In this document: positions 1-64,000 of the stretch, in pieces | How the letters are laid out: each line of letters opens with the position of its first letter | Position numbering within the stretch: the stretch's first letter is position 1 | Origin: Promicromonospora soli | Lineage (GTDB): Bacteria > Actinomycetota > Actinomycetes > Actinomycetales > Cellulomonadaceae | NCBI RefSeq assembly: GCF_014653785.1 | Contig: NZ_BNAS01000005.1 | Span: forward strand, 241,368 to 305,367 | Direction: 5' to 3' | Length of the DNA stretch: 64,000 bases | Notes under the pieces: model-generated | The model's database searches: none | What the model was told of the DNA's origin: nothing | Seen by the model: only the letters and a program-made list of their open reading frames with translations | Position numbers and translations under genes: made by a program

Positions 1-48
1 TTGACCGATCTCGAGGCAACCGACCGAACTGGCAGCGGACGCTGAGGC

Positions 49-3000
49 TCAGTCGTCCAGCACCTGCGGGACCACGAGGTCCGCCGCCGGCGCCACCCCT
101 CCGGCAAGCCCCACCCGGGCGTCCCGCACGGACAGCACCACGCGGCGCACCCGGTCGGCCTCGGCGTCGGGGTCGAGGAACGCGGCGGCGGACCACACCT
201 GTGCCACGACCCAGCCGAGCCGTTCGAGCCGCTCCGCGAGCTGCCGGTCGCGCACGCGGATGGAGGGTTCGGCCACGTACGCGGCGTCGTCGGTCAGGAC
301 GGCGACCAGGAGCTCGCCCGGCAGATCGGGGTGACCCACGGCGAGCGGGATCCGGTCGCCACCGGGGAGCCCGTAGTCGGTCTCGACCACGAAGCCGGAG
401 CGCCACAGCCGCTCCCCCAGGTCCACGACCAGGCGGTCGACCGACCGCGCCACGTCCACGCCGTTGCCGATCTCCACCTGGTCCGCGAGCCCCGAACGCT
501 CCTCGGCGAAGGACAGCACCCGCGCCAGCATCCGCGGCCCCGGCCCGCGCAGTCGCTCGGGATCGAGGTCCGACGCCGGGAAGCACGACACCACGTGCAG
601 CCGCTTGCGCGCCGCCCCCAGCGCGCCGAGCAGCATCGCGTCGCCGCCGCCGTCGCCGAGCACGCCGAACCGGTGCAGCACGCGGCCGTGCGGCGTCCGC
701 CCGAAACCGAGGGTCAGCACGATCGTGTCGCGCGCCAGCCCGGCGACGCCCGTGACGTCGGCGACCACCACCGGTTCCGGCCGCGAGCCCGCGAAGAACG
801 GCGCCAGCGCCGGGTTGGCCCGCACCTCGGCGAGCAAGCGCTCGCGGATGCGGTCGGCGTGTGCGCCGGTGACGGTGACGATGCCGAAGGTCTCCTCGGG
901 CCGGGTCATCGCGTGCTCGATGGCGAGGTCGACCACCCGCTCCACCTCGGCCCGCGTCGACTCGACGGTGCCGGAGGCGGGGTCGGGCATGCCGGTCCCG
1001 TCCACGAGCGAGAGGTGCACCAGGGCCTCGGTGCGCGGCAGGGGCGCGGGGCGCATGATCCCCTCGTAACCGTGCTCGGCCAGCAGGCCCGTCAGCTGCG
1101 GATCCCGCCGCGCGGGTTCCGGCTGCAGCGTTACGCGCGGCAGCAGCCGCGCCAGGTCGCGCACCGCGGTGCCCGACGCCGACCGCGGGTCACCGACCAC
1201 GACGATCTGCCGGCCGCGGGCCAGCGCGGGGACGACGACCTCGACCGGCACATGCTGCACCGCGTCGAGGATCACCAGGTCGGCGCTGCGCTCGGCCGGC
1301 AGCAGGTGAGGCACCATCGTCGGCGTCGACACCCACGTGGGCCGCAGCCGCCGCACGGTCGAGCCGTGCCCCGCCACGAGGTCGCGCATCGAGCTCAGGC
1401 CGCCCTCGACCAGCTTGGCGTAGAGCGCCTCGGCGTCCTCCCGCTCGTCGCGCATCGCCGCGCCGAGGTGCTCGCGCACCGCGGACCGCACAGGTGCGGA
1501 CAGGGACTCGACGTGCCGGCGGTCGAGCTCGCGGAACCGCCCCGCCAGGGCGTCCAGCCCGGCGCCGTCCTGTCCGGCGAGGTCCGGCTCGGTGGCCAAG
1601 ATCTGCTCGAACACCGACGACCACCACGACAGCTCCAGCTCGGGCCCCACGAGGCCGGCCTCGACCCGGCGCTCACCGAGGTCGTCGACCAGCTCGTCGA
1701 GCCCCGCCTTGCGTACGCGCCGCAGCACCGCTGTCCGCTCGGGGAGCTGGGCCAGGGCCTCCTCCGTCTCCGAGAGGGAGGCGAGCCGCTGGACCAGGGC
1801 GAACAGGTCGAGGTCGAGCAGCCCGCCGCCGGCGTGCGAGGAGCGCAGCACGGGCTCGAGCGCCTCGAGGTCGATGCGTACCGCCTCGTAGGTCTCCTCG
1901 ACGCCGGCCAGTCCCTCGGGGAGCGTGGGCCAGCCCCCGCGCGGGCACTGCGCCTGCCAGACCTCACGCTGCCGCTGCACCTCGACGAGCGCCGCGTGCA
2001 TGTCCGGCACGCGAACCCCCGGCCGCACCATCTCGCGGGCGCGCCGCTTCAGCCGACGCCGCGCGAGCCAGCCCATCTCGACACCCTGCTCGGCGCGCGT
2101 CCGCCGCGTCGCCGTGGCCTGCACCATGTCGGCGGCGGTGCGCTCGAAGACCATCGGCTGGAACACGTCGAGGGTGCCCCGCATGCCGCCGAGCATCGCG
2201 AGCTGCTCGCCCCACTGCCGAGCCGTCGACGCCTCGACCAGGCCGGTCACCCGCGACACGTACTCGATCTGCTTGCGCAGCTCGGGCAGCGTCTGCTCAG
2301 CCAGGCGGTTGACGCGGGCGAGGGCGGAGCGGGCGTCGTCGTCGGTCAGGATGTGCGCGCCGAACCACGGGCTCGACGCCGACCTCAGCGTGAACGCCCC
2401 GAGCTCGGCCGCCCGTTCGAGGTCGGCAGCGAGCTCGGCGCGGCGCTCCGTGCCGAGGGCGAGCACCGACTCCGGCCCGAGCCGCACCCGCGTCGCCGGG
2501 GCCGGCCGCTCGGACGTGAGCCGGGCCAGCGCCTGCAGCGCGTCGTACGCGGAGACCCGCCACGGTTCGCGCACCCGGTGCAGCGCCTCGATGTAGCCCG
2601 CGAGCTGCGCCCGCGACCCGATCAGGGCGTCTCGCACGCGTGCCACCTCGTGGGCGTCGATGCGCTCCTGCGCGGGCGTCATCGCCTCCAGGAGCCGGCG
2701 CGACGTCGAGGCACGCCAGGTCGGGACCGGCGCGATATCGAGCAGAAGCCCGTCCAGGCCGAGCGACGTGAGGCGCGCTGCGAGCGCGTCCGCTGCCCGG
2801 CGGTGCCCCGGCACGTACAGCACGGACCTGCCGCTCGCGTTCGCCTCGGCGACGACGGCGGCCAGCGTGCCCGCGGCGTCGGACCCCACCGGCGCGTCCA
2901 CGAACAGGTGGCTGCCCGTCGCGAGGGCGTCCACGACATGCCGCTGGTGCGGGTCCAGGTCGCCGACGCCGCGCTCGTGCGCCGGGTCGGCGTCGCCCAC

Positions 3001-4089
3001 GCGGGGCGCCGGAAGCTCCAGCTTGCCCAGCCGCCGCACCGACTCGTCCACACCGGCGAGCGCCGCGACCACCTCGTGCTGCCCCAGGGTCGGGGCGAGC
3101 TCGTCGAGGTCGTCCACGAGCACCTGCCCGGGGTGCACGAACGTGCCGACCAGCACCCGCCGGTCGAGCTGGAACTCGCCCAGCACTGCCGAGCCGAGGC
3201 TCGCCACCCGCTCCAGCACGTCCGTCGGGTTGAAGCCGGCGAGCGTGAACGTCGCCTTCGCGAGCGCGGCCGGGTCCAGCAGCGCGCCGTGTGCGCGCAG
3301 AGTCCGCGCCACCACCGGGTTGATCTCGGCGGTGGGGTCGAGCGTGATGTCGTAGTCGCCCTCGCCGTCGCTGCGCGGCGTGAGCATGACGGGCCGCAGC
3401 AGCACGGGCGCCCGCACCACGCGCGGCGCCTGCTCCTCCTCGGCGTCCGGCGCCGACCCCCCGCTCGCCCCGGGCACGGCCAGCGTCACGATCGGGACGG
3501 ATCCGGTGAGTGCCGGGGCGTCGGCGGGGCTGTCGGCGGAATCGCCGCCCGGCACCGGCGCATGGGCCACGCTCGCCGGGCCGAGCACCCGGGTGATGGC
3601 CTCCATGTCGTTCGAGTCTCCGCCGGTGGCGGGCCGTTCGGTCCAGGTGGCGACGCCGATCGCGAGGTACGTGGGCGACACCCCGTAGCGCTGCGCGTGC
3701 TCGGCGGAGCGCGCGGCGACGGCCCGCGCCCGACGGCGGGCGGCGGGCAGCGCGCCGGCCTCGCGCACGAGGTTGGACAGGCGGGTGGGGCGGCCGGTGA
3801 AGAGCTGGGCGACGCCCGAGGGGTGCGCCGCCGACAGGTCGATCACGGCTTCGCCCAGCAGCCCGACGTCGGCCAGGGACGATCCCCCTGCAAGCCGGAC
3901 CAGCCCGGCGCGCCAGCGCGCGACCGACTCGGTCATGGGGTCCCGGGCAGTGTCCAGTGTGGATTCCCTCGACGCGGCCGGCTCGGCGGCCGGTTCCTTG
4001 TTCTCGTCCTTCAGCGCGGCCGAGTTCTCCTCGGACGAGTGGGCCGAGATCCCGGGGGCGGCTGCGGTCTGGCGGCGTGCAGCGTTCAC
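49..4089 (-). CDS. Very large degenerate SF1 helicase / Vsr-like nuclease-fold protein
   Basis: About 1,346 residues. The layout resembles actinobacterial AAA/SF1 helicase-like proteins that end in an MTES_1575/Vsr-like endonuclease fold. The middle has helicase-like blocks, but the key residues are altered. The expected P-loop reads DAPVGSDAAGT with no GKT. The Walker B/DEAQ block reads VILDAVQHV. The later arginine motif region reads LLGALGAARKRL. The C-terminal nuclease-like block keeps the LERLGWVVAQVWS signature, but RIPLAV and VLTDDAAY stand where RIDLAV and LDG would be expected, so catalytic acids look lost. Start chosen at GTG 4089 because a TAGCGT -10 box lies exactly 7 nt upstream, as in a leaderless mRNA. 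A longer frame reaches 4146. Role unknown; probably a non-catalytic nucleic-acid or protein-binding scaffold. Family recognition is from memory of consensus motifs. Confidence 0.75.
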   Translation of the reverse strand: MNAARRQTAAAPGISAHSSEENSAALKDENKEPAAEPAASRESTLDTARDPMTESVARWRAGLVRLAGGSSLADVGLLGEAVIDLSAAHPSGVAQLFTGRPTRLSNLVREAGALPAARRRARAVAARSAEHAQRYGVSPTYLAIGVATWTERPATGGDSNDMEAITRVLGPASVAHAPVPGGDSADSPADAPALTGSVPIVTLAVPGASGGSAPDAEEEQAPRVVRAPVLLRPVMLTPRSDGEGDYDITLDPTAEINPVVARTLRAHGALLDPAALAKATFTLAGFNPTDVLERVASLGSAVLGEFQLDRRVLVGTFVHPGQVLVDDLDELAPTLGQHEVVAALAGVDESVRRLGKLELPAPRVGDADPAHERGVGDLDPHQRHVVDALATGSHLFVDAPVGSDAAGTLAAVVAEANASGRSVLYVPGHRRAADALAARLTSLGLDGLLLDIAPVPTWRASTSRRLLEAMTPAQERIDAHEVARVRDALIGSRAQLAGYIEALHRVREPWRVSAYDALQALARLTSERPAPATRVRLGPESVLALGTERRAELAADLERAAELGAFTLRSASSPWFGAHILTDDDARSALARVNRLAEQTLPELRKQIEYVSRVTGLVEASTARQWGEQLAMLGGMRGTLDVFQPMVFERTAADMVQATATRRTRAEQGVEMGWLARRRLKRRAREMVRPGVRVPDMHAALVEVQRQREVWQAQCPRGGWPTLPEGLAGVEETYEAVRIDLEALEPVLRSSHAGGGLLDLDLFALVQRLASLSETEEALAQLPERTAVLRRVRKAGLDELVDDLGERRVEAGLVGPELELSWWSSVFEQILATEPDLAGQDGAGLDALAGRFRELDRRHVESLSAPVRSAVREHLGAAMRDEREDAEALYAKLVEGGLSSMRDLVAGHGSTVRRLRPTWVSTPTMVPHLLPAERSADLVILDAVQHVPVEVVVPALARGRQIVVVGDPRSASGTAVRDLARLLPRVTLQPEPARRDPQLTGLLAEHGYEGIMRPAPLPRTEALVHLSLVDGTGMPDPASGTVESTRAEVERVVDLAIEHAMTRPEETFGIVTVTGAHADRIRERLLAEVRANPALAPFFAGSRPEPVVVADVTGVAGLARDTIVLTLGFGRTPHGRVLHRFGVLGDGGGDAMLLGALGAARKRLHVVSCFPASDLDPERLRGPGPRMLARVLSFAEERSGLADQVEIGNGVDVARSVDRLVVDLGERLWRSGFVVETDYGLPGGDRIPLAVGHPDLPGELLVAVLTDDAAYVAEPSIRVRDRQLAERLERLGWVVAQVWSAAAFLDPDAEADRVRRVVLSVRDARVGLAGGVAPAADLVVPQVLDD

Positions 4090-4102
4090 AACCAGCACGC
4101 TA
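4090..4102 (-). promoter_or_regulatory. Putative leaderless -10 promoter for the helicase-like gene
   Basis: TAGCGT fits the actinobacterial TANNNT -10 and is followed by 7 nt and then the GTG at 4089. The same TANNNT-N7-start arrangement recurs at several genes here, which supports both the promoter and the start choice. Confidence 0.5.
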
Positions 4103-4172
4103 ACTGCGCGGCGTCCGCAAGAGCCGGACGCCACGCCGCGCGACACGCCGGAGCGTCAGAACCCCCGGGCGT

Positions 4173-4243
4173 GTCAGACCCGCAGGTCACCCGCCTGAAC
4201 CGCAGGCTCAGGCGGCGAAGGCAGAGTGGCCTGCGGGTCTGAC
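4173..4243. repeat. Nested palindromic element
   Basis: Outer 14-bp arms GTCAGACCCGCAGG (4173-4186) and their perfect complement (4230-4243) enclose inner arms CCGCCTGA/TCAGGCGG (4191-4198 and 4208-4215). It lies in the roughly 570-bp divergent gap between the helicase-like gene and the MFS gene. It could be a dispersed palindromic repeat or a structured RNA. No coding gene is evident in this gap. Confidence 0.6.
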
Positions 4244-4275
4244 GGTCCGGGCCGGTCTTCGTCGGAGCATGCCAA

Positions 4276-4305
4276 AGCCCCTTCGGCAGGGGGTCCGAAG
4301 GGGCT
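4276..4305 (-). terminator. Strong hairpin, possible minus-strand terminator
   Basis: AGCCCCTTCGG (4276-4286) pairs perfectly with CCGAAGGGGCT (4295-4305) across an 8-nt loop. Read on the minus strand it is followed by TTTGGC, a short U tract. No protein gene ends just upstream on that strand, so an unrecognised small RNA in 4306-4460 is possible but unproven. Confidence 0.45.
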
Positions 4306-4421
4306 CAGCAGACGGACCGAGGTCCGACGGGGTATGACAGTGCGCACCGCGCAGGGGGCGGGCGATGCGCACCGTCTTGTGAGAGTCTGCACCCGTTCTC
4401 CGCAGACGTCAACACCGACTC

Positions 4422-4433
4422 GGACGATCGTCC
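4422..4433. promoter_or_regulatory. 12-bp perfect palindrome, possible operator
   Basis: GGACGATCGTCC is a perfect palindrome in the divergent gap about 230 bp upstream of the MFS start. It could be a dimeric regulator site; there is no other evidence. Confidence 0.25.
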
Positions 4434-4662
4434 AAGTGCCGGGACATGGGTCGCTAAAACGTTGTCTGAGCACCAGTTTCACCCTGCTGGGCGGCCTCAC
4501 AACGGCGACATTCCGCCATTCCGCCGCTATGGGCCCGCGCGCCGGCCGACACCGCCCGGGAGGCGCTCAGCCCGCTTCCGGCGTCGCCAAAATCACCCCC
4601 TGCGGCGGACCCACCGTGCCGTGACAAAAAAGCCTGGACGCCACACCTAAACTCGAACGTTT

Positions 4663-5904
4663 GTGAGCGCACTCGTCGAGGCAGTCTTCCCCCGCCGGCT
4701 CGGCCGGTCGTTCCGCTGGCTCGTGTCGGCGTCCTGGACCAGCAACATCGGGGACGGCATCGCGCTCGCCGCCGGTCCCCTGCTGGTCGCGTCGCAGACC
4801 GAGAGCGCCTTCCTCGTCGCGCTCGCCGCGATGCTCCAGCGCCTGCCATGGCTCCTGTTCGGCCTCTGGGCCGGCGCGCTGGCCGACCGGCTGGACCGCC
4901 GCTTCGTCGTCATCGTCGCCAATGCGACCCGGGCGCTGGTCATCACCATCCTGTGCGTCTTCATCGCGACGGGGACGGTGAGCATCGTCATGGTGCTCGC
5001 CGCGATGTTCCTCTACGGCACCGCCGAGGTCTTCGCCGACACCACCCAGCAGACGCTCCTGCCGACGCTCGTCCAGCCCGCCGACCTCGGCACCGGCAAC
5101 CAGCGCATGCAGGGCGGGTTCCTTGCAGCGAACCAGCTGCTGGGCCCGCCGCTCGGGGCCCTCCTGTTCGCCTCGGGGATGGTCTGGCCGTTCGTGGTGC
5201 AGGTGGTCTGCGTGGCGCTGGCGGTCGTGCTGGTCTCGCGGATCACGGCCCCGCCCGGCACCTCGTTCACCAACGTGCGCGACGCCGACAGCCACGTCCG
5301 CAAGGACATCGCCGAGGGCCTGCGCTGGGTGTGGCACCACCCGCCCGTGCGGACCCTGAGCATCGTCATCCTGGTCTTCAACATCACCTGGGCCGCCCCG
5401 TGGGGCGTGCTGGTGAAGTACTCGCTCGACCACCTGCACATGAGCGAGGTCGGCTACGGCCTGCTGACCACTGCGAGCGCGGTCGGCGGCGTCGTCGGCG
5501 TGCTCTCGTACGGCTGGCTGGAGCGGCACGTGAACCTGGCGACGCTCATGCGCGTCTGCCTGACGCTGGAGGTGCTCACGCACGGGGCGTTCGCGCTGAC
5601 CACGACGGGCTGGGTAGCCATAGCGATCATGTTCGAGTTCGGCGTCTACGCGTTCGTCTGGGGCACGTTGTCCACGACGGTCCGGCAGCGTGCCGTGCCC
5701 AAGGAGTTCCAGGGCCGCGTGGCGTCCATCAACATGATCTGCGTGTTCGGCGGCCTCGTCGTCGGGCAGGGTATCGGCGGCCTCATCGCGGAGTACTGGG
5801 GCCTCGTGGCCCCATGGTGGTTCGCCTGCGCGGGCGCCGGCATCACGCTCGCGCTCGTCTGGAAGTCCCTGGGAAACGTCGCCCACGCCGGCTCGCCGAA
5901 ATGA
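4663..5904 (+). CDS. MFS transporter (MFS_3/EntS-like exporter)
   Basis: A 413-aa hydrophobic protein with about 12 membrane segments. The classic loop 2-3 motif is seen as GALADRLDRR near residue 70, with a second half-repeat after a central loop near residue 200. The family are proton-driven exporters of siderophores, macrolides or other small molecules; the substrate cannot be inferred here. The start is GTG 4663, with a TAAACT -10-like box 9 nt upstream, so the leader is very short or absent. It is a single-gene unit converging on the HTH membrane protein. Confidence 0.85.
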   Translation: MSALVEAVFPRRLGRSFRWLVSASWTSNIGDGIALAAGPLLVASQTESAFLVALAAMLQRLPWLLFGLWAGALADRLDRRFVVIVANATRALVITILCVFIATGTVSIVMVLAAMFLYGTAEVFADTTQQTLLPTLVQPADLGTGNQRMQGGFLAANQLLGPPLGALLFASGMVWPFVVQVVCVALAVVLVSRITAPPGTSFTNVRDADSHVRKDIAEGLRWVWHHPPVRTLSIVILVFNITWAAPWGVLVKYSLDHLHMSEVGYGLLTTASAVGGVVGVLSYGWLERHVNLATLMRVCLTLEVLTHGAFALTTTGWVAIAIMFEFGVYAFVWGTLSTTVRQRAVPKEFQGRVASINMICVFGGLVVGQGIGGLIAEYWGLVAPWWFACAGAGITLALVWKSLGNVAHAGSPK

Positions 5905-5930
5905 CTCATCGACTTCGGGCGGCCTAGACG

Positions 5931-7241
5931 TCAGCGGGCCTTGACGATCGGGATCGAGCCCGTCTCCGTGAACTCGCGCATGCGCTTGCCCACCGTTGAC
6001 TGGCTGACGCCGACCTCCTCGGCGATCTCCCGGTAGGTACGACCCTTGGTCCGCAGGTCGATCATGCGCTCGGCGTCCTGCGTGCCGAGCTGCGTGTTCC
6101 GTCGCGGCGTGCGCCGCCGGGGAATCGACTCCCGGACGTTCGCCGTGGCGCGGGCCGCCGCCTCGGCCGGCTCCGCGGCCGGCGCCTCGGCAACGGGGGT
6201 CTGGACAACGGGCTGCTCTGCCGGATCGGTCTCCGGACCCGGAGCGCGCTCGCTCACTCCCTGCCGCGGCATGTCGAGGGCGACGCTGCGCCGCGCCGGT
6301 CGGCTCTCCGGATCCTCGTCGTACGCCTCCCGACCGAACGCTTCCCCGTCGAACACACCGCCGTCGAACACGCCGTCCCCGCGGGACTCGCTCGCGGCGC
6401 GGAGCTCGTCGCCGAACTCGGCCGCGATCGCGTCGGCGGCCCGGCTCTCGTACCCGGGCGCCCCGACCTCGGCCTCGAACTGCCGGCCCGACGCCCGGCC
6501 GTCCACGGGCTCGTCGATCAGGATGCCGGTCAGCCGCTGGCGGTCGGCGGCGTGCAGACGGGCGACGTCGGCGGTGCCGTCCCCGACGGCGGCCAGCGCC
6601 TCGCACCAGGCGGCCACCTGCGCCCGCATCTCCGTGGGCGGGACGGTGCGCAGCGCGACCGAGCGCGCCCGGCGGCGCCCGGCCTCCGCGCGGGCGAGCC
6701 GACGTCGGGCGGCCCGCGACCCGTCGTTCAGGCTCTGGGCCCGGAACAGGTCCTCGGTCGTGAGGAAGAGCGCGTGCATGCGCGCGGACTGCCGCAACGC
6801 CGACCAGGACGTGCCGGTGGCCAGGTGCCGGTCGCCGATCAGGGCGAGGTGCCACATGAGCGCGGCGAGCAGGGGCACGATGAACCGGAACAGGACGGCG
6901 CCGACCGGGTGGTCGATGTACGCCTCGTGCCAGGCGGCGAACACGCCGGAGGCCGACGAGAGCGCCCAGGTCAGGGCGAGCAGGGTTCCGCCGGGCCGGT
7001 TGTCCCGGGCGGCCTCGCGGGCCAGGAGGGCAACCGTGACCAGGGAGAGCTCGAAGACGCCGGCCGTCGCGTAGGCGGTGCCCTGGTTCATGGCCAGGAC
7101 GTCGACGCCGAACTGGACCATCGCCAGGTACGCGGACCCGGTCGAGATCAGGGCGACGGATATCGCGCCGCTGAGGACCAGGCTGCGCGAACGGCGCGTC
7201 GGGACGGTCGTGACGGGGAACGTCCGGTCGGCGGGGGCCAC
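5931..7241 (-). CDS. DUF2637-like membrane protein with C-terminal HTH
   Basis: A 436-aa protein. The N-terminal ~140 residues hold four hydrophobic segments resembling DUF2637/SpdB-type proteins of actinobacterial plasmids and chromosomes. A basic and acidic variable middle follows. The last ~50 residues form a helix-turn-helix (DLRTKGRTYREIAEEVGVSQ, then STVGKRMREF) like resolvase or sigma-70 region 4 HTHs. Start GTG 7241 has a good AAGGAGAG ribosome-binding site 6 nt upstream; the open frame continues upstream without support. It is probably a membrane-tethered DNA-binding protein of unknown target. No transfer genes are nearby, so a plasmid role is not indicated. Confidence 0.7.
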   Translation of the reverse strand: MAPADRTFPVTTVPTRRSRSLVLSGAISVALISTGSAYLAMVQFGVDVLAMNQGTAYATAGVFELSLVTVALLAREAARDNRPGGTLLALTWALSSASGVFAAWHEAYIDHPVGAVLFRFIVPLLAALMWHLALIGDRHLATGTSWSALRQSARMHALFLTTEDLFRAQSLNDGSRAARRRLARAEAGRRRARSVALRTVPPTEMRAQVAAWCEALAAVGDGTADVARLHAADRQRLTGILIDEPVDGRASGRQFEAEVGAPGYESRAADAIAAEFGDELRAASESRGDGVFDGGVFDGEAFGREAYDEDPESRPARRSVALDMPRQGVSERAPGPETDPAEQPVVQTPVAEAPAAEPAEAAARATANVRESIPRRRTPRRNTQLGTQDAERMIDLRTKGRTYREIAEEVGVSQSTVGKRMREFTETGSIPIVKAR

Positions 7242-7455
7242 GGTGATCTCTCCTTGGTCGAGGGCTGTCGAGCGACGGTGTCGGCAACAGTTCGGGTACC
7301 CAGAGGTTCGGGCGAGCATGAAGATATCGGACATGTGTGACAACGGGGTATCGTCCGTGGCTCCACCGCACCGAAAACTCGACTGCACGGAGAATCCGTC
7401 CAGGGCACGATGGACACGGCGCCCGCACCCGGCGCACGCTCGTGGAGGGGGATAC

Positions 7456-8400
7456 ATGTCGGAGATGCAGAGCGGGTTCGCGGCACGACCGGCCCCGCGC
7501 CGCCGCCCGGGCGCGCGGGCCTGGGGCTGGCTCGCGGGCGTCGTGGCCATCGCACTCGTCGCACTCGTCGCGACGGCCGTGTGGTTCGGCCGGACGCCGG
7601 ACGCCGAGCCCGCGTCCGCTCCGATAGTGGCCACGTCGCCGAGCCCGTCGCCGTCGCCGTCGACCAGCCCGACCCCGCCGAAGCCGAAGCCGAAGCCCGC
7701 GGACTTCTCGTTGGCGGCCCTGCCCAGGCCTGATATCGACGAGCTCCTGCCCCGCGCGCTGCCCGTGGCCAAGGTCGACACGCTCAAGGGCCTGCCCGGA
7801 TCGGTCGCCGTGCCGAAGGCCGACCGGATCCCGGCCTGGGCCCGCCCCGACGTGACCAAGGCGCCGGTGCTCGCCCTCGAGTCCACCTACTACGACGCCG
7901 ACGCCCGCTGGCTCGTGCTGGAGCGCCGCCCCGGGTGGGTCAAGGTGCTCGTCCCGTACGGGCGCGGCGCGCTCCCGTCGCGCGACCCCGAGAAGGTCAA
8001 CGGCGTCTCCGGCTGGCTGCAGAAGAACGACGTCGTCCTGAAGAAGGAGAGGCGGTCGGTGGTGATCGACCTCTCGGCCCGCACGGTGACTATCAAGCGC
8101 GCCGATGGCACCAGCGAGCAGTTCCTCGCCGCCGTGGGTGCGCCCGCCACGCCGACGCCGAAGGGCCTCACCCAGGTCTTCACGGTCACGGAGGCGGTGA
8201 ACACCGGGCTGTCCGTGTTCCTGTCGCTGCAGAGCGAGTCGCTGGACGGGTTCTACGGCACGGACTACGCGGCCACCGCGATCCACGTGGGTGTGGACCA
8301 GGGCCTGTCAGTCAGCAACGGCTGTATCCGCCTCACGAGCGCCGACTTCGAGCACCTCGCCGGCCTGGACCCGGGCGTCCCGGTACTGGTCAAGGCCTGA
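7456..8400 (+). CDS. L,D-transpeptidase (YkuD family), membrane-anchored
   Basis: A 314-aa protein. It has a short basic N-terminus, one signal-anchor helix (residues ~25-45), a Pro/Ser/Lys-rich wall-spanning linker (~50-80), and a C-terminal YkuD domain with His277 and the catalytic motif SNGCIRL (Cys290). The family makes 3-3 peptidoglycan crosslinks or attaches proteins to peptidoglycan outside the membrane. Start ATG 7456 follows GGAGGGGG. The open frame upstream overlaps the divergent gene and was not used. It converges on the ABC ATPase gene 8 bp away. Confidence 0.9.
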   Translation: MSEMQSGFAARPAPRRRPGARAWGWLAGVVAIALVALVATAVWFGRTPDAEPASAPIVATSPSPSPSPSTSPTPPKPKPKPADFSLAALPRPDIDELLPRALPVAKVDTLKGLPGSVAVPKADRIPAWARPDVTKAPVLALESTYYDADARWLVLERRPGWVKVLVPYGRGALPSRDPEKVNGVSGWLQKNDVVLKKERRSVVIDLSARTVTIKRADGTSEQFLAAVGAPATPTPKGLTQVFTVTEAVNTGLSVFLSLQSESLDGFYGTDYAATAIHVGVDQGLSVSNGCIRLTSADFEHLAGLDPGVPVLVKA

Positions 8401-8414
8401 CCCGGTCGTCAGGC
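8395..8414. terminator. Small hairpin between convergent genes
   Basis: GCCTGAC and GTCAGGC (7-bp arms, 6-nt loop) overlap the stop codons of the L,D-transpeptidase and the ABC ATPase. It may act in both directions; it is short and lacks a U tract. Confidence 0.3.
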
Positions 8415-9380
8415 GGCCGGGCAGGGCTCCTCTGCCGCCTTGCGGAAGCAGCCCACGAAGTGGCCGGGGGCGTGCTCGACCAGCCCGACGCCGTCCGGCA
8501 CCTCGCCGCCGTCGGACGCGCCATCCCCAGCGACCGCCTCGTGGTACAGGCACCGCCCCGCGAGGCGCTCGGTGCGCTCCGCCTCCTCCACCTCGACCTC
8601 CTCCCACGTCCGGTCCAGGTGCGGCACGGACGCGAGCAGGTCCCGCGTGTACGGGTGCAGCGGGTCGTCGAAGACGGCGCTCGTGTCGCCCCGCTCCACC
8701 ACGCGTCCCTTGTAGAGGATGACCACCCGGTCGGAGACGTAGTTGCCGAGCGAGAGGTCGTGCGTGACGAAGAGGATGCCCAGGCCGCGGCCCTTGAGCT
8801 CGCCCAGCAGGTTGAGCACGTCGATGCGGGTCGAGGCGTCGAGCATGGAGATGATCTCGTCAGCGACCAGCAGCTCGATGTCGAGCAGCAGGGCGCGCGC
8901 GATGAGCAGCCGCTGCAGCTGCCCGCCGGAGAGCTGGTGCGGGAACTTGCCGAGGATGTCGTCGGGCTCGAGCGTCACGGCGCCCAGGGCGTCCTCCAGC
9001 CGCTTCCTCCAGTCCGCCGAGGAGACCCGGGGGAAGTACGACCGCCGCAGGGTCTCGAACGCCCGGTCCACCTTGTAGATCGGGTTGAACGAGCTGAACG
9101 GGTCCTGGAACACGCCCTGGACCTTGCGGTAGTAGTCGCGGCGGGCCCGGAAGCCGAGCTTGGTGACGTCGCGACCGTCGAACGTGATGCTGCCGCCCGT
9201 TGAGTCGAGCAGGTGGAGCACCATCTTGCCGATGGTCGACTTGCCGCTGCCGGACTCCCCGATGAGCGACACCACCTCGCCGCGCTGCACGTCGAGGCTG
9301 ACCTGGCGCACGGCATGCAGGTCGGAGGAGCCGAAGGTGCCGGTCTTGTAGACCTTGTCGAGCTGGGTGAGGGTCAGCAT
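8409..9380 (-). CDS. Oligopeptide/oligosaccharide ABC transporter ATPase (OppF/DppF-like)
   Basis: A 323-aa protein with Walker A GESGSGKST, ABC signature LSGGQLQRLLIARAL and Walker B LLVADEIISMLD, followed by the ~60-residue C-terminal extension typical of Opp/Dpp ATPases. Start ATG 9380 overlaps the preceding stop (TGATG), so translation is coupled. It is the last gene of a five-gene importer operon. Energises import of peptides or, in plant-degrading actinobacteria, oligosaccharides; the substrate cannot be fixed by sequence alone. Confidence 0.92.
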   Translation of the reverse strand: MLTLTQLDKVYKTGTFGSSDLHAVRQVSLDVQRGEVVSLIGESGSGKSTIGKMVLHLLDSTGGSITFDGRDVTKLGFRARRDYYRKVQGVFQDPFSSFNPIYKVDRAFETLRRSYFPRVSSADWRKRLEDALGAVTLEPDDILGKFPHQLSGGQLQRLLIARALLLDIELLVADEIISMLDASTRIDVLNLLGELKGRGLGILFVTHDLSLGNYVSDRVVILYKGRVVERGDTSAVFDDPLHPYTRDLLASVPHLDRTWEEVEVEEAERTERLAGRCLYHEAVAGDGASDGGEVPDGVGLVEHAPGHFVGCFRKAAEEPCPAA

Positions 9381-10330
9381 CAGCTCACCGCCCAGCACGC
9401 GACGTGGTGCCCCTCGGCCACTTTCCGGAAGGGCGGGGCCTCGGCGCACTTGTCGTGCACCAGAGGGCAGCGGTCGCGGAACCGGCAGCCGGCGGGCGGT
9501 TCGAGGAGCGACGGCGGCCGCCCCTCGATGCCCTCGAGCTGCTGCTCCTCGTACCGGTCGCCGACCTTGGGCAGCGCCCCGATGAGCATCTTCGTGTACG
9601 GGTGCAGAGGCTGGCTGATGATCGTCTTGGCCGGCGCCTTCTCGGCGAGGTGTCCGGCGTACATGACGAGGATGGTGTCGGCGACCTGGAACAGCACGGA
9701 GATGTCGTGCGTGATGACGATCATCGACCGGACGAACCCGTGGTCGCGGAACTCGACGAGCGCCCGGGCGACAGCCTTCTGGGAGGACACGTCGAGCGCC
9801 GAGGTCACCTCGTCGCCGACCAGCAGCGACGGGTTCAGGAGCGTCGAGAGCACCAGCACGACACGCTGCTTCATCCCGCCGGACAGCTCGATCGGGTAGC
9901 GCCCCAGCACCTCGGCGTCGAGCCCGACGAGCTCGAGGCGACGTTCCAGCTCGGGCAGCACGTCCGCGTACCGGACGTTGTGCGCGGAGAGCAGGTCCCG
10001 GATCATCCGGCCGATCTTGCGGGTCGGGTTCATCGCGGACATCGCGTACTGCGGGATGAGGGACACCTCGCGGTAGCGGTGGCGCCGCATGGCGCCGTCG
10101 TCGGCCAGAGGCAGCTCGACGTCGTCCAGCACCACCGACCCGCCCACGTGCCGCATGCGGGTGTCGAGCCGGATGAGGGCCTTGCCGAGGGTTGTCTTGC
10201 CGCAGCCGGACTCGCCCGCGATGCCCATGATCTCGCCGTCCGCCACCTCGAAGGTGACGCCGTCGAGAGCCTTGACGTCGCCGCGGACGGTCCGGTACCA
10301 GACCTTGAGGTCGTTCACAGCCAGGGCCAT
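9380..10330 (-). CDS. Oligopeptide/oligosaccharide ABC transporter ATPase (OppD/DppD-like)
   Basis: A 316-aa protein with Walker A GESGCGKTT, signature LSGGMKQRVVLVLS, Walker B SLLVGDEVTSALD and the Cys-containing C-terminal block CRFRDRCPLVHDKC typical of OppD/DppD proteins. It follows the permease gene by 1 bp and its stop overlaps the start of the next ATPase gene, showing tight operon packing. Works as a heterodimer with the OppF-like ATPase on the cytoplasmic face. Confidence 0.92.
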   Translation of the reverse strand: MALAVNDLKVWYRTVRGDVKALDGVTFEVADGEIMGIAGESGCGKTTLGKALIRLDTRMRHVGGSVVLDDVELPLADDGAMRRHRYREVSLIPQYAMSAMNPTRKIGRMIRDLLSAHNVRYADVLPELERRLELVGLDAEVLGRYPIELSGGMKQRVVLVLSTLLNPSLLVGDEVTSALDVSSQKAVARALVEFRDHGFVRSMIVITHDISVLFQVADTILVMYAGHLAEKAPAKTIISQPLHPYTKMLIGALPKVGDRYEEQQLEGIEGRPPSLLEPPAGCRFRDRCPLVHDKCAEAPPFRKVAEGHHVACWAVS

Positions 10331-10331
10331 G

Positions 10332-11285
10332 TCACATCTCCCGCAGCTTGGGGTTGAAGACCTCGTCGAGGCCGACGTTCATGATGTAGAGCGAGCCCAC
10401 GATCAGAGTGATCCCCAGGCCCGGCGGGATGAACCACCACCACAGCCCCAGATGGAGCGCGCTCCACTGCACAGCCTGGTTCATCATCAGACCGAGCGAC
10501 ATCGCGTTCGTGGGCCCGAGCCCGATGAAGTCGAGCGACGCCGCCGTGAGGATGGACCCGCCGAACAGCAGCACGAACGTCATGAAGAGGTAGGAGTACA
10601 TGTTGGGCGCGACCTCGCGCCGCAGGATCGTGCCGACCCCCACGCCGGACAGCTTCGCCAGGTCGATGAAGTCCCGCGTGCGCAGCGACAGGGTCTGCGC
10701 GCGCACCGCGCGAGCCACCCAGGGCCAGCTGAACACGCCGATGTACAGCGCCTGCATCGGGACGCTCCGCACGCCCAGGTAGGCGTTGATGATGATGAGC
10801 ACCACGAAGCCGGGAATCACGAGCACCACGTTGGTGAGCATGTTCAGCAGCTCGTCGATCAGGCCGCCGCGGTAGCCCGCGACGAACCCGATCGCCATGC
10901 CGATCACCGCGGACACCCCGCCGCCCAGCAGGCCCACGAGGAACGTGGACCGCAGACCGGCGACGAACTGCGCGAAGACGTCCTGCCCGAACGTCGTCGT
11001 CCCGAACGGGAAGTCCGCCGACGGCGGCGCCATGGGCGGCCCCGCGTAGTCCATCGGCGCGAACCGCAGGAACGCGGGGCCGATCAGGCCGACGAGCAGG
11101 AACCCCAGCACCACGACGGCGCCGATCACCACCTTGGGGTTGCGCAGCGCGAAGTACAACGTCTCGCGTGTGTCTCCCCCCGGTTTGCGGCCGCCCGCCA
11201 TCACGCCGCCCGACGTCGCCCCGGTCACGCCGGGCTGTTCGCTCGCCTCGATCCCGGGTCCAGCTACCGGCTGTGTCGCTGTCAT
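10332..11285 (-). CDS. ABC transporter permease (DppC/OppC-like)
   Basis: A 317-aa protein with a soluble N-terminal stretch, a first membrane helix at ~50-75, a periplasmic loop (FGTTTFGQDVF, typical of OppC), and a five-helix BPD_transp_1 core. Start ATG 11285 has the GGAGAAGG ribosome-binding site; both lie inside the first copy of an 89-bp tandem repeat that fills the gap to the previous gene. Pairs with the DppB-like permease. Confidence 0.9.
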   Translation of the reverse strand: MTATQPVAGPGIEASEQPGVTGATSGGVMAGGRKPGGDTRETLYFALRNPKVVIGAVVVLGFLLVGLIGPAFLRFAPMDYAGPPMAPPSADFPFGTTTFGQDVFAQFVAGLRSTFLVGLLGGGVSAVIGMAIGFVAGYRGGLIDELLNMLTNVVLVIPGFVVLIIINAYLGVRSVPMQALYIGVFSWPWVARAVRAQTLSLRTRDFIDLAKLSGVGVGTILRREVAPNMYSYLFMTFVLLFGGSILTAASLDFIGLGPTNAMSLGLMMNQAVQWSALHLGLWWWFIPPGLGITLIVGSLYIMNVGLDEVFNPKLREM

Positions 11286-11459
11286 GCCCTTCTCCTCCCG
11301 CATGAGCCTGCGGCTCCGCTACGGGCGGGTGCCTCGTACCTCGGCCCCCACCCTCCACTGCACCTCCGGCTCATGCCCTTCTCCGCCCGCATGAGCCTGC
11401 GGCTCCGCTACGGGCGGGTGCCTCGTACCTCGGCCCCCACCCTCCACTGCACCTCCGGC
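11282..11459. repeat. Two tandem copies of an 89-bp element between the permease genes
   Basis: 11282-11370 and 11371-11459 differ at a single visible base (TCCTCCCG against TCCGCCCG). Each unit contains CATGAGCC and, about 70 bp on, GGCTCATG, so each is itself bounded by inverted repeats. The block spans exactly from the start codon of the DppC-like gene to the stop codon of the DppB-like gene and carries a copy of its ribosome-binding site. Confidence 0.9.
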
Positions 11460-12455
11460 TCATGCGGTGCCCCCCGTCAGTCCGGTCCGCGTGCGGGGGT
11501 CCACCAGCACGTAGACGATGTCGATCACGAAGTTCGCCAGGAGCACGCCGATCACCACGAACAGCAGCGTGCCCTGCAGCAGGAAGAAGTCCTGGTTCTG
11601 GATGGCGGACAGCACGAGCTTGCCCAGGCCGGGATACGCGAACACGATCTCGGTCACCAGGGCGCCGCCCAGGATGGTGCCCAGCTGCAGCGCGAGGCCC
11701 GTGATCTGCGGCAGCATCGCGTTGCGGAACGCGTACTGCCGGATGAGCCGCCGCGGCGCACCGAGTGCGGCGAGGTAGTTCGCGTAGTCCGACTCGAGCT
11801 CGTAGATGATCAGGTTCCGCATGCCGATCGCCCAGCCGCCGAGCGAGACGAGGAACAGCGACAGGAACGGCAGCACCCAGTGCTGCAGCAGGTCGCCCGC
11901 GAAGGACCACGACCACTGCGGTACCAGGCCGAAGTCGTAGCCGCCGGCCACGGGGAACCACCCGAGCGCCACGCCGAAGCCCCACGCGAGCAGGATCGCC
12001 AGCCACATGTACGGCATCGCGGTGATGAGGTACCCGACCGGCAGGGCCACGTTGTCGAGCCAGCGGCTGCGCGCAGCCATCGCGCCCACGCTGTTGCCGA
12101 CCACGAAGCTCAGCAGGATGGCGGGGATCATGATGCCGAGCGTGTACGGGACGGCGTCGAGCACCACCTGGCTCACGGGCGTGGGGAACAGCCACACGCT
12201 CGTGCCCAGGTCACCGCGGAACAGCGCCGCCCAGTAGTTCAGGTACTGCTGCCAGATCGGCAGGTCGAGCCCGAACGTCCGCTCGTAGTACTCGGTCATG
12301 GACGCGATCGTCTCGGGGTGCTGCACGGCGGCGCGCGCCACCATCCGCTGAACCGGATCCCCCGGCATGAGCCGGGGGATCAGCCAGTTCAGCGTGACCG
12401 CTACGACGAAGGTCACGCCGTAGACCAGGGTCTTGCGGGCGAGATATCCGCGCAT
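11460..12455 (-). CDS. ABC transporter permease (DppB/OppB-like)
   Basis: A 331-aa protein with the N-terminal helix and large external loop of OppB/DppB (LIPRLMPGDPVQRMV near residue 30), followed by five helices of the BPD_transp_1 domain with an EAA-like loop. Start ATG 12455 is one base past the stop of the binding-protein gene. The next gene is 174 bp away because of the 89-bp tandem repeat. Confidence 0.9.
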   Translation of the reverse strand: MRGYLARKTLVYGVTFVVAVTLNWLIPRLMPGDPVQRMVARAAVQHPETIASMTEYYERTFGLDLPIWQQYLNYWAALFRGDLGTSVWLFPTPVSQVVLDAVPYTLGIMIPAILLSFVVGNSVGAMAARSRWLDNVALPVGYLITAMPYMWLAILLAWGFGVALGWFPVAGGYDFGLVPQWSWSFAGDLLQHWVLPFLSLFLVSLGGWAIGMRNLIIYELESDYANYLAALGAPRRLIRQYAFRNAMLPQITGLALQLGTILGGALVTEIVFAYPGLGKLVLSAIQNQDFFLLQGTLLFVVIGVLLANFVIDIVYVLVDPRTRTGLTGGTA

Positions 12456-12456
12456 C

Positions 12457-14232
12457 TCAGCCCGCCGGCTCGAGGGCGAGCAGCGTGTTGAGGCCACCCA
12501 TCTGCACGTACCCGTTCCACATCACCGGGAAGTACGCGTCCTCGCGGCCCTCCTTGGGCCAGTTGGTCCACTGCGACTCGTTGTACTGGGCCCACGCGCC
12601 GTTGTACCAGAGCGGGATCATCGGCAGCTCGGTCATGAACTTCTCCTGGACCTGCGACAGGGTCTCGGAGAACTCGGGCGTGCCGCTCTCGGTTCGCGAC
12701 AGGTCCTCGACGAGCGCCCAGGACTCCTCGTTCTCGTACCGGCCGAAGTTGCCCGCCAGCATCTGCTCCTGGATCGGCTGGTAGAACGCGAAGTTGTAGT
12801 AGCTCCACGGCGTGTTGCTGATACCCACGTTGCCGTTGATGAGCAGGTCGAAGTCGCCGGTTGCCCGCGCGTCGTCCACGGCGCCCGAGTCGGGGAAGTC
12901 GGCGGTGACCTTGATGCCGGCCGCGGAGGCGTCCTCCGCGATCACGCGCGCCGCCTCCATCCAGTCGGTCCAGCCCGCGGGCACGATCAGCTTCAGGTCG
13001 ATCGGCTCGCCGTCGGGCGTCTCGACGAACCCGTCGCCGTCGGTGTCCTCGTAGCCGGCGTCGGCCAGGATCGACTTGGCCTCCTCGGCGTCGAAGGTGA
13101 AGCCGTGCTCGGCGACGACCTCCTCGTCGTAGTATTCCTCGAACGCCGGGACCAGGCCCGACGGGTGCGCCTTCGACACGAGGCCGCCGTACGCGTTCGC
13201 GACGATCTTGTCGACGTCGATCGACCGCGCGAGGGCCTGCCGGAACTCGACGTCGTCCATCGGCGCGCGCGTCTGGTTCGGGACCAGGTTCGCCGACGCC
13301 GCGGCCAGCATGTAGGGCTCACCGTCGTAATAGGTACTGACCGACCCCTGGTCGACGAGCGTGTTGACGCCGGGCAGGAAGTTGTTGCTCAGGTCGAGGC
13401 TGCCGGACAGCATCAGGCCGAGCGCCACCTCGTTGGAGGTGTTCACGACGTCGACGATGTACTTCATCGGCATCTCGAGGCCGAGCTCGCTCCGGGCCCA
13501 CCAGTCGTCGTTGCGCTCCCAGACCATCCGGTCCTGCCCGACGGCGGAGAACTTGAACGCGCCAGAGCCGATCGGGTTCTCGTTCGGGTTGGACAGCAGA
13601 TCCTCCTCCGACCAGTCCGCCATGATGTGCTCGGGGAGCACCATCGTGCTGTAGAGCCAGTTGTCCCACTCCTGGTAGCGGGGGTCGGAGAACGTGAACT
13701 CGACGGTCGTGTCGCCGGTGGCCTCGACCTTGTCCAGCCAGGTCCAGATGTTGCTGTACGGCACGGCGGGGACCTTGCCGAGCTCGGCGGTGAAGACCAC
13801 GTCCTCGGCGTCGAGCGTCTCGCCGTCCTGCCACATGAGGCCGTCGCGGAGCGTGAGCTCGTAGGTGTCGTCGTCGGTCCATTCGCCGCCCTCGGCGAGC
13901 CACGGCGTCAGCTCGAGGGTGATCGGGTCGAACTGGAACAGCGGCTCGTAGAGCAGTCCGCGCGCGCCGGTCGCGTGCCCCGAGCTGGGGATCGGATTCC
14001 AGGACGACGGCGGACCCCACTGGGTGCCGCTCGTGAAGAGCGTCTCCTCGCGGGGGTACTCGCCCACGAGCTCGGTCGCCGACTCCATGCCCTCGGCGGA
14101 CGCGTACGGGTTGGCCGCAGGTGTGGGTGCGCTCCCACCACCGCCGGAGCAGCCGGCGAGCAGCAAGCCCGCGACCGCGGCTGTCGCCAGGGCCGACGCG
14201 CCCCGTGACTTGGTCTGTCGAAGGAACATCAT
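12457..14232 (-). CDS. ABC transporter substrate-binding lipoprotein (SBP_bac_5 family)
   Basis: A 591-aa protein with a lipoprotein signal (hydrophobic stretch, then lipobox LLAGC near residue 28, then a Gly/Ser linker) and a family 5 binding-protein body, including TLRDGLMWQDGETLDAEDVV, typical of DppA/OppA-like proteins. Some members bind cello- or xylo-oligosaccharides rather than peptides. It is first in the operon (binding protein, DppB, DppC, two ATPases), consistent with higher expression. Two adjacent ATG codons are possible starts. Roughly 240 bp upstream separate it from the tRNA gene. Confidence 0.92.
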   Translation of the reverse strand: MMFLRQTKSRGASALATAAVAGLLLAGCSGGGGSAPTPAANPYASAEGMESATELVGEYPREETLFTSGTQWGPPSSWNPIPSSGHATGARGLLYEPLFQFDPITLELTPWLAEGGEWTDDDTYELTLRDGLMWQDGETLDAEDVVFTAELGKVPAVPYSNIWTWLDKVEATGDTTVEFTFSDPRYQEWDNWLYSTMVLPEHIMADWSEEDLLSNPNENPIGSGAFKFSAVGQDRMVWERNDDWWARSELGLEMPMKYIVDVVNTSNEVALGLMLSGSLDLSNNFLPGVNTLVDQGSVSTYYDGEPYMLAAASANLVPNQTRAPMDDVEFRQALARSIDVDKIVANAYGGLVSKAHPSGLVPAFEEYYDEEVVAEHGFTFDAEEAKSILADAGYEDTDGDGFVETPDGEPIDLKLIVPAGWTDWMEAARVIAEDASAAGIKVTADFPDSGAVDDARATGDFDLLINGNVGISNTPWSYYNFAFYQPIQEQMLAGNFGRYENEESWALVEDLSRTESGTPEFSETLSQVQEKFMTELPMIPLWYNGAWAQYNESQWTNWPKEGREDAYFPVMWNGYVQMGGLNTLLALEPAG

Positions 14233-14472
14233 CGATCCTCTCGTCGCACCCGCACGGCCGTCGTGCGGACCCGGCGCTTCATCGCGCCGGGTTCTGTGTA
14301 ACGTTCTTTCAAAATGCGGTTTGCGTCAAGGTTTGTCACCTATGTTGCCGAAATGTGACACCGCTGTCGCGACCAGGACTTCGCGTGCGGGGCTGCGCGG
14401 ACGTTAGGCTGTGTGCGCCGGTCCGGGCTTTGCCCGACGCCGGACTCGCCCCTCCGGCCACGAGAGGGGCGA
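14233..14472. other. Gap between binding-protein promoter region and tRNA gene
   Basis: Contains an AT-richer patch at about 14295-14350 with AACGTT and TTTCAAAATG, the most likely promoter area for the minus-strand ABC operon. No protein gene or clear operator could be assigned. Confidence 0.4.
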
Positions 14473-14545
14473 GCGCCTGTAGCTCAGTGGATAGAGCACC
14501 GCTCTCCTAAAGCGGGTGTCGGCAGTTCGAGTCTGCCCAGGCGCA
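14473..14545 (+). tRNA. tRNA-Arg (anticodon CCU)
   Basis: A full cloverleaf can be folded: acceptor GCGCCTG/CAGGCGC, D stem GCTC/GAGC, anticodon stem CCGCT/AGCGG with loop CTCCTAA (anticodon CCT at 14506-14508), and T stem GGCAG/CTGCC with TTCGAGT. CCA is not encoded. It reads AGG codons. Confidence 0.96.
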
Positions 14546-14563
14546 CCTCCCCGCCCGCGGCCC

Positions 14564-14630
14564 TTTGTTGTGGGCGCGATCTTTGCGCCTAAACCGGGCA
14601 GGTAGGCGCAACGATCACGCCCACAACAAA
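14564..14630. repeat. Palindromic element, copy 1 (related copy at 17101)
   Basis: Arms at 14564-14581 and 14613-14630 pair with one mismatch (TTTGTTGTGGGCG... side), and the inner arms TTGCGCCT/AGGCGCAA pair perfectly. The left half matches the copy at 17101-17127 at nearly every base. It lies between the tRNA and the 3' end of the ROK gene, where it could also terminate transcription in both directions. Confidence 0.8.
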
Positions 14631-15833
14631 TCAGACCCAGGCCGCCGGGTCCGCGAGCACGACCTGCAGCACCTCGCGGGCCCCGCCCGTCAGCGCCGCC
14701 TGCGGACCGGCCTGCGCGGCCCTGACCTGCAGGTCCACGAACGGCGCCGCGAGCACGCGGTCGGCGAGCACGGCCTCGACGTCGGCCCGGAGCCAGGGCA
14801 GCAGCTCGGTGTACGCGCCCCCAAGCACGATGGTGGAGACGTCGAACAGGTTCACGAAGTCCGCGAGGGCCGAGCCGAGGGCGCGGCCGGCGGGCAGGTC
14901 GGCGTCGGCGTCGGCCAGGAGGGTGACGAGCGAACCCAGCGGGGCGTCCGGCGGCAGGCCTGCCGCACGCATCATCGCTTCTTTGCCCGCGTACTGCTCC
15001 AGGCAGCCGAAGGCGCCGCACGAGCAGCGCGGCCCGGAGGGGTCGACCACCACGTGCCCGATCTCGCCGTTCCACCCCCGCTCCCCCAGGAAGAGCTCGC
15101 GGTCGACGACGATCGCCGCACCGATGCCGACGTCGCCGGACACGAAGATGAACGAGTCGGGCGCCACGACGTCGGAGCCGCCGGCCAGCTCCGCGAGCGC
15201 GGCGAGCTTGGCCTCGTTGGCCACGCGCACGTCGAGCGCCCCGAGCCCGAGCAGCGGGACCGGCTCGAGCGAGGACCAGCCCAGGTTCGGCGCCACCTCG
15301 AGGCGCGCGGTGCGCGGGTCGACCAGGCCGGGAAGGGCGAGCCGCGCGCCGGCGACGGTCATGCCGGACGCCGCGACGCCGTCGGACACCTCGCGTGCGA
15401 TGTCACCGAGCCGGCTCAGCACCACTGCCGGGTCGCTGTCGTGGAACGCGCCCGGGACCACGCGCTCCGCCACGGCGTCACCCGTGAGGTCGAGCACGCG
15501 CACGCCCAGGTAGTCCACGTTCACCTCGAGCCCGAGGCCGACGACGGATCGCGGCGCGGGGACCAGCGGGACGGCCGGCCGGCCGGCGCGTCCGCCGGTC
15601 ACGGCGGGCAGCTCGCGGACGAGCCCGGCGGCCACGAGCTGGTCCACCAGGGTCGACACCGTCGCCCTGGCCAGGCCGGTCGCCGCGGCCACGCCCGCGC
15701 GCGAGAGTGGTTCCGGCACCTCGAACACCGCGCGCGCGACCAGCTCCAGGTTGCGCTCGCGCAAGGTGTGCTGACGGGCCGCACCGGGGCCAGTCAGTGT
15801 GGTGGTCTCGCGCGCGGTCCCGGTGGTGGTCAC
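14631..15833 (-). CDS. ROK-family transcriptional repressor (XylR-like)
   Basis: About 400 aa. An N-terminal winged HTH (SRAGVAAATGLARATVSTLV near residues 45-65) is followed by a ROK sugar-kinase-like domain with the zinc-type cysteine cluster CSCGAFGCLEQY. Members of this layout repress sugar operons and release DNA on binding the sugar. It is divergent from xylA, so xylose control of xylAB is the likely job. The frame extends to an ATG at 15869, but that lacks a ribosome-binding site; GTG 15833 is preferred, with moderate certainty. Confidence 0.85.
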   Translation of the reverse strand: MTTTGTARETTTLTGPGAARQHTLRERNLELVARAVFEVPEPLSRAGVAAATGLARATVSTLVDQLVAAGLVRELPAVTGGRAGRPAVPLVPAPRSVVGLGLEVNVDYLGVRVLDLTGDAVAERVVPGAFHDSDPAVVLSRLGDIAREVSDGVAASGMTVAGARLALPGLVDPRTARLEVAPNLGWSSLEPVPLLGLGALDVRVANEAKLAALAELAGGSDVVAPDSFIFVSGDVGIGAAIVVDRELFLGERGWNGEIGHVVVDPSGPRCSCGAFGCLEQYAGKEAMMRAAGLPPDAPLGSLVTLLADADADLPAGRALGSALADFVNLFDVSTIVLGGAYTELLPWLRADVEAVLADRVLAAPFVDLQVRAAQAGPQAALTGGAREVLQVVLADPAAWV

Positions 15834-15922
15834 GCCTTGACTGTAGCCGAGGCTCACGTAATAGTTCATTCGTACAACAAATGCGGCGCCGCATGCCGGG
15901 GCCGCCTCGATGAGGAGACCCC
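15834..15922. promoter_or_regulatory. Divergent xylR-xylA control region
   Basis: Holds an AT-rich block with ACGTAATAGTTCATTCG and an imperfect dyad CATTCGTA...AATG at about 15866-15884, the likely repressor site. GAGGAGAC sits just before the xylA GTG. The operator is inferred from position and partial symmetry. Confidence 0.45.
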
Positions 15923-17077
15923 GTGAGCGACATCAAGTACTCGTTCGGCCTGTGGACCGTCGGCTGGCCCGCCGCCGACCCCTTCGGCACGGCGACCCGC
16001 CCCGACCTCGACCCCGCCGACTCGATCCGCAAGCTCGCGGACCTCGGCGCCTGGGGCTTCACGTTCCACGACAACGACGTCTACCCCTTCGGCTCCGACG
16101 ACGCCGAGCGCCAGAAGCACATCGAATCCGTGAAGAAGGCCGTCGCCGAGACCGGCATGGTCTGCGAGATGGTCACCACCAACACGTTCACGCACCCCGT
16201 CTTCAAGGACGGCGCGTTCACCTCCAACAGCCGCGAGGTGCGCCGCTTCGGCCTGCGCAAGGTGCTGCGCAACGTCGACCTTGCCGCCGACATGGGCGCC
16301 TCGACGTTCGTCATGTGGGGCGGCCGCGAGGGCACCGAGTACGACAACTCGAAGGACCTCAACGCCGCGCACGCCCGCTATGCGGAGGGCATCGACACCG
16401 TTGCGGCCTACATCAAGGAGAAGGGCTACGGGCTCAGGATCGCGCTGGAGCCCAAGCCCAACGAGCCCCGCGGCGACATCTTCCTGCCGACGATCGGCCA
16501 CGCCATCGCGCTGATCGACTCGCTCGACAACGCCGACATCGTGGGCCTCAACCCGGAGACGGGCCACGAGCAGATGGCCGGCCTGAACTACACGCACGGC
16601 CTCGCCCTGGCCCTGCACGTCGGCAAGCTGTTCCACATCGACCTGAACGGCCAGCACGGCCCGAAGTTCGACCAGGACCTCGTGTTCGGTCACGGCGACC
16701 TGCTGTCCGCGTTCTTCACGGTCGACCTGCTCGAGAACGGCTTCCCGAACGGCGGCCCGCGCTACGAGGGCCCGCGCCACTTCGACTACAAGCCCTCGCG
16801 CACGGAGTACCTCGACGGCGTGTGGGAGTCGGCGAAGGCCAACATGGAGACCTACTCGATGCTCGCGGCCAAGGCCGCGGCCTACCGGGCCGACGCCGAG
16901 GTCCAGGCGGCGTTCGAGCACGCCGGGATCTTCGAGCTGGGCCAGTCGACCCTCGCCGAGGGCGAGTCTTTCGACTCCTTCCTCGCCGAGGCCGACCCCG
17001 ACGTCGACGCCCTCGCCGAGAGGGACTACGGCCTGGTCAAGCTGCACCAGCTCGCGCTGAAGCACCTGATCGGCTGA
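15923..17077 (+). CDS. xylA: Xylose isomerase
   Basis: A 384-aa protein of the short actinobacterial class. It converts D-xylose to D-xylulose using two divalent metals. The catalytic His is in [11 protein letters not shown] (~residue 52). Metal-ligand blocks include [12 protein letters not shown] (Glu), [36 protein letters not shown] and HFDYKP. Start GTG 15923 follows GAGGAGAC. It is first in a co-directional unit with xylB and is probably controlled by the divergent ROK repressor. The 113-bp gap to xylB contains a hairpin-forming repeat. Confidence 0.97.
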
Positions 17078-17100
17078 CCTCTCCACCCTCCACCCCGTTG

Positions 17101-17161
17101 GTTGTGGGCGTGATCATTGCGCCTAAAGTGGACGCGCAGTCGCAAAGATCGCGCCCACAAC
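17101..17161. repeat. Palindromic element, copy 2, between xylA and xylB
   Basis: GTTGTGGGCGTGATC (17101-17115) pairs with 17147-17161 with one G-U pair, and the inner TTGCG/CGCAA also pairs. The left half is nearly identical to the element at 14564. As RNA this makes a stable intercistronic hairpin that could lower xylB relative to xylA expression. Confidence 0.8.
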
Positions 17162-17190
17162 GAACGCGCCTTTACTCTCCTGGAGCACCG

Positions 17191-18687
17191 ATGCCCCTCG
17201 TCGCCGGCGTGGACACGTCCACGCAGTCCTGCAAGATCGTCGTGCGCGACGCCGAGACCGGCGCGCTGGTCCGGAGCGGTTCCGCCAAGCACCCGGACGG
17301 CACGGAGGTGGACCCGCAGCACTGGTGGGACGCCTTCCAGGAGGCGGCCGCCGCGGCGGGCGGCCTGGCCGACGTCGCGGCGCTCTCCGTGGGCGGCCAG
17401 CAGCACGGCATGGTCACCCTCGACGCCGACGGCCGGGTGATCCGCGACGCGCTGCTGTGGAACGACACCCGCTCCGCGCCGTCGGCCGAGGCCCTGATCG
17501 CCGAGCTGGGCGACGGGAATCGCGCGGCGGGCGCCCAGGCCTGGGCCGACGCCGTCGGCTCCGTGCTCGTCGCCTCCCTCACGATCACCAAGCTGCGCTG
17601 GCTGCGCGACAACGAGCCGGAGAACGCCGCCAGGGTGGCCGCCGTCGCGCTCCCCCACGACTGGCTGTCGTGGCGCATCGCGGGCTACGGGCCTGCGGGC
17701 GACCCGACCGCCCCCCTCGGGCCGCAGCTGGACAAGCTGTTCACGGACCGCTCGGACGCGTCCGGCACGGGGTACTACGACGCCTCCACCGGCCTGTACC
17801 GCCCTGACCTGCTGGAACGCGCCCTGGGGCGGGTCGACGTCGTGCTGCCGCGCGTGGTCGACGTGGCCGAGGCGGGTGCCGTGGCGCACCCGACCGTCGC
17901 GGGCTCGGCGGTGGACCATTCGACAGGCTCAGGGTCCGGTTGCCTCATCGGGCCCGGCGCCGGCGACAACGCCGGGGCGTCCCTGGGGCTCGGCATGACG
18001 CCGGGCGACATCGCCATCTCGATCGGCACTTCCGGCGTGGTCTCCGCCGTGGCGCCGAAGCGCACCGCCGACGGGTCCGGCGCGATCAACGGCTTCGCCG
18101 ACGCGACCGGCAACGCGCTCATGCTCGCCGTGACGCTCAACGCGGCGCGCGTCCTGGACGCTGCCCGCGAGGTGCTCGACGTCGACTTCGACGGGCTGGC
18201 CGAGCTGGCGCTGCAGGCTCCGCCCGGGTCCGACGGCCTCGTGCTCGTGCCGTACCTGGAGGGCGAGCGCACGCCCAACCGGCCCGACGCGACCGGCACC
18301 CTGCACGGCATCCGCCTCGCGACCTCGACCCGCCCGCACCTGGCGCGCGCCTACATCGAAGGCATGCTGTGCGGGCTCGCGGACGGGCTCGACGCGCTGC
18401 GCGCGCAGGGCGTCTCGGTGGAACGCGTGATGCTGATCGGCGGGGCGGCGCAGTCGCCGGCCGTGCAGCGGATCGCCCCGCAGGTCTTCGGGTTGCCGAT
18501 CGGCATCCCCGAGCCCGGCGAGTACGTGGCCGACGGCGCGGCGCGCCAGGCCGCCTGGGTCCTGGCCGTCGCGGACGACCCGGACGCCGGCGCCCCGGCA
18601 TGGTCCACGACGATCGCGACGACGCTCGACGCCGACCCGAAGCCGGTGATCCGCGAGCAGTACGGCGCGGTGCGCGACCTCAGCTGA
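17191..18687 (+). CDS. xylB: Xylulokinase with a small in-frame insertion
   Basis: A 498-aa FGGY-family kinase that phosphorylates D-xylulose. The N-lobe starts [10 protein letters not shown], substrate block GGQQHGMV is near residue 70, the catalytic Asp is in GPGAGDNAG (~residue 258), and the ATP-side motif is [11 protein letters not shown]. Start ATG 17191 has CTGGAG upstream. Odd point: residues ~240-250 ([10 protein letters not shown]) precede the conserved GDN loop and are encoded by TTCGACAGGCTCAGGG (from about 17919), the same motif seen in intergenic repeats elsewhere in the window. A repeat seems to have been tolerated in frame. Confidence 0.95.
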
Positions 18688-18688
18688 T

Positions 18689-20155
18689 ATGCCCGACACG
18701 TTCGCCGGCGGCCTGGTCAGCGCGCTCGCCCGCAGGGCGGGCGCGCTCGACATCGCCCTGCACACCGTCCAGGTGAGCCTCCGCGGCGAGACGGTGACGC
18801 ACGCGGTCAGCGAACCGCTCGACCTGGACACGCACCAGCGGATGTACTCGGTGTCCAAGACGGTCACGGGCCTGGCGATCGGGCTGCTCGCCGACGAGGG
18901 TCGGCTGGGCCTCGACGACCCCATCGCGAAGCACTTCCCCGAGATGGGCCCGGTCCATCCGTGGCTCGAGGCCACGACGATCCGGCACATGCTCGCCATG
19001 CGCGGCCCGCACCGGTCCACGACGTACAAGCTCACCGCGGGCGGCTGGCTGGAGTCCTACTTCCGGGTGGCGCCGACGCACCCGCCGGGCACGGTCTTCA
19101 CCTATGACACCAGTGCCTCGTACGTGCTGGCAGCGCTCGTGGAACGGCTCGCGGGCACCGTGCTCGCGGACTACCTGCGCCCCCGGCTGCTCGACCCGCT
19201 GGGCGTCAGCCCCTGCCTGCGGTTCCTCACCGGGCCGGAGGGCATCAGCCACGGGGGCTCGGGGCTGGTCTGCACCCCGCGCGACCTGCTGCGCCTGGCG
19301 CACCTCCTGCTTGAAAATGGCGTGCACGACGGCGCCCGGCTCCTGCCGGCCGGCTACCTGCGCGACGCCATGAGCCCGCAGGCCGACACCACCCTGCAGA
19401 CCTCGGACGTCGTATTGCGCGGCGGATACGGCTACCAGCTCTGGCTGCCCCGGCCGGGGAGCTGGCTGATGTTCGGCCTCGGCGGCCAGATCGTCTACGG
19501 CGACCCCGCCCGGGGGCTCGCCGTCGTGGTCACCGCGGATGCCCAGGCGTGCGAGAGCGGGCACGAGCGCCTCCTCGACGACGTCCTCGAGCGGCTCGTG
19601 GATCCGCTCGTCGACCGGCTCGACGCCGATTCGTTCGACGCCGGTCCGTCCGACGCCGCGGGCGTGGACGACGGGTCGGTCGCGAATGCCGTCGCCGTCC
19701 GGCTCCCCTGGCCAGCACCGCCACATGACGCCGCACACGCGCGGCCCGCCGGCGGCCGCTACGTGAACGTCGTCGACGGGCCCGGACCTGCGGAGCTCGT
19801 CCTGTCGCTCGACGACGACGACGGCGGCCGGCTGCGCAGCGCGGGCGGCTGGAACGCCGCCGACGGCCAGGCCACGGCCGGCGGCTGGGACATCGAGCTG
19901 CGGTTCGACCGGCCGGTCCGCACCGTGGTCGACGGCCAGCCCGCCGTCGTCACCGCAGGCTGGACCGGCGTCAACACCCTGGACGTGCGCTGCGCGCTGC
20001 TCGGTGACGAGCTCGCGACGTGGCGTGCGCGCCTCGCCTGGGCCGACGACGGCACGCTGACCGTCCAGTCACAGATCTTCGGCGAGACCGCCGACCAGGC
20101 ATGGACCTTCCACGCCGCCTACCACCCGGCGCCCGCGCCCGGCTCGCCGCGGTGA
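18689..20155 (+). CDS. Serine beta-lactamase-like hydrolase (class C/EstB type)
   Basis: A 488-aa protein. The N-terminal ~300 residues have the beta-lactamase/transpeptidase-like fold: nucleophile motif SVSK (~residue 53), Tyr motif YDTSASYVL (~143), and a Gly-rich GGQIVYGD in the KTG-box position. The C-terminal ~170 residues form an extra beta-rich domain. There is no signal peptide, so it is cytoplasmic and likely an esterase or amidase, not an antibiotic resistance enzyme. Its ATG is one base after the xylB stop, so it is probably co-transcribed; it might deacylate xylo-oligosaccharides, but that is a guess. Confidence 0.8.
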   Translation: MPDTFAGGLVSALARRAGALDIALHTVQVSLRGETVTHAVSEPLDLDTHQRMYSVSKTVTGLAIGLLADEGRLGLDDPIAKHFPEMGPVHPWLEATTIRHMLAMRGPHRSTTYKLTAGGWLESYFRVAPTHPPGTVFTYDTSASYVLAALVERLAGTVLADYLRPRLLDPLGVSPCLRFLTGPEGISHGGSGLVCTPRDLLRLAHLLLENGVHDGARLLPAGYLRDAMSPQADTTLQTSDVVLRGGYGYQLWLPRPGSWLMFGLGGQIVYGDPARGLAVVVTADAQACESGHERLLDDVLERLVDPLVDRLDADSFDAGPSDAAGVDDGSVANAVAVRLPWPAPPHDAAHARPAGGRYVNVVDGPGPAELVLSLDDDDGGRLRSAGGWNAADGQATAGGWDIELRFDRPVRTVVDGQPAVVTAGWTGVNTLDVRCALLGDELATWRARLAWADDGTLTVQSQIFGETADQAWTFHAAYHPAPAPGSPR

Positions 20156-20177
20156 GCTGACCTCGGGTAGCAGGTTA

Positions 20178-20288
20178 CCGGGTGGGCTGAACTTCGTTCA
20201 GCCTGGCCCTGCCTGCTTCAGCCAGGCTGAACTATTCAGCACAGCCCGCAATTCCGGGCCCCAGCCGAACGAAGTTCAGCCCACCCGG
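20178..20288. repeat. Long inverted repeat between convergent operons
   Basis: 22-bp perfect arms (20178-20199 and 20267-20288, containing GGGCTGAACTTCG) enclose a second stem AGCCTGGC/GCCAGGCT (20200-20207, 20221-20228) and further GAACT/AGTTC copies. It sits between the serine hydrolase and the pectin operon, so it may be a mobile palindrome that serves as a two-way terminator. Confidence 0.8.
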
Positions 20289-20320
20289 CACGTACCGAAA
20301 CAGCACTCCGCGCCCCGGCG

Positions 20321-21253
20321 TCAGCCCTTGACCGAGCCGATGAGCGCACCCTTGACGAAGTACCGCTGGATGAACGGGTAGACGAGCAGCATCGGCAGTG
20401 TCGCAACGACGATCACTGCCATCTTCACCGACTGCGCCGGGGGCACGACATCCACGACCGAGGCGTCCGCGTTCATGCCGCTCGCGACGATGACTATCTG
20501 GCGCAGCAGCACCTGGATGGGCCACTTCTCGGAGTCGTTGATGTACAGGATCGCGTTCTGGTAGGTGTTCCAGTAGCCGACGGCGTAGAACAGGCCGATG
20601 GTCGCGATCGAGGCGAGCGACAACGGCAGCACGATCCGCAGGAACACTCCGAGGTCGGAGCAGCCGTCGATGCGTGCCGCCTCCTCGAGGCTGTCGGGAA
20701 TCGCCTGGAAGAAGCTGCGCATGATCACGAAGTTGAACGCGTTGATCGCGACGGGCAGGATCAGCGCCCACAGCGAGTCGATGAGGCCCAGGTTCTGGAC
20801 CACGATGAACGTCGGGATCATTCCGCCGCTGAACAGCATCGTGAAGATGACGAGGAAGTTGATCACCCGGCGCCCGCGCAGGTAGGGCTTCGACAGCGCG
20901 TACGCCATGAACGAGGTGAGCAGCAGGCTCACGAATGTCCCCATAGCCGTGACGAACACGGAGACACCGAGCGCCCGGAAGATTGTCGACGTCGACAGGA
21001 TGTAGCGATACGCGTCGAGCGTGAACGTCTCGGGGATGACGACGAAGCTGCGCGTCGCGAGCTCGCCCGGCGTCGCGAACGAGCTGCCCAGCACGTTGAG
21101 GAACGGCAGTACGCAGATCAGCGCGAACCCGCCGAGCACGACGACGTTGACTACGCGGAAGACCCGCATCGCCGTCGTGGGTCGCCGGAAGCCACTCTCG
21201 CGCTTCGCGAGCTGGTCCAGGCTCACCCGGGGTGCGGCGTCGGTCGTGTTCAT
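20321..21253 (-). CDS. Sugar ABC transporter permease (LplC/MalG-like)
   Basis: A 310-aa protein with six predicted helices, preceded by a ~50-residue cytoplasmic N-terminus. The EAA-loop region reads EEAARIDGCSDLGVFLRIVL, typical of carbohydrate (CUT1) permeases, close to LplC/YtcP of pectin-type importers. Its ATG overlaps the stop of the small membrane gene (ATGA). Last gene of the pectin-oligosaccharide operon. Confidence 0.92.
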   Translation of the reverse strand: MNTTDAAPRVSLDQLAKRESGFRRPTTAMRVFRVVNVVVLGGFALICVLPFLNVLGSSFATPGELATRSFVVIPETFTLDAYRYILSTSTIFRALGVSVFVTAMGTFVSLLLTSFMAYALSKPYLRGRRVINFLVIFTMLFSGGMIPTFIVVQNLGLIDSLWALILPVAINAFNFVIMRSFFQAIPDSLEEAARIDGCSDLGVFLRIVLPLSLASIATIGLFYAVGYWNTYQNAILYINDSEKWPIQVLLRQIVIVASGMNADASVVDVVPPAQSVKMAVIVVATLPMLLVYPFIQRYFVKGALIGSVKG

Positions 21254-21729
21254 CTCGTGCTCCCAAGGTCGGGCTGCCGGTCGGGCCGTCGCAGCGCGAA
21301 CATCCCCGCGCTGACGAAGAAGAGGAAGGCGACGGGGTAGAGGACAAGCTGGCTGCCCACCAGGCAGACCAGGCCGGCGGCCGCGAAGAACGCCCCGGCC
21401 GTGCGGCCCCCCGGCCGGCGCCTGGCCAGAAAGATCCCCGTGATCCCGAGGAGCAGCAACACCATGAGGGTGAGGCCGAACCAGGCGGCGAGCGTTCGGG
21501 CGGCGTCGTACGCGCCACCCGTGGCACCGCCGGCCGTCAGATCCAGCCCGGCCCGCTGCATCTCGGGGTAGAGGGTGGCGAGGAAGCCCTCCTCGTCGAG
21601 CCGGTTCATCACCAGCGTGAACGCTCCGAGGAACAGTGTGGACAGGACCATGCCGGTCCCGGCCACCCAGACCTCGGCGGTGCGCCGCATGACGGACGCC
21701 TCCGGGATCCGGTCAGTCGCCGTCGCCAT
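21250..21729 (-). CDS. Small four-helix membrane protein (DUF4064-like)
   Basis: 159 aa, with hydrophobic segments near residues 15-35, 85-105 and two in 115-150, resembling DUF4064 proteins of unknown function; this match is tentative. Start ATG 21729 has a strong GGAGGAGGGG site, and it overlaps the GH28 3' end by 17 bp. Its stop overlaps the next permease start (ATGA). This coupling inside the importer operon suggests a helper of the transporter. Confidence 0.6.
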   Translation of the reverse strand: MATATDRIPEASVMRRTAEVWVAGTGMVLSTLFLGAFTLVMNRLDEEGFLATLYPEMQRAGLDLTAGGATGGAYDAARTLAAWFGLTLMVLLLLGITGIFLARRRPGGRTAGAFFAAAGLVCLVGSQLVLYPVAFLFFVSAGMFALRRPDRQPDLGSTR

Positions 21730-23005
21730 CGGCACTCCCCTCCTCCTGGCGCAGCGTCGGGCTGTCGTCGACGTGGAAGACCGGGCCGTCACACCCGTCG
21801 ACCCGGACCCGGGTGATGTCCGAGTCCGCGACGTTCCCGAGGTGGAACCCCTGCCGCACCATGAGGTCCACCCCGTCCGCCATGGCCGGTCGTCCCGGGA
21901 CGGCGTCGGCGGCGAAGGAGACCGCTATGTCGTCGAGGGTGAGCTCCGTCAGGGGCCGCTCGGGCAGCCCGTAGACGTGCCCGGCAGCGGCGTGCACGCC
22001 GCGAGCCGTGATGTGGGCGAGGTGGATCCGGCGGAAGACCGGGGTGGAGTCGTCGACCGGGTACGGGCGCCGGTCACCGACGTGCGGCTCGTCGCCGTCC
22101 GGCCCGCAGAAGTAGTGCGGGTTGATGACGATCGGGCACATCACGTCGCTCATTACGAGGTTCGTGACCCGGATGTCCTCGACGACACCGCCCCGGCCCC
22201 GGCGGGACTTGATGCGGATGCCACGGTCGGTGCCCTGGAAGACGCAGCCCGTGATGACGACGTTGCGTACCCCGCCGCTCATCTCGCTGCCGATGACCAC
22301 GCCACCGTGCCCGTGCACCATCGTGCAGCCCGTGATCGTGACGTTCTCGCACGGGACGCGTTCCGGCGAGCGCTCGGTGCCCGACTTGATGGTGATGCAG
22401 TCGTCGCCGACGTCGATGTGGCAGTCGCTGATCCGGACGTTGCGGCACGACTCCGGGTTGATGCCGTCGGTGTTGGGCGAGTCGGGCGGGTTGGTGATCC
22501 GCACGCCCGCCACGCTGACGTCCTGGCAGAGCAGCGGGTGCACCGTCCAGGCCGGGGAGTCGCGCAGCGACACGTCGCGTATCGTCACCCGCTCGCACTC
22601 GTGCAGGCCGATCAGTGTCGGCCGCGGGTACGCCAGGGAATCCGGGTCGTCGCGGAACTTGTCCCACCAGCGCTGCCCCTGGCCGTCGATGGTGCCGAGC
22701 CCCGTGATGGCGACGTCGGTCTCCCCGTGCGCGTACAAGCACGGGGAGTGCACGGAAGTGGGTGCGCCCTCCCAGCGTGCCTCGACCGGCGGGTACAGGC
22801 TCGGTTCGGGGACGAACTCCAGCCGGGCCCCCGCCTCGAGGTGCAGCTCGACGTGGCTGCGCAGGCGCAGCGCGCCGGTGCGGTGCACGCCGGCCCGGAC
22901 GACCACGGTGCCGCCACCGGCCAGCGCGGCCGCGTCGATCTCGGCCTGGAGCGCCGCGGTCTCCAGGGTGGTCTCCGTGGCGCCAGGGCCGGCGTGCACC
23001 GTCAT
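21713..23005 (-). CDS. Glycoside hydrolase family 28, intracellular polygalacturonase-like
   Basis: A 430-aa right-handed beta-helix enzyme. All four GH28 signatures are visible: SPNTDGI, DVGDDCITIKSG, GHGGVVIGSE and RGIRIKS. GH28 enzymes cleave alpha-galacturonide links in homogalacturonan or rhamnogalacturonan. There is no signal peptide, so it probably acts on imported oligosaccharides, possibly as an exo-acting enzyme. Start ATG 23005 overlaps the stop of the binding-protein gene (TGATG). The longer upstream frame is the shadow of that gene. Confidence 0.9.
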   Translation of the reverse strand: MTVHAGPGATETTLETAALQAEIDAAALAGGGTVVVRAGVHRTGALRLRSHVELHLEAGARLEFVPEPSLYPPVEARWEGAPTSVHSPCLYAHGETDVAITGLGTIDGQGQRWWDKFRDDPDSLAYPRPTLIGLHECERVTIRDVSLRDSPAWTVHPLLCQDVSVAGVRITNPPDSPNTDGINPESCRNVRISDCHIDVGDDCITIKSGTERSPERVPCENVTITGCTMVHGHGGVVIGSEMSGGVRNVVITGCVFQGTDRGIRIKSRRGRGGVVEDIRVTNLVMSDVMCPIVINPHYFCGPDGDEPHVGDRRPYPVDDSTPVFRRIHLAHITARGVHAAAGHVYGLPERPLTELTLDDIAVSFAADAVPGRPAMADGVDLMVRQGFHLGNVADSDITRVRVDGCDGPVFHVDDSPTLRQEEGSADGDGD

Positions 23006-24513
23006 CAGCCGTTCACCTCGGCGTACGCCGCCGTGAACTCTTCGCTGATCTGGTCGAGGCCCTGTCCGCGCAGGCTCTCGATCGTCGCCTCGAAGTCGGA
23101 CATCTCGATGGCCCCGGTGATGTACTGGTTGTAGGCGTCGGTGACCTGCTGCTCGATGGTCGACCACCGGGTGTCGTACGTCTTGGACGTGAGCGACTGC
23201 GCCGGGTTGGTGATGACGAACTCCTCGTTCTCCGCCATCAGCTCGTTGGCCTCGTCCACGTACGGGCTCGTGCTCTTGTACGTGACGATCTTCTCGGACG
23301 GACGCGAGGAGCTGTAGGGCTGGACCTCCTGCTCCCACGCGGTCTGGTCGGTGATCGTCACCACGCCGTCGCCGTCGAGTTCGTAGTGGGTGCCCTCGAC
23401 GCCGTTGGTCATGAGGCCGAACGCCTCCTCGTCCATGAGCTTGTCGATGAAGCCGAGCACCTTCTTCAGCTCCTCCTCGGTCTCCACCTCGGACTTCGGG
23501 ATCGCGAGCCAGCCGCCCATGCCGCCACCCGTGTCGGTGAGGATGCGGCGCGGCACGTCCTCGTAGGTGACGTCGTTGACCAGCGCCCACTTCATCGGCG
23601 TCTTGGGGTCGGCGCTCTCGGCGAGGGCCAGGTAGTTCTTCGCCTCGAACAGGCCGGTGACGACGATCCCGCCCTTGCCCTGCGCGATGCCATCCTGCTG
23701 GTTCTGCTTCTGGACGGTGACGAACTCCTGGTTCACCCCGCCGTCCTCGTACACGCCGCGGTACCACTCCATGGCTTCCTTGTAGGCGTCGGTGGTGAAG
23801 CTCGGCACCACCTGTCCGTCGTCGGTCACCTCGAACTGGCTGCCCGCACCGAAGTACCCCGTGAGGGACCGGAAGGCGACCTTGAAGCTCTCCTCGCGGT
23901 CGTAGAAACCCGTGGTGTCGTCCTTTCCGTTGCCGTCCGGGTCGTCGTGGGCGAACGCGTGGGCGACCTTCGTGAGGTCCTCGATCGTGTGCGGCACCTC
24001 GAGACCGAGGTTGTCCAGCCAGTCCTGACGCACGACGACGCCGTAGCGGGCCTTGATCTTCTGGAACGGCACGCCGTACAGCTCGCCGTCGATCCGGGCG
24101 GAGTCGAGCGTCACCGGGTCGATCTGCGACAGGTTCGGGAACTCCGCGAGATAGTCCTCGACGTCCCAGAACATGCCGGAGGTGAGCGCCGTCCGCACCG
24201 TGGTGCTGTCACCCTGGGTGAGCGAGACGATGTCGGCTAGCGTGCCCGAGGCGAGCGCCGCGTTGATCTTCTCCTCCTTCGAGGCGTCGGGTACCCACTG
24301 CATCTCGAACTCGGTGCCCGTGTACTCCTCGAGCGCCGTCTCGATGACCCCGTCCTTCTCGGGCGTCGTCGGAGTGTGCAGCATCGCCATCCACGTCACC
24401 GGGCCGTCGGCGTCACCCCCGTCCCCGTCGCCCGACCCGCCACCGCATGCGGCGAGCGTGAGTGCCAGCACCGTTGCCGACGCCACCGCTGCTGAGTTCC
24501 TTCTTGAGATCAT
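23005..24513 (-). CDS. Sugar ABC transporter binding lipoprotein (LplA-like)
   Basis: A 502-aa protein with signal and lipobox LAAC (~residue 23), then a Gly/Asp-rich linker and an extracellular solute-binding family 1 body, with the long form typical of LplA/YtcQ proteins of pectin-oligosaccharide importers. Start ATG 24513 has GGGGAC upstream. It is coupled to GH28 by a TGATG overlap, which ties uptake to intracellular hydrolysis. No ATPase gene lies in the operon; a shared MsmX/MsiK-type ATPase elsewhere is expected for this class. Confidence 0.9.
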   Translation of the reverse strand: MISRRNSAAVASATVLALTLAACGGGSGDGDGGDADGPVTWMAMLHTPTTPEKDGVIETALEEYTGTEFEMQWVPDASKEEKINAALASGTLADIVSLTQGDSTTVRTALTSGMFWDVEDYLAEFPNLSQIDPVTLDSARIDGELYGVPFQKIKARYGVVVRQDWLDNLGLEVPHTIEDLTKVAHAFAHDDPDGNGKDDTTGFYDREESFKVAFRSLTGYFGAGSQFEVTDDGQVVPSFTTDAYKEAMEWYRGVYEDGGVNQEFVTVQKQNQQDGIAQGKGGIVVTGLFEAKNYLALAESADPKTPMKWALVNDVTYEDVPRRILTDTGGGMGGWLAIPKSEVETEEELKKVLGFIDKLMDEEAFGLMTNGVEGTHYELDGDGVVTITDQTAWEQEVQPYSSSRPSEKIVTYKSTSPYVDEANELMAENEEFVITNPAQSLTSKTYDTRWSTIEQQVTDAYNQYITGAIEMSDFEATIESLRGQGLDQISEEFTAAYAEVNG

Positions 24514-24576
24514 GAGCTGTCCCCTCTGACATGTGAATGACTGCCCACCTGCGACGTCGCGGGCGGGTACTTCGGT

Positions 24577-25269
24577 CTACCGAGCCGCGAGCGCGGCTCG
24601 CGGTCTGTGCGGCCCTCCCTCGGCTCCCGGGTTCGCCTGCCCCGACTCTGCCGCCGGGTCAGCCGTCAGCCCACGGAACACGGCACGGGTGACGAGCCCG
24701 ACGGCGAACGCGGGGATCCCGACCCCGAACAGGACGAGCAGCGGCAGCGCGAGCTGCCACGTCAGCCACCAGGTAGCCCCGACGACGGTCGCGCCGAGGA
24801 TCGTCCAGTGCAGGGAGCCGAACCCGATCAGCAGCGCCCCGCCGAGCTGGCGCGGGATCGTGGCCAGGTCCGTCGCCACCAGCACCGGGAACACGTAGGA
24901 CCAGGTGATCCCGAGCACTCCGAGGGCGCCGACGTTGAGGATCTGGACGTACCAGCTCGTCGCATGGAAGACGTTGGTGACGATCACGGCGCCGGCCGCC
25001 AGGAGGATCCAGGAGATCAGCATCGAGCGTCCCGCCTGCTCGCGGGCGTACCGCCAGAACACGCGCGCGGGCGGCGGGGTCTCGCCGGCGCGCAGCCATC
25101 GGTCGATGTACTTCGCCATCGCGTACGACGCCGGCCCGATGCCGAGCACGCCGAGGCCGAGCGCCGTCGTCGCGACCCAGAGCAGGTTGAGGAACGCGAC
25201 GCGGTACACGCCGGTCAGGAACGTGTTGATCCGGACGAAGCCTTCGAACGAGAACACGGTGTGCACCAC
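24577..25269 (-). CDS. YesL-like (DUF624) membrane protein
   Basis: About 230 aa with five to six membrane segments. The beginning FSFEGFVRINTFLTGVYRVA followed by FLNLLWV is typical of DUF624/YesL proteins, which sit beside LplBC-type sugar importers in rhamnogalacturonan clusters (YesL in Bacillus). The exact role is unknown; probably assists the importer. Start is one of several GTG codons (25269, 25266 or 25257), with GAAGGG close upstream. Confidence 0.75.
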   Translation of the reverse strand: MVHTVFSFEGFVRINTFLTGVYRVAFLNLLWVATTALGLGVLGIGPASYAMAKYIDRWLRAGETPPPARVFWRYAREQAGRSMLISWILLAAGAVIVTNVFHATSWYVQILNVGALGVLGITWSYVFPVLVATDLATIPRQLGGALLIGFGSLHWTILGATVVGATWWLTWQLALPLLVLFGVGIPAFAVGLVTRAVFRGLTADPAAESGQANPGAEGGPHRPRAALAAR

Positions 25270-25292
25270 CCTTCGCAGCCGGAACGGCCGCC

Positions 25293-26270
25293 TCAGTAGA
25301 CGCCTTCTTCGCCGAAGCGCTTGGCCAGCCGGTTCGCCATGACCACGAGCAACAGGCCGACCAGGCCCTTGAAGAGCCCGACGGCGGCCGCATAGCTGAG
25401 CTGCCCGTTCTGGATGCCCGCCGTGTACACGTAGGTGTCGAAGATCTCGCCCACCTCGCGGTTCAGTGAGTTCATCACCAGGAACATGTGCTCGAAGCCC
25501 AGCTCGAGGAAGTCGCCGATGGCCAGGATGAACATGACGATGATCGTCGGCCGGATCGCGGGCAGCGTGATGTGCCACGACTGTCGCAGGCGGCCTGCGC
25601 CGTCGAGCTGCGCGGCCTCGTAGAGCTGGACGTCCACGGCGGTCATCGCGGCGAGATACACGATGGTGCCCCAGCCCGCGCCCTTCCAGATCTCCTGGCC
25701 GATGTACAGCGGCCGCAGCCAGTCGGGGTCGGTGAGGAACGGGACGGGCTCGCCGCCGGCGTCGACGATGAGGTTGTTGATGCTGCCGCCGTCGGTGGAG
25801 AGCAGCACGTAGAAGATCGAGGCGACGATGACCCACGACAGGAAGTGCGGCAGGTAGATGACGGACTGCACGCTGCGCTTGAAGTACTTGCCCCGCAGCT
25901 CGTTGAGCAGCAGCGCCAGGATGATCGGCACCGGGAAGGCGAAGACCAGCAGCAGGAGGGAGATCACCAGCGTGTTGCGCAGCAGCATCGAGAAGGTGTC
26001 CTCGGTGAACAGCCGCACGAAGTGGTCGAAGCCCACCCACGGGCTGCCGCCGATGCCGAGGAACGGCATGTAGTCCTGGAAGGCGATCACGAGCCCGCCC
26101 ATGGGCGCGTACTTGAACACCAGGAAGTACGCGATGCCCGGCAGCGCCATCAGGTAGAGCGTCCGGTGCCGCCAGAACGACGAGCCGCGCGGACGGCGTC
26201 GGGTCTGCGGCCGTTCCGGGTCGGCGCTCGCCGCGGGCGGCCTCGGCGCCGCCGTGGTGGCCGCGCTCAT
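25293..26270 (-). CDS. Sugar ABC transporter permease (LplB-like)
   Basis: A 325-aa protein with an Ala/Pro/Arg-rich cytoplasmic N-terminus (~1-40) and six helices. The EAA loop reads YEAAQLDGAGRLRQSWHITL. The sequence WVGFDHFVRLFTEDTFSML after helix 1 is typical of LplB/YteP permeases. First gene of the pectin operon, divergent from GH43 across a 278-bp control region with three LacI-type operators. Confidence 0.92.
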   Translation of the reverse strand: MSAATTAAPRPPAASADPERPQTRRRPRGSSFWRHRTLYLMALPGIAYFLVFKYAPMGGLVIAFQDYMPFLGIGGSPWVGFDHFVRLFTEDTFSMLLRNTLVISLLLLVFAFPVPIILALLLNELRGKYFKRSVQSVIYLPHFLSWVIVASIFYVLLSTDGGSINNLIVDAGGEPVPFLTDPDWLRPLYIGQEIWKGAGWGTIVYLAAMTAVDVQLYEAAQLDGAGRLRQSWHITLPAIRPTIIVMFILAIGDFLELGFEHMFLVMNSLNREVGEIFDTYVYTAGIQNGQLSYAAAVGLFKGLVGLLLVVMANRLAKRFGEEGVY

Positions 26271-26356
26271 CGCAGCGACCCCGCGGTCATCGTCATTACC
26301 ACCATTGGTATGCCCCTCTGCTCGCCGTCGAGCCGTCTCCGGTCGTGGACACCTCC

Positions 26357-26370
26357 AGCAACCGGTTTCC
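26357..26370. promoter_or_regulatory. LacI-type operator 1
   Basis: AGCAACCGGTTTCC is the exact reverse complement of operator 2. The core AACCGGTT is palindromic, typical of LacI/PurR-type sites. It lies on the permease side of the divergent region. Confidence 0.75.
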
Positions 26371-26454
26371 GGGACCGTACCCGACGATCCGCGCGGACCG
26401 CAAGAGCAATTTTTGCCTCTCCTGCCTCAGATCCTCTCCGCGCTACCATTTGTG

Positions 26455-26468
26455 GGAAACCGGTTGCT
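26455..26468. promoter_or_regulatory. LacI-type operator 2
   Basis: GGAAACCGGTTGCT, centred about 98 bp from operator 1 and 48 bp from operator 3. Spacing would allow looping. It is likely bound by the LacI protein encoded at 28078. Confidence 0.75.
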
Positions 26469-26503
26469 AGGGTGGGCTCCGCCTCAGACGAGAGACAATT
26501 GCT

Positions 26504-26514
26504 GAACCGGTTTC
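26504..26514. promoter_or_regulatory. LacI-type operator 3
   Basis: GAACCGGTTTC lies about 35 bp before the GH43 start, overlapping the expected transcription start or leader of the plus-strand operon. Confidence 0.7.
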
Positions 26515-26548
26515 TCGGCGTTTCACGGTGTCCGAAGAAAGGCAGGCG

Positions 26549-28081
26549 ATGGCGCTCTACTCCAACCCGGTTCTCGACGCCGACTGGCCGGACCCGGACG
26601 CGATCCGGGTCGGTGACGACTTCTGGATGATCGCGTCGAGCTTCAACCGCGCCCCCGGGCTCCCGGTCCTGCGCTCGAGCGACCTGGTGACCTGGGAGCA
26701 CGTCGCCAACGCGCTGCCGCTCGTCCCGCCCGTCGACCACTACGCGCTCCCCCGGCACGGCTCGGGCGTCTGGGCGCCGAGCCTGCGACACCACGACGGG
26801 GTCTTCGTCATCGTGTACCCCGATCCCGACCACGGGATCTACGTGCTCACCGCTACCGATCCCCGCGGTCCGTGGTCGGAGCCCTGGTGCCTGATCCCCG
26901 GCCGGGGGCTGATCGACCCGTGCCCGCTGTGGGACGACGACGGCCGGGCGTACCTCGTGCACGGCTGGGCCGGCAGCCGTGCCGGTATCAAGAACCGGCT
27001 GACCGTCGTCGAGGTCGACCCCGGGCTGCGGCAGGTCGTCGGGAGCCCGCGCACCGTCGTCGACGGCGACGAGCTGCCCGGGTTCCGCACCCTCGAAGGC
27101 CCGAAGCTTTACAAGCGGGACGGCTGGTACTGGATCTTCGCCCCGGCGGGCGGCGTGGCGACCGGCTGGCAGACCGTCTTCCGGTCACGCTCCGTGTGGG
27201 GCCCGTACGAGCACCGGGTGGTGCTCGAGCAGGACGCGACTCCCGTCAACGGTCCGCACCAGGGCGCGTGGGTCGACGCCCCGGACGGATCCGACTGGTT
27301 TCTGCACTTCCAGGACCGCGGCGTCTTCGGGCGCGTCGTGCACCTGCAACCGATGCGCTGGGAGGACGGGTGGCCGCAGCTCGGCGAGCCCCTGGGGCAC
27401 GGCCGGGGCCGGCCCGTCCTCAAGCATCCTCTGCCGGTCCCGGCGCGTGGTGACGAGCAGCAGGAGCCCGTCCGCAGCGACGACTTCGCCGCTCCCGCGC
27501 TTGCGGCCCGCTGGCACTGGCAGGCGAACCCGCTGCCCGACTGGTACGAGGCGCCCGGCGACGGCGCGCTACGCCTCCGGGCGCAGGTCTCCGCCCGCGG
27601 CGACCTCCGCGACCACGGTGCGGTGCTCTGCCAGCAGCTCCCCGGCCGACCGAGCACGTGGACGACGCGCGTGACCCTCCAGGGAGCGGCCCCAGGGACC
27701 CGGTGCGGGCTGGCCCTCCTCGGCCGCGAGTACGCCTGGGTCGGCCTCGTCCGCACGCCGACCGGGATCGACGTCGCCCTGCGGCGCAGCGCCGGGGTCG
27801 CCGAGGACTCGTTGGCGCAGTCGCCCGCGCCGGGAGGCGCCGTCGACCTGCGGCTCGCGCTCGACGCCGATGGCACGGCTACCTTCTCCTGGCGCGCCGC
27901 CGATCGCGCCGGTACGGAGGCGTGGCACGATCTGTCGTCGGCGTGGTCCGCCGTCGAGGGACACTGGATCGGTGCGGAGGTCGGGCTCTTCGCTGCCGCC
28001 CCGCCGGGTTCACCGGTCGGCGAGCGCGGCGGCGCGCTCTTCGGTCCCGTTCGGGTCACCGTCGCAGGAAAGGACGCATGA
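26549..28081 (+). CDS. Glycoside hydrolase family 43 (beta-xylosidase/arabinosidase-like)
   Basis: A 510-aa protein. The N-terminal ~310 residues are a five-bladed GH43 propeller with the Asp-bearing start WPDPDAIRVGDDFWM, the IYVLTATDPRGPWSEP block and the Glu-bearing TLEGPKLYKRDGWYWI. The C-terminal ~180 residues are a concanavalin-A-like beta-sandwich usual in long GH43 members. No signal peptide, so it likely trims imported oligosaccharide side chains (arabinose or xylose) in the cytoplasm. Start ATG 26549 follows AAAGGCAGG. Its stop overlaps the regulator start (ATGA). Confidence 0.9.
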   Translation: MALYSNPVLDADWPDPDAIRVGDDFWMIASSFNRAPGLPVLRSSDLVTWEHVANALPLVPPVDHYALPRHGSGVWAPSLRHHDGVFVIVYPDPDHGIYVLTATDPRGPWSEPWCLIPGRGLIDPCPLWDDDGRAYLVHGWAGSRAGIKNRLTVVEVDPGLRQVVGSPRTVVDGDELPGFRTLEGPKLYKRDGWYWIFAPAGGVATGWQTVFRSRSVWGPYEHRVVLEQDATPVNGPHQGAWVDAPDGSDWFLHFQDRGVFGRVVHLQPMRWEDGWPQLGEPLGHGRGRPVLKHPLPVPARGDEQQEPVRSDDFAAPALAARWHWQANPLPDWYEAPGDGALRLRAQVSARGDLRDHGAVLCQQLPGRPSTWTTRVTLQGAAPGTRCGLALLGREYAWVGLVRTPTGIDVALRRSAGVAEDSLAQSPAPGGAVDLRLALDADGTATFSWRAADRAGTEAWHDLSSAWSAVEGHWIGAEVGLFAAAPPGSPVGERGGALFGPVRVTVAGKDA

Positions 28082-30078
28082 TGGCGCGGGTCGCGAAGAG
28101 CGGTGCCACGATCGGGCAGGTGGCCGAGGCCGCCGGCGTCTCGCGGGCCACCGTCTCGCGCGTCATGAACGGCCAGCAGACCGTTGACGCGGACATGGCC
28201 GAGCGGGTGCGCGCGGCGGCCGCCGAGCTGCAGTACCGCCCCAGCACGATGGCGCGCGGCCTCTCCCTCGGCCGGACGAACTCCGTCGCACTCGTTGTCC
28301 CTGATCTCGGCAACCCGATGTTCCAGCAGATCCTGCGCGGCGCGGTCGCCGCGGCCGAGCCGTTCGGCTTCCGGTTCCTGGTCGCAGAGACCGCGGAGCA
28401 CGCCGACGCCGAGGCCGAGATCGCCCTCGAGGCGCGGCTGCGCTGCGACGCCCTGATCCTCGCCGCGCCGCGCAGCCCGGAGGCCGTCCTGCGCGAGCTG
28501 CTGCCCCAGGTCGAGCCGGTGGTCCTCATCAATCGCGAAGTCGCGGGGCTCGACGTGCCGACGGTCCGCGTCGACTACGGGGCGGGTGTCCACAGCGTCG
28601 TCGATCACCTCGTCGCGCTGGGTCACCGCGAGCTCGTCTACGCCGCCGGACCGCGCGCCAGCGCCTCCCACGCGCAGCGCGCTCGCGCGCTCGAGGAGGC
28701 CCGCGAGCGCCACAGCAGCCTTCGGGTCACCACGGTGGCCTGCGGGTCGACCGTCGACGACGGGTACCGGGTCGCCGACGAGGTGCTCGCGACCGGGGCG
28801 ACCGGGGTGGTCGCGTTCAACGACCTCGTCGCGTTCGGGCTGCTCGCCCGCCTCAACGAGACGGGGGTCGACGTTCCCGGGGACATCTCGATAGCGGGCT
28901 TCGACGACATCGAGCTCGCGCACTACGCGACGCCCTCCCTGACAACCGCTGCCGTGCCCCAGGCCGAGCTCGGCCGGCGGGCCTGGGGTCTGCTGCACCA
29001 GATCGTCTCGGCCCGCGGCGCGACGCCGGGCACGGGCGCGACGCCTGGCACCGAGAGGTCGATCCCGTCGAAGAACCCGCTGGTCATGCCCGGGCTCGTC
29101 GTGCGGTCCAGCACCGGACCGGTCCCGCCGTCGCGACGACTCCCGACGCCGTCGTCCGACCGTGCCGGCCGTGCGCGGACCGCCGCGCCGGGCGGGCGTG
29201 CCACCTGGGCCGCCACGAGCGACGGCTGGACCCTGACCGCCGAGGACCAGCCGCTGGCCCGCTACGCCAACGGCGAGTCGATGCCCGGGGTGCACAGCCC
29301 CCGCCCGCACCTGCACCCCCTGCACTCGCTCGGCGGGGTCGCGATGACCCAGACGACGCCGACCGACCACCGGCACCACTACGGGGTGTCGATGGCGGTG
29401 GCCGACGTGAACGGCACCACCTACTGGGGAGGCCGGACGTTCGTCCGCGGCCAGGGTCCGACTCTGCTCTCCAACCACGGTCGGCAGCTCACGGTCTCCG
29501 CCGCGGTGGTCGAGGGCGGGGCGACGCTCTCGAGCCAGGTCCGCTGGGCGAACGAGCGCGGCGGGGAACAGCTCGTCGAGCAGCGCCGGCTCACGGGTCT
29601 GCTGCTCCCCGAGGTCGAGGCCTGGGCGCTCGGCTGGTCGAGCCGCCTGGACGCGGGCGACGCGGACGTGGTGATCGGCAGCCCGGCGACGAGCGGCCGG
29701 CCCGGCGCGGGCTACGGCGGGCTCTTCTGGCGCCTCCCCTTCGCGGACGCGAGCTCCGTGCTCACGGCGGACGCCGACTCCGAGGCCCAGGCGCACGGCT
29801 CGCGCTCGCCGTGGATTGCGATAGTGCGGCGCACCGGCGGCGCGTGGACGACGCTCCTGCTCGTGCAGCCCGGCGACGTCGACCCATGGTTCGTTCGGGT
29901 CACCGACTACGTCGGGGCCGGCCCGGCGCTCGCCTGGGACCGTCCCCGGCGCATCGCCGCCGGGACGTCGCTCGACGTCGAGCTGGTGGCCGCGGTCGCC
30001 GACCGGCGGCTCGACGCCGCGGACGCCGCCGACCTGGCCGAGTTCGCCGTGGCACGAATGCGAGCGTCGGCGAAGTAG
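28078..30078 (+). CDS. LacI-family regulator fused to a PmoA/DUF6807 domain
   Basis: A 666-aa fusion. Residues ~8-60 are the LacI HTH and hinge (ATIGQVAEAAGVSRATVSRV). Residues ~65-340 are the periplasmic-binding-like effector domain ending near MPGLVVRSS. A Pro/Arg-rich linker with a GATPGT repeat follows. From ~375 to the end is a PmoA/DUF6807 domain (RPHLHPLHSLGGVAMTQ, DHRHHYGVSMAVADV, TYWGG). Ordinary LacI proteins stop near residue 345. Start ATG 28078 overlaps the GH43 stop and has GGAAAGG upstream. It probably represses both divergent sugar operons through the AACCGGTT sites. The role of the PmoA domain is unknown. The stop codon lies in an inverted repeat. Confidence 0.88.
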   Translation: MMARVAKSGATIGQVAEAAGVSRATVSRVMNGQQTVDADMAERVRAAAAELQYRPSTMARGLSLGRTNSVALVVPDLGNPMFQQILRGAVAAAEPFGFRFLVAETAEHADAEAEIALEARLRCDALILAAPRSPEAVLRELLPQVEPVVLINREVAGLDVPTVRVDYGAGVHSVVDHLVALGHRELVYAAGPRASASHAQRARALEEARERHSSLRVTTVACGSTVDDGYRVADEVLATGATGVVAFNDLVAFGLLARLNETGVDVPGDISIAGFDDIELAHYATPSLTTAAVPQAELGRRAWGLLHQIVSARGATPGTGATPGTERSIPSKNPLVMPGLVVRSSTGPVPPSRRLPTPSSDRAGRARTAAPGGRATWAATSDGWTLTAEDQPLARYANGESMPGVHSPRPHLHPLHSLGGVAMTQTTPTDHRHHYGVSMAVADVNGTTYWGGRTFVRGQGPTLLSNHGRQLTVSAAVVEGGATLSSQVRWANERGGEQLVEQRRLTGLLLPEVEAWALGWSSRLDAGDADVVIGSPATSGRPGAGYGGLFWRLPFADASSVLTADADSEAQAHGSRSPWIAIVRRTGGAWTTLLLVQPGDVDPWFVRVTDYVGAGPALAWDRPRRIAAGTSLDVELVAAVADRRLDAADAADLAEFAVARMRASAK

Positions 30079-30173
30079 AACCAGGGCGAAGTAGAACTCT
30101 GGCGAAGTAGAACTCTGGCGGAGAGTGCGTTCTGTCTCGCTGCAGTTCTGCTTCGCCCTGGTTCTACTTCGCC
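30069..30173. repeat. Inverted and tandem repeat covering two convergent stop codons
   Basis: 23-bp perfect arms (30069-30091 and 30151-30173, containing GGCGAAGTAGAACCAGG) with extra direct copies of GGCGAAGTAGAACTCT between them. Each arm supplies the last codons and stop (GCG AAG TAG) of the gene it touches, so the LacI fusion ends ASAK and dihydrofolate reductase ends APAK. Likely also a terminator. Confidence 0.85.
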
Positions 30174-30679
30174 GGCGCTCGGCGGTAGGTCAGGTGGCGG
30201 TAGCGGAGGCCCGACGACGACGTCGTCCACTCGGTCGACGAGGCGACGGTCCACTCCGGGCCGATCTCGGGTGCGAACACGTCGCCCTCGATCTCGGAGT
30301 TGATCTCGCTGACCTCGAGCACGTCCGCGACGGGGAGCGCCTCGTTGTAGACCTGGGAGCCACCGATGATCCAGATCTCGTCGCCGCCCGGCGCGTCCGC
30401 CGCGATCTCGAGCGCCTCGCCGATCGACCCGGCCGGCACGGCGTCGGCGTCGGGCACGCCGTACGGGCCACGCGACGAGACCACGATGTTGGTGCGGCCG
30501 GAGAGGGGGCGCTTCGGCAGGGACTCCCACGTGAGCCGCCCCATCACCACCGGATGGCCGGCCGTGGTGCGCTTGAAGTGCGCGAAGTCCTCGGGCACGC
30601 GCCACGGGATGTCGCCGCCGGCGCCGATGACCGGCCGGCCGGCGGCATCGCGTGCCTGCCCCCAGATGAGCCCGATCAT
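30164..30679 (-). CDS. folA: Dihydrofolate reductase
   Basis: 171 aa. Reduces dihydrofolate to tetrahydrofolate with NADPH. Motifs: MIGLIWGQA start, GGDIPWRVPEDFAHFKRTT (substrate site, Asp/Glu and Trp region), VVMGRLTWESLP and EIWIIGGSQVYNEAL. ATG 30679 overlaps the thyA stop (TGATG), the usual thyA-folA pair in which thymidylate synthesis makes the dihydrofolate that this enzyme recycles. Confidence 0.96.
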   Translation of the reverse strand: MIGLIWGQARDAAGRPVIGAGGDIPWRVPEDFAHFKRTTAGHPVVMGRLTWESLPKRPLSGRTNIVVSSRGPYGVPDADAVPAGSIGEALEIAADAPGGDEIWIIGGSQVYNEALPVADVLEVSEINSEIEGDVFAPEIGPEWTVASSTEWTTSSSGLRYRHLTYRRAPAK

Positions 30680-31482
30680 CAGACGGCGATCGGGGCCTTG
30701 ATGGTGGGGTGCGAGACGTACCCCAGCACCTCGACGTCCTCGAACTCGTAGTCGAAGATCGACTCGCGCGGGGCGAGCCGCAGCGACGGGTACGGGTACG
30801 GGTCGCGGGCGAGCTGGGTGCGCACCTGCTCCACGTGGTTCTCGTAGATGTGGCAGTCGCCGCCGGTCCACACGAACTCCCCGACCCCGAGCCCGGTCTG
30901 CGCCGCGACCATGTGCGTGAGCAGCGCGTAGGAGGCGATGTTGAACGGCACCCCGAGGAACAGGTCCGCCGACCGCTGGTACAGCTGGCAGCTGAGCTTG
31001 CCGTCCGCCACATAGAACTGGAACAGGGCGTGGCACGGCGGCAGAGCCATGTCGTCGACCTCTGCCGGGTTCCACGCGGTCACCACGTGCCGTCGCGAGT
31101 CCGGGTTTGTCCGGATCTGGTCGACCACCTTCGCGATCTGGTCGACGTGCCCGCCGTCGGGCGTGGGCCAGGAGCGCCACTGCACGCCGTAGACCGGCCC
31201 GAGCTCGCCGGACTCGTCGGCCCAGTCGTCCCAGATCTTCACGCCCCGCTCCTGGAGCCAGCGCACGTTGGAGTCGCCGCGCAGGAACCACAGCAGCTCG
31301 TACACGACCGACTTGAGGTGCACGCGCTTGGTGGTGATCAGGGGAAATCCCTGCGCCAGGTCGTACCGGATCTGCCGCCCGAACACGCTGCGCGTCCCGG
31401 TGCCGGTCCGGTCGCCCTTGGGGGTTCCTTCCGTGAGCACGTCGCGGAGCAGGTCCTCGTACGGGGTGTCGATCTCGGTCAT
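30679..31482 (-). CDS. thyA: Thymidylate synthase
   Basis: A 267-aa protein of standard ThyA length. Methylates dUMP to dTMP. Catalytic Cys ~147 in [13 protein letters not shown], nearby [18 protein letters not shown], and the Arg block [11 protein letters not shown]. The start ATG 31482 matches family length; the frame runs further upstream without support. A TAGGCT -10 box exactly 7 nt upstream suggests a leaderless thyA-folA mRNA. Confidence 0.96.
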
Positions 31483-31495
31483 GCGGCAAAGCCTA
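31483..31495 (-). promoter_or_regulatory. Leaderless -10 promoter for thyA-folA
   Basis: TAGGCT at 31490-31495 (minus strand), 7 nt before ATG 31482. Confidence 0.6.
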
Positions 31496-31656
31496 CTTCT
31501 GCTTCGCATCAGTTCCCTGGGTGCCGCGCAGGGGCCAGTCGGCGCGCCGAACGGGAACGCCACGGACCGCGTCGGCGTTGACACTAGGCCCGACCGACCG
31601 GGACGCGATGGACCAGCTTCGTGACCGTGTCGGTGACCAGTGGAAGGATCATCCTC

Positions 31657-32139
31657 ATGACGGAGCAGACCACCACCTCGGAAACCACGAGCACCGAACC
31701 CGCCGTGACCCCCTCGCCCACGGACCCGCTGTGGGTGGAGCGCAACGGCATACGCACGTACACCGGCTTCTCAGCCCGTGGCGCACGCGTCGAGATCGGG
31801 CCCGCGAGTGCCGGTGCGGTGTTCACCCCGGGTGAGCTGCTGAAGATCGCGCTCGCGGCGTGCGCCGGGATGAGCAGCGACAGGGCGTTCGCGCGGCGGC
31901 TGGGTGACGACTACCAGACCACCATCCGCGTCGAGGACCCGAAGGACATGACGGAGGACCGGTACCCGGTCCTCACGGAGAAGTTCGAGATCGACCTGTC
32001 CGGCCTCGACGACGACGACCGGGCGAAGCTGCTCACCATCGCCCAGCGGTCGATCGACAAGACGTGCACCGTCGGCCGCACGCTCAAGGCGAGCGCTCAG
32101 GTCCCGGACGCGCAGTTCGACCAGCCGGCGGAGGGCTGA
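31657..32139 (+). CDS. OsmC-family peroxide-handling protein
   Basis: A 160-aa OsmC/Ohr-like protein. Both redox cysteines are visible: [11 protein letters not shown] in the middle and KTCTVGRTL near the end. Such proteins reduce organic hydroperoxides in the cytoplasm. A Thr/Ser-rich N-terminus (~25 aa) precedes the fold. Start ATG 31657 with GGAAGG upstream is preferred over 31621. The following gene starts 2 bp after its stop. Confidence 0.85.
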
Positions 32140-32140
32140 C

Positions 32141-32920
32141 ATGAGCGACGACAAGCAGAAGCTGACCGGGCCTGCGCCCAACCGCGAGGCGACTCCGGGC
32201 GACGCGGTCGTCAAGCCGGACAACTCGGTCGAGGTCACGCCCGCGGACTGGATCAACTACAAGCCCGAGGGCCCCCTGGACTACCTGGTCGACAAGGCGG
32301 TCTCCATCCCGTCGGCGACCATCCACAGGCATGTGGACAAGGTCCGCGCCCGCAACCCGAACGCCACCCCGGCCGAGGTCATCAGGCTCCTGGAGAAGGA
32401 GTACCTGCGGGTCATCCAGACCACGGGCGGCGCCGTGGGCGCGGCCGCCGCCATCCCGGCGGTCGGCACGGCGGCGAGCGTCGCGCTGTCGACGAGCGAC
32501 GTGGCGACGTTCTTCGCTTCGTCGGCAGCGTTCTCCCTCGCTGTGGCGGACGTGCACGGGATCGACGTGCAGGACGTCGCGCGCCGCCGGGCGCTCCTGC
32601 TCGCCACGGTCCTCGGCGACCAGGGCGCGCAGGACGTGGAGAACGCCATCGGCGGGTCCGGCGTCGCCTGGGGCAAGGTGCTGCTCACGAGCATGCCGCG
32701 CACCACGCTGCAGCGGGTGAACAAAGCGCTGACGCACCGGTTCGTCCGGAAGCAGATCGCCAAGCAGAGCGGCCTCCTGCTGGGCCGCATCCTGCCGTTC
32801 GGCATCGGCGCCGTGGTCGGCTGGGTCGGCGCGCGCGCCCTCGGCCACACCGTGATCGGCCAGTCCCGCGTGGCGTTCGGTGCTCCTCCGGAGCGATTCC
32901 CCCGCGTCATCGAGCAGTAG
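32141..32920 (+). CDS. Hypothetical protein with Gly/Ala membrane-like segments
   Basis: 259 aa, not firmly recognised. There is a polar N-terminus (~60 aa), then a charged helix region, then Ala/Gly-rich hydrophobic stretches near 95-125 and 130-145, and another at ~215-240 (LLLGRILPFGIGAVVGWVGA). It vaguely resembles EcsC-like or helical membrane-associated proteins. It is packed 2 bp after the OsmC gene, so probably co-expressed. Confidence 0.7.
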   Translation: MSDDKQKLTGPAPNREATPGDAVVKPDNSVEVTPADWINYKPEGPLDYLVDKAVSIPSATIHRHVDKVRARNPNATPAEVIRLLEKEYLRVIQTTGGAVGAAAAIPAVGTAASVALSTSDVATFFASSAAFSLAVADVHGIDVQDVARRRALLLATVLGDQGAQDVENAIGGSGVAWGKVLLTSMPRTTLQRVNKALTHRFVRKQIAKQSGLLLGRILPFGIGAVVGWVGARALGHTVIGQSRVAFGAPPERFPRVIEQ

Positions 32921-32930
32921 CAGCCCGGAC

Positions 32931-32986
32931 CCGGCGCGCCGCCCTGAGCCTGTCGACCGGCGCGCCGCCCTGGCCTGTCGAAGGGT
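32931..32986. repeat. Short tandem repeat with CTGAGCCTGTCGA motif
   Basis: CCGGCGCGCCGCCCTGAGCC plus TGTCGA (32931-32956) is followed directly by a second copy lacking one base (32957-32981). The CCCTGAGCCTGTCGA core is the reverse of the motif embedded in xylB. Confidence 0.75.
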
Positions 32987-33032
32987 CGCGCGAATATATG
33001 CGGGCTGCTCGGCAAGATGGCGGGACCCGACC

Positions 33033-33045
33033 TAGGCTGCGGATC
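33033..33045 (+). promoter_or_regulatory. Leaderless -10 promoter for the ornithine aminotransferase-like gene
   Basis: TAGGCT (33033-33038), 7 nt, then ATG 33046. Confidence 0.6.
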
Positions 33046-34473
33046 ATGGCGGACACGACGCAAGGCGCACTCGCCCCCACGTACCACCCGCTGCCGATCA
33101 CGATCGCACGGGCGCACGGTACACACGTTTGGGACACGGACGGCAACGAGTTCCTCGACTTCCTGTCGGGGTACTCGGCCCTGAACTTCGGGCACCTGCA
33201 CCAAGGTCTGGTGGCCGCGGCGGTGACGCAGCTGCGCCAGGTCACGCTGACGTCCCGTGCGTTCGACCACGACCGGCTGGAGGAGTTCGCCCAGCGGCTC
33301 GTCGAGGTCGTGGGTCCGCTGACGACCGGCGGCGAGGACAGCCTCGTGGTGCCGATGAACACCGGCGCCGAAGCAGTTGAGACCGCTATCAAGGCGGTCC
33401 GCAAGTGGGGCTACGACGTGCGCGGCGTGCCCGCGGACAAGGCGACCATCGTGGTCGCCGGGGGCAGCTTCCACGGCCGCACCACCACGCTCGTCGGCCT
33501 CTCGGACGACCCGACCGCCCGCGACGGCTTCGGCCCGTTCGCCCCGGGGTTCGTCCGGGTGCCCTTCGGCGACCTGGAAGCGGTGGCTGCCGCCATCGAC
33601 GACACCACGGTGGCCGTTCTCATGGAGCCGGTGCAGGGCGAGGCGGGTGTCGTTGTGCCGCCGGACGGGTTCTGGCCGGGCCTGCGCGAGCTGACCGCGA
33701 AGAAGAACATCGCCCTGGTCGCCGACGAGATCCAGTCGGGCCTTGGCCGCACCGGGACCACCCTCGCCTGTGAGCTCTGGGACGTGCAGCCGGACCTGGT
33801 CTGTCTGGGCAAGGCGTTGGGCGGCGGGATCGTCCCGGTGTCAGCGGTGGTCGGCAAGCCGGAGATCCTCGGCGTGCTGACGCCGGGCACGCACGGTTCG
33901 ACGTTCGGCGGCAACCCGCTGGCCTGTGCGGTCGGCATAGCGGCACTCGACCTGCTCTCCACCGGGCAGTACCAGGCGCGCGCCGCGGCGTCGGGCAAGG
34001 TGCTCAAGGAGCGGCTCGACACGCTCGTCGAAAAGGGGCTGCTGACAGGGGCGCGCTGCGTAGGGCTGTGGGCGGGCATCGACATGAACCCGGCGTTCGG
34101 CACGGGACGCGACCTCTGCGAGGCGTTGCTGGAGCGCGGCGTGCTCGCGAAGGACACGCGCGCGGCGACGATCCGCCTGTCGCCACCCCTGTCGATCGTG
34201 CAGCCCGAGCTCGAGATGGCGCTGGACATCCTCGAGGAGTCCCTGGTGGCGCTCCGGGACGAGGGCGCGCCCGAGTCGATCGCCGAGGTGGGCGAAGCTG
34301 ACGTGGCCGAAGCAGAGGTGGGCGCAGCCGCGGACGAGGGGCCCGACGCAGCCGAGGACCACGCCAACCCCGCGGACACGTCGGACATGACCGACAACAA
34401 GGTCGCTGCCACGGGCAGGTCCGCCGCCAAGGCCAAGGATGGGCGCTCCGAACTGTCACCGACCGCCGGCTGA
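33046..34473 (+). CDS. rocD: Class III aminotransferase, ornithine aminotransferase-like
   Basis: A 475-aa PLP enzyme. The cofactor-binding region includes PMNTGAEAVETAIKAVRKW and SFHGRTTTLVGLS, with VADEIQSGLGRTG and the Schiff-base Lys in LVCLGKALGGG (~residue 256). These best match ornithine-oxo-acid transaminase (ornithine to glutamate semialdehyde), although other class III substrates are possible. The last ~55 residues are an Ala/Glu/Asp-rich tail beyond the fold. Start ATG 33046 is probably leaderless. Confidence 0.85.
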   Translation: MADTTQGALAPTYHPLPITIARAHGTHVWDTDGNEFLDFLSGYSALNFGHLHQGLVAAAVTQLRQVTLTSRAFDHDRLEEFAQRLVEVVGPLTTGGEDSLVVPMNTGAEAVETAIKAVRKWGYDVRGVPADKATIVVAGGSFHGRTTTLVGLSDDPTARDGFGPFAPGFVRVPFGDLEAVAAAIDDTTVAVLMEPVQGEAGVVVPPDGFWPGLRELTAKKNIALVADEIQSGLGRTGTTLACELWDVQPDLVCLGKALGGGIVPVSAVVGKPEILGVLTPGTHGSTFGGNPLACAVGIAALDLLSTGQYQARAAASGKVLKERLDTLVEKGLLTGARCVGLWAGIDMNPAFGTGRDLCEALLERGVLAKDTRAATIRLSPPLSIVQPELEMALDILEESLVALRDEGAPESIAEVGEADVAEAEVGAAADEGPDAAEDHANPADTSDMTDNKVAATGRSAAKAKDGRSELSPTAG

Positions 34474-34476
34474 GCG

Positions 34477-34489
34477 TAGGCTCCCGGGG
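34477..34489 (+). promoter_or_regulatory. Leaderless -10 promoter for the aspartate aminotransferase gene
   Basis: TAGGCT (34477-34482), 7 nt, then GTG 34490. The box lies just past the rocD-like stop. Confidence 0.6.
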
Positions 34490-35770
34490 GTGACCACTAC
34501 GACGTCGTCCCACACCACCGCTATGCTCCCAGCGCTCGCCGAGCTTCAGCAGGCCTACGCCGAGCTTCAGGCCAAGGGCCTGAAGCTGGATCTCACGCGC
34601 GGCAAGCCGTCGGCCGAGCAGCTCGACCTCGCCGAGCCCATGCTGGCCCTGCCCGGCGTCGGCAAGCACGCCGACGACACCGGTACGGACACGCGCAACT
34701 ACGGCGGGCTGGACGGCGGGCTCGCGATCCGGCGCATCTTCGCCGAGCTGCTCGACGTGCCCGTGGAGCAGCTCCTCGCGGGCGGGAACGCCTCGCTCAC
34801 GTTCATGTACGACGTCGTCGCGTTCGCCGAGCTGTTCGGCTTCCCCGATTCCCCGAAGCCATGGGCGCGCGAGGACAAGGTGCGCTGGATCTGCGCCGTG
34901 CCGGGCTACGACCGGCACTTCACGATCTGCGAGGCCTTCGGCATCGAGATGATCCCGGTCCCGATGACGCCGGACGGGCCCGACGCCAAGGCCGTGGCCG
35001 CGCTCGTCGCGGCGGACCCCACCATCAAGGGCATGTGGGTTGTCCCCACGTACTCGAACCCGGACGGCGCGGTCATCACCGACGACGTCGCCCGCGCGCT
35101 GGTCTCGATGCCCACCGCCGCGCCGGACTTCCGCATCATGTGGGACAACGCGTACGCGGTGCACCACCTGACCGACGACGAGGTGACCAGCCCGAACGCC
35201 ATCGCCCTGGCGGCAGAGGCCGGCCACCCGGACCGCGTGCTCCTGTTCGCGTCCACCTCGAAGATCACCTTCGCGGGCTCGGGCGTCGCGTTCCTCGGGA
35301 GCTCGGCGGCCAATGTCGCCTGGTACAAGAAGCACCTCTCGGCCGCGTCCATCGGTCCGGACAAGGTCAACCACCTGCGGCACGCGATGTTCTTCGACTC
35401 GGCCGACGGCGTGCGCGAGCACATGCGCAAGCACCGCGAGATCCTCGCGCCCAAGTTCGAGGCCGTCGCGCAGATCCTGGCCGAGCGCCTTGGCGGGTAC
35501 GGCATCGCGTCGTGGACCGAGCCCAAGGGCGGCTACTTCGTGTCGCTCGACGTCGCGCCGGGTACTGCGTCTCGGGTGGTGCAGCTCGCCAAGGAGGCGG
35601 GCATCGCACTGACGCCGGCGGGCGCCACCTACCCGTACGGCAAGGACCCGGAGGACAAGAACGTGCGCCTCGCGCCGTCGATGCCCCCGCTGGACGAGAT
35701 CCGCACGGCGATGGACGGCGTGGCGACCTGCGTCCTGCTGGCGGCCGCCGAAGCCCAGGCCGCGAAGTAG
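34490..35770 (+). CDS. Aspartate aminotransferase (Aminotran_MocR/AspT type)
   Basis: A 426-aa PLP enzyme, the length of the Corynebacterium-type AspT family, which makes aspartate from oxaloacetate and glutamate. Visible blocks: LDLTRGKPSAEQLDL at the N-terminus, VPTYSNPDGAVI, MWDNAYAVHHL and the Lys-bearing LFASTSKITFAGSG (~residue 258). Start GTG 34490 is probably leaderless. The gene ends in GCG AAG TAG AAC, the same 3' sequence as the convergent pair at 30,070. Confidence 0.88.
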   Translation: MTTTTSSHTTAMLPALAELQQAYAELQAKGLKLDLTRGKPSAEQLDLAEPMLALPGVGKHADDTGTDTRNYGGLDGGLAIRRIFAELLDVPVEQLLAGGNASLTFMYDVVAFAELFGFPDSPKPWAREDKVRWICAVPGYDRHFTICEAFGIEMIPVPMTPDGPDAKAVAALVAADPTIKGMWVVPTYSNPDGAVITDDVARALVSMPTAAPDFRIMWDNAYAVHHLTDDEVTSPNAIALAAEAGHPDRVLLFASTSKITFAGSGVAFLGSSAANVAWYKKHLSAASIGPDKVNHLRHAMFFDSADGVREHMRKHREILAPKFEAVAQILAERLGGYGIASWTEPKGGYFVSLDVAPGTASRVVQLAKEAGIALTPAGATYPYGKDPEDKNVRLAPSMPPLDEIRTAMDGVATCVLLAAAEAQAAK

Positions 35771-35782
35771 AACCCCGTCGTC

Positions 35783-35822
35783 GGTCGAGCTTGTCGAGAC
35801 CCGGGTCTCGACAAGCTCGACC
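35783..35822. terminator. 40-bp perfect palindrome, bidirectional terminator-like
   Basis: GGTCGAGCTTGTCGAGACCC is followed immediately by its perfect reverse complement (centre 35802/35803). It sits between the convergent aspartate aminotransferase and universal stress protein genes. Its TGTCGA core also occurs in other palindromes in the window. Confidence 0.8.
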
Positions 35823-35849
35823 AGCGGCGAGCCACCTCTGCGGCGGAAG

Positions 35850-36824
35850 TCAGTCGTTGCAATGCTTGTTCACCACGAGCACCGGGCACGCCGAGTGGTG
35901 CAGCACGGCCTGGCTCGTGGAGCCCAGCAGCAGCCCGCGGAACCCGCCGCGGCCGCGCGAGCCGACCACGATGAGGTCCGACGCAGTGGAAAACTCCGTC
36001 AGCAGCTCCGCACCTGTGCCGTCGAGCACGATCCGCCGGATCCGCAGCCCCGGGTTCTCCGCCTCGAACTTGTCGATGAGGACGTCCATGCCGGCCCCGA
36101 TGTCTGCCAGCACCTGCTCGCGGTCGATGGTCGACGGCAGCCACGCCAGCATCCCTGCATTCCCGACGGGGACGCCGGTCACGGCAGTCAGCTCCGCACC
36201 CCACGCCTTGGCCTGCGCTATCGCGTGATACAGCGCCCGCTCGGCCTGAGGAGAACCGTCCACACCGACGACGATGCGGCGCACATCGCGGATCTCACCG
36301 GCTCCGGAGGCGACGCCGGCGGCTTCGGTGTCCGCCGAGCCGCCCGACTCGCCCGGCACGCTCCATGAGACGCCTCGGTTGTGCTCGGCGCGCAGCGGCA
36401 CGACGACGACCGGGCACTGCGCGTGTGCGGGCAGCGCGGACGACACCGTGCCCAGCAGTCGTTCCGTGAACCCACCCCGGCCGCGCGTGCCGACGACGGC
36501 GAGGCCGTAGTCGGCGGACAGCTCCACGAGCACGCCCGCCGCGTCACCGGTCGCGACCTCCGTGGTGGCTCGCACGCCGGCGTCGGCCACCCGGGCCTCC
36601 GCCTCGACGAGGACCGCCTTGGCACCTTCCTGGATGCTCGTGTCGTCGAGGGCGGCGTACCCGCCGTCGAGCGACGCGGCCGTGAAGGACGGCAATGAGT
36701 AGCTGCACACGATGTGCAGCGCCCAGCCCACGCGGCGTGCGTAGGCGGTAGCCCAGTCGAGCGCGTGCAGACTCGCGGCCGATCCGTCCACCCCGACCAG
36801 TACGACCTCGGATCGTGTCATCAC
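35850..36824 (-). CDS. Tandem universal stress protein
   Basis: 324 aa, two UspA domains. Each ends with the ATP-binding signature: VVGTRGRGGFTERLLGTVSS and VVGSRGRGGFRGLLLGSTSQ, followed by CPVVVV or CPVLVV. Tandem Usps bind ATP and act in stress or dormancy; the target is unknown. Start ATG 36824 follows AAAGGGCTGGTG. A palindrome AGTGCA-N4-TGCACT (36841-36856) lies just upstream and may be an operator. Confidence 0.92.
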   Translation of the reverse strand: MMTRSEVVLVGVDGSAASLHALDWATAYARRVGWALHIVCSYSLPSFTAASLDGGYAALDDTSIQEGAKAVLVEAEARVADAGVRATTEVATGDAAGVLVELSADYGLAVVGTRGRGGFTERLLGTVSSALPAHAQCPVVVVPLRAEHNRGVSWSVPGESGGSADTEAAGVASGAGEIRDVRRIVVGVDGSPQAERALYHAIAQAKAWGAELTAVTGVPVGNAGMLAWLPSTIDREQVLADIGAGMDVLIDKFEAENPGLRIRRIVLDGTGAELLTEFSTASDLIVVGSRGRGGFRGLLLGSTSQAVLHHSACPVLVVNKHCND

Positions 36825-36840
36825 CAGCCCTTTCTATGGC

Positions 36841-36856
36841 AGTGCACCTTTGCACT
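36841..36856. promoter_or_regulatory. Possible operator upstream of the Usp gene
   Basis: AGTGCA CCTT TGCACT: perfect 6-bp arms with a 4-bp spacer, 17 bp before the Usp start. The regulator is unknown. Confidence 0.35.
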
Positions 36857-36925
36857 ACAACGCTACCGGCGGTGCGCGGATTACGGGTATCGGGTGGCAA
36901 ATAGTCAGCAGAAAGATGGCAAAAA

Positions 36926-36993
36926 GCGCCCGTCACGGGCCCGACAGGCTCGACCACCGAGGGTCGAGCCTGTCGAGACCGTGACGGGCGCTC
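36926..36993 (-). terminator. Rho-independent terminator of the NlpC/P60 gene
   Basis: Outer 14-bp stem AGCGCCCGTCACGG/complement plus inner 14-bp stem CGACAGGCTCGACC/complement form one long hairpin. On the minus strand it is followed by TTTTTG. It lies just downstream of the stop at 37013 and shares the CGACAGGCTCGA core with other repeats. Confidence 0.85.
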
Positions 36994-37012
36994 TGCTGCT
37001 GCGCGGCTGGGA

Positions 37013-37783
37013 TCAGCCCAGGCGGATGAAAGTGGGGTTCGACTGCCAGATGGGTCGGAAGTCGACCACGGTGCCCGGCTTGGACGCGTCGATCATGGTG
37101 TTGCCACCGGCGTAGATCGAGACGTGGCCCGGCGTCCACATCAGGTCGCCCGGCTGGGCCTCGGAGGCCGGCACCTGGGTGCCGTAGCCGGCCTGCGCCG
37201 ACGACGAGTGCGGCAGCTCGATGCCGAGCTGGCCGAAGACGTACTGCGTGAAGCCGGAGCAGTCGAAGCCGCTCGGGCTGGCGCCGCCGGAGACGTACGG
37301 CACGCCGACGTAGCGGCTCGCGATCGAGATCACGGAGTTGCCGATCGCCGAGGCGGGGACATCGACGGAGGTGGCGGTCGAGACGGTGGTGGCGGCGGCC
37401 TCTGCGGCCTCCTCCGCGGCTTCGTCGGCGGCGAGCTCGGCCTGGTAGTCCTCGTTCTCAGCGGCGGAGACCACGGAGACCGCGGACTTCTCCACGGCGA
37501 GCTCGGCATCGGGCGCGACGGTCACGACCGGAGCGTGGGTCAGAGACTCACGGGCCTGCGACGTCAGCGCGTTGAGGTCGACCGAGTTCATCTTGGCGTG
37601 GCCGGTCTCCATCGGAGCGGCCTGCGCTGCCATCGCGCCACCGAAGGTCGAGACGAGAAGCGCACCACCTGCAGCGGCGACCGCGGTACGGCGACCGACA
37701 GCGGCGTTCTGGGCAAGCTCGGTAAGCGGAGTCACGGGTCGTCGCGCAGCACGATGGCGTGCGCGGGTCGTACGTGCAGTCAC
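37013..37783 (-). CDS. Secreted NlpC/P60 (C40) cell-wall endopeptidase
   Basis: A 256-aa protein. It has an Arg-rich signal peptide with a hydrophobic core ending at MAAQAAP (~residue 58), an Ala/Glu-rich helical linker (~80-135), then an NlpC/P60 domain with the catalytic Cys in FDCSGFTQYVF (~175) and His in PGHVSIYAGG. Cleaves peptidoglycan stem peptides outside the cell during division or growth. Start GTG 37783 has AAGGAGAGG 6 nt upstream; a longer frame runs through the riboswitch and is not real. Controlled by the c-di-AMP riboswitch immediately upstream. Confidence 0.93.
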   Translation of the reverse strand: MTARTTRARHRAARRPVTPLTELAQNAAVGRRTAVAAAGGALLVSTFGGAMAAQAAPMETGHAKMNSVDLNALTSQARESLTHAPVVTVAPDAELAVEKSAVSVVSAAENEDYQAELAADEAAEEAAEAAATTVSTATSVDVPASAIGNSVISIASRYVGVPYVSGGASPSGFDCSGFTQYVFGQLGIELPHSSSAQAGYGTQVPASEAQPGDLMWTPGHVSIYAGGNTMIDASKPGTVVDFRPIWQSNPTFIRLG

Positions 37784-37800
37784 GTAGTACCTCTCCTTGA

Positions 37801-37970
37801 ACGCCTTCGAGGTCAGCTGTCGGGTTCGGGTGGGAGAAATCACCCGGCCGTGCAATCCCGAAGGACTGCTCGGCTTCACCCCTAGGACGCGCCCTGGCGC
37901 CCGATGGTGGGTCCCCCGCCTCTGTCATGCGGTCGTCTTGGGGCCCCGGCCGGTGACAGAGTTCGGCGTC
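37801..37970 (-). promoter_or_regulatory. ydaO/yuaA-type c-di-AMP riboswitch
   Basis: Minus-strand RNA matches the class consensus in order: ACGCCGAACTCTGTCACC (5' side), GGGGGACCCACC, TAGGGGTGAAGCCGAGCAG and, at the 3' side, ACCCGAACCCGACAGCTGAC then CTCGAAGGCGT. The closing stem pairs ACGCC (37965-37969) with GGCGT (37801-37805). It ends about 10 nt before the ribosome-binding site of the NlpC/P60 gene, a well known target. c-di-AMP normally turns expression off. Confidence 0.93.
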
Positions 37971-37980
37971 CGTCCGAGGA

Positions 37981-38004
37981 CTCCCACGAATAACTCCGTG
38001 GGAG
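37981..38004 (-). other. Hairpin upstream of the riboswitch
   Basis: CTCCCACG/CGTGGGAG with an 8-nt loop lies 11 bp upstream of the riboswitch on the same transcript or at its promoter. The rest of 38005-38114 shows nothing clear. Confidence 0.4.
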
Positions 38005-38114
38005 CGGTCCGAACGTACCGGACCTCAACCCCGATGTCACGTTCCGGCAACGAATGCCAGAGCGCGTCATATGCGCGGTTGGACCTTTCCGGCAAGCAGG
38101 CGGAGGGGACGGGC

Positions 38115-38831
38115 TCAGGCGGTCGCGACAAAGAGGTGTCGGGCCAGGTCCTCGCCGAGATCGAGCACCGTGCCGGAGCCGTCGACCGTCACCGTGTAGG
38201 TCCCGTCGCTGTGCTCGGCGGTGATCCGCGAACCGGGCACCAGACCGGCGTCGGAAAGGCGGGCGAGCAGCTCGACATCCGTCTGCAGCGGCTCCGCGAT
38301 GCGGGTGAGCGACGCGGCGAGCGGCTCGCCCCTCACGCCCTTCTTCGCCGCCGCCTCGAACGCGGCCGGCAGCGAGATCACGCCCGTGAGGAACGGCACG
38401 TCCGTGTAGGCCTCGCCGAGCTCGGACAGGCCGGGGATCGGGTTGCCGTACGGGTCGTGGTGCGGGTGGTCGAGCAGCCCTACGAGGCGCTTCTCGACGA
38501 GGTCGCTCATGACGTGCTCCCACCGGCAAGCCTCGACGTGCACGTGCTCCCAGTCGAGCTTGATGACGTCGGTCAGCAGGCGCTCCGCGAGGCGGTGCTT
38601 GCGCATCACCCGCATCGCCTTGTGCTGGCCCAGCTCGGTCAGCTCGAGGTGGCGGTCGCCGGTCACGATCACGAGGCCGTCGCGCTCCATGCGCGCGACC
38701 GTCTGCGACACCGTCGGACCGGAATGCCCCAGACGCTCCGCGATGCGCGCGCGCAGGGGCGTGATGCCCTCCTCGTCGAGCTCGTAGATCGTCTTGAGGT
38801 ACATCTCGGTGGTGTCGATCAGATCCGTCAC
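38115..38831 (-). CDS. dtxR: Iron-dependent repressor, DtxR/IdeR family
   Basis: 238 aa. The start reads TDLIDTTEMYLKTIYELDEE, nearly the DtxR N-terminus. The wHTH includes LGHSGPTVSQTVARMERDGL. Metal ligands are visible as the Met in TTEMY, His/Glu in KHRLAERLL, and Cys-x2-Glu-His in EACRWEHV. A C-terminal SH3-like/FeoA domain completes it. With Fe2+ it represses iron uptake genes. GTG 38831 has GGGAG 5 nt upstream and matches the family N-terminus better than ATG 38846. Divergent from serC. Confidence 0.94.
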   Translation of the reverse strand: MTDLIDTTEMYLKTIYELDEEGITPLRARIAERLGHSGPTVSQTVARMERDGLVIVTGDRHLELTELGQHKAMRVMRKHRLAERLLTDVIKLDWEHVHVEACRWEHVMSDLVEKRLVGLLDHPHHDPYGNPIPGLSELGEAYTDVPFLTGVISLPAAFEAAAKKGVRGEPLAASLTRIAEPLQTDVELLARLSDAGLVPGSRITAEHSDGTYTVTVDGSGTVLDLGEDLARHLFVATA

Positions 38832-38901
38832 GTCAGCTCCCGTCATGCGCGCAGCCGCCCAGTCGCCCCGGGCTCTGCACCCCGGGCGTCGGCCCAGGTT
38901 C

Positions 38902-38913
38902 TAGTCTAGTTCT
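38902..38913 (+). promoter_or_regulatory. Leaderless -10 promoter for serC
   Basis: TAGTCT (38902-38907), 6 nt, then GTG 38914. Confidence 0.55.
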
Positions 38914-40023
38914 GTGCCACTGACAATCCCGACACACCTGCTGCCCAACGACGGCCGTTTCGGCTCCGGCCCCTCCAAGGTGCGGCCAGGTCAGGTCGAT
39001 CATCTCGTGGCGAACGCCCATGTGCTCGGCACGTCCCACCGCAAGGCACCCGTGAAGGACCTGGTGCGCCGCATTCGTGAGGGTGTCACGGAGCTGCTCG
39101 GCGCGCCCGACGGATACGAGGTGGCGCTCGGCAACGGCGGCTCCACCGCCTTCTGGGACGTCGCCACGCTCTGCCTCGTGGAGCGAAAGGCCCAGCACGC
39201 GGCGTTCGGCGAGTTCGGCGGCAAGTTCGCCAAGGCGACCTCACGGGCCCCGTTCCTCGAGCCCTCACAGGTGATCTCGGCGGAGCCGGGCTCGGTGGCC
39301 TACCTCGAAGCGGCCGACGACGTCGACACCTACGCGACCCCGCACAACGAGACCTCGACGGGTGCGATGGCCCCGGTGCTGCGCCCGTCCGGACCCGAGG
39401 GCGCCATCGTGCTCACCGACGCGACGTCCGGCGCGGGTGCCCTGCCCGTGGACCTGAGCCAGACCGACGCCTACTACTTCGCCCCGCAGAAGGCGTTCGC
39501 GGCCGACGGCGGCCTGTGGCTCGCCGTCCTCTCCCCCGCCGCGGTCGAGCGCGCCGCGCGGGTCGAGGCGTCGGGGCGCTGGGTGCCGGAGTTCCTGTCC
39601 CTCACGACGGCGGTCGAGAACTCGCGCCAGGACCAGACGCTCAACACGCCGGCCGTCGCGACCCTGCTGCTCCTGGCCGACCAGGTGGAGTGGCTGATCG
39701 CCCAGGGCGGGCTCGAGTGGTCGACGAAGCGCTGCGCGACGTCGGCCGAGATCCTCTACTCCTGGGCCGAGGCACGGGAGTGGGCGACGCCGTTCGTGCG
39801 GCGCCCCGAGGAGCGGTCGACGGTGGTCGGCACGATCGACCTCGCCGACGAGATCGACGCCGGGCAGGTGATCGCGGAGCTGCGTGCCAACGGCGTCCAG
39901 GACGTGTTCGCGTACCGCAAGCTCGGGCGCAACCAGCTGCGCGTCGGGATGTTCCCCGCTGTCGAGCCGGACGACGTCGCGGCGCTCACCGCTTGCGTCG
40001 ACTACCTCGTCGCAAGCCTCTGA
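38914..40023 (+). CDS. serC: Phosphoserine aminotransferase
   Basis: A 369-aa class V PLP enzyme of the actinobacterial SerC type. Converts 3-phosphohydroxypyruvate to phosphoserine in serine synthesis. Blocks: RFGSGPSKVRPGQ, LGTSHRKAPVKDLV, LGNGGSTAFWDVA, and the Lys-bearing YYFAPQKAFAADGG. GTG 38914 is probably the 5' end of a leaderless mRNA. Confidence 0.95.
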   Translation: MPLTIPTHLLPNDGRFGSGPSKVRPGQVDHLVANAHVLGTSHRKAPVKDLVRRIREGVTELLGAPDGYEVALGNGGSTAFWDVATLCLVERKAQHAAFGEFGGKFAKATSRAPFLEPSQVISAEPGSVAYLEAADDVDTYATPHNETSTGAMAPVLRPSGPEGAIVLTDATSGAGALPVDLSQTDAYYFAPQKAFAADGGLWLAVLSPAAVERAARVEASGRWVPEFLSLTTAVENSRQDQTLNTPAVATLLLLADQVEWLIAQGGLEWSTKRCATSAEILYSWAEAREWATPFVRRPEERSTVVGTIDLADEIDAGQVIAELRANGVQDVFAYRKLGRNQLRVGMFPAVEPDDVAALTACVDYLVASL

Positions 40024-40066
40024 CCAGCCCGATCACGTCCGCAATATACCTCGATGGGGACTTCTG

Positions 40067-40092
40067 CCTATTGTCCGACCAATAGGTACTCT
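40067..40092 (+). promoter_or_regulatory. Possible operator and -10 box before the MHYT gene
   Basis: CCTATTG-N6-CAATAGG (40067-40086) abuts TACTCT (40087-40092), a good -10. A regulator bound there would block the promoter. Confidence 0.45.
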
Positions 40093-40141
40093 GTAACGTT
40101 TCCGCAACAGAGGGAACCATCCGAGGGGCTGTTCTAACACC

Positions 40142-40993
40142 ATGCCAGTGATCGACCACTTCACATTCGGGATCGTTACGCCCTTGCTGGCCTACGCGAT
40201 CTCGTGCACCGGCGCAGCTACGGGACTCGCGTGCACGTCTCGAGCTCGAGCAGCTTCGGGCGGCACGCGCGCGGCGTGGCTCGTGTTCGGTGCCATCGCC
40301 CTCGGCGGTACCGGGATCTGGGTGATGCACTTCGTCGCCATGCTCGGCTTCTCCGCCTCCGGTGTGACCATCCGGTACAACATTCCCGAGACCCTCCTGA
40401 GCGCGGCGATCGCGATCGTCGTGGTGGGCGCCGGCCTGTTCATCACAGAACTGGGCAAGCGAAAGCTTGCAGCGATGCTCGTAGGTGGCGCCCTCGCCGG
40501 CGCCGGCGTCGCGGCCATGCACTACATGGGCATGGAAGCGATGGAGATGTCCGCGCGGGTCGTCTACAACCCGACCTATGTCATCGCGTCGATCGTCATC
40601 GCGATCGTCGCGGCAACCGCCGCGCTGTGGTGCACCGTCCACATCCGCGGCACGCTCGCCACGATCGTGGCCACCCTTGTCATGGGGCTGGCCGTGACCG
40701 GCATGCACTACACCGGTATGGCGGGCGTCTCCGTGACCAACCCGGTCGACAGCGTCCCGGCGGGCGCGTCCACCATGCAGCTGCTCGTGCCGCTCGTGAT
40801 GGCGGTGAGCGTCGTGACGTTCCTGCTGATTCTCGGGATCGGCCTCTGGCCGACCGAGGACGAGCTGCGCACGCAGGCCGAGTTCGAGAACCGGCTCAAG
40901 GCACACAGCGAGCAGGGCCGGCGGTTCGTGAACGTCCAGCAGGATCTGCAGCCGGGTCCCGCGCAGTTCGCGCAGACCCATCGCGTGCGCTGA
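40142..40993 (+). CDS. MHYT-domain integral membrane sensor
   Basis: A 283-aa protein with about seven helices. The MHYT signature occurs three times (WVMHFVAM, AAMHYMGM, TGMHYTGM), with Met/His/Tyr residues thought to bind copper or sense O2, CO or NO. Unlike many MHYT proteins it has no GGDEF, EAL or kinase output domain, only a ~45-residue cytoplasmic tail. Start ATG 40142. A strong terminator follows 23 bp after its stop. Confidence 0.88.
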   Translation: MPVIDHFTFGIVTPLLAYAISCTGAATGLACTSRARAASGGTRAAWLVFGAIALGGTGIWVMHFVAMLGFSASGVTIRYNIPETLLSAAIAIVVVGAGLFITELGKRKLAAMLVGGALAGAGVAAMHYMGMEAMEMSARVVYNPTYVIASIVIAIVAATAALWCTVHIRGTLATIVATLVMGLAVTGMHYTGMAGVSVTNPVDSVPAGASTMQLLVPLVMAVSVVTFLLILGIGLWPTEDELRTQAEFENRLKAHSEQGRRFVNVQQDLQPGPAQFAQTHRVR

Positions 40994-41015
40994 CTCTCGG
41001 CAGCAGTTTTCTTCG

Positions 41016-41046
41016 GAGCGCCCGCCCCTCGATGGGGCGGGCGCTC
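41016..41046 (+). terminator. Terminator after the MHYT gene
   Basis: 13-bp perfect stem GAGCGCCCGCCCC/GGGGCGGGCGCTC with a 5-nt loop. No long U tract, as is common in this clade. Confidence 0.75.
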
Positions 41047-41077
41047 TGTCGTCTGGTGTGACCACACCCACGTACCG

Positions 41078-41108
41078 TTAGCAAGGCTAATGATCTAGAC
41101 TGTTGCGG
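41078..41108 (+). promoter_or_regulatory. marR promoter with candidate MarR site
   Basis: TTAGC-AAG-GCTAA (41078-41090) is a short inverted repeat just upstream of TAGACT (41096-41101), which lies 7 nt before GTG 41109 and so suggests a leaderless, self-controlled marR-MFS unit. Confidence 0.5.
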
Positions 41109-41555
41109 GTGTCGTCGAGCTCCCGCAGATCCAGCCGAAGCCCGGCAACGGTCGGGGGCGACCTCCGCGTCGCTCTCACCCGAATCTCCCGTCGCCTGCG
41201 CGCCGAGCGCGGCGAGGCCGACCTCCCCGAGGGGCAGTTCGGGATCCTGACGGTGCTGCACAAGCACGGCGAGATGTCCCCCGGCTCCCTGGCCGAGCAC
41301 GAGCGGGTCCGGCCGCCGTCGATGACCCGAGCCGTGAACACCCTGGTTGAGCTCGGCCTCGTCGAGAAGGTCGAGCACGCGACGGACAAGCGCCAGGTCG
41401 TCGTCCGGCTCACCGTCGCCGGCGAGCGCGAGGTCGCCGAGACCCGGCGCCGTCGTGACGCCTGGCTCACCAAACAGCTGTCCACCCTGACCGTAGAGGA
41501 GAGAGAGATCCTTGCAGGAGCCAGCGAGCTCCTGATCCGGATCGCCGCTCGATGA
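41109..41555 (+). CDS. MarR-family transcriptional regulator
   Basis: About 148 aa. Winged HTH with MSPGSLAEHERVRPPSMTRA (recognition helix) and wing KVEHATDKRQVVVRLT, as in MarR proteins. Its stop overlaps the ATG of the MFS gene (ATGA), so it likely represses this transporter and itself. Start is GTG 41109 (probably leaderless) or TTG 41103. Confidence 0.9.
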   Translation: MSSSSRRSSRSPATVGGDLRVALTRISRRLRAERGEADLPEGQFGILTVLHKHGEMSPGSLAEHERVRPPSMTRAVNTLVELGLVEKVEHATDKRQVVVRLTVAGEREVAETRRRRDAWLTKQLSTLTVEEREILAGASELLIRIAAR

Positions 41556-42856
41556 GCGCAACGTTCGCCAGCTTGAAGTACCGCAACTATCGTCTCTGGT
41601 TCGCCAGCGCTCTGGTCGCCAACATCGGCACCTGGATGCAGCGCGTGGCGCAGGACTGGGTAGTCCTGACCGTCCTCACCAACAACTCCGGCGTCGCCGT
41701 GGGTATCGTCACCGCGCTGCAGTTCATCCCCCACATCTTCCTGTCCGCGTGGGCCGGCCTGCTCGCGGACCGCGTCGACCGCCGCAAGCTCCTGATGATC
41801 ACGCAGGGCGGCATGGGCGTGCTGGGCCTCGGGCTCGGTGCGCTGGTGCTGTCCGGCGCGGCCGAGCTGTGGCACGTGTACGTCTTCGCGACTCTGCTGG
41901 GTGTGGTGAGCGCCGTCGACGGACCCGTCCGCCAGACCTTCGTCGCCCAGCTCGTGCCCAGGACGCGGCTCGCGAACGCCGTCGGGCTCAACTCGACGAA
42001 CTTCAACGCCGCACGGCTCATCGGGCCCGGCGTGGCGGGTCTGCTCATCGCCGCCGTCGGCAGCGGATGGGTGTTCATCCTCAACGGCATCGCGTTCGGC
42101 GCCGTCATCATCGCGCTCACCCGGATGCGCGACCTGCATGCCCTTCCCGTCGCCTCGCGCGCCAAGGGCCAGATCCGCGAGGGCCTCGCCTATATCCGCG
42201 GGCGCAGCGACATCGTGGTGATCATGGTCGTGATGGGCGTGGTCTCCACGTTCGGCCTCAACTTCCAGCTGACGTCGGCCATGATGGCGCGCGTCGAGTT
42301 CGGCCGGGGCGCGGGCGAGTACGGCATCCTCGGGTCGGTCCTGGCGATCGGCTCGCTCGCCGGCGCGCTCCTGGCGGCACGGCGCGACCGGCCGCGCGTG
42401 CGGCTGGTGCTCGGTGCCGCGTTCGCGTTCGCGATCTCCATGGGCATCCAGGCCGTCATGCCGACCTACCTCGGGTACCTGCTGATGTGCATCCCCGTCG
42501 GCTTCGCGTCCCTGACCATGCTGGCCTCGGCGAACGCCGCGATCCAGCTGTCGGTGGCGCCGGAGCTGCGCGGCCGCGTCATGTCGATCTACGTGATGGT
42601 GCTGCTCGGCACCACGCCCCTGGGCTCCCCGGTGGTCGGCTGGATCGGCGAGACGTTCGGACCGCGGTACGCCGTGCTCATCGGGGCCGTGGCGACGCTG
42701 GTCGTGGCTGCGATCGCGACGGCGTGGGCGGCCAGGACGTGGCACGTGCGCGTGCGCGCCCGGCTCTCCCGCACGCACCGCATCCCTCGCCCGTACCTCC
42801 AGGTGGACTACCCGGAGATCGCGGCGGAGCCGGAGAAGCAGGTCCTGGCGGCCTGA
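41552..42856 (+). CDS. MFS transporter (MFS_3, drug exporter-like)
   Basis: 434 aa, about 12 helices, with loop 2-3 motif GLLADRVDRRKL (~residue 70) and an N-terminus LKYRNYRLWFASALVANIGT typical of MFS_3 exporters. Translationally coupled to the MarR gene, so likely an inducible efflux pump for a toxic small molecule. Confidence 0.92.
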   Translation: MSATFASLKYRNYRLWFASALVANIGTWMQRVAQDWVVLTVLTNNSGVAVGIVTALQFIPHIFLSAWAGLLADRVDRRKLLMITQGGMGVLGLGLGALVLSGAAELWHVYVFATLLGVVSAVDGPVRQTFVAQLVPRTRLANAVGLNSTNFNAARLIGPGVAGLLIAAVGSGWVFILNGIAFGAVIIALTRMRDLHALPVASRAKGQIREGLAYIRGRSDIVVIMVVMGVVSTFGLNFQLTSAMMARVEFGRGAGEYGILGSVLAIGSLAGALLAARRDRPRVRLVLGAAFAFAISMGIQAVMPTYLGYLLMCIPVGFASLTMLASANAAIQLSVAPELRGRVMSIYVMVLLGTTPLGSPVVGWIGETFGPRYAVLIGAVATLVVAAIATAWAARTWHVRVRARLSRTHRIPRPYLQVDYPEIAAEPEKQVLAA

Positions 42857-42863
42857 CAGTCGC

Positions 42864-42881
42864 GCGGCGCTCCTGCGCCGC
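42864..42881. terminator. Hairpin between convergent MFS and purine permease genes
   Basis: GCGGCGC-TCCT-GCGCCGC, 7-bp GC stem, 8 bp after the MFS stop. May work both ways. Confidence 0.45.
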
Positions 42882-42897
42882 ACGATCTGAAGGTCCG

Positions 42898-44361
42898 TCA
42901 GATGCCGAACGCGCTCCGGATCGGGCCGATCAGGAAGTAGACGACGAACAGCGCCGCCGCCACCCACAGCAGCGGGTGCACCCTGCTGACCTTGCCGACC
43001 GCGATCTTGAGCACCACGTACGAGATCACGCCGGCCCCGATGCCGACGGTGATCGAGAACGCGAACGGCATGAGCACCATGGTGAGGAACGCCGGGATGG
43101 CGACCTCCAGGTTGGTCCAGCTGATACCCGTCACCTGGACGACCATCAGGAATCCGACGATCACGAGCGCCGGCGTGGCGGCCTCGTGCGGCACCACCTC
43201 CACGAGCGGCGACAGGAACGTGGTGAGCAGGAACGCCACACCGGTCGTCACAGCAGCCAGCCCGGTCCGTGCGCCGTCGCCCACACCGGACGCCGACTCG
43301 ACGTACGCCGTGTTGGACGACACCGAGCCCATGCCGCCGGCCGACGCGGCGAGCGAGTCGACGATCAGGATCTGGGTGGTCCGCGGCGGGTTTCCCCGCG
43401 AGTCGAGCAGCCTTGCCTCGCCGCCGATGGCGACCATCGTGCCCATCGTGTCGAAGAAGTCGGCGATGAGGAGCGTGAACACCAGCAGGATCACGGCCAC
43501 CGGGCCGATCTTCTCGATCGACCCGAACAGCGAGAACTGGCCGATCAGCGAGAAGTCCGGAAGCGCCACGACCGAGTCCGGCAGGGCGGGGACGTTGAGC
43601 GCCCAGCCGCCCGGGTTATCGTCGCCGCGCGCGCCGATACTGCCGACGGCCTCGACGATCAGGGCCAGCACCGTCGATGCGATGATCGCGATCAGGATGC
43701 CGCCCCGCACCTTGCGCACCATCAGCACAGCGGCGAGCAGCAGGCCGAACGCGAACACGAACAGCGGCCAGGTGCCGACCGAGCCGCCCACGCCAAGCTC
43801 CGTGGGGGTTGTCAGCGACGCCGGGATGCGCACGAAGCCGGCGTCGAACACGCCGATGAAGGCGATGAACAGGCCGATGCCGACGCTGATCGCGATCTTG
43901 AGCTCGCGCGGCACGGCGTTGAACACCGCCTCCCGGAATCCGGTGACCACCAGGATCAGGATGACGAGTCCCTCGAGCACGACGATGCCCATGGCATCGG
44001 CCCAGGTCATGCCCGGCAGCGCGGCCACGGAGTACGCGACGACGGCGTTCAGGCCGAGGCCCGCCGCGAGCGCCAGCGGGAAGTTCGCGACGACCCCCAT
44101 GAGGATCGACATGATGCCGGCCACGAGAGCTGTCGCCGCGGCGATGGCGGCAAGGTTGTCCGCCGAGGAGTCGCCCCCGAGGAACTGCCCGGTCCCGTCG
44201 GGCACCTTGCCCAGGATGAGGGGGTTGAGCACCACGATGTAGCTCATCGTGAAGAAGGTGACGAGCCCGCCGCGCACCTCCGTCCAGACGGTGGAACCGC
44301 GTTCGCTGATCTTGAAGTACCGGTCGACGACGCCCCGCGCCTGGGCCTGGGCTTGAGTCAT
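42898..44361 (-). CDS. NCS2/AzgA-type purine permease
   Basis: A 487-aa protein with 12-14 helices. The start DRYFKISERGSTVWTEVRGG then TFFTMSYIVVLNP is typical of the AzgA/PbuG (adenine/guanine/hypoxanthine) branch, as are LALAAGLGLNAVVAYSV and FFDTMGTMVAIG. Imports purine bases with protons. Start ATG 44361 with GAAGGGG upstream. No purine riboswitch is visible. Confidence 0.93.
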   Translation of the reverse strand: MTQAQAQARGVVDRYFKISERGSTVWTEVRGGLVTFFTMSYIVVLNPLILGKVPDGTGQFLGGDSSADNLAAIAAATALVAGIMSILMGVVANFPLALAAGLGLNAVVAYSVAALPGMTWADAMGIVVLEGLVILILVVTGFREAVFNAVPRELKIAISVGIGLFIAFIGVFDAGFVRIPASLTTPTELGVGGSVGTWPLFVFAFGLLLAAVLMVRKVRGGILIAIIASTVLALIVEAVGSIGARGDDNPGGWALNVPALPDSVVALPDFSLIGQFSLFGSIEKIGPVAVILLVFTLLIADFFDTMGTMVAIGGEARLLDSRGNPPRTTQILIVDSLAASAGGMGSVSSNTAYVESASGVGDGARTGLAAVTTGVAFLLTTFLSPLVEVVPHEAATPALVIVGFLMVVQVTGISWTNLEVAIPAFLTMVLMPFAFSITVGIGAGVISYVVLKIAVGKVSRVHPLLWVAAALFVVYFLIGPIRSAFGI

Positions 44362-44380
44362 GGTCCGATGTTCCCCTTCG

Positions 44381-46471
44381 TTACCCGATGTTGCTTCCAC
44401 GACGTGCCGTGACCGCGCTCCGGAGCATCTGTTCCACGGAGCGCACCTGTGTCATCACGTAGTCGACGCTGAGGTGGTGGTAGTCCCGGTAGACGGGGTG
44501 GCTCGTGTCCCCGACGCCGCAGGTCGTGTCGTCGCAGGTCTGCGACCAGACGCCGTCCCAGGTGGTGACACCGTACTTCGTCCAGATGCCGGCGCTGATG
44601 CCCGGCAGGTCACCGTTGGACCCCTCGGCCTCGGCGCGCGACATGCTGCAGTCGCCGAGCCCGACCCCCGGCCGGGTGAGGCATTCGAGCGGGTCGACGT
44701 CGAGCTGCGGGTTGTCGATGACCGCCACCACGGAGGGCGCGACGGCGGTGAGGTGCGCGAACAGCTTGTCGTTCGCAGTCGCCCAGGTGCTGCGCGCCTC
44801 GTCGTCGGTCATCCGGGTGCCGTCGGCGTTCTGCATCCGGTCGGCGTAGATCTGCGCCTGGCTGACGACCACGGCGTCGGGCCGCAGGTCGTCGACGACG
44901 CGGACGGACTCGGCCTGGTAGTCGCCGCACGGCCCGCGTTCCGCGGGCTGTTCCACCTTGATCTCGGCGGCGGGGCAGCCGTGCCGCCAGCGGACGGCGA
45001 GGCGCAGGCCGGCGTCGCGCGCCGCGGCGTCGAAGGCGGGGATCCACTGCATGGTGTGCGAGTCGCCGAGGAGCAGCACGGTGGTCGTTGCGGTGACGTC
45101 GCCCAGCAGGCAGAGCTCGGCGCCCGACGTCGTCCGGGTGGTCTCGGTGCACTCGTAGGGCTTCGGCTCGGCGCCGGCCTCGACCGCCGTGGCGTACGGC
45201 TCGCGCTGCAGCACTGCCCCGGTCGCGACGCGGGTGCCGACGGTGAGGCCGCCCACGGCGAGCCCGATCACCACGGTCACCGCGGCGGTACGCCGCCACG
45301 ACTTCAGGGCGCCGCTGAACCGGATCGGGTTCTCGACCCAGCGGTAGGTCGCGACGGCTGCGCCGAGGGCGGCGAGCGAGGCGAGCACCTTGATCCAGAT
45401 GGCGTCGTCCTGCACTGCTGCGGTGGTGAGCACCACGAACGGCCAGTGCCAGAGGTACCAGGAGTAGGAGACGTCGCCGAGGCGCTGCAGCACAGGCAGG
45501 TCGAGCACGCGGTCCACCCAGGTACCGGAACCCGAGACGCTGCCCGCGGCTAGCACGAGCAGCGCGCCGCCCACGGGCAGCAGGGCGACGGTGCCGGGGA
45601 ACGGGTCGGTCTCGTGGACGAGCACGAACGAGAGCGCCAGCAGCACGAACCCCGCGGTGCCGAGCAGGGCCCGCAGCACGCCCGGTCGCAGGCGGGAGCG
45701 TTCGGCGAGCCGCCCCCACGGCAGCGTCGCGACGAGGGCAGCGCCCGCGAACTCCCAGGCGCGGGTGGGCAGCACGTAGAACGCCCAGTCGGGGACGGCC
45801 GCCGTCAGCCATACCGAGACCAGCAGAGACACCACGAAGGTGCCGGCGAACAGCAGCTGCAGCATGCGGCGGGCTGGGATGCGGGTGCGCCGCGCGATCG
45901 CGACCGCCAGCAGGATCAGCAGCGGCCAGAAGATGTAGAACTGCTCCTCGATGCCGAGCGACCAGGTGTGCAGGTAGGGGCTCGGGGTGACGGAGTCGGA
46001 GAAGTAGTCCTGCCCCTGGTACGGGAACAGCAGGTTGGAGACGAACAGCATGGCCGACGCGCCGTGCCACGCGAGGCGGCCCCAGACCAGCGGCGAGAGG
46101 ATCAGGAGGCACGCGACGAGCGTGACCGAGACGACCAGCGCGAGCGCCGGCACCAGCCGCCGCATCCGGCGGGTCCAGAACTCGACGAGGTCGACGGTCC
46201 CGCTGCGGTCCACCTCGCGCAGCAGCAGCGAGCTGATGAGGTAGCCGGAGATCACGTAGAAGATGTCGACGCCGGTGAACCCGCCGGGGACCGCGATCCC
46301 CGCGTGGTAGACGACGACGGCGAGCACGGCGACCGCACGCAGCCCGTTGATGTCGGTGCGGAACGTGTGCCCGGCGCCCGGGGTGGCGGGTACCCCGTCC
46401 GCCCCTGGACCGCTGGGTTCGGCGGGCGATCCGGTGGATCGGTCGACGGCGGTTGTCGTCGCCTGCGCCAT
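44381..46471 (-). CDS. OafA/YrhL-like acyltransferase with C-terminal SGNH domain
   Basis: 696 aa. Residues ~45-390 form an acyltransferase-3 membrane domain (about 10 helices, INGLRAVAVLAVVVYHAG and the conserved GFTGVDIFYVISGYLISSLL). An SGNH domain follows (~residues 440-690) with VLLLGDSHTMQWIPAF (nucleophile Ser) and DYHHLS (Asp/His). O-acylates cell-surface glycans, peptidoglycan or lipids outside the membrane. Start ATG 46471 with AGGAGAAAA. Confidence 0.93.
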   Translation of the reverse strand: MAQATTTAVDRSTGSPAEPSGPGADGVPATPGAGHTFRTDINGLRAVAVLAVVVYHAGIAVPGGFTGVDIFYVISGYLISSLLLREVDRSGTVDLVEFWTRRMRRLVPALALVVSVTLVACLLILSPLVWGRLAWHGASAMLFVSNLLFPYQGQDYFSDSVTPSPYLHTWSLGIEEQFYIFWPLLILLAVAIARRTRIPARRMLQLLFAGTFVVSLLVSVWLTAAVPDWAFYVLPTRAWEFAGAALVATLPWGRLAERSRLRPGVLRALLGTAGFVLLALSFVLVHETDPFPGTVALLPVGGALLVLAAGSVSGSGTWVDRVLDLPVLQRLGDVSYSWYLWHWPFVVLTTAAVQDDAIWIKVLASLAALGAAVATYRWVENPIRFSGALKSWRRTAAVTVVIGLAVGGLTVGTRVATGAVLQREPYATAVEAGAEPKPYECTETTRTTSGAELCLLGDVTATTTVLLLGDSHTMQWIPAFDAAARDAGLRLAVRWRHGCPAAEIKVEQPAERGPCGDYQAESVRVVDDLRPDAVVVSQAQIYADRMQNADGTRMTDDEARSTWATANDKLFAHLTAVAPSVVAVIDNPQLDVDPLECLTRPGVGLGDCSMSRAEAEGSNGDLPGISAGIWTKYGVTTWDGVWSQTCDDTTCGVGDTSHPVYRDYHHLSVDYVMTQVRSVEQMLRSAVTARRGSNIG

Positions 46472-46567
46472 TTTTCTCCTGCGGTCGTTCCGGACGGGTG
46501 CGCGCCACACACCATAACGGGCACAACGGGTCAGGTTGCCCGCTTATCAAGGAGGGTCTGGGGAGAG

Positions 46568-47089
46568 TCAATCTAGGAACACGTGGGAGCAGACCAGCAC
46601 AGGCGCGCCGGTGGTGCCGCCGTCGATCACGCACCCGATCGCGCTCCGCTGCAGCTCCGAGCTCACCAGGTTCTCCCAGTGCGACGGCGAGTCCAGCCAC
46701 GCCTGCACCACATCCTGCGGCGGGTTCGCGGTGCGGCTGAGGTTCTCGGCCACGAGCCCGCCCGGGCAGCTCTCCCGCACAGGCGGCAGCGGCGCATGCA
46801 CGAGCTCCGGCGCGCCGATCAGCTCCTCGGCGCGGTCCACCGCGACGGGCTCCAGGCAGTCTTCGTGCTCCAGCGCGGGCAGGCCGACCTGCGCGCGCGC
46901 CGCGTTCACGCCGTCCTCCAGGGCCGCCGCGTACTGCTCCGGATCGGCCAGGTCCACGTCGGCGGGCGCCGTCCACGTCGCCTCGGGAGTCGCCGTGACC
47001 TCCGGGCTGTCCGGCACCGCCGAGCAGGCCGTGAGCAGCGCTGCGGCCGGCACGAACGCCGCGGCGAGGCGAGTCGGGATGCGGAGCAC
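46568..47089 (-). CDS. CAP/SCP-domain lipoprotein 1
   Basis: About 173 aa. Lipoprotein signal with lipobox LLTAC, a short linker, then a CAP (SCP/PR1-like) domain with NAARAQVGLPAL, LVHAPL, VAENLSR and DSPSHWENLV. The role of bacterial CAP proteins is mostly unknown, surface associated. GTG 47089 gives a normal signal length; ATG 47119 is an alternative. Tandem paralog of the next gene, ending CSHVFLD where the other ends CAHVFLA. Confidence 0.82.
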   Translation of the reverse strand: MLRIPTRLAAAFVPAAALLTACSAVPDSPEVTATPEATWTAPADVDLADPEQYAAALEDGVNAARAQVGLPALEHEDCLEPVAVDRAEELIGAPELVHAPLPPVRESCPGGLVAENLSRTANPPQDVVQAWLDSPSHWENLVSSELQRSAIGCVIDGGTTGAPVLVCSHVFLD

Positions 47090-47168
47090 GACGTCGATTC
47101 GACACCGCTCGCCCGCCATCCACAAGTCAGAGCCATGCACCGCCAGACCGCACAGAGGTGCGCCGCGT

Positions 47169-47972
47169 CTAGGCCAGGAACACGTGTGCGCAGATCATGA
47201 CCGGCGCGGCGGGGTCGCCGCCATCCGGCACGCAGGCGATCGCGCCGCGCGTCAGGTCACCGTTCAGGATGTTGGCACGGTGCCCCTCTGAGTCCATCCA
47301 GCCCTGCGCCGCCTCCGCCGGGGACCACGCACCCTTGGCGAGGTTCTCCGCCACAGCCGTGGTGGGACAGGCTTCGAAGATCGGGTCGAGCGGCGCGTGC
47401 GCCAGCTCCTTTCCGATCAGCGCCCGGGCCCGCTCCAGCGCGACGTCGTAGGCGCAGTCGTCGTGCACCAGGGCCGGGAGGCCGTTCGCGGTGCGATGGC
47501 CGTTGACCTCCTCCTCCAACGCCTGGGCGTACTGCTCGGCGTCGGTCAGGTCCGCATCGGCGCCGCCGTCCCCGGAGCCCTCCCCCGTGCCGCCACCGGT
47601 TCCACCGGCGTCACCGCCGGAACTCCCACCGGAGTCGCCCGCCCCCGGCGTCGGCCGGTCCACGCCGCGCGACGCCGACTCGCTCGGCGCAGGCCGCACC
47701 TCTACCGCCGCGGACTCCTGGAGGTGCTCGCCGTGGATCGGCCCCACCGACGTGGGCTGCGCGGACGGTGCCCGCTCCGCCACCACCGACTGGCCCACGA
47801 CGCCGGGCGCTACCCCCGGCGCGGGCGACGGTCCGGCGCCCGGGTCGAGGAGCCCGGCGCACGCCGTGAGGCACGCGCCCACCACCACGGCCAGCACAGC
47901 GCGGGCGACTGCCCTGCGCGGGGCGCGCCCCGGCTGGGCCGCGGACGACGTCGTGCAAGGCGCTGGGGACAC
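47169..47972 (-). CDS. CAP/SCP-domain lipoprotein 2
   Basis: About 267 aa. Arg-rich signal with lipobox CLTAC (~residue 36), a long Pro/Ser/Gly-rich wall linker (~45-145), then a CAP domain with VNGHRTANGLPALVHDD, LAHAPLD, VAENLAK and DSEGHRANIL. Four cysteines in the CAP domain could form two disulfides. GTG 47972 is chosen: TATTGT lies 8 nt upstream, so the mRNA may be (near-)leaderless. Paralog of the gene downstream. Confidence 0.82.
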   Translation of the reverse strand: MSPAPCTTSSAAQPGRAPRRAVARAVLAVVVGACLTACAGLLDPGAGPSPAPGVAPGVVGQSVVAERAPSAQPTSVGPIHGEHLQESAAVEVRPAPSESASRGVDRPTPGAGDSGGSSGGDAGGTGGGTGEGSGDGGADADLTDAEQYAQALEEEVNGHRTANGLPALVHDDCAYDVALERARALIGKELAHAPLDPIFEACPTTAVAENLAKGAWSPAEAAQGWMDSEGHRANILNGDLTRGAIACVPDGGDPAAPVMICAHVFLA

Positions 47973-48197
47973 AAGGCCGCACAATACCCGGCGATCACGA
48001 CCGTGCGGAATGCGCCGAAAGGTTGACCGGGGCGCATGAGGACGGTCGGCGCGTTTCGCGATCCTGGGAATTCGGGCCTGATCTCGCAGGTGGGAGGTGC
48101 GCGGGCGGTCGGACGATTCAGGTCGCACGCTGCACATTCATCGCATATTTTTGCGGTGCACCAGCGATCCATTCCAGTCGACCAGCTTAGGTTGCCC
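47973..48197. other. Divergent promoter region, AT-richer than its surroundings
   Basis: Between the CAP2 and sulfotransferase genes. Contains an AT-rich patch around 48121-48160 (GCATATTTTTGCGG), the probable sulfotransferase promoter. No operator could be assigned. Confidence 0.35.
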
Positions 48198-49151
48198 ATG
48201 TCCGGAACGAGTACGAGCAGCACGCCCTGGAACGACCGTCGCATTGTGTTCGTAGGCGGTCTTCATCGAAGCGGCACCGCCCTTGTTGCCCGTATTGTCG
48301 GTTCGAGCCCAGACGCCTCCGGACTGGCCGGCACCGGCGCGGTCATGGACGAGGGCCAGCGCATTCAAGACATTTCTATGGGCGGCCTGGGTAATACGTC
48401 CGAATGGTCGTTCCACCCGCGGGCGCACCTCACCGAAGAAGACGCGAAGTGCGCGCCCGACGCCGGAGCGCGGCTCTGGCAGAGCTGGGCGCCCTACTGG
48501 GACCTCGACCGCAAGGTGCTCGTCGAGAAGTCGCCGCCCAACCTGACGAAGATGCGCTACTTCCAGGAGATCTTCCCGAAGTCCCGCTTCATCGTGGTGA
48601 CGCGGCACCCCGTGGTGCAGGCGCTGGCGGTGCGCAAGTGGGCCACCCCTACCCACGGGCGGTTCACGTACGGCTTCCCGCGGCTCATCGAGCACTGGGT
48701 GCACGCGCACGACGTGTTCGCGGAGGACGCGCTGCACATCGAGAACCTGCTCGTGCTCCGGTACGAGCACCTGATGCGGGACCCCGCGGAACAGCTAGGC
48801 CGCGTGGCCCGGTTCCTGGACATCGAGCTCGACGCCAACTCCGTCGACGCGGTCGGCGTCCGGCCCGGCAATCGCTACGCCGAGCTGTGGGAGACCGGCG
48901 GCCGCCGGCAGCTCGGGGGCCGCGTCCGGACCCACCTCGCGCGCCTCGGCTCGCGCCGGGGCACTCCTCGGGCGGACCTGCTCCGCGACGTCACCGACGC
49001 CGCGCTGCTCCCCCGCTACCGGAACGTGGTCAACGAGCACCTCGGGGACCGGATCCGCGCCCACGGTTACGACCTCGGCAGGCTGGACGAGGCGGCCCCG
49101 TGGGCCCCGGCACCGATAGGTGCGCCTGCGCCCCTGACGGCTGAGGCGTGA
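48198..49151 (+). CDS. Sulfotransferase-family protein
   Basis: 317 aa. PAPS-binding loop FVGGLHRSGTALVARIVGSS (5'-phosphosulfate site) and the 3'-phosphate motif FIVVTRHPVVQALAVRKW are visible, with RYEHLMRDPAEQL after. Would transfer sulfate from PAPS to a glycan, lipid or small molecule; the acceptor is unknown. Start ATG 48198 gives the motif close to the N-terminus; upstream frame extension is unsupported. The start of the gene is a little less GC-rich than its neighbours, a weak sign of transfer. Confidence 0.85.
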   Translation: MSGTSTSSTPWNDRRIVFVGGLHRSGTALVARIVGSSPDASGLAGTGAVMDEGQRIQDISMGGLGNTSEWSFHPRAHLTEEDAKCAPDAGARLWQSWAPYWDLDRKVLVEKSPPNLTKMRYFQEIFPKSRFIVVTRHPVVQALAVRKWATPTHGRFTYGFPRLIEHWVHAHDVFAEDALHIENLLVLRYEHLMRDPAEQLGRVARFLDIELDANSVDAVGVRPGNRYAELWETGGRRQLGGRVRTHLARLGSRRGTPRADLLRDVTDAALLPRYRNVVNEHLGDRIRAHGYDLGRLDEAAPWAPAPIGAPAPLTAEA

Positions 49152-49175
49152 TGACGGCCCGGCCGCGCGGGGTAG

Positions 49176-52100
49176 TCACGTAGCCGGCACCTCGCCCATC
49201 AGCGCAAGCATGTCCGCGGCCTCGGGATTCTCGAGCTCGATGTAGATGACGTAGGCGTGCTCGTAGTGAGACCGGGCCAGGTCTGGATCGCCCAGGGCGT
49301 GGTGCGCGTGGCCAATGCCGGCGTGGGCGCGGGCCTGCTGATCACGAGAACCCACCTGGATGGCGATGCCGAGCGCCTCGGTGTGCGATCGCAGGGCCTC
49401 GGCTGTGCTGCCGGCGAGCAGAGCAGCCTCACCCAGCCCGTTGAACGACCAGGCCTGGCCGCTGACGTCACCGGTCTCACGGCACACGACGAGCGCCTGC
49501 CCGAAGTACGACGCGGCCTCGTCCGGCTCCTCCAGGTAGAGGTGCAGCATGCCGAGCGAGTCCAGCACGTACGCCCGCATGGTCACGATGCCCAGGGCCT
49601 CGGCGGTCGCCAAGGACCGTCGCAGTCGCTCTGCGGCGGTCGTGTACTCCCCTCGCTCCAGCTCGGTGTTGGCGAGGTTGTTGAGCGCGATAGCCTCGCA
49701 GTACCGCGCGCCGATGTCCTGGAAGATCGCGAGCGCCTGCCGGCACGTCTCGTAGGCCGCGTCGATGTTCCCCAGCCCGGCCTCGACCCCAACGAGGTTG
49801 TTGCGCACCGATGCCTCAGCGAACCGGTCGCCGGCCCGCCGGGCCACGGCGAGCGCCCGGTAGTGGCCTTCCCGGGCGACCTTGTGGTCACCCCGCCGAT
49901 GATCGATCGACGCCAGGTTGGTCAGCGTGTGCGCCTCACCCACCAGGTCTCCGCTCTGCTGGAACAGTGCGAGCGCCCGGTGGAAGTGTTCGAGGGCGGT
50001 CTCGTACCGGCCGGCCTGGGAGTGTCCGACACCAAGCTGGCGCAGGACCTGTGCCTGGCCGGCCAGATTGCCTGCCTCCTCGGCGGCGCGAAGGGCGTGC
50101 GCGTTGACGACGAACAGGTCGACCGGGTGCGCGCTGTTGACGTAGCGGTGCAGGATCAGGGCGAGCCCGACTACGTACCGGTCGTCGTGCCGGTCCGCAG
50201 CGTGCTCGGCGACCGCCGCGAGGCAGCCCCGCTCGGCCCGGAGCCACTCGCGCGCCGACGTCGGCTCCGAAAGATCGGGAAGCGGAGCGTCCGGCGTCCC
50301 GTCGGGCTGATACTGCACTTCGGCCGGGTACAAGGAGCTCACTGCGGCGTAGGCCGCGCCCTGGTAGTAGTCCAGGAGCCGTCGCTCCGCCGTCTGCCGC
50401 TCGTGCTCGGTGTCCAGTGCAGTCGCGAGGCGAGCTGCGTAGGCGCGCAGGAGGTCGTGCATTCCGTAGCGGCCGGCACCGGTCCGATGCAGCAGGTGGG
50501 CGCTGACGAGCGTCTCCAGGATCCGGCGGGCGCGGTTCGGCTCCAGGCCGGTCAGTGCGGCGGCCACGTAAGGGTCCAGGTCGGGGCCAGGATGCAGGCT
50601 CAGCCGCCGGAAGGTGTGTGCCGCCTGCTCGGGCAGGTGCTGGATCGACCAGGAGAAGACGGCGTGGACGGCCGCGTACGGGTCACCGCCGGGATCGAGC
50701 AGCTCAAGCCGCTCCTGCCGGTCGGCCAGCTCCGCCACCACATCGGCCAGCGACCGGTCCGGCCGGGGCGTCGCCAGCACTGCCGCGACCCGCAGTGCCA
50801 GCGGAAGCCGGGCGCACTGCTCGGCGAGCGTCGCGGCCGCGGCCCGCTCGGTGACCACCCGGTCGCCGATCAGCCGGTGCAGCAGGTCGACCGCCTCGGC
50901 GGCCGGCAGCAGGTCGAGACCGACCTGGTGGGCACCATGGACGGCGAACAGCCCAGCCAGGCTGTCCCGGCTGGTGACCAGGACCAACGACGTGCCGCTC
51001 CCGGGGAGCAGGGGCCGCACCTGGGCCACGCTGCCTGCGTTGTCCAGCACGATCAGCATCCTGCGCTCGGCCAGCTCACTGCGGTACCTGGCCGCTCGCT
51101 CGTCGCTGTCCAGGGGGATGTCCCGCTCCGCGACGCCTAGCGCTGCCAGGAACCGGGCGAGCGCGTCGGCCGGCCGCATCGGCTGGTCCGGGTCGTAGCC
51201 GCGCAGGTTCACGTACAGCTGGCCGTCCGGAAACTGATCGGCGACCTGGTGCGCCCAATGGACCGCGAGCGCGGTCTTGCCCACGCCGGCTGTGCCGCTG
51301 ATCGCGGTGACCACGACCTCCCGCCTTCCACGATCGGCTGATGCGTCGGACAGCAGCTCGTCGAGGCGCCGCATCTCGTCTGCTCGTCCGGTAAAGCCCG
51401 CCGCGTCGAGGGGCAGTTGCGCCGGCCGCCGGGACCGTTCAACCGCAACGGGGACGCCTTCCGCCGCATCGCCGCCTGCCGCGCCGTCAACTTCCGAGCT
51501 GCCCGGATCGTACGAGGCAGGCCCGGGGACTTCGGTCGGCGCGGCAAGCTCGTCGTCGTGCCGCAGGATCCGCTGGTACAGCTCGCGGAGCGTCGGTCCG
51601 GGGTCGCTGCCGAGCTCATCGGCCAGCCGCTCCTGGACCAGGCGATAGTGCGCCAGGGCGTCGGCCTGCCGGTCGCAGCGGTACAGCGCGAGCATCAGCT
51701 GACCGGCCAGGCGTTCGTCGAGCGGATGGGCCCGCGCGGCGGTACCCACCTCGGGGAGAAGGCCCGCGTGCTCTCCCGACCGCAGCAACAGGTCGTTGTG
51801 GTCGAGGACGGCGGCAAGGCGCTCCGCCTCGAGCCTGACTGCCACGGACCGCAGCCAGTCGCTGTCCAGGTCGGCGAACGGCCGGCCCTGCCACAGGCCC
51901 ATTGCTTCCTGCCACAGAGCGCCGGCGTGGTCGTCGTCGGCCCCCCTGGCCTGCGCGACGAGCGCACGGAAGCGCTGCAGGTCCACTGCGGACTCGTCCG
52001 CTTCCAGCACGTAGCCGCCGGAGCGGCGCTCCAGGAGCGGCCCGCCCTCGTCGCCGAGCACGCTCCGTAGCCGAGACACGTAGCTGTGCAATGTCTGCCG

Positions 52101-52277
52101 GGCGCTGCGCGGGGGCGTCGTTCCCCACACCCGGTCGACGAGCTGTTCCACCGAGACGTGCACGCCCGGCTCGATCAGCAGCGCCGCCAGCACGGCCCGT
52201 TGACGAGCCGAGCCGAGCGGGACCTGACCGCGCTCGCTCCGGGCCGAGACGTGACCGAGCAGTTGAAACCAGACCAT
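49176..52277 (-). CDS. AfsR-like SARP regulator 1 (SARP-NB-ARC-TPR)
   Basis: 1,033 aa. Winged HTH (~15-95: PLGSARQRAVLAALLIEPGV), BTAD (~100-245), variable linker, NB-ARC ATPase (P-loop AGVGKTALAVHWA ~330, Walker B MLIVLDNAG ~405, ARLPLALRVAA ~490), then TPR repeats (~700-1010). Large SARPs of this type activate secondary-metabolite or secreted-product genes, with ATP binding and TPR contacts tuning activity. Start ATG 52277 matches the two paralogs and has GGAGGTAGGGG upstream. Very similar to the next gene, including the leader. Confidence 0.93.
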   Translation of the reverse strand: MVWFQLLGHVSARSERGQVPLGSARQRAVLAALLIEPGVHVSVEQLVDRVWGTTPPRSARQTLHSYVSRLRSVLGDEGGPLLERRSGGYVLEADESAVDLQRFRALVAQARGADDDHAGALWQEAMGLWQGRPFADLDSDWLRSVAVRLEAERLAAVLDHNDLLLRSGEHAGLLPEVGTAARAHPLDERLAGQLMLALYRCDRQADALAHYRLVQERLADELGSDPGPTLRELYQRILRHDDELAAPTEVPGPASYDPGSSEVDGAAGGDAAEGVPVAVERSRRPAQLPLDAAGFTGRADEMRRLDELLSDASADRGRREVVVTAISGTAGVGKTALAVHWAHQVADQFPDGQLYVNLRGYDPDQPMRPADALARFLAALGVAERDIPLDSDERAARYRSELAERRMLIVLDNAGSVAQVRPLLPGSGTSLVLVTSRDSLAGLFAVHGAHQVGLDLLPAAEAVDLLHRLIGDRVVTERAAAATLAEQCARLPLALRVAAVLATPRPDRSLADVVAELADRQERLELLDPGGDPYAAVHAVFSWSIQHLPEQAAHTFRRLSLHPGPDLDPYVAAALTGLEPNRARRILETLVSAHLLHRTGAGRYGMHDLLRAYAARLATALDTEHERQTAERRLLDYYQGAAYAAVSSLYPAEVQYQPDGTPDAPLPDLSEPTSAREWLRAERGCLAAVAEHAADRHDDRYVVGLALILHRYVNSAHPVDLFVVNAHALRAAEEAGNLAGQAQVLRQLGVGHSQAGRYETALEHFHRALALFQQSGDLVGEAHTLTNLASIDHRRGDHKVAREGHYRALAVARRAGDRFAEASVRNNLVGVEAGLGNIDAAYETCRQALAIFQDIGARYCEAIALNNLANTELERGEYTTAAERLRRSLATAEALGIVTMRAYVLDSLGMLHLYLEEPDEAASYFGQALVVCRETGDVSGQAWSFNGLGEAALLAGSTAEALRSHTEALGIAIQVGSRDQQARAHAGIGHAHHALGDPDLARSHYEHAYVIYIELENPEAADMLALMGEVPAT

Positions 52278-52501
52278 GTCCGCCCCTACCTCCGCGTCGA
52301 GCCGCCGAAGGCAAGAGAGTAGGCGGTGCGCCGGGTGATACATGGGCCTGGCTCGGCTCGCGGGACGTCGGTCCAGGACGCTGAAGGTGCTCGAACAGCT
52401 GACCCGCAACGCGGGCGGCGTCGTCACCTGACAGACCCGAAGGGCCCGGCGAGCTCATGGTGGCGAGTGCGGGGTCGTGGACGGGTCCAGAAAGCGTGGT
52501 G
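52278..52501 (-). promoter_or_regulatory. Promoter region of SARP gene 1
   Basis: CCTACTCT with a TACTCT -10 candidate at about 52317-52323, in a ~45-bp block that is repeated almost exactly before SARP gene 2 (about 55586-55650). No SARP-type heptamers were found here. Confidence 0.4.
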
Positions 52502-55500
52502 TCACGCAGCTGGCACGTCGCCCATCAGCTCGAACATCTCCGCGGCATCGGGCATGTCGAGGTCGGTGTAGATGACGTACGCGTTCTCGTAGTGGCTCCG
52601 GGCCTGGTCCGGGTCGCCCAGGCCGCGGTGCGCGTGGCCGATGCCGGCATGGGCACGGGCCTGCTGGTGGCGGAGGCCGACGTCGGTGGCGATCCCGAGC
52701 GCCTCCGTGTGGAACCTCAGAGCGGAAGCGGAGCTGCCGGCAAGCTGGGCGGCCTCGCCGAGTCCGTTGATGGACCAGACCTGGCTGCTTCGGTCACCGA
52801 TCTCGCGACTGTGGGTCAGCGCCCGCCGGAAGCATTCGGTCGCCTGATCGGGCTCCTCCAGGCGGAGGTGCAACATGCCGAGCGTGTCCAGGACGGTCGC
52901 CTTCATGACCGCGATGTCCAGCGTTTCGGCGACGGTCAGGGATCGACGTAGGTGCTCGATCGCGGCGACGTGCTGCCCCCGGCTCATCTCGACGTTCGCG
53001 AGATTGTGAAGAGCGACGGCCTCGTCGTACAGAGTACCGAGATCCCGGAAGATCACGAGGGCCTGCTGGCAGGCGTCGTAGGACGTGGCGTCATGCCCAA
53101 GCCTTCCCTCGACCGCCGCGAGGTTGGTGAGCGCAACCGCCTCGATGAACCGATCGCCGGCCTGCCGGGCCAGGGCGATCGCCCGATTGTGGCCTTCCAG
53201 GGCCGTCGTGGGGTCACCGCGCTGATAGTCCACATTTCCGCGGTAGATCCGTGTGAGGGCCTCTCCCATCGTGTCACCGGTCTGCCGGAACAGGGCGAGC
53301 GAACGGTTGTAGTGCTCGACGGCCAGCTCGTACCGGCTGACCCGCACGTACCCCACGCCGAGCTGGCGCAGCACGTGGGCTTGTCCGTTCAGGTCGCCCG
53401 CGCGCTCGGCGACACGCAGGGCATGAGTGTTGATCGCGATCAGGTCGACGGTGTGGCTGCTGCTGAGGTAGCGGTGCAGCAACCGGGCGAGCCCGACCAC
53501 GTACCCGGACCGTTGGTGGGCGGCAGGGTGCTCGACGATCGCGAGCAGGCAGGAGCGTTCGGCCTGCAGCCAGTCGCGCGCACGGCTCGGCACGGCCAGG
53601 TCGGGTGTCGGCGTCAGCAGCTCGGTGGCATCCGGCCGGTAGTGCACCGAGGCCGGGTACAGGGTGTCCACCGCGGCGAAGACCGAGGCCTGGTAGTAGG
53701 TGAAGAGCCGATCCTCCGCCGTGTCTCGGTCATCGCCGGTGTCCTCCGTGGCTGCCAGTCGAGCGGCGTAGGCGCGCAGCAGGTCGTGCATGCCGTATCG
53801 ACCGTGGTCCGCCCGGTGGAGCAGGTGGGCGCTGACAAGTAGTTCCAGTGCGCGGCGAGCAGGCGCCACATCGGTGCCCGTCAGTGCTGCCGCCCCATAC
53901 GGGTCCACGTCGGGTCCCGGGTGCAGGCCGAGCCGTCGGAACATGCGTGCCGCCTGCTCAGGGAGATGCTGGATCGACCACGAGAAGACCGCCTGGACGG
54001 CTGCGTAGGGGTCGCCGCCTGGGTCGAGCAGCTCGAGCCGCTCCTGCCGGTCGGCCAGCTCAGCCACGACGTCGGCCAGAGGCCGGTCCGGCTGGGAGGT
54101 CGCCAGCACCGCTGCGACCCGGAGGGCCAGGGGAAGGCGAGCACACTGCTCGGCGAGCAGCTCAGCGGCCACCGGATCGGCGTCGACCCGCTCGCCGATC
54201 AGCCGCCGTAGCAGGCCGGCGGCGTCCGCGGTAGGGAGCAGGTCGAGGTCGATCCGGTGGGCACCGTGCACCGCGACCAGCCCGGCCAGGCTGTCCCGGC
54301 TGGTGACCACGACCGTCGAGGCACCGCTCCCGGGCAGCAGCGGTCGCACCTGGGCCACACTGCCCGCGTTGTCCAGCACGATCAGCATGCGGCGGTCGGC
54401 GAGCTCACTCCGGTACCGGGCGGCCCGCTCGTCGTCGTCCAGGGGGATGTCGCGCTCCGGGACGCCGAGCGCCGCGAGGAAGCGGGCCAGCGCATCGGCC
54501 GGTCGCATCGGCTGCTCCGGGTCGTAGCCACGGAGGTTGACGTAGAGCTGCCCGTCGGGGAAATCGTCGGCGACCTGGTGCGCCCAGTGCACCGCGAGCG
54601 CAGTCTTGCCGACACCCGCTGTCCCCCGGATCGCGGTGATCACCACGGTCCGCCCTGCGCGGCCGTCGTCAGCGCCGGGCACCAGCAGCTCGTCCAGGCG
54701 TCGCAGATCACCGGAACGCCCGGTGAACCCCGTCACGTCGAGGGGTAGCTGTGCGGGGCGGGCCAGCTTGTCGGCCGCGACGTCGGCCGCCGGGCGTGAC
54801 GGCGAGGCGGGCGACGGGGCGCTCCGGTCCGTGTTCGGTGCGCCGTCCGGCGCGGCCTGCTCGGCGTCGTGCCGGAGGATGCGCTGGTGCAGCTCGCGCA
54901 GCTCAGGACCGGGATCGCTGCCGAGCTCGTCGGCCAGGCGCTCCTGGAGCAGCCGGTAGTGGGCCAGCGCGTCGGACTGCCGTCCGCACCGGTACAGAGC
55001 GAGCATCACCTGCCCGGCGAGGCGTTCGTCAAGCGGGTGAGTCTCCGCTGCGGCGGTCACACCGGGCAACAGGCGCGCGTGCTGTCCAGAGCTCAGCAGC
55101 AGGTCGTTGTGGTCGAGGACGGCCGCCAGGTGCTCTGCCTCGAGCCTGACCGCCGTCGACCGCAGCCAGTCGCTGTCCAGGTCGGCGAACGGCCGGCCCC
55201 GCCACAGGCCCATCGCTTCCTGCCACAGTGCGCCGGCCGCATCGCCGTCCGCTCGCCTGGCCTGCGCGACGAGCGTACGGAAGCGCTGCAGATCCACCGT
55301 GGAATCGTCCGCTTCCAGGACGTAACCGCCGGAGCGGCGCTCCAGGAGCGGCCCGTCGTGGTCGTCGAGCACGCTCCGGAGCCGAGACACGTAGCTGTGC
55401 AACGTCTGCCGGGCGCTGCGTGGCGGCGTCGTGCCCCATACCCGGTCGACGAGCTGATCGAGCGAGACGTGCGTGCCAGGCTCGACCAGCAGCGCCGCCA

Positions 55501-55588
55501 GCACCGCTCGCTGCCGGGCCGAGCCGAGTGGAACCTCACCGCCTTCGCTCCGGGCCGAGACGTGGCCGAGCAGTTGAAACCAGACCAT
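52502..55588 (-). CDS. AfsR-like SARP regulator 2 (SARP-NB-ARC-TPR)
   Basis: 1,028 aa, same layout as regulator 1: N-terminal MVWFQLLGHVSARSEGGEVP and wHTH, BTAD, NB-ARC with AGVGKTALAVHWAHQV and MLIVLDNAGSVAQVRP, then TPRs. Long stretches are identical to the neighbour, so the pair arose by tandem duplication; the linker after the BTAD and the TPR region differ most, which suggests different signals. Start ATG 55588 is in the same relative place and context as in the paralog. Confidence 0.93.
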   Translation of the reverse strand: MVWFQLLGHVSARSEGGEVPLGSARQRAVLAALLVEPGTHVSLDQLVDRVWGTTPPRSARQTLHSYVSRLRSVLDDHDGPLLERRSGGYVLEADDSTVDLQRFRTLVAQARRADGDAAGALWQEAMGLWRGRPFADLDSDWLRSTAVRLEAEHLAAVLDHNDLLLSSGQHARLLPGVTAAAETHPLDERLAGQVMLALYRCGRQSDALAHYRLLQERLADELGSDPGPELRELHQRILRHDAEQAAPDGAPNTDRSAPSPASPSRPAADVAADKLARPAQLPLDVTGFTGRSGDLRRLDELLVPGADDGRAGRTVVITAIRGTAGVGKTALAVHWAHQVADDFPDGQLYVNLRGYDPEQPMRPADALARFLAALGVPERDIPLDDDERAARYRSELADRRMLIVLDNAGSVAQVRPLLPGSGASTVVVTSRDSLAGLVAVHGAHRIDLDLLPTADAAGLLRRLIGERVDADPVAAELLAEQCARLPLALRVAAVLATSQPDRPLADVVAELADRQERLELLDPGGDPYAAVQAVFSWSIQHLPEQAARMFRRLGLHPGPDVDPYGAAALTGTDVAPARRALELLVSAHLLHRADHGRYGMHDLLRAYAARLAATEDTGDDRDTAEDRLFTYYQASVFAAVDTLYPASVHYRPDATELLTPTPDLAVPSRARDWLQAERSCLLAIVEHPAAHQRSGYVVGLARLLHRYLSSSHTVDLIAINTHALRVAERAGDLNGQAHVLRQLGVGYVRVSRYELAVEHYNRSLALFRQTGDTMGEALTRIYRGNVDYQRGDPTTALEGHNRAIALARQAGDRFIEAVALTNLAAVEGRLGHDATSYDACQQALVIFRDLGTLYDEAVALHNLANVEMSRGQHVAAIEHLRRSLTVAETLDIAVMKATVLDTLGMLHLRLEEPDQATECFRRALTHSREIGDRSSQVWSINGLGEAAQLAGSSASALRFHTEALGIATDVGLRHQQARAHAGIGHAHRGLGDPDQARSHYENAYVIYTDLDMPDAAEMFELMGDVPAA

Positions 55589-55691
55589 GTCCGCCCATAC
55601 CTCCGCGTCGAGCCGTCGAAGGCAAGAGTAGGCGGTGCGCAGGGCGATATGCGGGCGTGGTCCGGACGGGCAGTGTGTGGGCAGGTGCGTC

Positions 55692-58058
55692 TCAGGGGCG
55701 GCCCCGCTCGGGCACCCGGTAGAAGACGAACCAGAGAATGCCGCTCGCCACGACGGCCGCGATCCCCGGCAGGTACCAGAGCTCGCCGAAAGAGACGTCC
55801 AGCGCGCGGCCGCCGACCGAGACCGTCAGGAAGACGAGCGCCAGTGCGAGGGCCGCGGAAAGGACCGGCACCAACGACCAGCACAGTGCCAGCACCGCCC
55901 TGCGGGCGGGCGAGAAGCCCACATCGACCAGGGTTCTGCGGGTGAGCCGCTGCGCAAGGACGGCCAGCCCGCCCCCGAGAAGGAGCACCGTTCCCGCGGC
56001 GACTGCCCCGACCACGCTCACGACGTCGGCCTGCGTGCGCATCCGGTCGTACCCCGTCCGGCTCGTCCCGTCGGCCAGCTCCGCGCCCGGCGCGAGGCGA
56101 AGCACCCCGGCGCGGAGCGCGTACCGGTCCTCGGGAGAGAGCCGGTGGAAGTCGGTGAGCATCACCTCGCTCATCCCGCTGGGTTCCAGGTTGTACTCCT
56201 GGGCGACCGAGCCGTCGGCGGGTACCACGAGCCCGGGCAGGTTGCCGCCGAGCCCCGCCCCCGGCCCGGCGTCGGTCGTCCCGGTACGGGTGATCGACCC
56301 GGTATCGCGCGAGAACCAGATGAGCCCGACGGCGTCGTCCGCCACCAGCCCGCCCTCCGCCTGCGGATCAGATCCGGGCGGGCCCAGGAGAACCGTGTTG
56401 ATCGGCGCCACGACCGGCGAGTCATAACACCGTGGGGGTACCTCGGTGATCGTCGTCACGCCCGAGTCGATCATGCATCGAAGCGTGCCGGGCGACGAGA
56501 CACGGAGGTTCCCGTCCGTGGCATCGGGGATCTCGTAGGCGACGACGTCATGCCCGCCGAGGTCGCCGTAGAGCCCCCGCAGTGCGGGGATCGCCGTGTC
56601 GGGCATCGAGCTGATCACGAAGGATCCGGCGGGCACGGGTAGCGGCGACATGGACTCGCCCCGGTTCGCGTCGCGGGTCGTCTGCGCCGACCAGAGGCCG
56701 GTGGCAAGGACGAGGGTCGCCACGACTGCGGCGGGCACCCACATCGCTCGCGCGAAACCGGAGAACAGCGACCGTATGGCGCCCGGAAACGCGCGCCCGA
56801 GCAGGGCCCCGAAGATGATCGGCGCCGAGAGCAGCACGACGGCCGCACCGATCGGCGCGAGCCGCGCCGTGGGATCGTCGACCACCGCGAAGCTCGCGCG
56901 CAGGGCGATCAACCACACGATCGCTCCGGCGACGGCGACCGCTCCGGCGACCGGGACGAGCCACCGGCGTCGGGCTCTGGTGGGTCGGGGGCGCCAGGAC
57001 CACAGCCTGGGCAGGTAGCGCGCGACGGGGACGCTCAGGGCCGCGGCCAGCATCACCGTTCCGACGACGAGGGCGACCTGCGACCACGGAGTGACCACGT
57101 GGCCCCAGCTCTGGCCGAGCCATGCGGAGACTTCTGTCCTGGCCAGCCGGATTCCCGCCAGCACGGCCCAGAAACCCGCGATCACGCCGAGGAGAACCGA
57201 CCCAAGACTGGTCCACAGGATGTGTCGCCACGCGCTGCGGGGCGTGAGCCCGGCGGCGACGAGTGTCCCGGCGTCCGACGTCCAGGTGCGCGCCAGCGCG
57301 GCGACCAGGGAAAGGAAGAGAATTCCGCCGAGGATCCCCGCACCTGCCGGAACGTATGCCAGCGCCCTGAGGAGCTGCGGGGAGTTGACCTCCGCGCCGA
57401 ACAGGAGCCATTCGACGGGCTGATACGTCGCGGAGCGCCGGTCGAGCGCCAGCCGCAGCTCCGGATAGGTGTAGAAGTCCGCGTTGCTCAGCCAGCGGGT
57501 CGGGTGGAATGACGGCGAGTCGTGAACGACCCTGATGATCGTGCTGTCCGCGACGTGGGCCGGGTCGCGGACGTATCCCACGACCAGCCCCGCTGCCTCG
57601 TCGTCGTCCGACCGGACCGAAACGGTGTCGCCGATGGCCACGCCGAGCGCCTCGGCCACGGGCTCGGAGATCGACAGCTCGCCTGGCTCGTCCGGGTGTT
57701 CTCCGGCGCTCAGCACTCCGAGCTGAAGCTGGGGGTCCGTCGTCGTCCGAACCGCCACCGGTGCCGAGGCATCCCCGGACGCGACCTCGCCCACACCGTC
57801 CTGGACCGGGCCGACCTCGGGCAGGCCGTCTAGGTGGTCGATTACTTCCGGATTGTTCGTCTGGAGGGCGAACGTGCGCTGGCTGAGCTCCGCGCGGAGC
57901 GATTCGGCGGCGGCCGCCGCTGCGCTGGCGCGAACGGTGGCCGGGCCGACCACCGCGGCTGCGAGCAGAAAGCCCAGCAGCGCGAAGACCAGAACCTGGA
58001 CGCCACGATGCCGCACGTAGGCGACGACCAACCGAGCACCCGAGACCCGCCCGCTCAT
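55692..58058 (-). CDS. FtsX-like ABC transporter permease
   Basis: A 788-aa protein with about ten helices: one N-terminal, a large outside domain (~45-240), a middle set (~250-450, e.g. GGILFLSLVAALA), a second outside region (~470-680), and three at the C-terminus ending FYRVPERGRP. Matches the MacB/FtsX permease group used in export, lipoprotein release or peptide resistance rather than import. Its ATG overlaps the ATPase stop (ATGA). Lies between SARP genes and the small secreted protein genes, all on the same strand. Confidence 0.88.
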   Translation of the reverse strand: MSGRVSGARLVVAYVRHRGVQVLVFALLGFLLAAAVVGPATVRASAAAAAAESLRAELSQRTFALQTNNPEVIDHLDGLPEVGPVQDGVGEVASGDASAPVAVRTTTDPQLQLGVLSAGEHPDEPGELSISEPVAEALGVAIGDTVSVRSDDDEAAGLVVGYVRDPAHVADSTIIRVVHDSPSFHPTRWLSNADFYTYPELRLALDRRSATYQPVEWLLFGAEVNSPQLLRALAYVPAGAGILGGILFLSLVAALARTWTSDAGTLVAAGLTPRSAWRHILWTSLGSVLLGVIAGFWAVLAGIRLARTEVSAWLGQSWGHVVTPWSQVALVVGTVMLAAALSVPVARYLPRLWSWRPRPTRARRRWLVPVAGAVAVAGAIVWLIALRASFAVVDDPTARLAPIGAAVVLLSAPIIFGALLGRAFPGAIRSLFSGFARAMWVPAAVVATLVLATGLWSAQTTRDANRGESMSPLPVPAGSFVISSMPDTAIPALRGLYGDLGGHDVVAYEIPDATDGNLRVSSPGTLRCMIDSGVTTITEVPPRCYDSPVVAPINTVLLGPPGSDPQAEGGLVADDAVGLIWFSRDTGSITRTGTTDAGPGAGLGGNLPGLVVPADGSVAQEYNLEPSGMSEVMLTDFHRLSPEDRYALRAGVLRLAPGAELADGTSRTGYDRMRTQADVVSVVGAVAAGTVLLLGGGLAVLAQRLTRRTLVDVGFSPARRAVLALCWSLVPVLSAALALALVFLTVSVGGRALDVSFGELWYLPGIAAVVASGILWFVFYRVPERGRP

Positions 58059-58702
58059 GCGGCTGCCACGAGGAGACCCGCGCCCAGGTTGATCCGCTGG
58101 TCCATCCGCTCGGCCACGCTCAGGTCGTGAGTGGCGACGATCACTGTCAGGTCGTCGCTCTGCCCGAGCTCCAGGAGTACATCGGTGATCCGTGCGGTGT
58201 TGTCGGCGTCCAGGGCGCCCGTCGGCTCGTCGGCCACGAGCACCGGGCTCTCGACCGCGAGCGCTCGGGCGATGGCCACCCGCTGTTGCTCGCCGCTCGA
58301 CATCGAGCCCGGCAGCCGGTCGGCCATCGACGACGGCAGCCCGACGCGTGCCAGCGCCGCCTCGATCTGGTCCGTCGAGCTTTTCGCTCCGCGGGCCTCG
58401 ACGGCCAGACTCAGGTTCTGCGCGACCGTCAGGAACGGCACCAGCCGGTAGTCCTGGTAAATGACCGAGACCCGTGGGTCACCGGCCGAGAACCACGACG
58501 CCCGGCCGACCGGCTCTCCGTCGATCTCCACGGTCCCGGCCGTCGGGTTCTGCAGGCCGGCGACCAGTCTCAGGAGGGTGCTCTTTCCGCTGCCGCTCGG
58601 GCCGGTCACCGCCGTCGTTCCGGTGTGGAACGTATGAGACACATCGTCGAGCGGCATTATCTTGTCGCCGTATTCGACGGATACGCAGCTGAGCGAGATC
58701 AT
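58055..58702 (-). CDS. ABC transporter ATPase (LolD/MacB-like)
   Basis: A 215-aa protein with Walker A GPSGSGKST, Q-loop YQDYRLVPF, signature MSSGEQQRVAIARAL, Walker B VLVADEPTGALD and H-loop ATHD. The first signature residues are MSSGE instead of the usual LSGGQ. Pairs with the FtsX-like permease. Start ATG 58702 with GGAG 4 nt upstream. Confidence 0.93.
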   Translation of the reverse strand: MISLSCVSVEYGDKIMPLDDVSHTFHTGTTAVTGPSGSGKSTLLRLVAGLQNPTAGTVEIDGEPVGRASWFSAGDPRVSVIYQDYRLVPFLTVAQNLSLAVEARGAKSSTDQIEAALARVGLPSSMADRLPGSMSSGEQQRVAIARALAVESPVLVADEPTGALDADNTARITDVLLELGQSDDLTVIVATHDLSVAERMDQRINLGAGLLVAAA

Positions 58703-58798
58703 TGGACTCCAATACGTTTCGTCAGGGACAGCCCCGGCTGTGGCCGAAATCCCTCATGGACCGGTTTCGTCCGGCACCCTTGCGGGAACAGCACGAGC

Positions 58799-58830
58799 CC
58801 GTGGGGGCCTTTGTGACAAGGCCCCCACGG
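58799..58830 (-). terminator. Terminator of small secreted gene 1
   Basis: 13-bp perfect stem CCGTGGGGGCCTT/AAGGCCCCCACGG, 6-nt loop, 14 bp after the stop at 58844. Confidence 0.75.
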
Positions 58831-58843
58831 TTAGTGCACGAGA

Positions 58844-59185
58844 TCAGCGACTCGCGACCTGGTAGTCGTCGCTGCAGCCCGCGTAGCATGTGACCCAGAC
58901 TGAGTAGTAGGACTTGTTCTCGGTCGTGAAGTAGTCGCTGAACTTGTCCTTAGCGGCGTCACGAACCAACTGAGCGCGCACCTTGTGGTTGCTGTTGATC
59001 TCCGTACAGGCAGCCCCAGCACGGAACGAGTCGAGTCCGTGGTCGTTCACCTTCTGGCCCCGCCAGCTGTTGCAGGAGGTGGCGGACGCCGGCGCGGCCG
59101 CCACCGCGACGCCGGCGCTGAGCACCAGGAGACCAGCGACCATCACTGATCCGAGCTTCTGTGCGATTGCCCTGTTCTTGAGCAC
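58844..59185 (-). CDS. Secreted four-cysteine small protein, paralog 1
   Basis: 113 aa, family not recognised. Sec signal peptide (VLKNRAIAQKLGS, hydrophobic VMVAGLLVLSAGVAVAA, cleavage after ASA), mature ~77 aa. Four cysteines (near the N-terminus, AACTEI, VTCYAGC) suggest two disulfides. Shared core with the two paralogs: F-A-C-IN-N, VRAQL, TTENK-Y, W-TC-GC. Start GTG 59185 has AGAGAGGA 6 nt upstream; longer frames lack support. Its promoter has the SARP-like direct repeat. Could be a bacteriocin-like, signalling or inhibitor protein; not known. Confidence 0.8.
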   Translation of the reverse strand: MLKNRAIAQKLGSVMVAGLLVLSAGVAVAAAPASATSCNSWRGQKVNDHGLDSFRAGAACTEINSNHKVRAQLVRDAAKDKFSDYFTTENKSYYSVWVTCYAGCSDDYQVASR

Positions 59186-59251
59186 TGTGAGTCCTCTCTT
59201 GTCTTCCTGAACGAACATTGGAAGTGCGACACCGATTGGCGCCAGCACCAA

Positions 59252-59295
59252 ACGTAGGCTGGAGCGATTGCAAGAAACATGTGCACGGCTTGCAG
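59252..59295 (-). promoter_or_regulatory. SARP-type promoter, copy 1
   Basis: Minus strand: TGCAAGC (59289-59295) and TGCAATC (59267-59273), exactly 22 bp apart, then 9 bp, then -10 TACGTT (59252-59257). Known SARP sites are heptameric direct repeats with 11- or 22-bp phasing lying about 8 bp upstream of the -10. Confidence 0.7.
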
Positions 59296-59328
59296 AACTT
59301 GACTCGAAAGGCTGCCCGGCAAACCAAC

Positions 59329-59362
59329 CGTGGAGGGTCTTGGCGACAAGACCCTCCACGGA
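59329..59362 (-). terminator. Terminator of small secreted gene 2
   Basis: 15-bp perfect stem CCGTGGAGGGTCTTG/complement with GCGA loop, 13 bp after the stop at 59375. Confidence 0.8.
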
Positions 59363-59374
59363 CGATGCTTATGG

Positions 59375-59716
59375 TCAGCGGGTTCCGACCTCGTAGTCGT
59401 CGTCACAACCCAGGTAGCAAGTGGTCCAGACCGTGTGGTATGTCTTGTTCTCGGTCGTGAACCAGGAGCTCTCGTTGTCCGTTCCACCGTCGCGAATCAG
59501 CTGGGCGCGGACCTTATGGTTGCCGTTGATGTCCGAGCAGGATGCGCCGGCACGGAACCCGTCGAGCGCGTTGGGACGGTCCTCCCGGTCCAGGTGGCTG
59601 CTGCAGCTGGTGGCGGACGCTGGCGCGGCCGCCATCGTGACGCCGGCCGTGAGCACCATGAGACCGGCGAACATCACCGACCCGAGCTTCTGGGCGATTG
59701 TCCTGTTCTTGAGCAC
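59375..59716 (-). CDS. Secreted four-cysteine small protein, paralog 2
   Basis: 113 aa, the same length as its two neighbours. Signal peptide VLKNRTIAQKLGSVMFAGL to ASA, then a mature domain with TSCSS, GASCSDINGNHKVRAQL, WFTTENKTYHTVWTTCYLGC and a DDDYEV end. Acidic and polar insertions near residue 45 and 75 differ from paralog 1 while the cysteines, tryptophan and TENK-Y-W core stay. Start GTG 59716 has AGAGAGGA upstream. Its upstream DNA is almost identical to that of paralog 1, so this is a recent segmental copy. Confidence 0.8.
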   Translation of the reverse strand: MLKNRTIAQKLGSVMFAGLMVLTAGVTMAAAPASATSCSSHLDREDRPNALDGFRAGASCSDINGNHKVRAQLIRDGGTDNESSWFTTENKTYHTVWTTCYLGCDDDYEVGTR

Positions 59717-59781
59717 TGTGAATCCTCTCTTGTCTTCCTGAACGAACATTGGAAGTGCGACACCGATTGGCGCCAGCACCA

Positions 59782-59825
59782 AACGTAGGCTGGAGCGATT
59801 GCAAGAAACATGTGCACGGCTTGCA
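59782..59825 (-). promoter_or_regulatory. SARP-type promoter, copy 2
   Basis: TGCAAGC (59819-59825) and TGCAATC (59797-59803), 22 bp apart, 9 bp, then TACGTT (59782-59787). Identical to copy 1. Confidence 0.7.
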
Positions 59826-59944
59826 ATGTCATTGATTCGAAGAATCGACGGAAGCCGGACGGGTACAGCAGAGTTACGCCTGGAGGGCTTGACGCGAGGA
59901 ATCCGGGCGCGATTCGGCCTGTGCGGGAACAGACCGTCCGTTGA

Positions 59945-60286
59945 TCAGAGTTGCCTGACCTGGAGAGAGGCGTCGCAGCCCGCAGGGCAGGTAGCCCAGT
60001 CCGTGTAGTAGGCCTTGTTCTCGATCGTGATCCAGGGGCTGTAGTAGTCCGAGGCTGATTCACGATCCAACACAACGCGCACCCTGACGTTGCTGTCGAT
60101 GTCCGTGCAGACAGCTGCGGCACGGAACTGGTTCAACCCAGCGACCTCCTTCTCGGCCAACCAAGCGTTGCAGCTGGTGGCGGCGGACGCCGGTGCAGCA
60201 CCCACCGCGACGCCGGCTGTGAGCACCATGAGGCCGGCGAACATCACCGATCCGAGTTTCTCGGCGATTGTCCTATTTTTGAGCAC
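59945..60286 (-). CDS. Secreted four-cysteine small protein, paralog 3
   Basis: 113 aa. Signal peptide VLKNRTIAEKLGSVMFAGL to ASA, then a more diverged mature part: TSCNAWLAEKEV, AAAVCTDIDSNVRVRVVL, PWITIENKAYYTDWATCPAG and a C-terminal LQVRQL. The four cysteines and the ENK-Y-W core are kept, so the fold is under selection. Start GTG 60286 follows AAAGGA. Promoter elements are conserved although the rest of the leader has drifted. Confidence 0.8.
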   Translation of the reverse strand: MLKNRTIAEKLGSVMFAGLMVLTAGVAVGAAPASAATSCNAWLAEKEVAGLNQFRAAAVCTDIDSNVRVRVVLDRESASDYYSPWITIENKAYYTDWATCPAGCDASLQVRQL

Positions 60287-60350
60287 AGTGAGTCCTTTCT
60301 GTCGTTCCTGACCGGACATTGGTAGTGCGCCGCCATCAGCGCCGATATCT

Positions 60351-60394
60351 ACCGTACTCAGGCACGATTGCAAGGAACTTGTGCGCGGCTTGCA
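60351..60394 (-). promoter_or_regulatory. SARP-type promoter, copy 3
   Basis: TGCAAGC (60388-60394) and TGCAATC (60366-60372), 22 bp apart, 9 bp, then TACGGT (60351-60356). Flanking bases differ from copies 1 and 2, but repeats, phasing and -10 spacing are the same. Confidence 0.7.
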
Positions 60395-60486
60395 GATCCG
60401 TTGATTCGAGAAGGAACAGGAGGCGGCGGGCAATCCACCGTTCGGCTACCTCGCCGGACAGTGGCTGCCGTCACCTGACGGACCGG

Positions 60487-63400
60487 TCACGCGACCGGCA
60501 CGTCCCCCATCAGCTCAAGCATCTCTACGGCGTCGGGCATGCCGAGCTCGGTGTAGATGAGGTAGGCCTGCTCGTAGTGGGCACGAGCCCAGCCCGCGCC
60601 GCCCAGGGCGCGGTGCGCGTGGCCGATGCCGGCGTGGGCGCGGGCCTGCTGGTGCCGTGACCCGCCCACGGTGGCGATGGCGAGTGCTTCGGTGTGGAAG
60701 CTCAGGGCGGCGGCCGGGTCGCCGGTGACCCGGGCGACCTCGCCGAGGCCGTTCACCGGCCAGGCCAGCTCGCCCTGGTCACCGACCTGCCGGTAGTGGG
60801 CGAGCGCCTGCTGGAAGCACTCACGGGCCGACTCTGGCTCACCCATGCGCAGGTGCAGGACACCGAGGGTGTCGAGAGTGTGGGCCCTGTTCATCATGCT
60901 GCCCAGCTCCTCGATGATCGTCAGGGAGTGGCGCACGTGGTCGATGGCCTGCGGGTACCGCTTCAGCTCCAGCTCGGCGTTGGCAAGGTTGTTCAGGACG
61001 ACCGCCTCGGAGTTCCGGGCGCCGACATCCCGCATGATCGCGAGAGCTTGCTGCTCGGTCTCTGCCGCCCCGGCGTAGTTGCCCATCCGTTCCTCGACCA
61101 GGCCGAGGTTGGTCATCGCGGAAGCCTCACAGAAGCGGTTGCCGGCCTGCCGTGCCAGAGCGATCGCCTCGCGGTGATCGTCGAGCGCGTCGTCGTACTT
61201 GCCGAGCCGGGACTTGATGACTCCCCGTCCACTCAGCACGAGAGCCTCACCCACCGGATCGTCGCTCTGGCGGAACAGAGCCAATGCCCGCTCGAGGTGA
61301 TCGGTGGCTGTCTCGTACCTGCTCACCCGGGTGTATCCGATGCCGAGCCCGCGGAGCGCGTAAGCCTGGCCGATCCGGTCGCCTGTGCGTTCGGCGGCAC
61401 GCAGGGCATGTCCGTTGATGGTGATCAGGTGCGTGAGGTCGCTGTCGCCCAGGTGGCGGTGCAAGATCCGTGCGAGTCCTACCACGTAGCCGGTCTGCTG
61501 GTGGTCGGCGGCATGCTCCGCGATCGCGACCACGCAGAACCGTTCGGCCTCGAGCCATCCATGTGCGCTGTCCGGCCTGGACAGATCGGGGATCGGGACA
61601 CCGGACATGGTGACATCGGGCCGATGGAACGCCTCCCCCGGGTACAGGGTGTCCATCGCGGCGACCACTCCGGCCTGGTAGTAGGCGAGAAGCCGTTGCG
61701 CTGCCGCCTCCCGGTCCTCGTCGGTGTCCTCGGTGCCGGTCAGGCGGGTGGCGTACGCACGCAGCAGGTCGTGCATGCCGTACCGGCCCGGACCGGTGCG
61801 GTGCAGCAGGTGCGCGCTGACGAACGACTCGAGGACCCGGCGCGCCGCGTTCGGCGCGAGACCGGTCAGGGCCGCCGCCACGTACTGGTCCAGGTCCGGT
61901 CCCGGGTGCAGGCCCAGCCGCCGGAACGTGCGAGCGGCCTGCTCGGGCAGGTGCTGGATCGACCACGAGAGCACGGCATGCACGGCCGCGTACGGGTCGC
62001 CACCGGCGTCGAGCAGCTCGAGCCGCTCCTGCCGGTCGCCCAGCTCGGCCACGACCTCGGCCAGGGGCAGGTCCGGCTGCGAGGTCGCCCGCATGGCGGC
62101 GACCCGAAGCGCCAGCGGGAGCCGGGCGCACTGCTCGGCGAGCGTCGCGGCCGCCTCGGGCTCCGCTACGACGCGTGGCCCGATCAGCCGGTGCAGCAGG
62201 TCCACCGCGTCGGCCGCCGGGAACAGGTCGAGATCGACCTGGTGGGCGCCGTGTACCGCGACGAGGCCGGACAGGCTGTCCCTGCTGGTCACCACGACGG
62301 TCGACGAGCCGCTCCCGGGCAGCAACGGCCGCACCTGAGCCACGCTGCCAGCGTTGTCCAGCACGATGAGCATCCGGCGCCCGGCCAGCTCGCTCCGGTA
62401 CCGGGCGGCCTGCTCGTCGCTGTCCAGCGGGATGTCCCGTTCCCCGACGCCCAGCGCGACCAAGAACCGGGCGAGCGCGTCGGTGGGCCGCATAGGCTGC
62501 TCCGGGTCGTAGCCACGGAGGTTGACGTAGAGCTGCCCGTCCGGGAACCGGTCCGCGACCCGATGAGCCCAGTGCACCGCGAGCGCCGTCTTGCCGACCC
62601 CGGCCGTGCCGCGGATCGCGGTGATCACCACGGTCCGGGTCGCCGGGTCGTTCGAGACGTCGGGCAGCAGCGCGTCGAGGCGCCGCAGGTCGTCGTCACG
62701 CCCGGTGAACCCGGCGACGTCGAGAGGCAGCTGCGCCGGTCGGTGCCGCGACTTGACCGGACCAGGAGGCGCGTCTGCCGAGGCACTGCCCGCCGCGCTG
62801 TCAGTGTGCGAGCCGGTGGAGCTGTCCGGAGCGGCCACCGAGACGGTCGTCGGCACGGCCAGCTCCGGATCGTGCCGCAGGATTCGCTGATGCAGGTCGG
62901 AGAGCGCCGGACGGGGATCACTGCCGAGCTCGTCGGCCAGGCGTTCCTGGACCAGCCGGAAGTGCGCCAGCGCGTCGGACTGCCGTCCGCATCGGTACAG
63001 GGCGACCATGAGCTGCCCGGCCAGCCGTTCGTCGAGCGGGTGCGCCTCCGCGGCGGCGGCCACCTCGGGCAGAAGCCGCGCGTGTTCTCCGCGCCGCAGC
63101 AGCAGGTCGTAGTAGTCGAGGCAGCCCGCTTGCCGTTCGGCCGCGAGCGTCACGGCGAGGGAGTGCAGCCAGTCGCTGTCCAGGTCGGCGAACGGCACGC
63201 CCTGCCAGAGGGCCATGGCGTCCTGCCACAGGGAGCCGGCGGTGTGGTCGTCGGCGCACCGGGCCTGCGCGACCAGGGCGCGGAAGCGGTGGAGATCAAC
63301 CGCGGCGGCGTCGACGTCGAGCACGTAACCGCCGGACCTGCGGGTCGGCGCTGGGCCGCCCACGTCGTCGAGCACGGACCGCAGCCGCGAGATGTAGCTG

Positions 63401-63591
63401 TGCAGGGTCTGCCGCGCACTGCGCGGCGCCGTCGTGCCCCACACCCGCTCGACCAGCTGGTCGAGCGAGACCGGCACGCCCGGCTCGACCAGCAGCGCCG
63501 CCAGGACGGCCCGCTGACGCGCCGTACCGAGCGGGACCGGCCCGCGCTCGCTCTGCGCAGCAACATAACCGAGCAGTTGGAACCGGACCAT
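60487..63591 (-). CDS. AfsR-like SARP regulator 3 (SARP-NB-ARC-TPR)
   Basis: 1,034 aa, paralog of the two regulators at 49-55.6 kb: wHTH from VPLGTARQRAVLAALLVEPG, BTAD, linker rich in Ala/Ser, NB-ARC (AGVGKTALAVHWAHRV; MLIVLDNAGSVAQVRPLLPG), then TPRs. N-terminus reads MVRFQLLGYVAAQSERGPVP. Start ATG 63591 has GGGGAGACG upstream; the frame continues but is unsupported. It lies just upstream of the three small secreted genes on the same strand, so it is the nearest candidate for their activator. Confidence 0.93.
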   Translation of the reverse strand: MVRFQLLGYVAAQSERGPVPLGTARQRAVLAALLVEPGVPVSLDQLVERVWGTTAPRSARQTLHSYISRLRSVLDDVGGPAPTRRSGGYVLDVDAAAVDLHRFRALVAQARCADDHTAGSLWQDAMALWQGVPFADLDSDWLHSLAVTLAAERQAGCLDYYDLLLRRGEHARLLPEVAAAAEAHPLDERLAGQLMVALYRCGRQSDALAHFRLVQERLADELGSDPRPALSDLHQRILRHDPELAVPTTVSVAAPDSSTGSHTDSAAGSASADAPPGPVKSRHRPAQLPLDVAGFTGRDDDLRRLDALLPDVSNDPATRTVVITAIRGTAGVGKTALAVHWAHRVADRFPDGQLYVNLRGYDPEQPMRPTDALARFLVALGVGERDIPLDSDEQAARYRSELAGRRMLIVLDNAGSVAQVRPLLPGSGSSTVVVTSRDSLSGLVAVHGAHQVDLDLFPAADAVDLLHRLIGPRVVAEPEAAATLAEQCARLPLALRVAAMRATSQPDLPLAEVVAELGDRQERLELLDAGGDPYAAVHAVLSWSIQHLPEQAARTFRRLGLHPGPDLDQYVAAALTGLAPNAARRVLESFVSAHLLHRTGPGRYGMHDLLRAYATRLTGTEDTDEDREAAAQRLLAYYQAGVVAAMDTLYPGEAFHRPDVTMSGVPIPDLSRPDSAHGWLEAERFCVVAIAEHAADHQQTGYVVGLARILHRHLGDSDLTHLITINGHALRAAERTGDRIGQAYALRGLGIGYTRVSRYETATDHLERALALFRQSDDPVGEALVLSGRGVIKSRLGKYDDALDDHREAIALARQAGNRFCEASAMTNLGLVEERMGNYAGAAETEQQALAIMRDVGARNSEAVVLNNLANAELELKRYPQAIDHVRHSLTIIEELGSMMNRAHTLDTLGVLHLRMGEPESARECFQQALAHYRQVGDQGELAWPVNGLGEVARVTGDPAAALSFHTEALAIATVGGSRHQQARAHAGIGHAHRALGGAGWARAHYEQAYLIYTELGMPDAVEMLELMGDVPVA

Positions 63592-63771
63592 CGTCTCCCC
63601 CTGCCTCGGCGTAGAGCCCCGGAGGCAGACAGTAATCGGACGGTGGACGAGGCCGTACAGCAAATGCGGCGTCGTGCAAAGGGTCGCGGTTGAACTCCCT
63701 GAAGGGGTATGCCGTCCACCTGGGCACACGGTCGACGGCGGACCAGGACAGGCTTGCCCGACGACAACGGC
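63592..63771 (-). other. Upstream region of SARP gene 3
   Basis: Contains TTTGCACGACGCCGCATTTG near 63668-63690, two TTTGC copies 16 bp apart, and a possible -10 near GATTACTG (~63629-63636). It is unlike the promoters of SARP genes 1 and 2. Confidence 0.3.
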
Positions 63772-63811
63772 GTCAGACGTACGGGTCACCCGAGTGACCC
63801 GTACGTCTGAC
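63772..63811 (-). terminator. Strong terminator of the gene at the right edge
   Basis: 18-bp perfect stem beginning GTCAGACGTACGGGTCAC with a 4-nt loop, 12 bp after the stop at 63823. Confidence 0.8.
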
Positions 63812-63822
63812 ACGCCGATCCG

Positions 63823-64000
63823 TCAGTGCAGGAAGTAGACGCCGCAGTCTTTCGCGTTGACCCACCTGTGGGAGCTGATCGTGTTCGCCGCGGGAGCGCC
63901 GCCGGGCCCGGCTTCCAGGCGGTCGTCGAGGAGGTTGCTGACGTAGTACTCGGACTTCTTGATGCAGCTCCAGTTCCCGCCGAAGTGTGCGTGGTCGAAC
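63823..64000 (-). CDS. C-terminal part of a small, probably secreted protein (cut by window edge)
   Basis: 58 codons before the stop are visible: it contains GGNWSCIKKSEYYVSNLLDD, a Gly/Ala/Pro loop, then SSHRWVNAKDCGVYFLH at the end. Two cysteines and aromatic residues suggest a small disulfide-bonded extracellular protein. It is not similar to the 113-aa paralogs and no family was recognised. The start lies beyond the window. It has its own strong terminator. Confidence 0.55.
   Translation of the reverse strand, partial: FDHAHFGGNWSCIKKSEYYVSNLLDDRLEAGPGGAPAANTISSHRWVNAKDCGVYFLH

Follow-up and report, generated by a model that had tools for sequence, protein, structure and literature searches.

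The window analysed here, that is, the whole 64-kb stretch of DNA, carries a set of six genes on the minus strand (26270-20321) in the order LplB, DUF624, lipoprotein, GH28, DUF4064-like and LplC, together with a divergent GH43 gene, a regulator gene and three copies of a short palindrome. The features of the locus are as follows:

20321-21253, minus strand: LplC/AlgM2-type permease, last in the operon (PF00528, 43.7 bits)
21250-21729, minus strand: DUF4064-like membrane protein, from the family that includes S. aureus AuxB (PF13273, 28.4 bits)
21713-23005, minus strand: GH28 of the exo-polygalacturonase type, signal peptide not seen (PF00295, 160.1 bits)
23005-24513, minus strand: lipoprotein solute-binding protein with lipobox-like LTLAAC (PF13416, 47.3 bits)
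24577-25269, minus strand: DUF624 (YesL/MusI-like) membrane protein, GTG start assumed (PF04854, 55.5 bits)
25293-26270, minus strand: LplB/AlgM1-type permease, with which the operon begins (PF00528, 60.7 bits)
26360-26367, no strand: putative LacI-type operator AACCGGTT, copy 1, palindrome
26458-26465, no strand: putative LacI-type operator AACCGGTT, copy 2, palindrome
26505-26512, no strand: putative LacI-type operator AACCGGTT, copy 3, palindrome
26549-28081, plus strand: divergent GH43 with a GH43_C2 domain (PF04616, 241.6 bits; PF17851, 72.9 bits)
28078-30078, plus strand: LacI-type regulator with a DUF6807 domain in a single open frame (PF00356/PF13377; PF14100, 198.6 bits)

A binding lipoprotein together with two permeases, in an operon without an ATPase, fits a CUT1 sugar importer served by a shared MsmX/MsiK-type ATPase. 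The initial annotation had described an importer operon lacking an ATPase and had stated that a dedicated ATPase gene would speak against its reading; no ABC ATPase is encoded among the six genes. The closest solved relatives of the permeases belong to the Sphingomonas alginate importer AlgQ-AlgM1M2-AlgS, namely AlgM1 for the LplB type (4tqu_M, E 1.1e-83) and AlgM2 for the LplC type (4tqu_N, E 4.2e-56), and AlgQ1/AlgQ2 were among the solved relatives of the binding protein. AlgS is the dedicated ATPase of the alginate importer, from which the operon here differs in having none of its own, and we know of no DUF624 or DUF4064 partner of that system. For the GH43 gene an ATG start was assumed, a GTG at 26528 being possible; its product has no obvious signal peptide, and its PDB relatives include an arabinofuranosidase and a beta-xylosidase.

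The gene set was found again around 10 of the 12 close GH28 homologues of the order (at least 47% identity), which argues that the operon is not due to chance. The operon proposed in the initial annotation stands, with six genes, of which the DUF624 gene (24577-25269) had been overlooked. That annotation had also considered the GH28 gene to be translationally coupled to the binding protein: the stop of the latter and the start of the former do have one base in common (TGATG, 23007-23003), but the overlap was seen in 1 of 10 relatives, the remaining nine having gaps of 19-110 nt, and coupling as a conserved device was rejected. The 4-nt overlap between the DUF4064-like stop and the LplC start (ATGA, 21253-21250), which agrees with the proposed coupling to the last permease, was kept in 9 of 10 relatives. 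The small protein is DUF4064-like, as stated there, but at 28.4 bits it scores under the Pfam cut-off of 32.1 in the window. Start codons in the relatives were chosen by rule for both of these counts.

The GH28 product scored far above the PF00295 cut-off (160.1 vs 22.9 bits), and its nearest solved relative was 3JUR (E 5e-51), described as a Thermotoga exo-polygalacturonase (PMC10059216). The catalytic set N, D, DD, H, R and K as given in that paper was mapped by motif to N178 and D180, D201 and D202, H233, and R264 and K266, all of which were invariant in 13 of 13 aligned sequences. With 3JUR as nearest solved relative, exo action on oligogalacturonides is the presumed activity. For wider comparison, 80 named GH28 loci were drawn from 578 confirmed ones via patterns from the motifs NTDG and GHG, so that the conservation of these two motifs among the 80 is partly by construction. 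The lack of a signal peptide, already claimed in the initial annotation, was borne out by inspection, and the alignment to 3JUR starts at residue 19, within the first helix of the fold, which is rich in Ala. GH28 enzymes are frequently secreted, and a crude hydrophobicity score of the N-terminus reached at least 1.8 for the window protein and for 8 of 80 relatives, as might be expected if the enzyme acted outside the cell after non-classical release and the importer took up its products. However, the high score stems from the Ala-rich helix, which is part of the fold and aligned to 3JUR; crude hydrophobicity is a poor signal-peptide test because such a first helix scores high. Furthermore, the N-terminus has no charged n-region and only ∼15 residues before the fold, and the median score was 1.14 for the 80 GH28 proteins, whereas 74 binding proteins had a median of 2.30 and 67 of them scored at least 1.8. 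Thermotoga PelB, moreover, is termed cytoplasmic (PMC3750489). A secreted GH28 was therefore rejected as extremely unlikely, the 3JUR alignment being decisive.

The initial annotation had proposed that uptake precedes cleavage and is powered by a shared ATPase elsewhere, and the sequence evidence favors both. A search for an MsiK-like ATPase, which it had recommended, returned a single OB_MalK ATPase in the genome, located ∼50 kb outside the window and of the UgpC/MsmX type (NF008653, 473.1 bits; cut-off 432), with MsmX (6yir) among its best solved relatives and AlgS also a relative. The LplB query gave 47 matches in the whole genome, of which 38 had an E-value of 3e-9 or lower (one with internal stops), so that one OB_MalK ATPase faces 38 strong MalF-like permease matches. 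The 11 GH28-operon genomes had one or two OB_MalK matches each, none at the operon. The ATPase query, which scored 819 bits for the genome's own OB_MalK ATPase, gave two matches of ∼81 bits in the window, both outside the operon, and 10 matches near the 80 named GH28 relatives (flanks of at most 8 kb), the best at 153 bits. This UgpC/MsmX-type ATPase is thus the probable power source of the importer, as judged from sequence. Since the enumeration took in OB_MalK-bearing ATPases only, power could come from another ATPase without this domain; we regard this as very unlikely, as such a gene is absent at the window operon and near the 80 relatives, and related importers run on AlgS, kin of the genome's UgpC-type ATPase, or on MsmX (PMC5730181).

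The palindrome AACCGGTT occurs three times in 64 kb, each time between the operon and the divergent GH43 gene, a cluster matched by 0 of 300 first-order simulations. It was also found elsewhere in the genome, upstream of two of four PL1 (pectate lyase) matches and of an altronate-dehydratase/importer operon; the extended palindrome was absent from two of the four PL1 loci. Among 15 relatives examined, the palindrome lay near LplB in eight, and the exact form was not found near LplB in seven. These putative sites are probably bound by the LacI-type regulator. In addition, UxaC was present in 13 of 13 importer-operon genomes examined, including G175 and G245, which have the importer and no GH28 in the operon. 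It says little, however, and was discarded as an operon marker, because among 35 genomes (31 with UxaC) it was carried by 20 of 24 without the operon and by all 11 that have the GH28 operon.

Taken together, we consider it probable that the locus is a LacI-controlled operon for importing and trimming pectin fragments. What speaks for this at the level of sequence is the gene set, the lack of an export signal, the lack of a local ATPase, the single OB_MalK ATPase, the conservation and the shared palindromes. PL1 lyases encoded elsewhere would free oligogalacturonides, perhaps xylosylated, outside the cell; these would be bound by the lipoprotein and brought in through the LplB/LplC pore, with import presumably driven by docking of the genome's one MsmX/MsiK-type ATPase. 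Inside the cell, the GH28 would take galacturonate off the chain end, probably by exo action, and the GH43 would remove side-chain xylose or arabinose, while galacturonate could proceed via UxaC and altronate dehydratase. Both small membrane proteins, DUF624 and DUF4064-like, would act as importer accessories.

The import-then-cleave plan with a shared ATPase is already known from Thermotoga and Bacillus, and the pectin part is ordinary. For Thermotoga, PMC3750489 describes a cytoplasmic polygalacturonase alongside an ABC importer, and the UxaR regulon of Thermotoga maritima as presented there comprises an extracytoplasmic lyase (PelA), the importer AguEFG, cytoplasmic PelB and one regulator, a plan resembling the present one; the GH28 here is also nearest to the Thermotoga enzyme 3JUR (PMC10059216). 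Unlike in Thermotoga, the importer here is of the LplB/LplC-AlgM type with GH43, DUF624 and DUF4064 partners, and the regulator is LacI-type rather than GntR-type as in T. maritima. The galacturonide importers of Bacillus subtilis, YtcQP-YteP and YesOPQ, likewise have no ATPase of their own and are reported to be energised by MsmX, a multitask ATPase encoded elsewhere (PMC5730181). A DUF624 gene occurs there too, adjoining YesU (PMC6120924), whereas only here is the importer accompanied by GH28 and DUF4064, and a GH28 search among the control genomes gave no match in B. subtilis.

The presumed importer substrates are pectin fragments or galacturonides. In G175 and G245, the importer is found with DUF624, DUF4064, GH43 and xylA but without GH28 in the operon, and in G175 a GH28 search gave no match anywhere in the genome. 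The importer is thus kept without an operon GH28, so its substrate need not be that of GH28; and because GH43 and xylose genes adjoin the operon, a galacturonide bearing xylose is no less possible than a plain one. One could accordingly suppose, with a probability clearly short of even, that the importer serves a xylose-bearing oligosaccharide, such as pieces of xylogalacturonan or another xylosylated glycan, with GH28 as an optional helper trimming the galacturonate backbone and xylose passing to xylA-xylB. The retention of the importer without GH28 would fit, as would xylA, which adjoins the operon not only in the window but also in 2 of 10 operon relatives, 4 of 15 named actinobacterial LplB loci and both loci without GH28 in the operon, and GH43, which lies beside it in 8 of 10 relatives and 12 of 15 named actinobacterial LplB loci. 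On the other hand, xylA is outside the examined flanks of most relatives, the permeases and binding protein are akin to those of an alginate (uronide) importer, and the palindromes recur at pectate lyase and altronate dehydratase genes, with none near xylA in the window. Moreover, in the two Bacillota loci examined at the level of single genes, the set stands beside GH88/105-type and esterase genes, with a pectinesterase in one of them (the GH88/105 Pfam scan covered L126 alone). The xylosylated-substrate and pectin-fragment readings also overlap.

Less expected is that the DUF4064-like gene tracks the importer. Of 297 sampled genomes of the order, 13 gave a DUF4064 match, always directly before LplC, and 284 gave none; two of the 13 have an operon without GH28. 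LplC was the next detected gene in 14 of 14 named actinobacterial loci with DUF4064; the 80 named loci and the 297-genome set overlap (L098 with G027, L102 with G069). With the DUF4064 profile, reversed-open-frame decoys reached at most 20.6 bits and matches were counted from 29 bits. Among 63 Bacillota GH28 loci, LplB and LplC lay near 52, DUF624 near 23 and DUF4064 near 15 (weak matches: L104 29.7, L158 43.2, L110 54.4 bits), the last at another position than in Actinomycetota, with GH43 as the next detected gene in 14 of 15. Both Bacillota DUF4064 members scanned exceeded the PF13273 cut-off (34.5 and 48.6 bits). The DUF624 profile was built from operon copies and, in own-genome control loci, missed the genome's other DUF624 genes; it thus sees the near subfamily only, and the DUF624 counts may be low.

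The AlphaFold2 model of the DUF4064-like protein (pLDDT 87.5) shows four long helices, the first two separated by shorter ones; no Foldseek/PDB match was obtained at E ≤ 0.001, and the top probabilities, as hints only, were for a CdvB2 filament (0.80), claudin-4 (0.66) and TARP (0.44). Of 30 aligned orthologues, 27 share tryptophan 83. The DUF624 protein exceeded the PF04854 cut-off (55.5 vs 24.2 bits), and its all-helical model (pLDDT 90.9) had no PDB match at E ≤ 0.001, the top fold probabilities being for CTL1 (0.89) and CysZ (0.72), again hints only. S. aureus AuxB, which has a DUF4064 domain, is described as having four membrane helices, a tryptophan said to be strongly conserved among family members and a long C-terminal tail (PMC12505970); tryptophan 83 is a candidate counterpart only of the AuxB residue, and unlike auxB the gene here is coupled to a permease gene.

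The DUF4064 and DUF624/MusI-like proteins may be accessory parts of the importer. A more specific proposal, tentative and rather unlikely as it stands, makes the DUF4064-like protein an auxiliary subunit, AuxB-type and of the tetraspanin clan, of a uronide importer that has no ATPase of its own. The protein would dimerise via its conserved tryptophan and bind LplC during synthesis; together with the MusI-like DUF624 protein it would stabilise the pore, assist in recruiting the shared ATPase or keep the cytoplasmic GH28 and GH43 at the pore exit. That neither protein is a transporter part, and that both instead serve the envelope or signalling, like AuxB, or are mere passengers of the pathway, has somewhat less than an even chance. 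For AuxB, the one studied DUF4064 protein that we found, the partners described are the kinase PknB and GpsB, not a transporter (PMC12505970). In 14 of 15 Bacillota loci, DUF4064 is followed by GH43 and not by a permease, and the 52, 15 and 23 loci given above suggest that importers work without either protein; the actinobacterial locus L095 has LplB, LplC and DUF624 but not DUF4064. Against this, in Actinomycetota LplC comes next after DUF4064 in all 14 named loci that have it and in all 13 such genomes of the order; DUF4064 also persists where GH28 is absent, and the remaining 284 sampled genomes gave no match.

How dozens of sugar importers per cell share one ATPase without mix-up is a question on which accessory subunits would bear. 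DUF624 and DUF4064, which accompany a single importer type from genus to genus and are found beside its relatives in a second phylum in other gene order as well, are concrete candidates for such subunits, and the locus offers a testable job for both families. MusI of Corynebacterium glutamicum, an accessory protein of a maltose importer, is likewise a membrane protein whose gene accompanies a CUT1 importer. Our literature searches turned up no paper about MusI (an editorial mentions MusEFGK), nothing on sugar importers for DUF624 and DUF4064 by title, and nothing on YesL/YteU with rhamnogalacturonan. Against the MusI_fam model (NF052431) the window DUF624 protein scored 24 bits, the cut-off being 160, and is thus a distant MusI relative rather than a member; 21 of 35 DUF624 proteins of these loci matched the model at E ≤ 0.01, the best at 3.7e-11.

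Sequence analysis, with Pfam for the protein domains, gave the following layout of the operon and the elements around it.

26270-20321 (-): LplB-type permease, DUF624 protein, lipoprotein binding protein, GH28 enzyme, DUF4064-like protein and LplC-type permease, in this order
26549-28081 (+): divergent GH43 gene
28078-30078 (+): LacI-type regulator and DUF6807 domain sharing one open frame
15923-20155 (+): xylA, xylB and a beta-lactamase-fold serine hydrolase, adjoining the operon
20178-20209 and 20257-20288: inverted repeat of 32 nt, 88% complementary with 47 nt spacing, located where the LplC and serine-hydrolase genes converge

The initial annotation was right about the genes that it named but left the DUF624 gene unmentioned. 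The coupled junctions that it described were confirmed, with the stop codon of the binding-protein gene and the start codon of GH28 sharing one base and a four-base overlap between the DUF4064-like stop and the LplC start, and none of the six genes encodes an ATPase, as it had stated. The inverted repeat may act as a bidirectional terminator, and none of 14 other stretches of this genome contained its 13-nt core. Of 15 named actinobacterial loci that have LplB, 14 had the serine hydrolase nearby and 4 had xylA.

The source genome (5.38 Mb, 20 contigs, rated 100% complete) contained a single GH28 match, whose closest named relatives, among the matches listed, came from Myceligenerans (two relatives, at 80 and 81% across their best segments) and then Isoptericola. 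This kinship points to a host that probably belongs to the Promicromonosporaceae. The nearest solved relative of this enzyme was the exo-polygalacturonase 3JUR, and the GH28 catalytic residues were kept (13 of 13 aligned). The protein starts almost directly inside the fold, which leaves no place for a signal peptide, in agreement with the earlier claim. The permeases had their nearest kin in the alginate importer, with AlgM1 as the closest solved relative of LplB (E 1.1e-83) and AlgM2 as that of LplC (E 4.2e-56), and MalF matched LplB at E 2e-11 only; AlgQ1 and AlgQ2 were among the solved relatives of the binding protein, though not the best ones. Elsewhere in the genome we found four PL1 pectate lyase matches, one UxaC match and an altronate/galactarate dehydratase gene that follows a second CUT1 importer, apparently in one operon with it (L183:159-5327, -). 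On another stretch (L186:8087-10435, -), a single protein combined pectinesterase, PL1 pectate lyase and ricin-B-type carbohydrate-binding domains. As judged from sequence, galacturonide uptake before cleavage, powered by a shared ATPase elsewhere, is still the best reading, and the imported substrate may carry xylose.

The search for an MsiK-like ATPase yielded one gene in the genome with OB_MalK, the MalK C-terminal domain, located on contig C5 approximately 50 kb beyond the window. It passed the UgpC subfamily cut-off (473.1 vs. 432 bits) and had MsmX among its best solved relatives. The LplB query matched 47 places, of which 38 had E values no higher than 3e-9 (a single one among the 38 with internal stops), and because these many permease places are set against a single OB_MalK gene, the simplest reading is that one ATPase would serve many permease pairs. 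One or two OB_MalK matches were present in each of the 11 genomes, among 297 sampled from the same order, that carry the GH28 operon, none of them at the operon. In the neighborhoods of 80 named relatives of the GH28, 10 matches to the ATPase query were detected, the best of which reached 153 bits, vs. 819 for the genome's own, and lay on the strand opposite to the operon; the two matches of about 81 bits in the window (8412-10331 and 58058-58753) were outside the operon. Similar systems are already known: PMC3750489 describes a cytoplasmic polygalacturonase together with an ABC importer in Thermotoga, and PMC5730181 describes MsmX-energised galacturonide importers in Bacillus subtilis. What is new is how firmly a DUF4064 protein is tied to this importer.

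A GH28 match at E <= 1e-40 occurred in 16 of the 297 genomes, including the window's own, and inspection of the surroundings of every match revealed the whole operon in 11 and not in the other five (G027, G068, G192, G158, and G200). A profile built from the window's DUF4064-like protein and 29 named-locus copies detected this gene in 13 of the 297 genomes, namely the 11 with the operon plus G175 and G245, and in none of the five GH28 genomes without it. G175 and G245 carried LplB, DUF624, binding protein, DUF4064, and LplC without GH28, with xylA, GH43, and LacI nearby; no GH28 match existed anywhere in G175, and the two distant ones in G245 were both away from the importer operon. The DUF4064-like gene therefore follows the importer, not the enzyme. 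One named Antribacter locus (L095) had LplB, DUF624, binding protein, LplC, and GH28, with DUF4064 absent.

The 80 named relatives, sorted by genus name, comprised 17 Actinomycetota and 63 Bacillota, and their neighbor counts are lowered where contig ends cut the loci. LplB and LplC were nearby in 15/17 and 52/63, DUF624 in 15/17 and 23/63, and DUF4064 in 14/17 and 15/63, respectively. The next detected gene after DUF4064 was LplC in all 14 actinobacterial loci and GH43 in 14 of the 15 Bacillota loci; DUF624 was also present in 14 of these 15. In the two Bacillota loci inspected gene by gene, the set was joined by further genes: a GH88/105-type gene (Pfam), an esterase-like gene and a pectinesterase in L126, and in L140 a gene resembling the GH88/105-type one by eye together with an esterase-like gene.

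AlphaFold2 models of the DUF4064-like (pLDDT 87.5) and DUF624 (90.9) proteins were confident and helical, and fold comparison against the PDB gave no clear match for either. MusI has a role in maltose import, and its family model was weakly matched by 21 of 35 DUF624 proteins of these loci (E <= 0.01). Of the six DUF624 matches in the window's genome, five were no more than about 4 kb from a CUT1 permease gene, and one of these five was on the opposite strand. PMC12505970 places DUF4064 in the tetraspanin clan, describes its Staphylococcus aureus member AuxB as a four-helix homodimer exchanging partners, and terms an interface tryptophan of AuxB highly conserved in the family; Trp83 of the DUF4064-like protein, kept in 27 of 30, is a candidate counterpart. 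On these grounds, we propose that both proteins are accessory to the importer, but 48 of 63 Bacillota loci had no DUF4064 match, and DUF4064 is not beside a permease in Bacillota, which count against the proposal.

The palindrome AACCGGTT occurred three times in the window (26360, 26458, and 26505), always in the intergenic region that separates the operon from the divergent GH43 gene; 300 first-order simulations gave a mean count of 0.27 and a maximum of 2, and none of them produced three copies clustered within 200 bp. Eight copies were found in the 14 other stretches (253,014 bases), which were picked for importers, ATPase and pectate lyases and are not random. Four carried the extended core AAACCGGTT or AACCGGTTT, and four lacked it. 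One extended copy preceded the altronate-dehydratase/importer operon, roughly 44 nt upstream of an internal ATG taken as the start, another was 50 nt before the ATG of one PL1 gene, and two were 215 and 237 nt before that of another; by eye, both PL1 lyases had signal-peptide-like N-termini. Among 15 named relatives tested, exact AACCGGTT was near the LplB open-frame start in eight and absent there in seven. From adjacency, we infer that the neighboring LacI protein binds this putative operator. LacI and DUF6807 shared one open frame in 9 of 29 other loci (L060, L061, L062, L066, L091, L096, L097, L179, and L180) and were split over two in 6; one or both were not found in 14.

Other elements of the window were also observed. 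A c-di-AMP riboswitch (Rfam RF00379, 61.7 bits; 37786-37973, -) overlaps the 5' end of the open frame 37013-37879, and three long open frames (49176-52427, 52502-55588, and 60487-63813, -), which resemble one another at their C-terminal ends, look by eye like related AfsR-type regulators.
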